DNA of 36,943 nucleotides from a virus: IMG/VR virus record IMGVR_UViG_3300020205_003021, positions 1 to 36,943 of that record, one strand, 5' to 3'. A program made the translations under genes and the position numbers. Of this stretch, positions 1 to 36,943 are shown piece after piece; the first letter of the stretch is position 1; each line of letters begins with the position of its first letter. The notes beneath the pieces were generated by a model. That model saw nothing but the letters and a program-made list of their open reading frames with translations, made no database searches and was not told where the DNA came from.

Positions 1-2010
1 TGCGGATCATTTAATGCACTTAATGTTGCTGTAGTTGGTGCAGGATTGTGCTTGGGTACAGTTACGCTGACTGCAACCCAATTTGGTGTATATGGACTTG
101 CTGGTGCAACGGCTATTGGTGTTACATTCTCTGGAAATGTTGGAACCACCTTTGGTACTGTTGGAACCACCTTTGGTACTGTTGGAACCACCTTTGGACT
201 TGTTGGAACCACCTTTGGTACTGTTGGAACCACCTTTGGACTTGTTGGAACCACCTTTGGTACTGTTGGTGTAACATTTGCCAAGGTTATGGTTGTCGGT
301 AATGCCGACTTCAACAATGCAATCGGAATAACATGGGTAGGCCCACAATCAATCACTGGTGATGTTGCTATTAAAAATTCAACTGGATCCTCATTTGGTG
401 TTCTTATATTGGGAGGAACGGCTGCAATACGACCGTTTGCTTATGGAAATAACGCTGGAAGCACATTGGCTGTTGTTCTCACTAATGGCGTTGGCTTCCC
501 GTTAGGAATGTCTGGAGCCACAGTCGTGGGTGTTCCTGTGTTTGGTGTGAATGGTGCAACAGCACTTGGTGTAACATTTGCTGGAATAAGCCTTTCTGGA
601 AATGTTGGAACCACATTCGGTGGAGTAACATTCTCCACAGTTAAAACAGTTATTGTGGGATCAGCATTTGCTGACGGCGGAAACAACCTTGGTGTTCCTG
701 TATATGGAGTGGCAGGCGCAACCTCTGTAAAGGTTGAAGTTGTTGGTGGAACCCTAACTGGTATCTTTCTTACTGAAGGTGCAGGAATAACCGTATTGGG
801 TGTGTCTTCTGGTATTCCTGTGTTTGGTGTGAGTGGTGCAACAGCAATTGGTGTAACATTCGGTGGAATCAACACCAACATCCTGTTTCCCACTACTGGA
901 ATAACCATTGCTGCTATTAGTTCTGGAGTCACCTTTGGTATTACTGGTGGTGTAAGAATTGATAATATCCCAGAAGTAACACTCAGGGGCACAGATAATA
1001 CTGTAAAAATTACTGGTGATGTTGGAATCGTCGCCGGATCAGCGATGAGTGGCTTCACCAAACTATTGGCTGCAACTGCTGCCCACGGAATAATTGTCAC
1101 GACAAAGGGTGGAAATCAGTTCATGTGGGGACTAACAATTGGCCCTTGGTTGGGTGTGACCACCGGAATCGGAAATATCCCTCTGGGAGCCGATATCATT
1201 GGAGCAAGTGGAGCAATCGTTTGGTATTTCAAACCAAACCCTCTTCCTGCAACCTATTTGTATAATGGGCCTGGAATAGACGGATCCACGCCTGCTGGAA
1301 TCACCGCCGTTCCACTAAAGCAAGGCTTGCACATACAGTTAACCAAATGGGATGCAATATCCCATGTGTTGATTGGATATACTGCACCTTCGCAATTCGA
1401 ATTCCTTAAGAATGCACAGGTACTACACAAAGAGTACCAAGTTGCTCCTGTTTGGGGAAATGCTTTGGATCAGTTCCGCCGATTCACTAATGGTGCTACG
1501 GCGGCGGCGATATTGGCAGCAGGTGTCGGAACCGCCGTCGCCGGGGAAGCATATGGACAGGATCGTTTTGGAAGACAAGAATTCAATCTCTCCAACGCCG
1601 GACACATAGAACCAAAAACATTTATGGGAGTTATCGAAAAGCCTTCACGCATCTTTGTTCCAACAAACGATGCAGGATTAGTCTACATCTTGCCAAAGGC
1701 AGAGTACTTCAACCATACTATTGGATCAGGATTTTGGAACGAGGAAACAGGAATATGGACTTCGTACACCCTGTACGAGCGTTCACACTATGCCAGTGAA
1801 ATGCACGGATTCTCGGGCGGCGAACCAGACTTGGACAGCAACGGCGTTGGCGGCACTTTCAGTCAATACAATGATACTACTGGTACGGGAAGACAAGTAC
1901 AAACTGCTGTAACTGGTGTAACCTTCCAAGCCCGCCAAGCCGATGCAATAGGTAAAATCCTTGCATCGTATGGATCAGGAACCCCGTTCATCAGGATGTG
2001 GGGATATTAA
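1..2010 (+). CDS. Fibre-like repetitive structural protein, 5' end missing
   Basis: The reading frame is open from the first base (Cys-Gly-Ser), so the start lies outside the window and about 669 residues are visible. The N-terminal two thirds is rich in Gly, Val, Thr and Phe and contains six perfect heptads of the VGTTFG(T/L) type. It also has longer imperfect repeats built on FGVxGATxxGVTFxG, seen four times. Such periodic beta-rich sequence is typical of phage fibre or other extended virion proteins. The C-terminal third (from about residue 350) is non-repetitive, with many aromatic residues, and could be the globular tip. No chaperone or enzymatic motif is recognised. It converges on the leftward genes with an 18-base gap. 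A secreted host adhesin is less likely given the surroundings. Confidence 0.7.
   Translation, partial: CGSFNALNVAVVGAGLCLGTVTLTATQFGVYGLAGATAIGVTFSGNVGTTFGTVGTTFGTVGTTFGLVGTTFGTVGTTFGLVGTTFGTVGVTFAKVMVVGNADFNNAIGITWVGPQSITGDVAIKNSTGSSFGVLILGGTAAIRPFAYGNNAGSTLAVVLTNGVGFPLGMSGATVVGVPVFGVNGATALGVTFAGISLSGNVGTTFGGVTFSTVKTVIVGSAFADGGNNLGVPVYGVAGATSVKVEVVGGTLTGIFLTEGAGITVLGVSSGIPVFGVSGATAIGVTFGGINTNILFPTTGITIAAISSGVTFGITGGVRIDNIPEVTLRGTDNTVKITGDVGIVAGSAMSGFTKLLAATAAHGIIVTTKGGNQFMWGLTIGPWLGVTTGIGNIPLGADIIGASGAIVWYFKPNPLPATYLYNGPGIDGSTPAGITAVPLKQGLHIQLTKWDAISHVLIGYTAPSQFEFLKNAQVLHKEYQVAPVWGNALDQFRRFTNGATAAAILAAGVGTAVAGEAYGQDRFGRQEFNLSNAGHIEPKTFMGVIEKPSRIFVPTNDAGLVYILPKAEYFNHTIGSGFWNEETGIWTSYTLYERSHYASEMHGFSGGEPDLDSNGVGGTFSQYNDTTGTGRQVQTAVTGVTFQARQADAIGKILASYGSGTPFIRMWGY
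139..264. repeat. Six tandem 21-bp repeats inside the fibre-like gene
   Basis: Six head-to-tail 21-base units each encode VGTTFG followed by T or L. Units 3 and 5 differ from the others only in the last codon (act to ctt-type change). The near identity suggests recent expansion by slippage or unequal recombination. A seventh, diverged unit (VGVTF) follows at 265. Confidence 0.95.
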
Positions 2011-2028
2011 AAGACAAAAACCTACCCT

Positions 2029-2466
2029 TTAGGCTTGGGGAGGCAGGGAGGGCGGCGGATTCTTCGGGGTCAGCCGCCCTTCTTCAATACCACGCTTGAT
2101 GTTTGCAAGCAGTTCCTCTATTTGGATCTTGCGAGGCTCCGAGTTGTTTCCTGCCTCGTAGTTGGAGAATCCAGGCATCTTGCGTGGACACAGAAGAACC
2201 GGGTAGTCAATCTTTGTGTACTCGCCTTCCTTGCCGTTCAGCCACTTTCCGGGCTTGTCTCCACATCCACAATCATTGCAGTAGAAACGACCGTCTTCCA
2301 CCTTGCTTGGACGCAGGGCAGGACACACAGGAACCGTATGCCCGTTGCCAAAGCACGAAAGCATACGAACATCCTTGACTGTGGGATCAGCCCGTTTGTC
2401 ATCCAAGCCACGGGAAAAACGAGCACGAAGATATGATGCTAATTGCCCAAATGTCGGTACTGCCAT
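2029..2466 (-). CDS. Cysteine-rich hypothetical protein
   Basis: This 145-residue protein is not assigned to a known family. It has clustered cysteines: one in an SCFGNGH stretch, one in PVCP, a CNDCGC cluster near residue 80 and LLCPRK near residue 105. That pattern suggests a zinc-binding fold. The C-terminus is proline-rich (PKNPPPSLPPQ). It starts 3 bases after the stop of the PD-(D/E)XK nuclease gene, with an AAAGGG ribosome-binding site inside that gene's end, so the two are probably co-translated. A role with the nuclease is possible but only positional. Confidence 0.6.
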   Translation of the reverse strand: MAVPTFGQLASYLRARFSRGLDDKRADPTVKDVRMLSCFGNGHTVPVCPALRPSKVEDGRFYCNDCGCGDKPGKWLNGKEGEYTKIDYPVLLCPRKMPGFSNYEAGNNSEPRKIQIEELLANIKRGIEEGRLTPKNPPPSLPPQA

Positions 2467-2469
2467 GAG

Positions 2470-3111
2470 TCAAGCCCTTTGCTTTTGCATCTTGTGGAAT
2501 CGGTCTATTGCTGTCTTTAGTTGCGGAACATAGTCATTCGTATTCCTTATGACTTCCTGCACGATTCCATCCTCACAGGATATCAGGATAACAATCTGAC
2601 CAACGGCTATTCCTGTACGCTCTTGCCACATGATTGCATAGGCAGTTGCTTGCAGAAAATAGGTTTCAATGTCTTCAATACGCTTGGCTTTAGTGGAACC
2701 CTTGAAGTCTACAACCGATAGTTTGCCACGGTATTCAGATATACAATCGGTGCGCCCTGCAAGGCACAACAGGTCACTCCAAAGAGGAACCTCTTGTCCG
2801 TATATTCTACCAAAGTGTTTTAGATACGGCTTTATTTGCAGGGCAAGATAGGTTTCATCTGTATTTGCAAGGGTTCCTGTGGAAATCCAATCTTCCATTA
2901 ATTTGTGAAAGTTAGTACCACGACGCAAAACCCGTTGTGATTCTTGTGGATTCTCGGCTCTCCATTTTGCAAAGAATTCGTTTTTCTCCCACCCAACAAC
3001 GGTGGTGACAGACGGATAAACGGCTCCACTCGGGGTAGAGTAGAAGCGTTTTCCGTTTTCATCTGTCTTTTGTTCTAAAGTCCAATCAATCGGTAGTGGG
3101 TCATAATTCAT
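2470..3111 (-). CDS. PD-(D/E)XK superfamily nuclease (RecB/Cas4-like)
   Basis: This is a 213-residue putative DNA exonuclease. The sequence shows the expected order of motifs: a GTNFH motif (residues 65-69), an acidic residue in GQEVPL (E107), GRTD (119-122), VVDFK (133-137, giving the D...DxK metal site) and the following glutamine in QATAYA (Q154). Phage proteins of this type process DNA ends during recombination or replication. A GGAGG lies 12 bases before the ATG. A (C)ATAAATAC late-promoter-like box lies just upstream. Exact family and polarity cannot be read from sequence alone. Confidence 0.75.
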   Translation of the reverse strand: MNYDPLPIDWTLEQKTDENGKRFYSTPSGAVYPSVTTVVGWEKNEFFAKWRAENPQESQRVLRRGTNFHKLMEDWISTGTLANTDETYLALQIKPYLKHFGRIYGQEVPLWSDLLCLAGRTDCISEYRGKLSVVDFKGSTKAKRIEDIETYFLQATAYAIMWQERTGIAVGQIVILISCEDGIVQEVIRNTNDYVPQLKTAIDRFHKMQKQRA

Positions 3112-3132
3112 AGTTCACGGTATCCTCCACTG

Positions 3133-3141
3133 GTATTTATG
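3133..3141 (-). promoter_or_regulatory. Candidate T4-type late promoter box (CATAAATAC)
   Basis: Read on the minus strand the sequence is CATAAATAC, close to the T4 late -10 box TATAAATA. It sits about 22 bases before the nuclease start at 3111 and overlaps the end of the preceding gene. The same ATAAATAC core occurs at 7865-7873. The match is short, so this is tentative. Confidence 0.3.
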
Positions 3142-3562
3142 GAGTCTTTTTCAAGGCTTCACGCATACTGCTCATTGCCTTTACCATCAGGCTTTCCTTT
3201 AGTTTATTCTTGCGCTTGATTGCAAACATAAACTCCTGCTCCTCTTTGGTATCAGAGCAACCACAGTTTTTTGCTTCATCAAGCAGTCCAATGGCTCTTA
3301 GATGACGGTCGCCTACTTCGTCGGCAACATCCACAATGTCTGAATCTGTGAACAGACCACTGGAATCAGATGCCTCTATTCCATCAATAACATCCTCGAC
3401 ATAGGGAACAAGCAGAGGAATAAACTTCTTGCTGTTTCTGCTCTTTAGAGCATCAAGCAGTTTTTCATAATCCCCATTAGGATGCTTGTTTAAATGCATA
3501 AGTTTATTGTTGACGGCTTTAACCGCCTTACGAATCATGTTCATGTTTGCACTTTTTGCCAT
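3137..3562 (-). CDS. Hypothetical helical protein
   Basis: A 141-residue charged, mostly alpha-helical protein of unrecognised family. The N-terminus is basic (MAKSANMNMIRKAVKAVNNK), the middle acidic (VEDVIDGIEASD, DSDIVDVADEVGD), and the C-terminus basic again. It contains a Cys-Gly-Cys and no catalytic motif I can name. It begins 3 bases after the preceding gene and is part of the tight leftward operon. Confidence 0.6.
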   Translation of the reverse strand: MAKSANMNMIRKAVKAVNNKLMHLNKHPNGDYEKLLDALKSRNSKKFIPLLVPYVEDVIDGIEASDSSGLFTDSDIVDVADEVGDRHLRAIGLLDEAKNCGCSDTKEEQEFMFAIKRKNKLKESLMVKAMSSMREALKKTP

Positions 3563-3565
3563 TGG

Positions 3566-3826
3566 TTAGCCCTTTTTCTTGGTAATTTTCTTTGTTACTT
3601 TTGGTTTCGTAGTAGTGGTTGGAGCAACAGTTTTGTTCTTTTTGTTCAACTGTTCTGCCAATGCTGCACCACTAAGCGGGGTCTTTTGGCTGTTTAGTTG
3701 CTCTGCTAAAGCGACTGCTGCTGGATTAGCCGCAGGAGTAACCACAACAAGTGGTAGTGGCTTAACTTTAGTGCCGAATCCAAAAAGTGATTTAATCCAA
3801 TTCCATACCTTTGCTATCATGCTCAT
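3566..3826 (-). CDS. Small protein with amphipathic N-terminus and ALAEQLN repeats
   Basis: Start chosen at 3826 (MSMIAKVWNWIKSLFGFG, 86 residues) because GGAG lies 7 bases upstream. A longer in-frame start at 3865 has no such site. The first 16 residues form an aromatic-rich amphipathic or membrane-touching segment. The rest is Ala/Lys/Thr/Pro-rich and holds two copies of ALAEQLN(S/K)(Q/K)K. The C-terminus is a basic KKITKKKG tail. Function unknown; it might be a small virion or membrane-associated protein. Confidence 0.6.
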   Translation of the reverse strand: MSMIAKVWNWIKSLFGFGTKVKPLPLVVVTPAANPAAVALAEQLNSQKTPLSGAALAEQLNKKNKTVAPTTTTKPKVTKKITKKKG

Positions 3827-3852
3827 CCGATTTCTCCGTATTTGTTTTATGC

Positions 3853-3969
3853 TTATGGTAAGCACTTTATATTTTTTATTTCTTTTTTCAATTGATTAGT
3901 AACTTCGTTTAACTCTTCAACTTTTCTCAAGAGGGAGATTACTATTTTTTCTATTTCTTCTGTTGTCAT
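3853..3969 (-). CDS. 38-residue coiled-coil microprotein
   Basis: ATG at 3969 is preceded by GAGG with 7-base spacing, and the frame runs 38 codons to TAA. The product starts MTTEEIEKIVISLLRKVEEL and continues as a Lys/Glu-rich amphipathic helix with hydrophobic residues at heptad spacing (I, I, L, V, L, V, L, I, I). It ends 26 bases before the next gene's start, in operon orientation. Its Shine-Dalgarno site and heptads support it as a real small protein. Function unknown, possibly an oligomerisation or antitoxin-size peptide. Confidence 0.6.
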   Translation of the reverse strand: MTTEEIEKIVISLLRKVEELNEVTNQLKKEIKNIKCLP

Positions 3970-3990
3970 TTTGAAACCTCGTAATACTAT

Positions 3991-4503
3991 CTATAGTTTC
4001 AAAATACTGACCCACGGCTCCCATTCGCCTCTTTTTTCCATTCGGTGCAACATTATTGCATTTTTTGCGGGTGCTGTGGGTGTTTTTGCCAAGCACATTC
4101 CTGCCTCTTTAGGTGTGCGGTTCGCCTTTTTTCGATTACAAAGCTTGCAAGCCGATACCATGTTGCCCCATGAGTGATCACCACCTCCGGATCGGGGCAT
4201 TACATGGTCAATAGACGAGTTACGGCTGTTTAGGTGACACCCACAGTATTGGCAGCGGTTGCCGTCACGGCGGTGTACATTTCGCTTAGAAGGCAACTTG
4301 CACCGTACAAATGGCACATGAACATATTTTCGTAAGATTATAACCGAGGGCAAATCAAAATAGCCGCTTGATGTTTTTATTTTATAACAATCGGTATGGT
4401 TACATGGTTTTTCTGCTTTTTCTGCAAAAAGCAGTTTGACAGCCCGAACCCAATCAATAATGTCAAGAATTTCTTCTGAAGCATTTAGTAGTAATATATC
4501 CAT
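3991..4503 (-). CDS. HNH endonuclease
   Basis: A 170-residue protein with a full HNH core: CxxC at 84-87 (CQYC), catalytic DH at 99-100 (SSIDHVMPRS), Asn in WGNMV (N114) and a second CxxC at 119-122 (CKLC). These motifs bind the structural zinc and the catalytic metal. Start chosen at the ATG at 4503, which has AGAGG 5 bases upstream; a GTG two codons earlier is possible. The N-terminal half (MDILLLNASEE) resembles the free-standing HNH proteins common in phages. It may be a homing endonuclease; no split host gene is visible. Confidence 0.85.
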   Translation of the reverse strand: MDILLLNASEEILDIIDWVRAVKLLFAEKAEKPCNHTDCYKIKTSSGYFDLPSVIILRKYVHVPFVRCKLPSKRNVHRRDGNRCQYCGCHLNSRNSSIDHVMPRSGGGDHSWGNMVSACKLCNRKKANRTPKEAGMCLAKTPTAPAKNAIMLHRMEKRGEWEPWVSILKL

Positions 4504-4567
4504 AAGCACCTCTTGGTATAGTTACTCTACTATACAGCAGTTCTTTGGGAAGTCAAGCAGGAGTCGA

Positions 4568-5002
4568 TTATTTCTTGTTTAATCCGAATGCTTTTCTTCT
4601 TTTGTTTGCCAATTTCTGCTTTCGAGCAGATGCACTGTGCTTGGATTTGGCTTTTCTTGCAGAGCGTTTATTTCTTCTCTTTAGTTTTGCCAAATCACTG
4701 GACTTACGCACCATGCAAGTTCTTCCTACCTTTTTCTTTCCTGGAGCACACACAAACACAATCTTTTTGCGTCCACTACGAACAACCAACTTGCGCTTGA
4801 CAGAGCCTTCTGTGATTGTTTCTTCTTGTACATCATTGTCATCCACATAGATGTATCCGTCTTCATCAACTGTATACGATATTCCCTGAGAGTCAAGAAA
4901 AGCCGTGACATCTTCAATGGATTTGCCGTCTAAATCAAACTCCACCGTCTGCTCGGCGGTTTCTTCTTTTAGATATTGCTTTATCTCGGTGAATGATTTC
5001 AT
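4568..5002 (-). CDS. Tagged internal-type protein with acidic propiece and basic DNA-binding-like domain
   Basis: Start set at 5002 so that the 144-residue product begins MKSFTEIKQYLKEE, like its neighbours; the upstream stop and this ATG form TAAAATG. Residues 15-62 are strongly acidic and end in ETITEG, which fits the T4 gp21-type cleavage rule (I/L)-x-E. Residues 66-144 are extremely basic (about half Lys/Arg) and include two cysteines, VCAPGKKK and RTCMVRK. I infer a head-internal protein whose acidic part is removed to free a DNA-binding domain, comparable to processed T4 internal proteins. This is not proven. Confidence 0.65.
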   Translation of the reverse strand: MKSFTEIKQYLKEETAEQTVEFDLDGKSIEDVTAFLDSQGISYTVDEDGYIYVDDNDVQEETITEGSVKRKLVVRSGRKKIVFVCAPGKKKVGRTCMVRKSSDLAKLKRRNKRSARKAKSKHSASARKQKLANKRRKAFGLNKK

Positions 5003-5003
5003 T

Positions 5004-5327
5004 TTAGCACTTACATCCCCATACCCGCAGTGCTGCATTAATCTTGGAATCAGGATCTTTTGCAGTTTCTGCACTTGTATTCTTTGCTTTCATTCCACAC
5101 ATACGGGCGCAGAACGAGTGCCTGCGCTTCTGCGTTGTTGTTGACAGTTTGGAGAAGCCGCCCTTGCGCTCGGCTTCATCCTTGGTTTCTATTCCTGCAT
5201 GAATGCCTTGACGCTGGGCTTCTGCACGGGACAGCCCACCCTCGGGGTGGTTCTTGCCCTTTACAAATCCCTTGTAGGGTTTTTGGGATTCAGCAAGATA
5301 GGTCTTTAACTCCCAAAAAGACTTCAT
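5004..5327 (-). CDS. Tagged protein with DUF6321-like domain
   Basis: A 107-residue product starting MKSFWELKTYLAE, a variant of the capsid-targeting-like N-terminus with LAE as the predicted cut site. The body contains GGLSRAEAQRQGIH, then KRRHSFCARMCGM, ending in RVWGCKC. That arrangement (GGLS..., RR.SFCARM.GM, DP.S.IN.ALR.W.C) matches what I recall of the phage DUF6321 family, whose function is unknown. GGAG lies 7 bases before the ATG. It follows the 470-residue gene by one base and is coupled to the basic protein downstream. Confidence 0.7.
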   Translation of the reverse strand: MKSFWELKTYLAESQKPYKGFVKGKNHPEGGLSRAEAQRQGIHAGIETKDEAERKGGFSKLSTTTQKRRHSFCARMCGMKAKNTSAETAKDPDSKINAALRVWGCKC

Positions 5328-5328
5328 A

Positions 5329-6741
5329 TCATTCTCCCTTTCGACGAAGTGAATTTGCCAAGATTATCGAAACGGTTTCTTTTAATTGACTTTCACCCGA
5401 TGATTTGCTTTTTGCCTGCTTTATCATTTGCTGAGTGGTCTTGATGTCCGAAGAGAATTCGGCAATATGCCCACGGTGCATACGGTATGCAGTCATGTCT
5501 CCCTTTTCTTTGGCTTCATGAGCCAACTTTTTGTGCTTCTCTATGAGAACCAATAGGTCTTTAATGCCTTTTTGGAAATCTGCAATGGTGTATTGTTTTT
5601 CGTTCATTTCTTGTCTCTCATTAAGATTCTGTAGATGTTTGCCAACAAGATCAGCGGCAAAACTGTCGTTTGTTGATTTTCTTGTCGTATTTTTTCCAAA
5701 TGTGGGTGCTGGCTTGCTTCTTTTTGGAGCATTATCACTGCCGGTTTTACTCTTGCTGCTTGCCGCTACTTCCAATTTCTTTTTGACAATATTTTTGGCA
5801 ACTCCACCAACCGAAGCCTTTTTCTCGGCAGACACGGCTGTTTTGCGCTTGCGATTCTCGCCTGATCGGCGTGATCCCTTTTCTAATTCTGCATATACCT
5901 TTGCTTCTTCCTCGGAGGCAAAGTATTTCTGTATGCCGCCCTTGTTCATTGCACCGAATGTTCCACGGCTTGTTTGCCATGAGGTTCCAGGAGTGTGCTG
6001 CACCCGTTCGGCTGCTGCTTCGGGTGCTGCTGCCGCCCCTGCCGCCTGTGGTGGAGCCTCTCCGTTTGCCACAGCCTTTTCTGTTTCCTTTTGTGCAGCA
6101 AGAACAGCCTTGCGCCCGGCACTAATGCTTTCTTTATGCTTTTTCACGGCTTCTTTTGGATCAACCGATGCTTGTTTGTGAGCCTTCATCCACTTTGGAT
6201 CTTTTTCGGATAACCACTTTTCGCTTTGTTTTTGACCGGCATCCACACGGGATATGCGGCGTTGAAGTTTGCCAATGGTATCAGAGTTGGGAAAACTACT
6301 GTCTTCCTCTTCCTTCATCCGTGTCTCCATCTTTTCCCGCTGCTTTTGGAGGAAAATCGCATGAGCACGCTGCTCGTAGTTGTTGTCTCCAGGCTTGTGC
6401 TTTACTGCATAGTCGGATGTAATAGATTCCAAGCGATCCATGTTCTCAAGGTTCGTCTTGCGGTGTCCGCTGAGTGCATCGTACTCGCCACGCATCTTTG
6501 TAGTACCAACAACATCTCCACTTTTTTCGGCTGCTTCTATCTGCCCTTTGAGTGCTTCTTGTCTGGCACGAATGTTCTTTTCGTTCATCTGTGCAGTATC
6601 TGCCGCAATCTGTAGGCGTTCACGAACAGCAGAAGGACAATCCTTGCTCATCTGTACACCTGTAACGGCTCCCTTGGAGTCGGTGCTTATCTTCTCCATG
6701 AGATTCTGAATCTCGGTGATCTGTTCGTTTATTGTTTTCAC
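5329..6741 (-). CDS. Large tagged helical protein, possible head-core component
   Basis: A 470-residue, highly charged, helix-rich protein starting MKTINEQITE from a GTG codon that overlaps the previous stop (GTGA); AAAGG lies upstream. ITE fits the cleavage rule. An Ala/Pro linker (residues 229-245) precedes a compact WQT module (252-283: WQTSRGTFG, then YF and EEAKVYA). That module recurs at the C-terminus of the 19044-19682 product. The rest is Lys/Ser-rich. The size, charge and tag suit a scaffold/core or internal head protein; no enzyme motif is seen. Confidence 0.6.
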   Translation of the reverse strand: MKTINEQITEIQNLMEKISTDSKGAVTGVQMSKDCPSAVRERLQIAADTAQMNEKNIRARQEALKGQIEAAEKSGDVVGTTKMRGEYDALSGHRKTNLENMDRLESITSDYAVKHKPGDNNYEQRAHAIFLQKQREKMETRMKEEEDSSFPNSDTIGKLQRRISRVDAGQKQSEKWLSEKDPKWMKAHKQASVDPKEAVKKHKESISAGRKAVLAAQKETEKAVANGEAPPQAAGAAAAPEAAAERVQHTPGTSWQTSRGTFGAMNKGGIQKYFASEEEAKVYAELEKGSRRSGENRKRKTAVSAEKKASVGGVAKNIVKKKLEVAASSKSKTGSDNAPKRSKPAPTFGKNTTRKSTNDSFAADLVGKHLQNLNERQEMNEKQYTIADFQKGIKDLLVLIEKHKKLAHEAKEKGDMTAYRMHRGHIAEFSSDIKTTQQMIKQAKSKSSGESQLKETVSIILANSLRRKGE

Positions 6742-6995
6742 TCGGAATCACCTTTCATATAGGTGTGTACAGAGTTAAGGTAGTCTGCTGCCTTGGTGAT
6801 TTTGGATTGCACCCATGCTTCCAAGTCTTGGTTTGACTCCATTAGTGCCAAGATTGCTTTGGCATCAGATATCAGGGATTGTAATTCGGCTTGCGCCATA
6901 TCAACTTCATCACCACTACTGTCTCCAGTAGTGCTTGAGTCCTCGTTGAGTATTCTTAGAATCTTTTCCTGTAATCGTTCATTATCATTTTGCAT
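6738..6995 (-). CDS. Small acidic hypothetical protein
   Basis: An 85-residue, predominantly helical and acidic protein (MQNDNERLQEKILRIL..., SSTTGDSSGDEVDMAQAE). GAGGG stands 7 bases before the ATG, and its stop overlaps the start of the 470-residue gene by 4 bases, indicating translational coupling. No family recognised. By position it may act with the tagged head-type proteins downstream. Confidence 0.6.
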   Translation of the reverse strand: MQNDNERLQEKILRILNEDSSTTGDSSGDEVDMAQAELQSLISDAKAILALMESNQDLEAWVQSKITKAADYLNSVHTYMKGDSE

Positions 6996-7019
6996 GGCAA
7001 GCCCTCTGTGTGTCTTTAT

Positions 7020-7805
7020 TTAGGCTTTTTGTGGGTAAGGATTTGTTTTTTCCCCTGCTAAAATAAATGGATTCTTCTTGTCAAACCATACGACTACGCC
7101 GTTCGCCATTGCTGTTCGTGGACTGTCGATTTCGGTGACTTCGCCTCCTGTTTCCCGTGCGGTGACTCGGGCAATCATTCTGTAGATACGACCACGGGCA
7201 GGGTTTGCTGTCTCTTTTGTTCCAAAGATGATGCCACGGGGATTCTTTTTGTTTACAAAATCCTTGGCAGCATCAGTAACGGCTCCAAGAATCATTGCCG
7301 CATCGGCAGCACTGAAACGGTTCACCTCCTCGTCTGTTCCGGTATCCCAATTCCAAAGGAATCGTCCTGTCCTGCTCGGCATTCCTCTTTTTGCTGTAGT
7401 TAATGATGCTTCACGCATCGAGAATGATAATTCCCATACATTGTTTCGGATGTCTCCGTCCGACATTAGTTCTAATTCACTATAGTCTTTTTCAAATTTT
7501 ATACTGTAGAACTCTACGGTATATGCAACAGGCTTGAACTCTTTTGCAAACTCAATCATGGAATCACCAAACACCATGTCCCAATCATAAGAGCCAAGAG
7601 TAGGCACAATGTCTGTACTCTTGTTTTTAAGAAACCAACCAATAACAAATGCCTCTAAATCCTTGCCTTGGGGAGCCAGTTCAGCCTTGCCGCCCTTATT
7701 CATAAGAACAAATGTATATCCCCAAGTCGTATCTCCTGTGGAGGATGGTTTCATGGGAATCTTGCGGTCGAATAGTTCGGAGATGAAGGTTTTGTATGTT
7801 TTCAT
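7020..7805 (-). CDS. Tagged hypothetical protein (261 aa)
   Basis: Starts MKTYKTFISELFDRK, very close to the T4 internal-protein leader, with ISE as predicted cut site. The body is a mixed alpha/beta sequence with many aromatics (TWGYTFVLMNKGGKA, VGDSM-like FGDSMIEFAKE) and ends in PARGRIYRMIAR plus a VVWFDKK strand. I cannot name its family. The leader is AT-only with no visible Shine-Dalgarno site (TATAATTAACC before ATG). It is the first gene of a leftward run that diverges from the fibre-like genes. Confidence 0.65.
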   Translation of the reverse strand: MKTYKTFISELFDRKIPMKPSSTGDTTWGYTFVLMNKGGKAELAPQGKDLEAFVIGWFLKNKSTDIVPTLGSYDWDMVFGDSMIEFAKEFKPVAYTVEFYSIKFEKDYSELELMSDGDIRNNVWELSFSMREASLTTAKRGMPSRTGRFLWNWDTGTDEEVNRFSAADAAMILGAVTDAAKDFVNKKNPRGIIFGTKETANPARGRIYRMIARVTARETGGEVTEIDSPRTAMANGVVVWFDKKNPFILAGEKTNPYPQKA

Positions 7806-7958
7806 GGTTAATTATATTTTATATAATATATAGGCTTTTTCCGTATTTTCTTACGGCTTTATTTGATAAATACGCATGGTGCTTATGGCATCATATATTA
7901 GCCATCATATTATGTTTTCTTGAAAACAGAAACAAACAGGCTTAAAAAGGAAAAAATT
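7806..7958. promoter_or_regulatory. Divergent AT-rich intergenic region with late-type box
   Basis: This 153-base region separates the leftward tagged gene from the rightward fibre-like gene. It is strongly AT-rich, with a TATA-rich stretch next to 7805. At 7865-7873 it carries GATAAATAC on the + strand, 86 bases before the fibre ATG, resembling a T4-type late promoter. AGG lies 8 bases before the ATG at 7959. Confidence 0.4.
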
Positions 7959-9758
7959 ATGGCAAATCTCTATTGGGTAGGCGGTAGTACCGCCACTTCG
8001 GGAAATTATACCAATCCACTTGGTAATTTTACAGGAATAACAGGCACAGCAAACATGAATTGGTTGTTGGCATTTGATTGGAATAATCCAAACAATTGGG
8101 TTGAAAAGATGGGACTCAATGGTGAATATTTTTTCCCAGCATTTAGATCTCCCTCGGCAGGAGATAATGTTTATTTTGGTGGTACTGGGACAAATAATCC
8201 ACTATACTTTATCGGTCAACCAAACGCAAAGGCCCCTTGCCTTTTCGGAGGAGTAGCACAATCAGGTAATGTTGTAACTTGGTACGGTGGAGGTGCATCT
8301 GGTACAAACTCTGTGGGTGGAACCAATGATACTGCTCTTGCTTTATTGAACATTGTAAATTTTAATAAACCAACAACATCATACAAGTTTGCGAATATTG
8401 GATTCGGACAAGGAATTTCCAATCTATATTCTCCAAATACTGACCATTGTCCACTTCTTGATGCAGAAGCCAAGGGATTCACTCTTGATTCATCAATTTG
8501 GGGCGGAGCCTCTTGGGAATCTTTGGTTGCTGCTGTGGCAGCAACAGGTGGACTAACAAGATTAAATCAACTGAAAATATCTGCTCAACAAATAAAAATT
8601 GGAGGAATTACGGCTGCTTCAAATCCAGATTCACCCAATGCAGGAAACTATATCAATACTCTTGTAAATCAAGGTGTTGTTGATATTGAAACAGTAAAGA
8701 GTATTTCTTACTATGGTGCTACAGCTGGTAGTTCTGGTGGTTGGTTTGCAAACACAACTGTTTCTTCGCAAGGACACCATGAGTTGCGCTTTAAGGGATA
8801 TGCTCGCACAATGCAAATTAGCCCTGCCCGTAATTTTACAAGCACAAATCCAATAACAAAACTAACAAATTATGATTCATACAGACAAGTTGGATTCCGA
8901 GCAACCGCACCAAGAGGATTACTGCTTCTACAAGGAGCAACAATTGCTCAATTAACAGTAACCAATGCTGGAATCTCTGGAAATTTCGGAAGCATATATG
9001 TTGGCCCTACAACAAATATTGCAGAATTCCATGTGGATCAAATGGGAAATCCACAAGGAGGCTTCGTACAACTCTATGGCAGAATGGCAAGAGGAGATGT
9101 CTTGAATGATATGGGAACCTATGCTGTTGCATCAGGTGGCAATACCGCAGATGTTCCAAACATAGATTTTGGTAATGTTGCAATCAACACCGGCAACCCG
9201 GGCGTACAACTGCCTCTCTATGATGCTGCATTTGGGCCTAACCACAATCAGGTAGGGTTTAGAGGTGTAGTCATAGGAGGAGATGGTGCAACATTCACAG
9301 CCAATAGTTTGGTTTTGGGTAAAGATTTATTATCTAATGGCGACCTCGCCAACACAGCACTTCAAGTATTTTTTGGTGGTAGTGCAGTAATAAACAAAAT
9401 TGTGGCAAACAACTGCGATATTTCAGGATGGTATGTTGAAGGTTGGGGACCAGTAATTTCTCCAAATTCCAAGGTAAAAATACACACATTAGATATGAGA
9501 AAATCATGCAAACTTTCATTTGCCCAATGTGCAGAATTTGATGGTTGGGAATTTGGTGTTCAAGAAAACGGAATAATAAACGGTGGTGTTCTATCGTCTT
9601 CAAACATTTATCAGGATTATCAGGAAATAAGAGGAAGTAAGGGATTGAGACTTTGGAATGATACAATAATCGAAGGTGCGCTTTTTGCAGGAAATCTTAC
9701 ATCAACAAAACAGGGCAAGCCAATAACCACAACTGGTTCTGGAAACATAGCCTTCTAA
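7959..9758 (+). CDS. Fibre/adhesin-like virion protein, paralog 1
   Basis: A 599-residue protein. The start is the ATG at 7959 (MANLYWVGGS) with AGG 8 bases before; an upstream in-frame TTG is unlikely. The N-terminus has the W-V-G-G-S then FDWNNPNNW (39-47) and SAGDNVYFGG (66-75) arrangement seen in beta-helical adhesins (W..P.NW...P..GD.V.F). It is Gly/Asn/Thr-rich throughout, consistent with a beta-solenoid. It shares long conserved blocks with the next gene (YTNPLGNFTG, KAPCLFGG, QSGNVVTW, LLDA..GF). Probably a tail fibre or decoration protein; not a confirmed receptor-binding protein. Confidence 0.65.
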   Translation: MANLYWVGGSTATSGNYTNPLGNFTGITGTANMNWLLAFDWNNPNNWVEKMGLNGEYFFPAFRSPSAGDNVYFGGTGTNNPLYFIGQPNAKAPCLFGGVAQSGNVVTWYGGGASGTNSVGGTNDTALALLNIVNFNKPTTSYKFANIGFGQGISNLYSPNTDHCPLLDAEAKGFTLDSSIWGGASWESLVAAVAATGGLTRLNQLKISAQQIKIGGITAASNPDSPNAGNYINTLVNQGVVDIETVKSISYYGATAGSSGGWFANTTVSSQGHHELRFKGYARTMQISPARNFTSTNPITKLTNYDSYRQVGFRATAPRGLLLLQGATIAQLTVTNAGISGNFGSIYVGPTTNIAEFHVDQMGNPQGGFVQLYGRMARGDVLNDMGTYAVASGGNTADVPNIDFGNVAINTGNPGVQLPLYDAAFGPNHNQVGFRGVVIGGDGATFTANSLVLGKDLLSNGDLANTALQVFFGGSAVINKIVANNCDISGWYVEGWGPVISPNSKVKIHTLDMRKSCKLSFAQCAEFDGWEFGVQENGIINGGVLSSSNIYQDYQEIRGSKGLRLWNDTIIEGALFAGNLTSTKQGKPITTTGSGNIAF

Positions 9759-9822
9759 CACAATCATTAACAAAACAAAAATGAATTCTGTGTAAACAAA
9801 ACAGAAAAAAGAGGAAAAAACA

Positions 9823-11682
9823 ATGAGTATATTTGCATGGGTAGGAGGTTCCACAGGAACCACAGGATCTTATACAAATCCACTTGGTAATTTTACAGGA
9901 TTATACGGCGCAGCCAATATGAATTGGGTATTGCCTTTTGATTGGAATAATGCTCTAAATTGGTACGAGTATAGACTTCCATATATTGGAGCGAATCCAA
10001 ATTTTATAGGTTGGTGGCCCTCAAATAAAGCACCAGCAATAGGAGACATCGTAAAATTCTGTCCTGATGGTGTTACATTTGGTGTTGGGAACTCTTCTTC
10101 AACGGGGGGGGTTCTTCCACAGGCAAAGGCTCCTTGCCTTTTCGGAGGAGCATCACAATCAGGTAATGTTGTAACTTGGTTGGGAGGTTTGACCTCGGGA
10201 GCAGGAGCCTCGGGAACAACATACGATAGTAGTTTGCTTCAAATCCATATCGGAGCCAATGGCTTAAAGCCAAAGAATAATATTATCACAGATCCAACCA
10301 CTGGTCAGGTCACACTCGTTCCGACTGGTTTTAATACACAATATCCCTTCTCATATATTGGAGGAGGATTGTTTACTGGTACAGGATCCGCAGGGACTTA
10401 TCCTCAGAGTATTTATTTTCCTGCTGCTTTATTGGATGCAGCAGCCCAAGGATTTGTGCTTAATCCCATGATTTGGGGTGGCACTGGTGATGGAGGTTTT
10501 GGTGGAGGTTGGAGTGCTGGTGCTTCTTCTGGTTACGGAACAATAGGATATTGGAATTGGCTGCTAACACCAATCTTCGGCAATGGCTTTTATGGTGGAA
10601 CAGGTGGAACAGAAAGATTAAAAGCAGGAATTCGCATCAAGACACCGCTGTTTTCCACAACTCCAGATACGAGTGGAAGTTTGGTTGTAGGAAATAGTTA
10701 TACCAACTCTCCAATACAGGGAATTATTCAGATCAACTGCCTAAAGAATTTTGTATCTGTTCCAGGAGTAAGTGGTGCAACGGCTACCGCTTATGTTAAT
10801 ACGGTTGCAAATCTTTATGGAACTCCAGAATATGTTCTTTCTGGTTACTTCAATACAATCAATAGATTCGGATGCACTGCCGAAATATGGAATAATTGGT
10901 ATAATAGTGGGTCAATTTACACTAGTTCGAATGGCAGAAGACACTTGACACTCAAGGGAGCAACAGCAGGAAAGATTGATGCAGAAGCAGGAAGATATCA
11001 TGTTGACTGGAACTTTGATGATTATTCTAATGTTGGATTTCTTCGTTGTGCACCAAAAAGCACTAGTTGGTATTTTAGATTGGCAAATGAATGGAATCGA
11101 GCAGCAGTATTCCAAGATTTGGGAATGGGTACAACTTTTGATACCGACACACAAATATGGGTAGGTGGTTGGAGTCAAAACGCAGGATACAATACATCAT
11201 TTCACAATGTTGGACTAGTGTTAGGAAGAACCCCTCTTCTTACCACAACACCGACACAGGTTAGTCTAAAGACAGTATCTGTTGGAGAAGGTGCAAGCAC
11301 CAACTCACATGGTATGTATGTACTAGGGCCATTGGCAGTTAACAAGTTATTACTTAGCGCAACAACCCTAGCGACAGATCCGTTTTTCGCTCCCTATGGG
11401 TACAACTATAGAATGGACTTTGGTGAAGTACAGTTATCTAATAATTCCAGTATTCAGATGATGGATTACTATAGTAATTCGAATTGGTATTTCGGTATAA
11501 AGTACGGAGATTTGATCTCTGGAGGAATAGTATTCACAGATGAGATGAGTACTGTTGTTTTTAACAAGGGAGTAAGATTGTATAATGATCAATTGGAAGT
11601 ATCTAACTTTAGATCTGGAGTCTCGAACCGTCTAGGAAAGATAAACACCGCAGCAGAAGTGATACCAAACGACTTCGTCTAA
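9823..11682 (+). CDS. Fibre/adhesin-like virion protein, paralog 2
   Basis: A 619-residue paralog of the upstream gene, with MSIFAWVGGSTGTTG, YTNPLGNFTG, FDWNNALNW, APAIGDIVKF, KAPCLFGG, SQSGNVVTW and a related C-terminal N-K-G-(V/L)-R-L-(Y/W)-N-D motif. GAGG sits 8 bases before the ATG. The middle has diverged and gained Gly/Trp-rich stretches. The pair looks like a tandem duplication followed by divergence, common for host-recognition proteins. It ends 36 bases before a strong terminator. Confidence 0.65.
   Translation: MSIFAWVGGSTGTTGSYTNPLGNFTGLYGAANMNWVLPFDWNNALNWYEYRLPYIGANPNFIGWWPSNKAPAIGDIVKFCPDGVTFGVGNSSSTGGVLPQAKAPCLFGGASQSGNVVTWLGGLTSGAGASGTTYDSSLLQIHIGANGLKPKNNIITDPTTGQVTLVPTGFNTQYPFSYIGGGLFTGTGSAGTYPQSIYFPAALLDAAAQGFVLNPMIWGGTGDGGFGGGWSAGASSGYGTIGYWNWLLTPIFGNGFYGGTGGTERLKAGIRIKTPLFSTTPDTSGSLVVGNSYTNSPIQGIIQINCLKNFVSVPGVSGATATAYVNTVANLYGTPEYVLSGYFNTINRFGCTAEIWNNWYNSGSIYTSSNGRRHLTLKGATAGKIDAEAGRYHVDWNFDDYSNVGFLRCAPKSTSWYFRLANEWNRAAVFQDLGMGTTFDTDTQIWVGGWSQNAGYNTSFHNVGLVLGRTPLLTTTPTQVSLKTVSVGEGASTNSHGMYVLGPLAVNKLLLSATTLATDPFFAPYGYNYRMDFGEVQLSNNSSIQMMDYYSNSNWYFGIKYGDLISGGIVFTDEMSTVVFNKGVRLYNDQLEVSNFRSGVSNRLGKINTAAEVIPNDFV
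10104..10111 (+). repeat. Eight-G homopolymer in fibre-like gene
   Basis: An uninterrupted run of eight G lies in codons for Thr-Gly-Gly-Val around residue 94. Such tracts are prone to slippage, so it could produce frameshift variants. It could also be a sequencing or assembly length error. Confidence 0.85.
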
Positions 11683-11718
11683 AACAAATAGGCTTAGGCT
11701 TACCTACACAATACAAAG

Positions 11719-11750
11719 ACACCCTGCTGAAAGGCAGGGTGTTCTTTTTT
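11719..11750 (+). terminator. Rho-independent terminator after fibre-like genes
   Basis: A perfect 9-bp stem (acaccctgc / gcagggtgt) with a 6-base loop is followed by tctttttt. It ends the two-gene rightward fibre transcript just before the convergent HAD gene. The last U's touch the end of that gene on the other strand. Confidence 0.9.
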
Positions 11751-12324
11751 ATCCTTTGTATCTGGGCGAATACTTTACCAATCGTGTCTTGATCCGAACA
11801 TTTCCAGGGTCAGACAACTTCTTGATGTACTCAATGTTGAGGGAGTTGTCATCAAACACCTCAATGTCATTGTAGCCCTTGTCAATCTCGGCTGCAATCC
11901 AATCACGCTTTGCACGGGCAACGCCTTCGTGTGATCCACCTGCCTTGCTGCCGATTGCCACAACCTCTATGTCTATTCCCATGTTCTTCAAATATTTTTC
12001 CACTCCTGCCCCGTTAGTCCTACCAGTGAGTATCACGGTACGACCTCCACGCCTCATTACCCTACGCATAATCTTTAGAGTGGCAGGAATAGGATCGGCT
12101 CTCATCTCTTTCTTTGAGTGTCCCTCGAAATCAAATCTTTCGTTGTCTTTCAACTTGTAAGACTTGAACTTCTCCGACGAAAGGCGATTTACAATTTCTC
12201 CAGTGGTTTTATCAAGCACATCAACTGTGGATTTGTCCACGGCAAGAGTATCGTCAAAGTCAAATATCCAAAGAGACTTACGGGGAGAGGCGAGTTCTGT
12301 GATATACTGTGAGAATGGTTTCAT
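11749..12324 (-). CDS. Tagged HAD-superfamily phosphatase
   Basis: A 191-residue protein. After the leader MKPFSQYITE come the HAD motifs: DFDDT (22-26, nucleophile D22 and acid D24), ILTGR (97-101, motif II T99), a lysine in ARAKRDW (K138) and FDDNS (156-160, metal-binding DD). This supports a Mg-dependent phosphatase or 3'-phosphatase-like enzyme with an unknown substrate. The cap region between motifs I and II is moderate in size. The leader predicts head packaging and cutting after ITE, leaving an intact catalytic domain. The first codons are nearly identical at DNA level to those at 15030 and 16163. Confidence 0.8.
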   Translation of the reverse strand: MKPFSQYITELASPRKSLWIFDFDDTLAVDKSTVDVLDKTTGEIVNRLSSEKFKSYKLKDNERFDFEGHSKKEMRADPIPATLKIMRRVMRRGGRTVILTGRTNGAGVEKYLKNMGIDIEVVAIGSKAGGSHEGVARAKRDWIAAEIDKGYNDIEVFDDNSLNIEYIKKLSDPGNVRIKTRLVKYSPRYKG

Positions 12325-12326
12325 TG

Positions 12327-13061
12327 TTATATCTTTTTATCCAAAACCAAATCAACAAATTTGTGATGCGTCATAACCCGTGCAGTTGCAGGGCTGTTAT
12401 CAAATCTCAATATCTCACGCTGCTGCCAAGAGGACAAAAGATCGGTGAAATCAGGATTGAACAGGCATTTCCTTGACTTTGTTTTCATCATCCATACCAC
12501 GGGTATGTACGGAGCAGTCTCTTTTCCTGTTGCCATCTCGTCTGCAATTTTTTCCCATTCCTTGGCGATTCGATCACGGCTGTATGATCTCCATGTTGCA
12601 TAGTTTCGAGGCCCCCATGTGAATCGCATTGATGTGATAAAATCTGTTGACCAACTCTCAACAACACGCTTGTACTGATAGGGAACAGATGCAATAACAA
12701 TGCCATCTTTCTTTTTAGAATCTGGAAACTTGTTTGCCATCTTTTTGAACAGGTCGAGCGGTAATCCCATTCCTCGGTACATCCACTCTCCTGTTGAAGG
12801 AATGAGTTTGTTTCGGTACAGTTTGGCGCAATCAGCACAATCCCAAAGTGTATCCAATGACTTTTTCAGTTCTGCATCAAGCACCTCTTGGCTTGTTCCC
12901 CGTGCTGCCGCATATGCAGGAGAGTGGTTGTCCTCAAGATATTTCTTCAAATTAGTGAATGTCTTGTTTTCCCAAAGAGTATCTTCTTCGTCTTGCTTGA
13001 GGTGATCTGCAAACAGACTGCTGCCGAACAGCATTTTGCAATAGTCTATTTTATCTTTCAT
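12327..13061 (-). CDS. ADP-ribosyltransferase-like protein (R-S-E type)
   Basis: A 244-residue protein. It shows elements in the order expected for arginine-type ADP-ribosyltransferases: EWMYRGMGLP (R96), then VVESWSTDF (S136-W-S138-T139), then SWQQREILRF (E216). The family uses NAD+ to modify host proteins; T4 Alt is a packaged member. The usual ExE pair is not obvious (Q214-R-E216), so activity or target cannot be claimed. It lacks the tag. It begins after a GGGGG-containing leader and ends 2 bases before the HAD gene. An unrelated fold with a chance YRG/SWSTD match is possible. Confidence 0.45.
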   Translation of the reverse strand: MKDKIDYCKMLFGSSLFADHLKQDEEDTLWENKTFTNLKKYLEDNHSPAYAAARGTSQEVLDAELKKSLDTLWDCADCAKLYRNKLIPSTGEWMYRGMGLPLDLFKKMANKFPDSKKKDGIVIASVPYQYKRVVESWSTDFITSMRFTWGPRNYATWRSYSRDRIAKEWEKIADEMATGKETAPYIPVVWMMKTKSRKCLFNPDFTDLLSSWQQREILRFDNSPATARVMTHHKFVDLVLDKKI

Positions 13062-13099
13062 CCGTTGCCCCCTGTTTTATAGGTATGTAGGAACGCTGT

Positions 13100-13846
13100 T
13101 TATTCCACGAATGGGGGCATGGGATCAGGAGGCAAGAACATAGAGCAGATGCGTTCACGGATCAAAAATGTAGGAAAGGCATACATTGTGCCATTCAGTG
13201 CATTTCTACGAACAATAATGCCCACACAGCGTCCGTCCTCTGTAAACAAGCCGCCGCCGCTGGAGCCGTTCATGCCTACAGCATCGGTATGAATGAAATG
13301 TATCTTTGCATTAGGTGAAATGCTTACGCTTCGGAACGGATGACACACAACTCCACGGCTAACTGTTCCTGCATCAAGCAACGGAGAACCAATCATCCAT
13401 ACAGGTTGTCCAATACGAGGAAGCGTGTCAGCAAAATCCACAAATTGCATTCCTTGCTTTTCTTCATCTATTTGCAGCACAGCCCAATCCTCAATCGGAT
13501 CAAGCGCAATAACCTTTGCCGAGGTACTGTACTGTATTTCCTCGGTTCCTGGTTCGTATCCAATGATATGAATGATTTTCTGCCCGTAGGTTTTTGGAGT
13601 TTCTTTTTCTGCATCGCCATCGGCTATAACATGAGCAGCAGTAATCATGCCCACTTTGTTGCCCGTTTTAAACAAGACCCCTGCACCTGCTGATCCATCA
13701 TAAAACACAAGTGGAACGGCTCTTACCATTCGTTCCACATCAACTGTTGTTGGGGTTGCGATAATAGGGGTATTGGCGACAGGCACAGAGGATTTGCATC
13801 CTCCAACCATAGCGAGTGCCATTGCTAAAACTAATGCAATTTTCAT
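13100..13846 (-). CDS. Trypsin-like serine protease, predicted lipoprotein
   Basis: A 248-residue protein. It opens with a lipoprotein signal peptide (MKIALVLAMALAMVGGC, lipidated Cys17). The chymotrypsin-fold triad is visible: H72 in TAAHV, D120 in EDWAVLQI and S196 in NGSSGGGL, with the oxyanion GSSGG. The mature enzyme should be anchored to a membrane facing the periplasm. A strong AAGGAGG lies before the ATG. A secreted protease within a phage head-type operon is unexpected. Possible roles are superinfection exclusion, envelope proteolysis, or degradation of host surface factors. Confidence 0.8.
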   Translation of the reverse strand: MKIALVLAMALAMVGGCKSSVPVANTPIIATPTTVDVERMVRAVPLVFYDGSAGAGVLFKTGNKVGMITAAHVIADGDAEKETPKTYGQKIIHIIGYEPGTEEIQYSTSAKVIALDPIEDWAVLQIDEEKQGMQFVDFADTLPRIGQPVWMIGSPLLDAGTVSRGVVCHPFRSVSISPNAKIHFIHTDAVGMNGSSGGGLFTEDGRCVGIIVRRNALNGTMYAFPTFLIRERICSMFLPPDPMPPFVE

Positions 13847-13893
13847 GGCTGACCTCCTTGGATAAATCTATTTTATCTATGGATTTACGGGAG

Positions 13894-15030
13894 TCAGACT
13901 CGGGGTTTTCCAAGCATTTTCTTTGTATGGGTCTTGCCGCCAATCTTTCGGGAATATGACCCATCATCTCCTTGCCATTGGATTTCCTTGCCTTGAAGCA
14001 CATGGCGCACGGTAGCCTCGTCCTTTACAACAGGCGCACCACGGGCAACAAGTATGTCAAAGATTTTTCCACTTGCCTCCACATAACTTCCTGGAGTATT
14101 GAGTATGTCCACGGCTTTCTTTAGAACCTCACGCTTGGCTTCGGCTCCACCGTCTGATGCAATCGTGGTTATCTTCTTGCCGAACGGAGTGGTTTTTGAC
14201 AGGACTGCTGCATCCACATCGTCTTGTGGATCGGTGTCTATGACATCGGTAATGTTGTTGTCTGCGGGAACAGAGTCTGCATTGGGAAAACCAGGATGTC
14301 CTCCAAACGGTGCATAGGCTGCACTAATAATGTTGAAAATGTCGTGCCGAACATCGGTGTTGCCACGCACCTGTTGAATTGACAAGGTGGCCCACTCGTT
14401 CTTTTTTACAGTAAGACCACGGTTTGCTTCAACAAGAAAATCTTTGAACGATACGATTCGGCTTTCATTGGTCTGGTTGAAAGGCTTGCGTTGCTTTGCT
14501 TTTTTACTGGTTCCAAGCGCATCGGTGATTATATCCTTGTGATCAAATGCAAGACGAGGCAAGCGGTCAACCGAGAACCACTTTGCATCGGATGCATCAT
14601 CGGTTCCACGCACATTCTTGCCCATGCCTCGGGGTATTGTGACGGTATAGGCATACGAGATCGACCATGCCTGATCCGTGTCACGGGGATCACGACCGCC
14701 ACCCTTGTATGTGCCCACGGATCGCATGGCTTGGCGCAGTTCTCCCGTGATTTTTAGTCCTGTCTCTTCCTCCATCTCACGCACGGCTGCATCGGCAATC
14801 GGTTCCGTGGTTCCATTCTTCCATGCTTCGCCACGCTTGGCTGTGGTATTAACGAAACCGCCAGGAATAGCCCACTTTCCGCCTTCAACTGCGCCTGGGT
14901 TGCGCTTGATGAGCAGAATTTCTAAGCCGCTGTCTGCCTCACGAAAAACCACAAGGTCTACCGTTGGATTTGCACCGGCAAAACGGTAGCCTTCTGCTGC
15001 TTCAATAATGTAATGCGAAAACGGTTTCAT
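13894..15030 (-). CDS. Tagged Nudix hydrolase fused to a second tag-led phage domain
   Basis: A 378-residue protein. Residues 1-10 are the leader MKPFSHYIIE. Residues 20-170 form a Nudix domain with the box helix EPIADAAVREMEEETGL (76-92). The glycine loop (GGF, 57-59) is separated from it by an insertion. Residues 192-201 read IVSFKDFLVE, a second leader-like sequence with LVE cut site. The C-terminal domain follows, with GGHPGF, TPFGKK, YVEASGK and VRHVLQGKEIQW; I recall similar blocks at the ends of other T4-like phage proteins. Possible substrates are ADP-ribose, NAD-type or capped nucleotides. Its start overlaps the GNAT gene by 4 bases. Confidence 0.8.
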   Translation of the reverse strand: MKPFSHYIIEAAEGYRFAGANPTVDLVVFREADSGLEILLIKRNPGAVEGGKWAIPGGFVNTTAKRGEAWKNGTTEPIADAAVREMEEETGLKITGELRQAMRSVGTYKGGGRDPRDTDQAWSISYAYTVTIPRGMGKNVRGTDDASDAKWFSVDRLPRLAFDHKDIITDALGTSKKAKQRKPFNQTNESRIVSFKDFLVEANRGLTVKKNEWATLSIQQVRGNTDVRHDIFNIISAAYAPFGGHPGFPNADSVPADNNITDVIDTDPQDDVDAAVLSKTTPFGKKITTIASDGGAEAKREVLKKAVDILNTPGSYVEASGKIFDILVARGAPVVKDEATVRHVLQGKEIQWQGDDGSYSRKIGGKTHTKKMLGKPRV

Positions 15031-15656
15031 TTCTTTGCCCTCAGTTCAAGATGGGTATCCATTGCTTTATCCGTAGCATCCGACGAATACTTGTGCATTC
15101 GAATACCCTTGGATGCTGCCTTGCGACGAACTTCTCCACTACCAGACTGCCATATGTCTCCCGTGTGCAACTTGCTTGCTTGTCCAAGATCTGTCTTCTT
15201 TCCACCATAAGGATGGTGTACGGCATGGACATACTTCTTGGTTTGGGGATCATTCATCAGATCACGCCATATGGATGCACCACCTGAACTCTGCTCATTA
15301 CCGCTATGGATGGTATAGCCTTGCGTCCAAAGATGCTTGTATGCGGCAACAGCAAGCGAGTGTCCAATCATCTTCTTTGTATGATCAGGGTGAACAGCAG
15401 TCGCCTCCACTTCGAGATGCTTGCTTTTGTGGGGAGTCTGATTTGAAATATTCCCAACCACCTTCTTGCTTGAATCGTGAGTGATGAAGAAGTCTCCACC
15501 CGACTTATAAAGAGAATAGTCCTTGTGAATCTTTCCAAGATTCTTCTTATTTGAATAATCAAACTCATCCTGTGCAGTATTCATATCCCCACGGGTAGCC
15601 CTTCGAATACCAGAAATAAGTTCGATGTCTTCAAGGAGTTGGCGATAGGTTTTCAT
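15027..15656 (-). CDS. Tagged GNAT-like acetyltransferase
   Basis: A 209-residue protein led by MKTYRQLLEDIE (LLE as candidate cut). A GNAT-type core is suggested by LEVEATAVHPDHTKKMIGHS (81-100; the strand plus the acetyl-CoA pyrophosphate-binding turn), then AVAAYKHLWTQGY and SGNEQSSGGASIW. The last block resembles phage GNAT proteins with QS.GG..IW. The acceptor is unknown. The C-terminus has a GDIWQSGSGE stretch vaguely like the WQT module elsewhere. ATG immediately follows the upstream TAA and lacks a good Shine-Dalgarno site, so it is probably coupled. Confidence 0.6.
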   Translation of the reverse strand: MKTYRQLLEDIELISGIRRATRGDMNTAQDEFDYSNKKNLGKIHKDYSLYKSGGDFFITHDSSKKVVGNISNQTPHKSKHLEVEATAVHPDHTKKMIGHSLAVAAYKHLWTQGYTIHSGNEQSSGGASIWRDLMNDPQTKKYVHAVHHPYGGKKTDLGQASKLHTGDIWQSGSGEVRRKAASKGIRMHKYSSDATDKAMDTHLELRAKK

Positions 15657-16163
15657 TTATTTTTGAAGAGGGTTGTATGTTTTTTCGAACTCTGCCTTTG
15701 CTATGCGGTAGTATCCACCATCGTCTTTCTCCCGCACAACATAGTCACCTTTCTTTAGAACCATCTGTTCTCCCCACGAAGCAGTAAAACTAATGCTATC
15801 TTTTCCTGTATAAAAAGCAACCATTCGATCACTCTGTTCTGGATAGACTTTCCCACCAATGCTACCCTCATACAGTTTTGGAAACTTTGCTGATTTTATA
15901 ACATACTTTTCCCTGCTATTTCCCGACATAATGATATCGTCTTTCATTGCAGTATTTTCTGTTTCTTTGCCATCAGGAAGAACAGTTGTAACCTTTACAC
16001 CATCTTCAGGATTCATCCCGTATGATAGTTTAGGCATTTGGTCAAGGCTGCCTTTCAAGAGATCGTAGAAGAGATAGATGATTCTCTTCTTTTTTACAGG
16101 CTTGTAGTTCAAGGAAGAGAGTATGTTTTGAGATTCATTGATGTATTGAGAAAACGGTTTCAT
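15657..16163 (-). CDS. Tagged hypothetical protein with PGDY-like C-terminus
   Basis: Start chosen at 16163 (MKPFSQYINE, 168 residues) to match the leader family; an upstream ATG at 16217 would bury it. The C-terminus contains VLKKGDYVVREKDDGGYYRI followed by AEFEKTY. This resembles the small 'PGDY' domain of unknown function seen in phage and bacterial proteins (K.GDYVV...Y.....F...Y). No catalytic residues are recognised. The join with the upstream stop is TAAAATG. Confidence 0.6.
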   Translation of the reverse strand: MKPFSQYINESQNILSSLNYKPVKKKRIIYLFYDLLKGSLDQMPKLSYGMNPEDGVKVTTVLPDGKETENTAMKDDIIMSGNSREKYVIKSAKFPKLYEGSIGGKVYPEQSDRMVAFYTGKDSISFTASWGEQMVLKKGDYVVREKDDGGYYRIAKAEFEKTYNPLQK

Positions 16164-16164
16164 T

Positions 16165-16878
16165 TTATTTGGTGTTCCTGATGTAGTACGGTGCATAGAT
16201 GTCGATCTTGCCTTCACGAAGATAACGGGAAACCATTACTTCATGATCCTTGTCTGCATCAATCACAGGCATATCTGCCCTTGCTGGTGCTCGGGGTGGA
16301 GTCTTGCGGGTCTTGATGAAAGCAATACGCTTCTTTAATACAGCCTCTCCACCAATACCGTTCAACCATGCAACTGCCTTCTGTTTGTCATAGAACTTTG
16401 AATCCATTCCCTTGCCTTCAAGTATTGCAGCCATTGCATCCTTGATGTCTGATTGGAATATGTTCTTGTCGCCTTTGGGTGCGCCTCGACGGGTATTGCC
16501 GAAGGCATCTCCTGCTGCACGAAGCACGGGAACCAAATCTTGGATATCCATTGCCACCTGTATTCCAGTGATTGTTGCCGTAGGCTTGTTTAGCAGTGTT
16601 GCTGCCCAACGGTGGTGACCGTCTAAAATATAATTATCATGGCTCACTACGCTTTTCAGATCGCCTCCTGCCACCCCGCTGATTGCCATTCCTAACGCCT
16701 TGCCCAAGTACACATCCTCTTGCGTTGGCTTCAGCATTTTGGAGGCCCAATTGTGCTTTTTTGCTCCAACCACATCATCCTTCAAGTTGCCGTCATCAAA
16801 TCCCATTTGAAAGAATGGCCCGTGAAGTTGTTGGGGAAGCGGATTAGGAAAGCGTTTATGGTCAATCTTTTTTGCCAT
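16165..16878 (-). CDS. ParB/sulfiredoxin-like domain protein
   Basis: Start chosen at 16878 (MAKKIDHKRF, 237 residues) because AGGA lies 7 bases upstream and this clears the preceding gene. The core motif ILDGHHRWAA (84-93) is the ParB-N/Srx signature, used by ParB CTPases, DndB-like and nuclease members. The C-terminal part is Lys/Arg/Pro-rich. There is no helix-turn-helix that I can see, so a partitioning role is doubtful. Phages often carry single-domain ParB-like proteins of unknown function. It has no tag. Confidence 0.7.
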   Translation of the reverse strand: MAKKIDHKRFPNPLPQQLHGPFFQMGFDDGNLKDDVVGAKKHNWASKMLKPTQEDVYLGKALGMAISGVAGGDLKSVVSHDNYILDGHHRWAATLLNKPTATITGIQVAMDIQDLVPVLRAAGDAFGNTRRGAPKGDKNIFQSDIKDAMAAILEGKGMDSKFYDKQKAVAWLNGIGGEAVLKKRIAFIKTRKTPPRAPARADMPVIDADKDHEVMVSRYLREGKIDIYAPYYIRNTK

Positions 16879-16891
16879 TGGACATTCCTGT

Positions 16892-17185
16892 TTATTCGTT
16901 TGGTAGTCTGATAATAACGCTGCCGTGCCATATACGAATAGATTCTGCATCAGGGTATTCATTCCATAGCATATTTATCAATTTTTTCTCTAATTGACGC
17001 TGGGTTGGGCGATCTGTGCGTTTAGGAGTCTCGGGTGTCCATTGACCCTGCAATGCCCCACCCAAGTTGAACCGGGGCGCATTTGTAAACTGTGGAATAT
17101 CGAAAAGCAGATCCTGCACAGGTATCACTAGTGTTTCGGCACAGGCACTTCCTGTAAGCATAAGGGACAGCAGGAAAGCCTTCAT
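16892..17185 (-). CDS. Small exported protein
   Basis: A 97-residue protein with a clear Sec signal peptide (MKAFLLSLMLTGSACA then ETL; predicted cut after Ala16). The mature part is about 81 residues with one short hydrophobic stretch (VIPVQDLLFDIP) and a basic central region. Function unknown; likely periplasmic in the host. ATG overlaps the preceding stop by one base (TGATG). Confidence 0.65.
   Translation of the reverse strand: MKAFLLSLMLTGSACAETLVIPVQDLLFDIPQFTNAPRFNLGGALQGQWTPETPKRTDRPTQRQLEKKLINMLWNEYPDAESIRIWHGSVIIRLPNE
16971..16979 (-). promoter_or_regulatory. Candidate late promoter box (GATAAATAT)
   Basis: On the minus strand the sequence is GATAAATAT, a near match to the T4 late box. 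It is inside the exported-protein gene and about 93 bases before the ParB-like gene. The match could be chance in an AT-rich spot. Confidence 0.2.
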
Positions 17186-17562
17186 CAGAAAAGATCCCCG
17201 TTAAAGAAGAGTTCACTGGAGATCCAACCGTAGTCGCCCTGTTGCAATTTCTTCTCGGCGATCACTAGTTTATTCTTCATGCTTCCAAGCCGCTTGTCCT
17301 GTAGAAACTTGATGTGGTCTTCAACCATCTTCATCTTGTCCTTCCAGTCGGCTATGGATTGCATTGCCTCTTTCTTCTCTGATGTTCCCTCGCTTAACGG
17401 ATCCGCTTTCATTGGCTCGACCTCTTCATAGCCCATGAACGGCTTGGGCTTCTTCTTTTTGTCGCAATCCTTGCCCTTGCACGGCGGCTTGGGCTTTAGC
17501 ACAGAGTCATCTCCGTACATACGGGAGTCGGTTTCGGCTATGAATTGGCTGTATGTTTTCAT
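17185..17562 (-). CDS. Tagged hypothetical protein (125 aa)
   Basis: Starts MKTYSQFIAETDSRMYG; the first ten residues are almost the T4 IPIII leader, with IAE as cut site. The next part is Lys/Pro/Cys-rich (KPKPPCKGKDCDKKKKPKP) and the last 70 residues are a charged helix (IADWKDKMKMVEDHIKFLQD). GAGG lies 8 bases before the ATG. No enzyme motif; possibly a packaged DNA- or protein-binding cargo. Confidence 0.65.
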   Translation of the reverse strand: MKTYSQFIAETDSRMYGDDSVLKPKPPCKGKDCDKKKKPKPFMGYEEVEPMKADPLSEGTSEKKEAMQSIADWKDKMKMVEDHIKFLQDKRLGSMKNKLVIAEKKLQQGDYGWISSELFFNGDLF

Positions 17563-17753
17563 TTCTTTTCCTCGGTGGGTGGTGCAAACATCTCTTTGTA
17601 TGTGGTTTCAATTTCTTGCAGCACCTGTTGATGGGTTTTTTCTATAACTGTAGGGTTGTCGGATCCTTTGGGATTCTCGCCCCGTAGGATTGCTGCAACC
17701 ATTTGAGTTGTCTCGGATTGCGCCAACCGATTAAGTTCATTGCTGTTTTCCAT
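17559..17753 (-). CDS. Small hypothetical protein (64 aa)
   Basis: A short polar, mostly helical protein (MENSNELNRLAQSETTQMVA...) that overlaps the next gene by 4 bases (ATGA). AAGG precedes its ATG. No family recognised; the operon position supports it being real. Confidence 0.55.
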   Translation of the reverse strand: MENSNELNRLAQSETTQMVAAILRGENPKGSDNPTVIEKTHQQVLQEIETTYKEMFAPPTEEKK

Positions 17754-17916
17754 GTTGTTCTGCCTTCACTGTTTGGGGTTTGCCCTTGTCATATGCAATA
17801 TGTAGTTTGCCGCCGTCAAGCATCCCATTCTGCCGTCTATATTCCTTTGGGTCGTGTGCAGTAGAAAAGTCACGAAACGGAACAATACGCTGTGCTTTCG
17901 GCTTGGAATCGTTCAT
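17737..17916 (-). CDS. Small basic hypothetical protein (59 aa)
   Basis: Start chosen at the ATG at 17916 because it carries the AAGAAAGCACC leader shared by neighbouring genes; an in-frame TTG at 17943 is less likely. Residues 10-17 (RIVPFRDF) resemble the internal leader of the Nudix fusion (RIVSFKDF), so this may be a degenerate tagged protein without an (I/L)xE cut site. It overlaps the next gene by 17 bases. Function unknown. Confidence 0.5.
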   Translation of the reverse strand: MNDSKPKAQRIVPFRDFSTAHDPKEYRRQNGMLDGGKLHIAYDKGKPQTVKAEQHGKQQ

Positions 17917-17933
17917 GCCGGGGTGCTTTCTTA

Positions 17934-18416
17934 TCAGTCCCAAGGCTTGGAGCCCGGGCGGAAATCTGTTAACGAAAAAATGATTTTATATGTGCCCTTC
18001 TTCATGGCGGCTTCTGCCGAAGCCAAATCCATCTGCAATCGTCTTAATTGCCGCCCTGCGCCTTGAATATGCCGCTCCAATTGCCCGATTCGATCCTCTA
18101 ATCGGATAACGGCTTGCTCTGCCTCGTTTTTTAACCGCTCATTTGTTTCTGGCACACGCCCATTAGCAATGGCAGAAAGCGTTAGGCGGAGCATTTCGGC
18201 ATCAGATTCGCCTCCCTTTATAGAAACAACTTCTGTATAGTCGTCCACATCGCCCTGGGCATTTGCGGCAAGAAAAACGGCTGTTTCGTCTGCCATTGAG
18301 GAGTACGATATGACAAAGTAGCGGTTGCCGATCTCGTACACAGTCATGCCGTCACTGTTTTTGCCTAATCGACGGGGTTGCAGGCTTTCGCCCAAGAATT
18401 CTCGATATTGTTTCAT
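17934..18416 (-). CDS. Tagged coiled-coil protein (160 aa)
   Basis: Leader MKQYREFLGE (LGE cut site), then a small beta-rich segment (MTVYEIGNRYFVISY). Residues 90-145 form a long heptad helix (NERLKNEAEQAVIRLEDRIG, then LRRLQMDLASAEAAM). The start is preceded by AAGAAAGCACCC and no GGAGG. Probably a packaged structural or DNA-associated protein; no catalytic motif. Confidence 0.65.
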   Translation of the reverse strand: MKQYREFLGESLQPRRLGKNSDGMTVYEIGNRYFVISYSSMADETAVFLAANAQGDVDDYTEVVSIKGGESDAEMLRLTLSAIANGRVPETNERLKNEAEQAVIRLEDRIGQLERHIQGAGRQLRRLQMDLASAEAAMKKGTYKIIFSLTDFRPGSKPWD

Positions 18417-18491
18417 GTTTGGGTGCTTTCTTCGGGGGCAACTATTAGGCTTTTCCTAATGGTTGGGCTTTATGTGCCTTGCTCTTTTTTA

Positions 18492-19022
18492 TTATTTGAT
18501 GCCGTACTGCTTGTCCAAGTCTGCCCATTCGGATTGGCAAAAGTCCAGGACTGCCGTCAGGTATTCGGTGATCTCGTTGATTGTAACCTTGCCCATAGAG
18601 GGGTTAAAGCCACCGCCCATGCCCAGGCGACCAACCCGCTCCCGCTTGCCGATGCTCTTGCGAAACGCCCGGCCCACCGCATTAATATACTTAGGGTCAA
18701 ACGGGTCGCTCATGTCACGGGTATCAAAGTGGCCCATGTCGTAACTGATGTGCTGGATCTCGCCCATCACCATCTCCATGCGGTTTAGTGCCATGTCGCC
18801 GCTTTTCCAATCCTTTAAGACCTCCTTGCAAAAGACAACCCACTCCCGGCGCTTCTTGAAGCCTTTTGGCTCCATACGCCCGTGCCGCTGAGCCATTGTT
18901 TCAGGCTTGCCTGGAGTGGCGGCTTCGGTAATATCTTGGCGGTTGGCGGCTTCACTCAGATCGCCTAATAACGAGACCTGGACTGCTTGGTTTAATTTTT
19001 TAATCGTTTGGAATGTGTGCAT
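18492..19022 (-). CDS. Hypothetical protein with internal ITE cleavage-like site
   Basis: A 176-residue protein. The first 35 residues (MHTFQTIKKLNQAVQ..., GDLSEAANRQDITEAA) are not the standard leader but contain two (I/L)xE sites, LSE and ITE. NRQDITEA is shared exactly with the 31715-32149 product. The remainder is unrecognised, with WVVFCKEVLKDWKSGD, an acidic turn (DTRDMSDPFDP) and GKVTINEITEYL. The leader AGAAAGCACAGCGCAA is identical to that of the next gene upstream. I infer a processed head-associated protein, with less certainty than for the canonical tags. Confidence 0.55.
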   Translation of the reverse strand: MHTFQTIKKLNQAVQVSLLGDLSEAANRQDITEAATPGKPETMAQRHGRMEPKGFKKRREWVVFCKEVLKDWKSGDMALNRMEMVMGEIQHISYDMGHFDTRDMSDPFDPKYINAVGRAFRKSIGKRERVGRLGMGGGFNPSMGKVTINEITEYLTAVLDFCQSEWADLDKQYGIK

Positions 19023-19043
19023 TTGCGCTGTGCTTTCTTTCTT

Positions 19044-19682
19044 TTATCTGCTTGTTGCATAGGTACGGGCATCGGCTTCGGTTTTAAAGTAGTGAATCTC
19101 GCCGCTGGAATTCTTGCCGCCATGATGTCCTGTTGTGGTTTGCCATGTGTCGCCGCTTTTTTTGCCCCCTGAGCCTTCGGCGGCACTGGTTGAGCGTCGA
19201 ATTTGGGCTAGTCTTTTCGGGGTGGTTTCGTGCCCTTCCTCACCGCCTGTGTGCCGGGCTTGAAGGTGGGCAGCCCGATCACCAATCTGATCCCAATAGG
19301 TCTTTTCTTTTTCTCCCTTGGTGGTGGCAGGAGTACCAAGTCTTTTTTCGTCTGCCCGGGCTCTTATTTTTGCCAACAGAGCCGTGCGCCGGTCAAGACC
19401 ATGCGCTTTTGCATACCTACCCAAATCACCCTTATGGGCATTGCGTAACGGCTTTTCTAATGCGCTGGTGGTGGCTTCTGCTATCAGGTCTAGCAGATCA
19501 CAGGCTTCTGCCAAGCCTTCGGTTTCATGGGATTCGCCTAACGCATTTAAAGCCTCAGTAATCAGGTTTTCAGAATCCCATGTTTCCGAAATTGCCTGTG
19601 GATTAAAATTCACCATTGGAGCAACGGCTTGTTGTTCGTAGATGAATTGGGTGTACTGCTTTATTATGTTTTGGTTTTCCAT
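19044..19682 (-). CDS. Tagged protein with C-terminal WQT module (212 aa)
   Basis: The tag is offset a few residues (IIKQYTQFIYE, 6-16). The first 70 residues hold several more gp21-type sites: LITEA, GLAEA and LIAEA. The N-terminal section could therefore be cut into peptides. The C-terminal 33 residues (177-209) are the WQT module: GDTWQTTTGHHGGKN then YF and TEADARTYA. It also occurs in the 5329-6741 product. A basic middle (KIRARADEKRLG) precedes it. AGAAAGCACAGCGCAA precedes the ATG. Confidence 0.65.
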   Translation of the reverse strand: MENQNIIKQYTQFIYEQQAVAPMVNFNPQAISETWDSENLITEALNALGESHETEGLAEACDLLDLIAEATTSALEKPLRNAHKGDLGRYAKAHGLDRRTALLAKIRARADEKRLGTPATTKGEKEKTYWDQIGDRAAHLQARHTGGEEGHETTPKRLAQIRRSTSAAEGSGGKKSGDTWQTTTGHHGGKNSSGEIHYFKTEADARTYATSR

Positions 19683-19801
19683 TTGCGCTGTGCTTTCTTT
19701 TCAATGGGGCATAATTCTACCGATTATGTATCTGTTCTGGTAATTTAGGGGGTTTAAAAAGGCTGAAAAAAGGGGGTTAATCGCTGGATGGCGGGGAAAG
19801 G

Positions 19802-20095
19802 TCAGGTAACGCCGCTTACAGGAGGCATATTCGCCACCTGTCGCCGAAACTCCACGGCTCGCCGCTCGGCATCGGATGGCGGCGGCGGCTTCGGGGCAAC
19901 AAACGGAAACCCCATACGCCCCAGAGCAGGCGGCATTCGTATGCGGGGCTTGGCTTGCCCCCACCCTCCCCAAACAGGCGGGGGTGTCGGGGCGTTAAGA
20001 TTTCGGGGCAGCGGGTTGTTTGCCGCACCGTTCAGATGGGCTTTGTTGCGGGCTTCCTGAGCCGCCCAATCTTCCCCGGGGTTATGCATTTCCAT
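19802..20095 (-). CDS. Proline-rich hypothetical protein (97 aa)
   Basis: Start chosen at 20095 (MEMHNPGEDWAAQE) since GGAGG lies 5 bases before it. The product is rich in Pro, Asn and Arg (APTPPPVWGGWGQAKPRIRM, VAPKPPPPSDAERR), suggesting a disordered linker or binding protein. It overlaps the FmdB-like gene by 14 bases. The antisense and alternative frames here lack comparable start signals. The 119 bases after it, to 19683, contain no gene I can support. Confidence 0.5.
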   Translation of the reverse strand: MEMHNPGEDWAAQEARNKAHLNGAANNPLPRNLNAPTPPPVWGGWGQAKPRIRMPPALGRMGFPFVAPKPPPPSDAERRAVEFRRQVANMPPVSGVT

Positions 20096-20381
20096 ACCGA
20101 CCTCCCCGCCTGTCCAAAGCCTGGTCAATATTGTTTCGGACTGTTGGGTTGTACTTGCCCATTCGGGATCTCATGCCTTCCATGCGGCGGGTAAAGGCTT
20201 TCGAGGGCTTTGTGGATTTGTCTGCGCCCCCCATTGGTGCATGGTTCCACCCCCGAACAACTTTACCCTTGGTGGCACACCCGGGACAGGGGCAGGTTAA
20301 AGGCAAGTCACGCCGGGCAACAGTCTGTATATCGTCCCACTGGTGTTGGCAGGCTTGGCACTGGTATTCATAATTAGGCAT
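20082..20381 (-). CDS. FmdB-type zinc-ribbon protein
   Basis: Start chosen at 20381 (MPNYEYQC, 99 residues), with GGAGG 7 bases upstream; an upstream ATG at 20396 is less likely. The N-terminus is a classic FmdB zinc ribbon: YEYQCQACQHQW (CxxC) then LTCPCPGC. The domain is found in small regulators and in many phages. The basic C-terminal half (KAFTRRMEGMRSRMGKYNP) could bind nucleic acid. It is the first gene of the leftward block, next to the divergent hub. Confidence 0.7.
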   Translation of the reverse strand: MPNYEYQCQACQHQWDDIQTVARRDLPLTCPCPGCATKGKVVRGWNHAPMGGADKSTKPSKAFTRRMEGMRSRMGKYNPTVRNNIDQALDRRGGRYGNA

Positions 20382-20462
20382 TTGGTAATCCTCCAAGGTA
20401 TCTATATGGCGTTTGCTCCGGCCGGAGGGCGAGGAGTCAGGGGAGAAAACAATAGATCTTCG

Positions 20463-20512
20463 GCCGGACTGGGGGGAAAAACATTAGAATTCCAGCCGGA
20501 CTGGGGGGAAAA
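20463..20512. repeat. Pair of 18-base direct repeats
   Basis: gccggactggggggaaaa occurs at 20463-20480 and again at 20495-20512, a period of 32 bases. A related element with gccgga and ggggagaaaac begins at 20421. The iteron-like spacing suggests protein-binding sites. Confidence 0.75.
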
Positions 20513-20545
20513 CACTGGATTTTTGTGCCGGGCGTAATTAGGGTT

Positions 20546-20573
20546 GATAAAGGCCCTTACAAGGGCCCTTATC
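20546..20573. other. Hairpin in the divergent hub
   Basis: An 11-bp inverted repeat with one mismatch (gataaaggccc / gggcccttatc) and a 6-base loop. There is no T-tract on either side, so it is not an obvious terminator. Confidence 0.55.
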
Positions 20574-20937
20574 GTCTAAAGGGGTGTATTAGCGTCGAAA
20601 TGGGCAAAAATTTAGTTTTTTTGTAATTCCCCCGCAGGATTCGGCTTTTCAGAGGCGTGCAGGTCATTCCGCCATCTGGATCTCGATGGCGTGCCGTTCT
20701 TAGATTTTGTGAAATCTGGTGTTTTTGCAAACTTTAGCGAAAATCTGGATTTTTACTACTTTTCACCTTTTTTGGATTTTGGGTGGATCCGGCTCCAGGG
20801 CTTGCCGATATAAAGGTAGAGCCAGAGCGGTTTTCCCTGTTAAACGCCTAACCCCCAGTCCGATAACCCGGGCAGCCCACCCCGGTGACTCGTAAGTCCT
20901 TATAAGCCAATACTTTACGTTTTTTTAGCCCTACGGG

Positions 20938-20965
20938 TTGCCCCCGGATGCCGTTGTGGTATACT
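20938..20965 (+). promoter_or_regulatory. Sigma70-like promoter for the VWA gene
   Basis: TTGCCC, 16 bases, TATACT. Predicted transcription start near 20972 gives a leader of about 66 bases. That leader includes a 6-bp hairpin (tgtgcc gcag ggcaca) at 21002-21017. The same TATACT -10 recurs before four other rightward units. Confidence 0.6.
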
Positions 20966-21037
20966 TGGGCCAGGGAAATCCCCAGACACCACCGCCGCAT
21001 TTGTGCCGCAGGGCACACCAGATTGAAAGATTAAACC

Positions 21038-23365
21038 ATGACTATCCGCACACCCGCCGCTACAACCCCTGCTTCCACCGCTTCTGGCTTTAATACGATT
21101 CGTGAGCAACTGGCCCGCCTGTTGGCAAAGGAAAACATTCGGGTTATTCAAGACCCAAAGGCCCCTTCCGCATACTTTGATCTGAAGAACCGGACGCTTG
21201 CGCTTCCCGTATGGAAGGGCATGACGGATGCCCAGTACGATATGCTCATTGGTCACGAAGTGGGTCATGCCTTGTTTACGCCGAACGGCAACGGCGGTTG
21301 GGTTGAAACCGCCAAGGCAATGGCTGCTGCCGCCGGGTTTGCAGGCAACCGGGAAGCCGAACAGGCTGCCACAGGCATCATCAACATTGTGGAAGATGCC
21401 CGCATTGAGCGTTTGGTCAAGGAAATGTACCCGGGCCTGCGCCGTGACTTTGCCCAGGCGTATTCCGAGTTTTGGGCAAACGACACCTTTGAGATTCGCA
21501 AAAACGGTATCCAGATCAAGTCTTTAGGCTTGGCGGATCGCCTGAACCTGCATTTCAAGGTTGGTCACCTGGAACCCGTGCCGTTTACGGCTTCCGAGCG
21601 CACCTTTGTGACCCGCATGGAGGGCGCAACAACATGGGCAGATGCAGTGGCGATTGCCCGTGACCTTTTCACCTTTTCGCAGAGCCAGAGCCAGAAGCCT
21701 GAACCGGGCGAAGGTGAGGAGGGCGAAGAAGGTGAGGGTGAGGGTGAGGGTGAGGGTGGGGAGGGCGAAGGCAACGCTACAGGCTCTGGATCCGGTTCCG
21801 GCAAAGACACCGCCCGGGGCAATAGTGGCTCGGGCGATGCCGAAGGCACGGATGGCGAAGACGGCGAAGACGGCGAAGACGGCGAAGACGGCAAGGGCAA
21901 GGCACAGGGCCAGGGCAAGGGCGAGGGTGATGGCGGCGACGAAGCAGCAACCAATCGCCCGGGCCAGAAAACCCAGGCAGACAACCACAAGCCTATGAAT
22001 GGCCCTCCACAGGCTCCGGTGACCTCGGATGCGCTTGACCGCACCCAGAAGCAGTCGGTTGATACCCGTGCATCAGCCCGCACCTATGTCACGCTGGCTC
22101 CAGATCTTGACCCGGTGAAGAATATCATTCCGTACAGCGAGTTTTTGCGTATGAATGCGATTTGGGAAAGCAGTTCCACTTCATCGGATCATCAGAATTC
22201 GCTCAAGGCTGTCGAGAAAATGGTTGCAGATATTGTGGACGACACCAAGGATTCGGTGCAGTCGTTTGCCCGTGAATTCGAGATGCGTAAGACGGCAGAC
22301 GAGCACCGCCGTACTGTGGAGTCGAAGTCTGGTCGTCTGGATATGGATTCGGCATGGAAGTACCGCATTTCCGACAACCTGTTCAAGACTGCCACAACCA
22401 TGCGTGATGGCAAAAACCACGGCTTTGTGCTTTTCATTGACTGGTCGGGATCCATGTCCAGCAATATGGAGCAAACCATGCGCCAGCTGTTCATGCTTTT
22501 CCAGTTCTGCAAAAAGGTTGGCGTTCCGTTTGATGTGTATGCGTTCGGCTTTGGTATGCAGGAAACGCAGGGCAAGGCGTATGGCATGGAAAAGTACCAG
22601 GCAGCAGTCGAGTACCAAAAGGCAGCCAAGGGTGAGTGCCTGATCCAACCGCAAACCCGACTGCTTCAGATTCTGTCGAGCCGCATGACTGTTGGTGAAT
22701 TGAAGAAGGCGTTCGGCTATGCCTTGGGTAACTGTCTGGGCTATACCTCGGATTGGCATAACCCGGCGCCGTTCGGCTTGGGTGGCTCGACCCCGCTTGA
22801 TTCGTGCTTGATTTTGGCATCCCGAATTGTTCCAGAGTTCAAGGCTGCACACAAGTTGCAGATTGTGAACACTGTTGTGTTGACTGACGGTGAGGCAACC
22901 GACCATGTGCTGTCGTATGCCAATCCGGGTGCAAGTTGGAACAGCGTCACGGTTCTGCGTGACAACTGGCGTGAGTATGTAAAGGATTCAAACAGTTACA
23001 ACGGCGACACCGAAGTGCTGCTGGGGTGGCTGAATGACAAGGTTGGCGGCAACATCATCGGCATCTTTGTTACTGGATCGGTAAAGTACGCAAACCGCTA
23101 TTTGGGTAGTGATCCGGTAAAGGTTGAAGAAGCGCAGAAGGCGTTCAAGAAGCAAGGGTGGTGTTCCACCACCCAAGCAGGTTTCAGTGAATACTTTATC
23201 ATCTCGGGCGGTGTGCGTGACACTGATGCAGAGATGGAAAAGTTTGATGCGGTGACGGGCGCAAGCAAGACTTCGACCCAAATTCGCAATGACTACATCA
23301 AGGCGGTTTCAAGCCGCAACTCGACCCGTGGCATGATCCAGCGTTTCGTGACTCTGGTGGCGTAA
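21038..23365 (+). CDS. Zincin-like / VWA domain protein (CobT-like)
   Basis: A 775-residue protein. Residues 73-77 are HEVGH in a MLIGHEVGHALF context, a zinc-metallopeptidase motif, followed by NIVEDARIERLVKE. Residues about 225-330 are a Gly/Glu/Asp low-complexity linker encoded by short DNA repeats. The C-terminal half is a von Willebrand A domain with MIDAS DWSGS at 468-472, GGSTPLDS for the threonine loop and LTDGEAT for the last acidic position. Phage proteins of this kind are often called CobT. With the downstream AAA+ gene it resembles a MoxR-VWA pair rather than a true cobaltochelatase. Leader GAAAGA precedes the ATG. Confidence 0.8.
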   Translation: MTIRTPAATTPASTASGFNTIREQLARLLAKENIRVIQDPKAPSAYFDLKNRTLALPVWKGMTDAQYDMLIGHEVGHALFTPNGNGGWVETAKAMAAAAGFAGNREAEQAATGIINIVEDARIERLVKEMYPGLRRDFAQAYSEFWANDTFEIRKNGIQIKSLGLADRLNLHFKVGHLEPVPFTASERTFVTRMEGATTWADAVAIARDLFTFSQSQSQKPEPGEGEEGEEGEGEGEGEGGEGEGNATGSGSGSGKDTARGNSGSGDAEGTDGEDGEDGEDGEDGKGKAQGQGKGEGDGGDEAATNRPGQKTQADNHKPMNGPPQAPVTSDALDRTQKQSVDTRASARTYVTLAPDLDPVKNIIPYSEFLRMNAIWESSSTSSDHQNSLKAVEKMVADIVDDTKDSVQSFAREFEMRKTADEHRRTVESKSGRLDMDSAWKYRISDNLFKTATTMRDGKNHGFVLFIDWSGSMSSNMEQTMRQLFMLFQFCKKVGVPFDVYAFGFGMQETQGKAYGMEKYQAAVEYQKAAKGECLIQPQTRLLQILSSRMTVGELKKAFGYALGNCLGYTSDWHNPAPFGLGGSTPLDSCLILASRIVPEFKAAHKLQIVNTVVLTDGEATDHVLSYANPGASWNSVTVLRDNWREYVKDSNSYNGDTEVLLGWLNDKVGGNIIGIFVTGSVKYANRYLGSDPVKVEEAQKAFKKQGWCSTTQAGFSEYFIISGGVRDTDAEMEKFDAVTGASKTSTQIRNDYIKAVSSRNSTRGMIQRFVTLVA

Positions 23366-23380
23366 ACAAAGGAGAAAACA

Positions 23381-23848
23381 ATGCCGAAAGCAGGACAAGC
23401 ACTTCTGGACAATGCACGGGTACAGGGATTCCTGCACCTTGTGCGCTCACAGTGCCGCAAGTGCAATGTGAAATTCGTGCTTGCCGATTCGTATGGAGTC
23501 GGCAAGCAAGGCAAGGGCGATCTATGGGGCTACTTTCAAGAGCCAATGGTGAACACCCGGGGCAAGTCGCCTGGAATGCTCAAGGTTGCCACGAAAGATG
23601 TTCCGGTTGGCGAGTGGATTGTTACACTTGCCCATGAGTACGCACATTTTCTACAGTGGTTTCGCAATGATCCACTGTATGCCAAAGATGAAGACGAATA
23701 CCTGGCGCAAGAAATTGCGACAGAGCGTGAAGCGTTTGAGATTCTGAAGCGTTTCGAAATTCCCATTAACTACGAGTCTGCAAAGCGCAAGTCAAAAGAG
23801 TACATTCAAAAGTTGCGTAAAGACCAGACCACTTGGACTAGAGGATAA
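23381..23848 (+). CDS. Zincin-like metalloprotein
   Basis: A 155-residue protein with HEYAH at 85-89 (VTLAHEYAHFLQWF) and a downstream glutamate helix (IATEREAFEIL), which could supply the third zinc ligand, as in ImmA/IrrE or SprT-like proteins. Two cysteines near residue 25 (CRKC) may bind metal. AAGGAG precedes the ATG. It follows the VWA gene by 15 bases, so it is likely part of the same transcript. A protease acting on a repressor or host protein is plausible; the target is unknown. Confidence 0.7.
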   Translation: MPKAGQALLDNARVQGFLHLVRSQCRKCNVKFVLADSYGVGKQGKGDLWGYFQEPMVNTRGKSPGMLKVATKDVPVGEWIVTLAHEYAHFLQWFRNDPLYAKDEDEYLAQEIATEREAFEILKRFEIPINYESAKRKSKEYIQKLRKDQTTWTRG

Positions 23849-23852
23849 ACCC

Positions 23853-24332
23853 ATGAAGACCACACCACACACCATCCGCATCCGCATCTACCTTGCTGAT
23901 GTCGTCATGTTCATCATTGGCGTTCTGCTTGTTGCCGCACTTGCTGCTGCTGTTCCACCACCGGAGGATTACAACACCAACCGTATCCTGGATGCAATTC
24001 GCCAAGTAGAGACTGGCGGCGAGGCGGATCCGGCTGCGGCAGTGGGTGATGCGGGTAAAAGCATCGGCCCGTTTCAGATCTCCCGTGCTTACTGGCTTGA
24101 CGCTACCGAATACGATTCAAGCATTGGTGGCGAGTACACGGATTGTCGGGACGAAGCGTATGCCCGACAGATTGTTCAGGCTTACCTTTCCCGCTATGTC
24201 AAGGTGTGGACAGATGAAACCGTTGCCCGTACTCACAATGGTGGCGGTGGCATCTTGAAGAAAAAGAAAGACTCCAAGGCATGGCGAAACACCACCAAGT
24301 ATTGGCAACAGGTGGAAAAGCATTTACAATAA
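23853..24332 (+). CDS. Lysozyme-like muramidase with signal anchor
   Basis: A 159-residue protein. Residues 12-34 are a hydrophobic signal or anchor segment (ADVVMFIIGVLLVAALAAA). The remainder has a lysozyme-like layout: catalytic Glu in IRQVETGGE, then SIGPFQISRAYW, GGEYTDCRDE and ARTHNGGGG, then YWQQVEKHL. These match the destabilase/invertebrate-type lysozyme pattern (G.FQI...YW, HNGG). It could be an endolysin exported by the host Sec system, or a periplasmic muramidase. AGAGG lies 9 bases before the ATG. No holin is adjacent. Confidence 0.7.
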   Translation: MKTTPHTIRIRIYLADVVMFIIGVLLVAALAAAVPPPEDYNTNRILDAIRQVETGGEADPAAAVGDAGKSIGPFQISRAYWLDATEYDSSIGGEYTDCRDEAYARQIVQAYLSRYVKVWTDETVARTHNGGGGILKKKKDSKAWRNTTKYWQQVEKHLQ

Positions 24333-24335
24333 AAG

Positions 24336-24357
24336 ACCGCCCGGGGCTGCGGTTATT
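24336..24357 (+). terminator. Weak hairpin after the lysozyme gene
   Basis: A 5-bp stem (accgc / gcggt) with an 8-base loop, followed by tattatc. The flanking aataa and ttatt can extend it with a bulge. It is a poor terminator, though it sits at the end of the three-gene unit. Confidence 0.3.
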
Positions 24358-24405
24358 ATCGGACTCTGGTTGTAAGTGTATATGCAAGAACGGGTTACAC
24401 GGCAC

Positions 24406-24434
24406 TTGACAGAATTGCACTAATCTGGGACACT
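24406..24434 (+). promoter_or_regulatory. Promoter positioned for a leaderless transcript
   Basis: TTGACA, 17 bases, GACACT. The -10 is imperfect. Only 6 bases separate it from the ATG at 24441, and no Shine-Dalgarno site is present. The spacing equals that at 34904-34941. Confidence 0.5.
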
Positions 24435-24440
24435 TTAGAT

Positions 24441-25625
24441 ATGGCTTACTACTACGCTTTCAACCACCGCCCCTCTACTGCCCCAGCCACCCAATCGGTT
24501 GGCACACATCCCGAGTTGGCATACGATCCTGCTATTGGCCCTGATGCGGCTCTGGTTGCGGCTCGTCAAGCCAAGTGCCCGGGCTACAGGCTTCTTGCCA
24601 CTGTGCCACCGGTGGCAGACTACCTTGTTTTGGATGTGCCGTTTGGGCGCAAGGGGTCAGTCGAGATTCGCAATTGGGCCAAGCGCATTGGCGCACGCTG
24701 GGACGGCGCAAATTGGTGCATTGCCGCCACTCTGGTTGATTCTGACCGCCTTGAGGTCATCAACCAATTGTGCCTGTACCAGTCACACTATGCCCGCCCT
24801 GCCCCGGTCTACCTTGCACGATTCGGTCAGGACAACTGCATTGTGATTCTTCAAGTTCCTTTCGAGGAAAAGGACACGGCAAAGTCGGCGGGTGCACGCT
24901 GGGACACCAGCCTTCGCAAGTGGTATTTTCCTATGAAGGGTCAAATCGGCGTTGTTGCATTCTCGCAAAAGATTGCAGAGTTCGAGGAGAAGGGGTGGGT
25001 TGATACGGTTGCAACCGAAACCTTTAATGCCCGTTTTTTGGGCTGCAAGAACGCTGATCTTGACCGCTTGCGGATTGCACTTCACACCGCCGCCGCCGCC
25101 ACCGCTTTCGTGAACAAGATTGGCCCTTGGGGTGCGGGTAGTACAACTCCGGCCACCGCTGCTGCGCCCGCCGTGAAGTTTCCAATCAACTCGGAAGAGA
25201 TTCGCTGGATTAATGAACTCCTCAAGCGTAAGGATTCAACCACAGTTATTGCCGACCAGTGGATTTTGCAGTGTGAATCGCCCGAAGGGGCAAAGAAGTG
25301 GATTCGCATCCAGCGCATGGACGGCGTAACGGCGGCGGTGCGCCTTTCGTACTCGTTTGCCCCGCCAAGAGGTGAAACTCCAAAGTGGAGTCACCATTAC
25401 TATTCACAAGAAGAGTCTCGCTCGATGTGGAATGAAGCAACCGGTCGCCTTGGCTACACGGTTCTTGATCACCATCGCTACACTGGTCAAGAGTTTGCAT
25501 TCATTGCAGCGCATGGTTGTCAGGCGAAGGCGGGCGTGTTTCCGGTTGTCAACATCGGTTTGGCTGATGAAGTCGCCGACATTCTGTGCCGTCGAGGCTT
25601 GGGAAAAATTGAACGGCTTCCGTAA
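24441..25625 (+). CDS. Protein with two DUF5710-like domains
   Basis: A 394-residue protein. Two copies of a short module are visible: LVLDVPFGRK...AKRIGARWD at 62-89 and VILQVPFEEKD...SAGARWD with KWYFPM at 134-165. This is the DUF5710 pattern (V.Y.EKD.AK..GARWD...K.W...), common in phage and plasmid primase or nuclease-associated proteins. The C-terminal 220 residues have no family I recognise. The ATG is 6 bases from a promoter -10, so the transcript may be leaderless. Confidence 0.65.
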   Translation: MAYYYAFNHRPSTAPATQSVGTHPELAYDPAIGPDAALVAARQAKCPGYRLLATVPPVADYLVLDVPFGRKGSVEIRNWAKRIGARWDGANWCIAATLVDSDRLEVINQLCLYQSHYARPAPVYLARFGQDNCIVILQVPFEEKDTAKSAGARWDTSLRKWYFPMKGQIGVVAFSQKIAEFEEKGWVDTVATETFNARFLGCKNADLDRLRIALHTAAAATAFVNKIGPWGAGSTTPATAAAPAVKFPINSEEIRWINELLKRKDSTTVIADQWILQCESPEGAKKWIRIQRMDGVTAAVRLSYSFAPPRGETPKWSHHYYSQEESRSMWNEATGRLGYTVLDHHRYTGQEFAFIAAHGCQAKAGVFPVVNIGLADEVADILCRRGLGKIERLP

Positions 25626-25638
25626 AACATAACGAATA

Positions 25639-25671
25639 GGGGCGGGAGCGTCCGATAATAACTCCCGCCCC
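25639..25671 (+). terminator. GC-rich hairpin after the DUF5710-like gene
   Basis: A perfect 10-bp stem (ggggcgggag / ctcccgcccc) with a 13-base loop lies 13 bases after the stop codon. There is no T-run after it, so it may stabilise or process RNA rather than terminate. Confidence 0.4.
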
Positions 25672-25726
25672 CGGGCGTCTGCGAAAAAATAATCGTAACC
25701 CCTTGCACAGTAACAAGTTACACTGT

Positions 25727-25754
25727 TTGCATTAGATCTGATTTTTGGTATACT
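25727..25754 (+). promoter_or_regulatory. Sigma70-like promoter for the AAA+ gene
   Basis: TTGCAT, 16 bases, TATACT. The leader of about 66 bases begins with a perfect 6-bp hairpin (tcggga / tcccga, 25762-25779) followed by ttatcgttttt. That could stabilise the 5' end or act as an attenuator. Confidence 0.6.
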
Positions 25755-25826
25755 TTGTGAGTCGGGAAGTCTGTCCCGATTATCGTTTTTCCACTCTCGC
25801 ATTTGGTTTTTGAAAGGTTTCATCGT

Positions 25827-27107
25827 ATGGCAAAATCTGCCACCCAATCGTTCGTCCTCGCCAACCTGACCCGCAAGCAGAAGACTTTTGTTGCTGCGCT
25901 TCAACGGGCTGGCATCACCCATTCCCCTGTGAGCCGTCAGGCTCTGCTTGCCGTGTCTGAGGATTTGGGCATGGCGTATCCTCCGGCTTGGATTGCCCAA
26001 GACACCTCCCGCCGTGCTGGGCGTGGCGAGTACCTGGTTCCGGAAGTCGAGGAAACCACGGTTGCTTCTCTGCTTGGTGAGAAGCGTACTGCCAAGTCTG
26101 CCCCTGTGCTTGCCGCCGTTGCGGAAGCACGGGTTGCGCCTGTTGTTGGTAGCACCAATCTGGCGGCAACACTGCTTGCTGCCACTGGCGGTGATCGTGC
26201 AGATTTGGTTCCGGGTGTTGTGAACGAGTATGTGCCGTTCGGCAACTTCAAGGATCTGGAGACAATTATTCGTGCTGCAATGCCGAAGACCAATGTTTGG
26301 ATCTCCGGCCTTTCAGGCAACGGCAAGACGATGATGGTTGAGCAGGTCTGCGCCAAGTTGAAGCGTCCGTGCATTCGTGTCCAGATCACAAACCTTACCG
26401 ACGAAGACGATCTGCTTGGTGGCTTTCGTCTGGTGAACGGTGAAACCGTTTGGCAGGACGGCCCGGTGACTCTTGCTGTGGCAAATGGTTGGGTGCTGCT
26501 GCTGGATGAAATCGACTACGGCACAAGCAAGTTGTCGTGCCTCCAGTCAGTCTTGGAAGGCAACGGCGTGTTCATCAAGCAGACGAACCGCAAGGTGAAT
26601 GCCCAGAAGGGCTTTATTGTGATTGCCACGGCAAACACAAAGGGTCAGGGCGATGACACAGGCAAGTTTGTTGGTACGAACGGCATGAACGAAGCGTTCC
26701 TGGAGCGTTTCGGTGTCACAATGTGGCAACCGTATGCCACGGTGGCGGTTGAGAAGAAGATTTTGGAAAAGAAGATGTCGGCTCTGGGCATCCCAACCGA
26801 TTCGGCGTTTGCTGCAAACCTTTGCCAGTGGGCAGAAAACACCCGCCGCTCGTTTGAGGCTGGCGCTGGAGCCGACCTGATCTCCACCCGCCGTCTGGTG
26901 AATGTTGTTGAGTTGTTTGCCATCTTTGGTGAAAAGGAAAAGTCGATCAAGTATGCGATTGAGCGTTTCACCGATGAAACCAAGAAGGCGTTCTGGAGCC
27001 TCTACACGAAGATTGATGCCGAGGCTGTGGCAACCGTTGATCCAAAGGTGGATGCCCAGGCAAACACGGCGACCAAGTCAACGGATCCGAACGCTTGCCC
27101 GTTCTGA
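25827..27107 (+). CDS. MoxR/CobS-like AAA+ ATPase
   Basis: Start chosen at the ATG at 25827 (MAKSATQSFV, 426 residues), with GAAAGG 9 bases before; an upstream TTG is unlikely. Walker A GLSGNGKT (161-168), Walker B LLLDEID (224-230), sensor 1 ATAN (267-270) and arginine finger FLERF (R294) are all present. The first 75 residues are an added N-terminal domain. MoxR-family ATPases remodel protein complexes with VWA partners, here probably the product of 21038-23365. Phage annotations often call this CobS; no cobalamin role is implied. Confidence 0.85.
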   Translation: MAKSATQSFVLANLTRKQKTFVAALQRAGITHSPVSRQALLAVSEDLGMAYPPAWIAQDTSRRAGRGEYLVPEVEETTVASLLGEKRTAKSAPVLAAVAEARVAPVVGSTNLAATLLAATGGDRADLVPGVVNEYVPFGNFKDLETIIRAAMPKTNVWISGLSGNGKTMMVEQVCAKLKRPCIRVQITNLTDEDDLLGGFRLVNGETVWQDGPVTLAVANGWVLLLDEIDYGTSKLSCLQSVLEGNGVFIKQTNRKVNAQKGFIVIATANTKGQGDDTGKFVGTNGMNEAFLERFGVTMWQPYATVAVEKKILEKKMSALGIPTDSAFAANLCQWAENTRRSFEAGAGADLISTRRLVNVVELFAIFGEKEKSIKYAIERFTDETKKAFWSLYTKIDAEAVATVDPKVDAQANTATKSTDPNACPF

Positions 27108-27150
27108 TTCCTTCTGCGTGTGATGCGTGAGTGTGTGTACAGACAGGCCG

Positions 27151-27179
27151 GTCGGGGAGAAATCCCCGACAGGCTTTTT
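27151..27179 (+). terminator. Rho-independent terminator after the AAA+ gene
   Basis: An 8-bp stem (gtcgggga / tccccgac) is capped by a GAAA tetraloop, extended by gcc/ggc across a mismatch, and followed by cttttt. Confidence 0.85.
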
Positions 27180-27190
27180 CAAAAGTAAGA

Positions 27191-27299
27191 GTGCGTATGC
27201 ACCCCCTGATGGAATGATATTCAAACTGTTGTTAGCCGATGCATCGGCGAAACGCCCAAAGCAACACAACGGGTCACCCGTCAGGGGCTGCATACGCAT
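27191..27299 (+). ncRNA. Structured leader or RNA element with 19-bp outer stem
   Basis: Positions 27191-27209 pair with 27281-27299 (19 bp, one mismatch, one G-U). Inside are a 4-bp hairpin (gaat/attc, 27212-27222), a palindromic gccgatgcatcggc (27235-27248) enclosed by tgttg/caaca, and a gggtcaccc hairpin (27271-27279). Together they form a multibranched fold. It starts just after the terminator and ends 31 bases before the next ATG. It could be a regulatory leader, a separate small RNA or a cruciform DNA element. Confidence 0.5.
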
Positions 27300-27330
27300 T
27301 CAAGCGCAAGTCTTACAAGAAAGAAACAAA

Positions 27331-27774
27331 ATGACCAACGAAAACGACAACGACAACCGCATCGAACTCATCTCGCTCAACGAATTCGATGAGAACGACA
27401 TTGAACTTGGCGACGAAGACGAGCGTCCATTCCCCGACTCTGATGAGGCGATTCGTGCGCTTCAAGATATTGCCGAGGGTGTGGAGGAGTTGGAGGCTGA
27501 GTGTTATCGACTTCGTGCCGAACTCAAGACTGCACTCGCCGAGCGTGACGAGGCGAAGGGCACGATCACACGGATGAGGGATGGGTACGAGGGTTGCTGC
27601 CCGCTCTGCGAAACCGTTGGAATCCTCAATGTCAAGTTGCTTGCCGAGCGGGATGCCGCACGGCGTGAAGTGTGTGATTGGATGAACACGGATGAAAGCG
27701 GATGCCTGAAGAGCGGCTCCGCAGAAACAGCCGCCGAGCGTGGCTGGGATTGCTACAAGGAGGAATCCAAATGA
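27331..27774 (+). CDS. Acidic coiled-coil protein
   Basis: Start set at 27331 (MTNENDNDNRIELISLNEFD, 147 residues), with AAGAAAG before it. The N-terminal third is very acidic (DENDIELGDEDERPFPDSDE). A heptad helix follows (VEELEAECYRLRAELKTALAERDEAKG), then a CxxC (CCPLC) and a Trp/Cys-rich tail. Phage proteins with an ERD.A..E...W tail are common but uncharacterised. It overlaps the next gene by 4 bases. Confidence 0.6.
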   Translation: MTNENDNDNRIELISLNEFDENDIELGDEDERPFPDSDEAIRALQDIAEGVEELEAECYRLRAELKTALAERDEAKGTITRMRDGYEGCCPLCETVGILNVKLLAERDAARREVCDWMNTDESGCLKSGSAETAAERGWDCYKEESK

Positions 27775-28142
27775 CCACAAAAACCAAAACCAAACTCAAA
27801 CTCCCGGCCGATCTTCCGGACATTATAGCGCACGAAATTAAACGGTGCGTGTCGAGCGGCAGAAAAGCAGCCGATATATGGGTTATCACGAATCCGGATG
27901 TTAGTTCGTCGTGGGTGAGTTCGCCCCACGGCAGCCGTGCCCAGTTGTGGATCTTGCTCTACAAGGGTGCACCGCCGCATGACTACATGATTTACGGCAA
28001 GCAGTGGGAGCAGTGGACACACAAGTTCTCCAAGCGGTGCGAACCTGTGGTTGGAACCACGGATTGGTGGTCTTGGAGTCAAGACTATGCCCATCGGCAG
28101 TGGGCAAAGCTGGTTTCCGAAGGGTGGAAGAGAATCGTATGA
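27771..28142 (+). CDS. Small-protein family member, C-terminal W...GW
   Basis: Start at the overlapping ATG at 27771 (MTTKTKTKLKLPADLPD, 123 residues), with GGAGG 7 bases upstream. The basic N-terminus is followed by VSSPHGSRAQLWILLYKG. The C-terminus HRQWAKLVSEGWKRIV fits the W-x2-LV-x-x-G-W motif shared by several downstream proteins. No known domain. ATGA overlaps join it to both neighbours. Confidence 0.6.
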   Translation: MTTKTKTKLKLPADLPDIIAHEIKRCVSSGRKAADIWVITNPDVSSSWVSSPHGSRAQLWILLYKGAPPHDYMIYGKQWEQWTHKFSKRCEPVVGTTDWWSWSQDYAHRQWAKLVSEGWKRIV

Positions 28143-28588
28143 ATCCAATTGATCCAATCATGACATTTGTTAAATGCGAACAGAATCTTCGAAGCCGCAT
28201 TATTCCACCAGGAATGTGGGATGTTTTAAAGAGCACGGCGGCAAAGCACCCGTGCATTTCAATTCTGCAACGCATCGACTTGCTTAACGATGCCGAGCGG
28301 GGTTGGCGGGCTGAAATCTCGTATTTGGCGTTTACTCCAAATTTGGTTGCCTACACCTGTACAACCCAACACTTTCATGAAACAGTACAATTCACGCCCG
28401 CATTCGAAGAGCAAAGGTGGACCACAAAAGAATTTCAACACAACCCCAAAGAACAAGCCCTTGACAAGGCCCGGGCAGAATGGGACGAGTTGGTTACCCG
28501 CCACGGTTGGTGGGTGTTTCATAAGAATGCTGTTGGTCTGGTGACCCGTTGGAACTCCCAAATCCCTTCAAATCCCCTCACAGTATAA
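28139..28588 (+). CDS. Small-protein family member, C-terminal W...GW
   Basis: Start at 28139 (MNPIDPIMTFVKCEQNLRSR, 149 residues), overlapping the previous stop. Central strands (EISYLAFTPNLVAYTC) lead to ARAEWDELVTRHGWWVFHK, the family motif, followed by an extra GLVTRWNSQIP tail. Function unknown. Confidence 0.6.
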   Translation: MNPIDPIMTFVKCEQNLRSRIIPPGMWDVLKSTAAKHPCISILQRIDLLNDAERGWRAEISYLAFTPNLVAYTCTTQHFHETVQFTPAFEEQRWTTKEFQHNPKEQALDKARAEWDELVTRHGWWVFHKNAVGLVTRWNSQIPSNPLTV

Positions 28589-28608
28589 CCAAACAAGGAG
28601 AACTGCAA

Positions 28609-28875
28609 ATGGACAATTTTGATGATTTTGATACCGGTATCCAGTGCGACGAACTCGTTCCGGACTGGTACACAGAAGAGGCGGATGACTCCCGTGGCTT
28701 GACTGCGGACGAGCGTGACCATGCCGGTCTGCACAACCGTTGGCGTGACGAGTGCTTTCAGGATTGCGATGCCGATGACGAGGATGAACTGGTTGCCGTG
28801 TTTGGTGCAGACGACCCGGACAACTATACAGGCGACCCCGGGGACTCTGAAGAAGGAGCCGATGATGACTGGTAA
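28609..28875 (+). CDS. Small highly acidic protein
   Basis: An 88-residue product starting MDNFDDFDTGIQCDELVPDW, with AAGGAG before the ATG. It is exceptionally rich in Asp and Glu throughout (ADDSRGLTADE, DCDADDEDELVAV). Such proteins can mimic nucleic acid, as some phage anti-restriction proteins do, but nothing beyond composition supports that here. Overlaps the next gene by 11 bases. Confidence 0.6.
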   Translation: MDNFDDFDTGIQCDELVPDWYTEEADDSRGLTADERDHAGLHNRWRDECFQDCDADDEDELVAVFGADDPDNYTGDPGDSEEGADDDW

Positions 28876-29074
28876 AATCAAAGAACCAGGGGCGGGTGTT
28901 ATTACTGGACACCCTCCGGTAACCCCGTCCCAGGCTGAACTTACCCGGGTGCTTTTGGAGGTTCGTAGCCTTTTGAAATCCCCGGACGGCAGCAGCCTGA
29001 TTTTGGATTACCGTGTGCGCCGTGCAGTTTTTGCAATTGAAATTGTCCTTGGAGGAATTCGACATGGGTCTTGA
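28865..29074 (+). CDS. Small hypothetical protein (69 aa)
   Basis: Start chosen at the second of two adjacent ATGs (28865), since AAGGAG is then 6 bases upstream. Product MTGKIKEPGAGVITGHPPVT, then a helical region (LTRVLLEVRSLLKSPDG) and RVRRAVFAIEIVL. No family recognised. Its end overlaps the next start by 11 bases. Confidence 0.55.
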   Translation: MTGKIKEPGAGVITGHPPVTPSQAELTRVLLEVRSLLKSPDGSSLILDYRVRRAVFAIEIVLGGIRHGS

Positions 29075-29417
29075 CTCTTTTGCCTGGTATCGCAATCCTA
29101 TTACCCAAGAGCCTGAGCCAATGCCTGACGAGTTGTTTGCCGGGGTGGAGCCGCTGTGCGGCGGGTTGTTTTCTGGCGGCAACGGGAATTCGTTTCGTGG
29201 CAAGGTGTATGCGGGCTTTCTCCAAAACGCCATCGGATTGGATTTGTACCAATTGGAAAACCACAATATCCAAGGGGTTGCCGACCGGCTGGAGAATTGG
29301 TGTAAATCCAATCCCGGATTAGAGTTTTCCGATATTTCCGGGACGCAGATCCAGGCTTTGGCAGAGTGGTTTCGAGTAGTAGAGAAAAACAGTGGATTTG
29401 TGGTGGGATGGTGGTAA
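29064..29417 (+). CDS. MGLD-type hypothetical protein
   Basis: A 117-residue product beginning MGLDSFAWYR, with GGAGG before the ATG. The MGLD(S/M)xAxx start followed by GNGNSFRGKVYAGFL and DRLENW resembles a widespread phage and bacterial family of unknown function that starts MGLDMY. No catalytic residues are known for it. It is the last gene before an intergenic gap and a strong promoter. Confidence 0.6.
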   Translation: MGLDSFAWYRNPITQEPEPMPDELFAGVEPLCGGLFSGGNGNSFRGKVYAGFLQNAIGLDLYQLENHNIQGVADRLENWCKSNPGLEFSDISGTQIQALAEWFRVVEKNSGFVVGWW

Positions 29418-29490
29418 GAATCCAATCCCTTCCACTCTTCAAATCGTAAGAATGAGAAAAAGAAAGAATCGTAAATTTCGACTCTACCTC

Positions 29491-29519
29491 TTGACAGACC
29501 GCCTATCGTACAGTATACT
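29491..29519 (+). promoter_or_regulatory. Near-consensus sigma70 promoter
   Basis: TTGACA, 17 bases, TATACT, the best promoter match in the window. Transcription would start near 29526 and read the 29616 gene. A 12-codon reading frame (29581-29619, MAHRSQKARISA) ends by overlapping that gene's ATG, and might be a leader peptide. The rest of 29418-29580 holds nothing else I can support. Confidence 0.8.
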
Positions 29520-29615
29520 ATAGGTGTACCAATAAGGGAAAGAAAAAGTCTTCTCTCCCCAGTGTAAGGGTTTCTTAATAATGGCTCACCGCAGCCAGAA
29601 GGCAAGGATAAGCGC

Positions 29616-29774
29616 ATGATGAAGGTTAATTCAAAGTCGGATCTCACTGTTGCCAAGCGTGTTGCCCGCAAGACCGGTTCGCCTGTGGTCTATCGGGCCA
29701 AGGGCAAGCGGGGCACGGGACGCATTGTGCCGTTTGGAGATGGTCGTGTGGTTGTGTTCTCTACCCAGGGCTAA
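29616..29774 (+). CDS. Small basic protein (52 aa)
   Basis: ATG at 29616 (a second ATG follows directly) with AAGGAT upstream. It encodes MMKVNSKSDLTVAKRVARKT, then YRAKGKRGTGRIVPFGDGRV and VVFSTQG. The many Arg/Lys and short strands suggest a nucleic-acid-binding peptide. It lies between a near-consensus promoter and a terminator, a single-gene transcription unit, which supports it being real. Confidence 0.7.
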   Translation: MMKVNSKSDLTVAKRVARKTGSPVVYRAKGKRGTGRIVPFGDGRVVVFSTQG

Positions 29775-29790
29775 ACTATAGCCCCTCCCG

Positions 29791-29826
29791 GGGTGCGCCG
29801 GATGGAAGATTCCGGTGCACCCTTTT
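29791..29826 (+). terminator. Rho-independent terminator
   Basis: A 12-bp stem (gggtgcgccgga / tccggtgcaccc) containing one G-U pair, an 8-base loop and a trailing tttt. It follows the small basic protein gene. Confidence 0.8.
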
Positions 29827-29875
29827 CACCGTGTTACTAACTGTTTCGCAATTTCTCTGAAAGGCAAGAATCCAT

Positions 29876-30220
29876 ATGGCTCGTACACGCAAGAATACTG
29901 TTGCCCCTGCTTCAATTCAATTGGATTGGGTTGGCATTGAGGCTGATCTGAACGCTGGGCGCAAGGTTTCGCTTTCCATTTTGGCAAAGGCATTCAATGT
30001 GTTTCCGATTGATCTTCGCAAGATTTTTCAAAACCGCTTTGGTGACCGCATTGTGTTTAAGCGTGGGCGCACAGGCGGCATCTACTGGAAGACTTCGGCT
30101 GGTGCTGTTGTGAAGCAGCCCACTGTTCGGGTGACCCAAATCACCCCTGCGCTTTTGCACGGCAACACCCCTGTTGCCCCTGTTGCCCCTGCCCCTGCCC
30201 CTGTTGCGGCAAAGGCTTAA
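29876..30220 (+). CDS. Putative DNA-binding protein with Ala-Pro tail
   Basis: A 114-residue protein. Residues 15-75 look like a winged-helix or HTH domain (LDWVGIEADLNAGRKVSLSI, LAKAFNVFPIDLRKIF, then GDRIVFKRGRTGGIYW). The C-terminus is a disordered Ala/Pro/Val repeat. Basic N-terminus MARTRKN. GAAAGG lies upstream. A small transcriptional regulator is the simplest reading; no family name can be given. Confidence 0.6.
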   Translation: MARTRKNTVAPASIQLDWVGIEADLNAGRKVSLSILAKAFNVFPIDLRKIFQNRFGDRIVFKRGRTGGIYWKTSAGAVVKQPTVRVTQITPALLHGNTPVAPVAPAPAPVAAKA

Positions 30221-30225
30221 TAGGG

Positions 30226-30350
30226 CACCGGGCTTGGCTCACACTCTCCGCTACAGGCTTTCAGTTCTCGTCATGCCGTAGCGTACCTATATTATGATTT
30301 GGTTTCCCCCAATGAATTGGCGTGGAATGAGAGTGTGAGCCGCCCTGGGT
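30226..30350 (+). ncRNA. Structured intergenic element with perfect 13-bp outer stem
   Basis: ggctcacactctc (30236-30248) pairs perfectly with gagagtgtgagcc (30329-30341). Beyond a small internal loop the pairing extends with ggg/ccc and acc/ggt to 30227 and 30350. Inside are a hairpin cgctac-a-ggc / gcc-gtagcg (30249-30283) and ccaa-tgaa-ttgg (30309-30320), giving a three-way junction. It begins 6 bases after a stop codon in a 241-base gap. Candidate small RNA, leader or DNA cruciform; it matches no family I know. Confidence 0.5.
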
Positions 30351-30387
30351 AAGCGTAAACGACGATAGAATACAGTAAAACCAAAGG

Positions 30388-30430
30388 TGGCCCCCCGTGT
30401 TACCTTTTTCACCATGCCATCGGGGGGCCA
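30388..30430 (+). other. Strong GC hairpin with 23-base loop
   Basis: tggccccccg (30388-30397) pairs perfectly with cggggggcca (30421-30430). No T-tract follows. It is 31 bases before the next ATG, so it could affect translation or RNA stability of the 30462 gene. Confidence 0.6.
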
Positions 30431-30461
30431 AAATGTTGAGTTTTAGGTTCAAAGATAAGAT

Positions 30462-30677
30462 ATGAAAAACAAACCCCCCATGTCCCCCCTACCGCCCATG
30501 TCACCGCCACCTGATGTGCCCCGTCCACCACCCGGAACCGCCCGTATTTTGAACGGGCTTACAGACGGCTGCCTGATTGGTGCAATCCTGATCTTTTTCT
30601 GTGTTTTTCCGCCTGTTTCCATTCTGCTGATTGCCCTATGGCTGGTAGACGAAATTCGCACCCGACCCCGCCCGTAA
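30462..30677 (+). CDS. Small proline-rich membrane protein
   Basis: A 71-residue protein. The first 28 residues are Pro-rich (MKNKPPMSPLPPMSPPPDVP), then one or two hydrophobic segments (CLIGAILIFFCVF and SILLIALWLV) and a basic tail (EIRTRPRP). Consistent with an inner-membrane protein with a proline-rich, possibly cytoplasmic N-terminus. Holin-like activity is possible but not supported further. Confidence 0.55.
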   Translation: MKNKPPMSPLPPMSPPPDVPRPPPGTARILNGLTDGCLIGAILIFFCVFPPVSILLIALWLVDEIRTRPRP

Positions 30678-30698
30678 CACCCAAAAGGCACACCCAGC

Positions 30699-31028
30699 AT
30701 GAGCACCACCACCACTACCTACAGCCTTAAGCAAGACGGCGGTGATTCCGCATTCTGTACCCGCATTGCTTTCACCGTGCGGGAAGGCGAGGACAGAGCC
30801 GTAATGATCAAGCATCACTCGGATCCGTCAGACCCTGCAAAGTACAGTCCACAATTTCATATTAATGTGGAGGGCGTGGAAAAGATCATCTACTCCAATA
30901 TTTGGGTGACCCCTGAGTTTGCTGCCCGGGTATGGGCAGCATTTACAACTCCTGTTCCAACAACAGATTCTGCTGCCAGATCCGCTGGCGAACAGCAATC
31001 ATGGGTCAGATGGAGAATTCAAGACTAA
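30699..31028 (+). CDS. Small-protein family member, diverged
   Basis: A 109-residue protein starting MSTTTTTYSLKQDGGDSAF. Strands AFTVREGEDRAVMIKHH and HINVEGVEKIIYSNIWVTPE match the layout of the 31324 and 32609 products (phage-early beta strands, then an I-W-V-x-(T/P) turn). FAARVWAAF corresponds to the helix of the family motif, but the final G-W is replaced by an insertion ending WVRWRIQD. AAAGG upstream. Confidence 0.6.
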   Translation: MSTTTTTYSLKQDGGDSAFCTRIAFTVREGEDRAVMIKHHSDPSDPAKYSPQFHINVEGVEKIIYSNIWVTPEFAARVWAAFTTPVPTTDSAARSAGEQQSWVRWRIQD

Positions 31029-31058
31029 AACGGCTAAAGCCGAAAAGGAAAAAACACT

Positions 31059-31331
31059 ATGCAGACTAATCCAAAAAATCCATTTGCTGCCATTACCGAC
31101 TCGCCCCTTCGCCCCCGTTCTGGAGCGGTTCCACTTTTTCTGCCCGCACTGTGGGCGGCTCTCTTTTTGGGCAACGGGGTGGTTGCAGTACTGGTTGCTC
31201 AGAATGATTGGGTGGGGTGGCAGCGGGTGGTAGTGGAAGGCTTTAGCGGTGCAGAGCCATTAGTGTACTCTGCGGCGGTTCTTCTAAACCTGTACTGCTT
31301 GCCCCGCCTGTGGAGCCGATCCAATGCATAA
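31059..31331 (+). CDS. Small membrane protein, two TM segments
   Basis: A 90-residue protein. Hydrophobic segments at about 25-47 (VPLFLPALWAALFLGNGVVA) and 67-83 (LVYSAAVLLNLYCLP) predict two membrane passes with short polar ends. AAAGG upstream; overlaps the next gene by 8 bases. Holin-like or superinfection-exclusion roles are conceivable only by topology. Confidence 0.6.
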   Translation: MQTNPKNPFAAITDSPLRPRSGAVPLFLPALWAALFLGNGVVAVLVAQNDWVGWQRVVVEGFSGAEPLVYSAAVLLNLYCLPRLWSRSNA

Positions 31332-31638
31332 CACAACCCATGTGCTGCTGTGCCCTGCACTCACAAATCCTTTGGAGTTTCATGGGTTGGCATTCTCCCC
31401 GGCCGGGGACGGCAGCGGGGTAAGTTTGCAGGCCCGTGTTCGGGCTGACGGCTGGGCCGAGATAATCTTTAGTGAGCCGTGGGTGGGCACGGTTAACCCG
31501 TCAACGGTTGGCAGACTTTTGGGAATTAAAGTTTTTCCGGGTGTGCCGCTGCACAACTTGCCGCCCGAATATGCCCGTTTTGTCTGGAACCAAGCCGCCG
31601 CCCAAGGGTGGCAGCGGGAACGGGGCCGTGCGGATTAA
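31324..31638 (+). CDS. Small-protein family member, C-terminal W...GW
   Basis: A 104-residue protein: MHNTTHVLLCPALTNPLEFH, strands ending in AEIIFSEPWVG, and C-terminus YARFVWNQAAAQGWQRERG. The THVLL(C/S)P start recurs in the 32609 product and the WNQ helix in the 32266 product, which supports common descent. Function unknown. Confidence 0.65.
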   Translation: MHNTTHVLLCPALTNPLEFHGLAFSPAGDGSGVSLQARVRADGWAEIIFSEPWVGTVNPSTVGRLLGIKVFPGVPLHNLPPEYARFVWNQAAAQGWQRERGRAD

Positions 31639-31689
31639 ACAGCCGCAAAGCCAAAGCAGTGGTATGATATATACATACATACAATACAG

Positions 31690-31695
31690 TATAAT
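31690..31695 (+). promoter_or_regulatory. Candidate -10 box (TATAAT)
   Basis: A perfect TATAAT lies 20 bases before the 31715 ATG, but a -35 is not convincing. AAGGAA follows at the expected start of the RNA. Confidence 0.4.
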
Positions 31696-31714
31696 CTCAA
31701 TCAAGGAAACCACA

Positions 31715-32149
31715 ATGCTCTATAAGAATTTCAGAGAAACCCTTCGAGACATTATCGAAGGCAAAACCACTCCCAACCGCCAAGACATTACCGAGGCAAC
31801 TGATGACAATGATCGACTCATTGGTAAATACCATTTTGATGCCGAAGGCGCACCACCAAATAGTCCTCTTTCACATGAAGGCGAAATGGAAGGTTGGACG
31901 ATTCGTATGGGTCGAGGCGGCAAGAAGATTGGGTACATTGAAGGCAATGAAGAAGATTTTGATGTTTATACTGTGGTTCTCTACAATGATATGTCAGACT
32001 CTGCGCCAATTCGTGAGCCGCAAGGTCGCTTTGTGGTTGGAAAAAGCGAATCCATCAATCCAAAGGGTGGCACTTTTGTTTCAAATCAAAAGATATTGCA
32101 AGTTATCACCAAGTGGATTACCAAGTACGGTCAAAAGTACATCAATTAA
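31715..32149 (+). CDS. Hypothetical protein with ITE cleavage-like site
   Basis: Start set at 31715 (MLYKNFRETLRDIIEG, 144 residues), with AAGGAA upstream. The leader is similar to the tag family but imperfect (IIE). NRQDITEA at residues 22-29 is exactly shared with the 18492-19022 product. The body has WTIRMGRGGKKIGYIEG, DVYTVVLYND and a C-terminal helix (ILQVITKWITKYGQKY). It could be a virion protein expressed from the rightward block. A strong terminator follows. Confidence 0.6.
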   Translation: MLYKNFRETLRDIIEGKTTPNRQDITEATDDNDRLIGKYHFDAEGAPPNSPLSHEGEMEGWTIRMGRGGKKIGYIEGNEEDFDVYTVVLYNDMSDSAPIREPQGRFVVGKSESINPKGGTFVSNQKILQVITKWITKYGQKYIN

Positions 32150-32207
32150 AGAAAATCTAAAAAATCCCTAATGGAAATACAAAAAATCCAAACGGGAAAA
32201 CAAAAAG

Positions 32208-32250
32208 AAATCAGGGCAGGAGCATTCACTTGACTCCTGCCCTGATTTTT
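32208..32250 (+). terminator. Strong rho-independent terminator
   Basis: A 15-bp perfect stem (32208-32222 with 32234-32248), an 11-base loop and a T-run (ttttt, 32246-32250). The loop contains most of the -35 of the next promoter. Confidence 0.9.
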
Positions 32251-32258
32251 GGTAGCAT
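32230..32258 (+). promoter_or_regulatory. Promoter nested in a terminator, leaderless arrangement
   Basis: TTGACT, 17 bases, TAGCAT. The -35 spans the hairpin loop and its 3' edge, and the spacer is the 3' arm plus T-run. The ATG at 32266 is 7 bases after the -10 and has no Shine-Dalgarno site. Confidence 0.6.
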
Positions 32259-32265
32259 GGTAACC

Positions 32266-32616
32266 ATGTCAAGCCAACAACAACAACAACCCACCAAGTC
32301 TGTTTATGTGCTTGCCTCGCCCTATGGCGTATGGTGCTTGCACTTTACCGGTGAACACAATTCCGTTATGCACCTGACTCTTACGAATAATCCACAGAAT
32401 GGCTTTGCGGCGAATACTGAAGAGTTGGTTGTGCCTTTGGATTCTGAATTTGCCGTGCGATGGGGTTTTGCCGATCCGCAAATAGTCTTGCTTACAGAAG
32501 GGTGGAGTGGTGATGCAGTACTACGCAGACTACGAATGAAGAACTACGACAAAAAGTTCTGCCGTGGCTTGTGGAACCAATTGGTTGGGTGTGGTTGGAG
32601 TATTTCCCATGAGTGA
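32266..32616 (+). CDS. Small-protein family member, C-terminal W...GW
   Basis: Start chosen at 32266 (MSSQQQQQPTKSVYVLASPY, 116 residues) because it sits at the predicted transcript start; an ATG at 32257 lies inside the -10. KSVYVLASP and a beta-rich middle resemble the THVLL(C/S)P members, and the C-terminus is KFCRGLWNQLVGCGWSISHE. Poly-Gln N-terminus. Probably leaderless. Overlaps the next gene by 8 bases. Confidence 0.65.
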   Translation: MSSQQQQQPTKSVYVLASPYGVWCLHFTGEHNSVMHLTLTNNPQNGFAANTEELVVPLDSEFAVRWGFADPQIVLLTEGWSGDAVLRRLRMKNYDKKFCRGLWNQLVGCGWSISHE

Positions 32617-32893
32617 AAACACCAAACAGACCCATGTGCTTTTGTCGCCTACTGGTTCAGCCAAAATTGCGTTTACGCTTTTCTGCCCTGCATTGGAAAT
32701 GGTGCTAATCCACTTTACCTGTAGCCACTTAGACCAAACGGCTTGCTTTTACATTACAGGCTTAAAGCCTATTTGCCCTGTTTGGGTTGAAGAAATAATG
32801 ATTCCTGTGGACAAGCCAGCCGCAATGAGTATTCCTACGGCTCGGGAAGTTTGGCGCACTCTGGTTGAAACCCACGATTGGAGAGCAGAGTAA
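32609..32893 (+). CDS. Small-protein family member, C-terminal W...W
   Basis: Start at 32609 (MSENTKQTHVLLSPTGSAK, 94 residues) with GGAG 8 bases upstream. Shares THVLLSP with the 31324 product and ends TAREVWRTLVETHDWRAE, where the family glycine is Asp. Includes two cysteines in the central strands. TAATG junction with the next gene. Confidence 0.65.
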   Translation: MSENTKQTHVLLSPTGSAKIAFTLFCPALEMVLIHFTCSHLDQTACFYITGLKPICPVWVEEIMIPVDKPAAMSIPTAREVWRTLVETHDWRAE

Positions 32894-33207
32894 TGGCAAC
32901 AATTCACCACTCCCAAACAGTAACATCCTACTATCTTCGAAATCCGATGAATGCAGGACGAATGCAGTTTATTGTGACCAGTTCAACCAATCCAGGACTT
33001 GTAACCACGGTGCGAATGCTGTACTTTCCTATGGGTTTAAGCAATCGCCAATCACAGTCCTTTGAATGGTATCCGCCTGACAAAAAGTTCTTGAACCATT
33101 TCAATACTGTGAAATCAAGTGAAAACCATACAAGGGCATATGCCCAAAGCGTATGGGACGACTTTGTGAGCAAAGGTTGGGAAATCAAAAAGGAAAACAC
33201 ACCATGA
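32893..33207 (+). CDS. Small-protein family member, C-terminal W...GW
   Basis: Start at 32893, sharing its A with the preceding TAA (104 residues, MATIHHSQTVTSYYLRNPM). Central strands (MQFIVTSSTNPGLVTTVRML) and C-terminus YAQSVWDDFVSKGWEIKKE. Third consecutive member in this cluster. Stop overlaps the next ATG. Confidence 0.65.
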   Translation: MATIHHSQTVTSYYLRNPMNAGRMQFIVTSSTNPGLVTTVRMLYFPMGLSNRQSQSFEWYPPDKKFLNHFNTVKSSENHTRAYAQSVWDDFVSKGWEIKKENTP

Positions 33208-33464
33208 AGAAGACCAAGACCACTACTGTTCGCACCAAGTCCATCAAGGTTGAGATTTCTGAAAAGAATCTCCTTACAATTAATTCTCGCATTGAGAACT
33301 GCACGGATTTGCTTCAAGACTTGCTTAACAAGTCTGAAGAAGGAAGTCTTTCGCCTGTTCAGTTTGAGCGGTGCGGGGAAAGAATCATCCATTTGTTGAG
33401 CAATGCTCTTGATCCAATTCAGGATGAACTTGCTGATGCTGTTATGCGTTCGTCCAACCGCTAA
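33204..33464 (+). CDS. Small hypothetical helical protein (86 aa)
   Basis: Starts MKKTKTTTVRTKSIKVEISE with AAAGG upstream. A basic N-terminus precedes a charged helical body (LLTINSRIENCTDLLQDLLN, IIHLLSNALDPIQDELADAV). It overlaps the previous gene by 4 bases. No family recognised. Confidence 0.6.
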   Translation: MKKTKTTTVRTKSIKVEISEKNLLTINSRIENCTDLLQDLLNKSEEGSLSPVQFERCGERIIHLLSNALDPIQDELADAVMRSSNR

Positions 33465-33484
33465 ACCTAAACACGGAGAACACC

Positions 33485-33709
33485 ATGACGAATGACAACA
33501 CCAAAGAAACCGATATTGTGCGTGAGCAGGACAAGCGCAAGATGGAGGAAGCCACGATTATTGTGATTGAGAATGAATTGGACTTGCACAATTCTGTGCC
33601 TGGTGACACGGGCGACCGCTATGACCTTGGCGGGGATGAGTGGATCGACTCCCACACGGGAGCAGACACTTGGTATCGGCAGAGCGAACACCGACTGCCA
33701 AAGCAATAG
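33485..33709 (+). CDS. Small acidic hypothetical protein (74 aa)
   Basis: CGGAGA precedes ATG at 33485. The product is polar and acidic (MTNDNTKETDIVREQDKRKM, EATIIVIENELDLHN, then YDLGGDEWIDSHTGADTWY). The last half is rich in Asp and Trp. Function unknown. Confidence 0.55.
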   Translation: MTNDNTKETDIVREQDKRKMEEATIIVIENELDLHNSVPGDTGDRYDLGGDEWIDSHTGADTWYRQSEHRLPKQ

Positions 33710-33730
33710 GGTTGCATACATACCATTACG

Positions 33731-34777
33731 ATGAAGTCATTCTTACAATACATCACCGAAGGTAAGTATTGGGAGCGCAGCAACCGAAAGCCCCAATGGG
33801 CTGCATCCCCTTGGCAGCACATTCTTGGAATAAAGTCGAGTGAGCGAAGGGAAGTTCCCCTGACCGCAAAGTTGGTTAACGAGATATGGAAAACTCCTGT
33901 TGTTACCACAGTATTTCATACTACAGATGCTGATGGTGCTATGTTTGTAATGAAAAATCAAGGCAAGAAAGGGCTTGCTATAAGTGTAACACCAAATGCG
34001 CCCTACACCACAATGGCACAGTATGGAATTTGGAAGGGTGGTGTTGTAATGAAACTGCGAGCCAATATCTTGGTGGGTGGAACAAGCGATATTATGTCCG
34101 TGCCTGATGAGGGTGGTCGCCGTTGGGTGCATTCACAAACCATCTCAAACATTATACCAAACGAACACAGGTTCCAATATCGTTCTGAAATGGAAGAAGC
34201 AAATCTACTTTCATCAGAGCATTTGGTAGGAATGCTGCTGCCCATCTTGGAGAAGCAGAAGGCAAGCGGAGAATACAATGAAGGTGGACTATTAGAATTG
34301 AATTTTTTCATTAAACTCCTCACGGATATTAAACGGGCAGATTCTGTTGGGGAAAACAGGCGGCGATGGGTGCAACTCTTCTCATCAGGCAACATCCTAC
34401 TGGCAGATATGGCAAAGAAGGAACTCGGCGTGTTTGTCAAGGCTCACATTGATAGAGTTAATGTAATACTAAAAAAGTATCTTGGGTATGCCCGACAAGA
34501 AATCGAGGAGTTGGCGGCTCGGACTCGCATAACCCCATCAGGCTACTGGGAACTTGTTGCAAACCAATACAAAGTGCTTGGCGTTGCATGGTATAATGCA
34601 AATGTTTGGGGTATTGGATTGGAGGAATTGGAAAAGGCGACTGCCGCCGCAGGAGTTCCACTTTGGAACTTTGCAGAACAGGATAGAGACTGGAAGGGTA
34701 AATCAGAGAGATGGACACTTAAACCAGACGAAGAACTACACGCCACCAAAGACTACAAAGAGTACATCAAGAAATGA
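33731..34777 (+). CDS. Tagged large hypothetical protein, possibly ART-like
   Basis: A 348-residue protein with a perfect tag (MKSFLQYITE). The following region resembles a conserved phage family I recall but cannot name: VFHTTDADGAMFVMKNQGK, KGLAISVT, GGVVMKLRANILVGGTSDIM and PDEGGRRWV. The VFHTT...G...ISVT arrangement is reminiscent of the first half of ADP-ribosyltransferase-type folds, though no catalytic glutamate can be fixed. The second half is helical, with ITPSGYWELVANQYKVLG. It is the only canonical tag outside the leftward block. The C-terminal part could be virion-internal after cleavage at ITE. Confidence 0.6.
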   Translation: MKSFLQYITEGKYWERSNRKPQWAASPWQHILGIKSSERREVPLTAKLVNEIWKTPVVTTVFHTTDADGAMFVMKNQGKKGLAISVTPNAPYTTMAQYGIWKGGVVMKLRANILVGGTSDIMSVPDEGGRRWVHSQTISNIIPNEHRFQYRSEMEEANLLSSEHLVGMLLPILEKQKASGEYNEGGLLELNFFIKLLTDIKRADSVGENRRRWVQLFSSGNILLADMAKKELGVFVKAHIDRVNVILKKYLGYARQEIEELAARTRITPSGYWELVANQYKVLGVAWYNANVWGIGLEELEKATAAAGVPLWNFAEQDRDWKGKSERWTLKPDEELHATKDYKEYIKK

Positions 34778-34812
34778 AATCGTTTAGGGTATATACCAAT
34801 TGGAAAAAATCA

Positions 34813-34842
34813 ATTTGGATTGTAATTGAAGAGAATCCAAAT
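34813..34842. other. Inverted repeat in intergenic region
   Basis: atttggatt and aatccaaat (9 bp, perfect) are separated by 12 bases in an AT-rich 161-base gap (34778-34938). No T-run follows; it may be an operator or a weak terminator. Nothing else coding is seen in the gap. Confidence 0.4.
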
Positions 34843-34903
34843 CCATTTAGATCTATTCCAAACAGATTTCAAAGAATCTAAAATAAAAGATTGTCCCGTC
34901 CAC

Positions 34904-34932
34904 TTGACTTGGCTTCCCTCTTCGGGTATACT
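34904..34932 (+). promoter_or_regulatory. Strong promoter placed for a leaderless transcript
   Basis: TTGACT, 17 bases, TATACT, then 6 bases to the ATG at 34939, with no Shine-Dalgarno site in between. This is the clearest of the three leaderless-type junctions. Confidence 0.75.
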
Positions 34933-34938
34933 TCAAGT

Positions 34939-35157
34939 ATGAAAACCAAGACCCCAAAGTACCCACACATCATTGTTCCGCTTGTTGGCGAGGAGGGCAA
35001 TGCCTTTGCCATTCTTGGACGCACGAATCGTGCCTTGCGCCTACACGATATTCCAAAGGATAAGATCAACCTGTTTATGAAGGAAGCAATGAGCGGCGAC
35101 TACAACCACTTGCTCTGCACCGTCATGGATTGGGTCACCACCAATGAAGAGGAGTAG
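34939..35157 (+). CDS. Conserved small phage protein (EGNAFAILG type)
   Basis: Start at 34939 (MKTKTPKYPHIIVPLVGEEG, 72 residues), directly after the promoter. The sequence pattern V.L.G.(D/E)GNAFAI.GR...AL, then a helix and EAMSGDYNHLLCTVMDWV, is one I recognise from many small phage and bacterial proteins of unknown function. An upstream in-frame ATG at 34891 is behind the promoter and unlikely. Confidence 0.7.
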   Translation: MKTKTPKYPHIIVPLVGEEGNAFAILGRTNRALRLHDIPKDKINLFMKEAMSGDYNHLLCTVMDWVTTNEEE

Positions 35158-35162
35158 AACTA

Positions 35163-35420
35163 ATGGCAAAGAAGCGTGACACACAATCTTTGATCGGCAA
35201 GACCTTCTACTTCTGCGATTCGTGGGAGTGGGACGATGACGAGGAGCCGCTGCTTGACGAGGATGGAGAGATCCTTTACGAAATCTGCGGAGATTGGAAA
35301 ATCACTTCCGCCGATGCGAATAAGGACGGAGATGTTTGGGCGTGTATTGAGATTCAAGACCGAGATTTCCAAATCGAACTTCCCATCTCGTTTCTTCCAG
35401 AGAGCGTGTGGTGGGATTAA
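35163..35420 (+). CDS. Small acidic hypothetical protein (85 aa)
   Basis: Starts MAKKRDTQSLIGKTFYF, with GAGGAG in the end of the preceding gene. Strongly acidic centre (WEWDDDEEPLLDEDGEILYE) then a beta-rich C-terminus (VWACIEIQDRDFQIELPISF). Function unknown. Confidence 0.6.
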   Translation: MAKKRDTQSLIGKTFYFCDSWEWDDDEEPLLDEDGEILYEICGDWKITSADANKDGDVWACIEIQDRDFQIELPISFLPESVWWD

Positions 35421-35434
35421 AAGGAGTGAAAGCA

Positions 35435-35803
35435 ATGCCTCTTGAGAATGAAATCGGATTCAGCATTCGGGCGAAAGTATTTAACATGGGCATGGTGGGC
35501 ATGGGTGGTGGTACAGCAGACCGTGGTTTCCGAATCTGTTTCGCCAACGGCTACGCTATCTCTGTGCAATTTGGTACTATGAACTACTGCTCTGCAAATA
35601 ATTCGACTGGTGGCATTCCTCACAATGTCAAGCCAAATGAATGGATGGAGTCTGTTTGCCCTGATGCAGAGATTGCCATTATTGCACCTGACGGAGAGTT
35701 TGTTCCGTTCAAGGACGGGCAGGGTGTGCGTGGACATACATCGCCTGACTCGCTTGCCGAGGTTATAGCGTGGGTCGTGAAGCAACCAAACAACCCCAAG
35801 TAA
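35435..35803 (+). CDS. Hypothetical protein (122 aa)
   Basis: Start set at 35435 (MPLENEIGFSIRAKVFNMGM), with AAGGAG upstream; a GTG at 35408 overlaps the previous gene and is less likely. Gly/Met-rich turn, then beta strands (FRICFANGYAISVQFGT) and a helix at the end (SLAEVIAWVVKQP). Some phage proteins share the FANGY.ISVQ pattern; no function known. Confidence 0.6.
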   Translation: MPLENEIGFSIRAKVFNMGMVGMGGGTADRGFRICFANGYAISVQFGTMNYCSANNSTGGIPHNVKPNEWMESVCPDAEIAIIAPDGEFVPFKDGQGVRGHTSPDSLAEVIAWVVKQPNNPK

Positions 35804-35814
35804 AAGGAATCCAA

Positions 35815-36087
35815 ATGAACGCCCGTGACCACACTCTTCTTCGTCTTGTTTGTTCGCACACCAAGCACAGCCAGGCTTTTCCAATCCTGTCTGGATCGTA
35901 TGCAGAACTGCTCTCTGCCTATACTGATCTGCTTGGTGCGGTCAAGGATCACCACTTGAATGGAACCAAAATCACACCAGACCAGGTAAAGGCTGTCCAT
36001 GAAAAGGCGATGGCTTCCATAAAATCTTTCCGCAAGGCAATTGCCCCTATCACCGAAACTGATGACAACTCCAACGAGGAGAACTAA
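35815..36087 (+). CDS. Small helical hypothetical protein (90 aa)
   Basis: Start at 35815 (MNARDHTLLRLVCSHTKHSQ) with AAAAGGA upstream. Mostly helical (YAELLSAYTDLLGAVKDHHL, then DQVKAVHEKAMASIKSF). No family named. Its end holds a CTAAATAC sequence next to the stop. Confidence 0.6.
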   Translation: MNARDHTLLRLVCSHTKHSQAFPILSGSYAELLSAYTDLLGAVKDHHLNGTKITPDQVKAVHEKAMASIKSFRKAIAPITETDDNSNEEN

Positions 36088-36095
36088 ATACCCGT

Positions 36096-36374
36096 ATGGA
36101 AAAGCAAAACTACAATCCCACCACCACCATTGGTTTGCAATTAGGTTTGGTTTTTCCATTCCTTGCATTGCTCTTTACAGTTTTGAAACTGTATGAAATC
36201 ATTGATTGGTCTTGGTGGCTTGTTCTTTCACCAATGGTTTTTCATGTAGTAGGAATCTTGCTCTTTCTTTTATCCATCGGCTTGCTTTCCTTGGCAGCAA
36301 TGCTATACTTGCTTGGTGGCACAATGAAGCGTTTCACGGAAACCCTAAAGGAGAAGTCAAATGACAATGCCTGA
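36096..36374 (+). CDS. Small membrane protein, two TM helices
   Basis: A 92-residue protein. Two hydrophobic spans, about 14-32 (LQLGLVFPFLALLFTVLKL) and 42-74 (LVLSPMVFHVVGILLFLLSI continuing to LYLLGG), flank a short EIIDWSWW loop. The basic C-terminal tail is likely cytoplasmic. GGAG lies unusually far from the ATG. Unknown role; holin is only one topological possibility. Confidence 0.6.
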   Translation: MEKQNYNPTTTIGLQLGLVFPFLALLFTVLKLYEIIDWSWWLVLSPMVFHVVGILLFLLSIGLLSLAAMLYLLGGTMKRFTETLKEKSNDNA

Positions 36375-36942
36375 CAACAACAACAACTCCAAGAAGAACG
36401 ACGGTGTTCGCAAGCACATCAACGAGATCCGCAACCAAGTTGAGCGGCTTCGCAAGATGGTTGATGAAATCTCTGATGGGAAGGAGTCATCACAGGACAA
36501 CAGCATGGCATTCTTTTCCATGAATCCACAGGATACAGAGTTTATTAGTGCTGTTCCCACACAGTTCGGCGATAACAAAATCAATCACCCACAGAAAAAC
36601 AAAAAGAGCCTTAGCCCGGATCTTGCACAATTTTTCTTGGCAGCAGGAATGCTTCTCCACGATGCGCTGTATCTTCCCTTCGCAAAGGGGCGTGGTCGCC
36701 TGACCGATTTCTTTAATTGGGTTGAGAAGGCTTCCGACCGCATGGGCAAAGAAGACTTTAATGATGATGAACGCCAGCAGTTCTTGGATTGGTGTGCCAA
36801 TGTTGGTGCTGCCTTGTTGGCAGCACAAGAAAAACATGGCTTGTGGCTTACCGATGACGAAGAAGATTTGGTGCTTGCCATGAGCAATAGTGATCTTTTG
36901 AACAACGATGGAGAATTGGGCAATGATTCACACGACTTCTAA
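36361..36942 (+). CDS. Hypothetical protein with coiled coil (193 aa)
   Basis: Start at 36361 (MTMPDNNNNSKKNDG) with AAGGAG upstream; it overlaps the membrane-protein gene by 14 bases. A coiled-coil segment (INEIRNQVERLRKMVDEISD) is followed by a polar linker and an alpha-helical domain (DLAQFFLAAGMLLHDALYLP, DFFNWVEKASDRM, FLDWCANVGAALLAAQEKHG). The gene is complete; TAA ends one base before the window does. Confidence 0.6.
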   Translation: MTMPDNNNNSKKNDGVRKHINEIRNQVERLRKMVDEISDGKESSQDNSMAFFSMNPQDTEFISAVPTQFGDNKINHPQKNKKSLSPDLAQFFLAAGMLLHDALYLPFAKGRGRLTDFFNWVEKASDRMGKEDFNDDERQQFLDWCANVGAALLAAQEKHGLWLTDDEEDLVLAMSNSDLLNNDGELGNDSHDF

Positions 36943-36943
36943 A

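Follow-up and report, generated by a model that had tools for sequence, protein, structure and literature searches.

The window that we analyzed was the complete IMG/VR record IMGVR_UViG_3300020205_003021 (36,943 bases). Seven small genes on its + strand encode the putative members, A to G, of a protein family.

27771-28142, + strand: member A, 123 aa, C-terminal end YAHRQWAKLVSEGWKRIV
28139-28588, + strand: member B, 149 aa, ARAEWDELVTRHGW plus a 25-aa tail
30699-31028, + strand: member C, 109 aa, diverged motif FAARVWAAF...SW
31324-31638, + strand: member D, 104 aa, starting THVLLCP and ending YARFVWNQAAAQGW
about 32266-32616, + strand: member E, about 116 aa, starting SVYVLASP and ending FCRGLWNQLVGCGW
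32609-32893, + strand: member F, 94 aa, starting THVLLSP and ending TAREVWRTLVETHDW, overlapping E
32893-33207, + strand: member G, 104 aa, ending YAQSVWDDFVSKGW, with a 1-base overlap with F

The first-pass annotation had described six products with a C-terminal W...G-W motif and a seventh, ending at 31028, with a diverged version of it, and all of these coordinates were confirmed. In six ORFs (A, B, D, E, F, and G), the C-terminal end is a helix of the form A-R-x-x-W-x-x-L-V-x-x-G-W; the seventh (C) reads A-A-R-V-W-A-A-F, then an insert, and then S-W. When a strict pattern, W-x-x-[hyd]-[hyd]-x(1-3)-[G/D]-W, was required near the C-terminal end (i.e., within 25 residues), the + strand ORFs of the window that matched were exactly A, B, D, E, F, and G; the other window matches were two minus-strand ORFs of spurious appearance, one 48 aa long and the other antisense to the CobS gene. 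Nine contigs, all of them unrelated, matched a degenerate DNA pattern for ARxxWxxLVxxGW. The shared starts already noticed for D, F, and E also held up and proved to be wider, with TSYYLRNP in G, TYSLK in C, and IWVITNP in A joining the set.

Three of the gene pairs overlap (A/B through ATGA, E/F, and F/G through TAATG), a pattern as in translationally coupled genes, and D has an 8-nt overlap with the end of the small gene before it. A strong SD-like AAGGAGG lies upstream of A, and an alternative start of E is possible at 32257. By codon usage trained on the larger window genes, all seven members lay in the best-coding sense frame; for F and G, one antisense frame was near or above the sense score. 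The region contained 16 promoter-like sites compared to 12.8 ± 4.1 by chance, and because this number is not above chance, early expression of the family is something that we infer. One of the sites, at 29491, was near consensus (11/12). Just before E, an inverted repeat at 32208-32250 (ATCAGGGCAGGAG...CTCCTGCCCTGAT, then a T-run) overlaps a promoter-like TTGACT-17-TAGCAT, the use of which would leave E nearly leaderless.

The CobS/MoxR-like AAA protein encoded at 25833-27107 led us to a related phage. This protein had 80 relatives, of which the one on a 92,327-base IMG/VR contig, L002, was 68% identical and the others were about 42-51% identical. Gene order is common to L002 and the window over 21035-36942, and L002 encodes seven small proteins with a similar C-terminal helix in intervals matching those of the window members; the counterpart of C was assigned to L002 13479-13868 by position and by sequence (pairwise shuffle z of 6.5). 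Flanking and interspersed genes of the + strand block gave blastp matches between the two phages, mostly of 38-68% identity, whereas no family member had a blastp partner at E ≤ 1e-3. The matching positions, combined with this loss of similarity amid recognizable neighbors, indicate an old family that has kept its map positions while diverging fast. The UvsX-like recombinase, DnaB-like helicase, and DNA primase encoded by L002, along with Pelagibacter phage Mosig and T4-type cyanophages as the closest records for the AAA protein, point to a T4-type lineage. Other scans of viral contigs for relatives (using D, the DUF5710-type protein described below, and two neighboring-gene alignments) returned nothing or L002 only.

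Two of the neighbors deserve mention. The 21038-23365 product, encoded near the AAA gene, appears by eye to be CobT-like, with a metal-binding helix and a von Willebrand-like region; within this CobT-like/CobS-like pair, Pfam recognizes the AAA part only. After G and one other small ORF, a small protein found in the two phages only is encoded at 33485-33709, and its end, RYDLGG[DE]EWIDSxTGADTWYRQxEHRLPK, is strongly conserved; an exact DNA pattern for this product recovered L002, and a single-sequence scan found nothing.

Profiles built from one phage retrieved members from the other with better scores than decoys, as is expected of a single family. With a profile made from L002 proteins only (including the DUF5710-type counterpart), A, B, D, E, F, and G ranked first to sixth among all six-frame ORFs of the window, with E values of 0.0045 to 0.47. 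When the profile was restricted to the small L002 members, five of these six ranked first to fifth, and the best reversed decoy appeared at E of about 0.8. The reciprocal search of L002 with the window profile detected 15286-15684 at E 7.8e-6. Median global identity across the 14 members was 25.7%. A weak profile match, G001 17299-17913, was dropped because the protein is longer, carries the motif internally, and does not otherwise show the domain pattern. The sequence comparisons and the models presented below support the view that the seven window proteins and the seven L002 proteins are diverged copies of one small domain. The first-pass annotation had taken the members to be paralogs that multiplied in this phage. 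Paralogy is borne out by the cross-phage ranking, the synteny, and the shared predicted topology of E and G; the multiplication in this particular phage is not, as the L002 set is equally large and occupies the same places. The expansion thus appears to largely predate the split of the two phages, and the set was probably present in their common ancestor.

Searches of Pfam, PHROG, NCBIfam, and PADLOC yielded no family match. A tblastn search of 50,697 phage records with A, B, E, F, G, and two L002 members gave nothing above chance, a profile search of the 79 loci around the other CobS-like relatives (about 42-51% identity) detected no member, and a sequence search of the PDB with the family profile returned one chance match. 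Being absent from Pfam, PHROGs, and NCBIfam, the set would amount to a new protein family, recognizable by a clear signature.

AF2 models of G (mean pLDDT of 73.5, pTM of 0.64) and E (mean pLDDT of 78.5, pTM of 0.67) were built on one shallow 12-sequence family alignment and are, for that reason, not fully independent. The modeled E sequence began with MT, where VT is encoded immediately ahead of the Met at 32266; this discrepancy concerns one N-terminal residue, ahead of the first predicted strand, and its effect is expected to be nil. The two models, both of moderate confidence, have a common core order, beta-beta-beta-...-alpha-beta with a variable middle, which may reflect a common fold. 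W88/W105 are located mid-helix and the GW lies at the junction of the last helix and the last short strand; hence, the motif looks like core or scaffold packing.

The closest solved structure to the E model (rank 1) was 2ra8 1-70 (Z of 5.1, 2.5 Å over 62 residues), a WGR domain by sequence (E 1.3e-21). For G, WGR domains of PARP1/2/3 made up 7 of the 13 best entries (Z of 4.2-5.1), and the BFVD matches of both models include a phage protein annotated as WGR. The VIA-align Z values of both models to WGR chains, 4.2-5.1, are within the range of common arrangements, the Foldseek probabilities of the model matches were low, and scores as good as those of WGR were obtained for CYTH/triphosphate-tunnel and Mediator Med18/20 chains. 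WGR domains (Pfam PF05406; PARP1/2/3, MolR-like proteins, and 2ra8) resemble the family in their size, in the predicted succession of strands and then one C-terminal helix that ends in G-[WY], and in providing the best or near-best solved neighbors of both models. Unlike WGR domains, the family has a longer variable middle, no W/Y-G-R/K-x-G signature, and no significant sequence or profile match to them. The Pfam WGR profile matched no member up to E 10 and nothing in either phage record, and profile-profile comparisons of the family with WGR domains (70-sequence and 10-sequence sets) were not significant. On reading the sequences, a W/Y/F-G-R/K-[IVL]-G motif after the second strand was absent from all 14 members, E and L002 15310 having only RWGF/EWGF in the variable middle. 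On the basis of the models, a WGR-like fold is plausible for the family. A CYTH-like fold (7ns8, 2aca, and 3sy3, matched over part of the chain with similar Z for both models) was considered and not preferred because the match spans only part of a much larger tunnel fold; an unsystematic look at the members noted no ExExK-type signature.

A further copy of the domain may reside in a larger protein encoded next to the CobS-like AAA gene.

24441-25625, + strand: larger DUF5710-repeat protein that may contain an internal copy of the family domain (SQEESRSMWNEATGRLGY); L002 counterpart at 8596-9783

This protein has two DUF5710 repeats according to Pfam and is conserved in L002. The family profile matched the L002 counterpart at E 3e-4 and the window protein only at E 0.15, on its DUF5710 part, so a fusion of the family domain to DUF5710 repeats is possible.

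The best explanation of these results as a whole, to which we tentatively assign a probability of about 0.45, is that the members are diverged paralogs with a WGR-like scaffold that form an expanded set of small host- or phage-directed binders. The seven window proteins would be copies of a single alpha+beta domain, about 90-120 residues long, that stands alone. Three N-terminal strands would open its core, with the T-[HY]-x-L-x-x-P start on the first; the variable middle would come next, and the core would end with the C-terminal helix A-R-x-x-W-x-x-L-V running through G-W into the last short strand. In the predicted models, the W and GW would fix the helix onto the sheet and thus represent a scaffold signature, not an active site. 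The predicted fold would be most like that of WGR domains without the W-G-R signature for contacting DNA ends. The domain would have expanded in an ancestor of the T4-type lineage and then diversified rapidly at fixed map positions. The likeliest role would be that of small binding modules with a constant scaffold and variable surfaces, each of which may recognize its own target, a host (or phage) protein or a nucleic acid, and so aid infection. The homology, synteny, and divergence of the members were seen in the comparisons and the fold was predicted; we infer the binding and host-directed role from the small size of the members, the coupling of their genes, the patchy surroundings, and the fast divergence, all of which fit host-directed binding proteins. 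Fast change relative to neighboring genes is often seen in host-directed accessory proteins.

The main rival to host-directed binding, which we place first, is that the members are true WGR descendants that serve as nucleic-acid-binding modules in phage replication, transcription, or repair and are not aimed at the host. The WGR-like fold match and the possible copy fused to DUF5710 repeats beside the CobS-like gene fit such a nucleic-acid-related role, and WGR has been described as binding DNA in jumbo phages and in MolR-like factors (PMC7824862). However, the W-G-R/K-I-G signature is missing throughout the family, and from replication proteins one would expect stronger, not weaker, conservation than that of the neighboring genes; we regard this alternative as less probable.

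It is unlikely, in our judgment, that the members are specific inhibitors of host defense systems, as the first-pass annotation had suggested. They are small, non-core proteins from coupled genes that diverge faster than their neighbors, and location, small size, and fast divergence are the features from which this suggestion derives; PHROG and PADLOC, however, gave no match of value to known anti-defense or defense families, and no NCBIfam match had any bearing on this role. Paralogs that keep their positions while losing identity amid similar neighbors are good candidates for arms-race genes, and the 14 natural variants are available as a ready set for host-toxicity and anti-defense screens. 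Lineage-specific expansions of small domains in phages similarly involve many diverged copies in one lineage, as in Bacillus phage G with about 35 zinc-ribbon copies (PMC7824862); that expansion concerns another domain, whereas the copies described here keep their map positions between two phages. The T-even internal proteins, some of which are anti-restriction proteins, are likewise diverse small phage proteins with one conserved element, but that element is an N-terminal capsid targeting sequence, which is absent from the family (PMC3012670).

In a further alternative, the C-terminal helix is the sole true homology, a short module (e.g., a shared partner-docking helix) on unrelated domains. 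Pairwise shuffle tests gave 32 of 120 pairs at p ≤ 0.01, with about 1.2 expected, and this number fell to 7 of 120 when the C-terminal motif was removed (that of D was not cleanly cut), indicating that much of the signal, though not all, resides in the last helix. Much of the cross-phage profile score is also located there. Against this helix-only homology, seven pairs remained significant without the motif (E versus L002 15310 had a z of 5.7), the T-[HY]-x-L start is common to members, and E and G have the same predicted core order; this alternative is rather improbable. Still more doubtful is an elaboration of our preferred reading, namely that a WGR-derived domain lost its DNA-end signature and gave rise to at least 14 small host-directed binders, with hypervariable loops and conserved positions, that act against different host defenses. 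Chance occurrence of the motif in short ORFs of similar composition deserves almost no credence: the pattern was picked after inspection, but its probability near the C-terminal end after shuffling each protein was 0.0004-0.004, the reversed-decoy and cross-phage tests agree that it is not chance, and the cross-phage ranking already contradicts that explanation.

Elsewhere in the window, eight proteins begin with a sequence of the type MK[TPQS][FY]xx[YFL][IL]xE (MKPFSQYITE, MKTYSQFIAE, MKPFSHYIIE, MKSFLQYITE, and others).

7805, 12324, 15030, 15656, about 16160 (MKPFSQYINE), 17562, and 18416, minus strand: MK-type starts
33731, + strand: MK-type start

These starts resemble the T4 capsid targeting sequence. 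Beyond the start the proteins differ, one appearing NUDIX-like and one HAD-like by eye; as a set, they may be carried inside the capsid and injected (for background, see PMC3012670).
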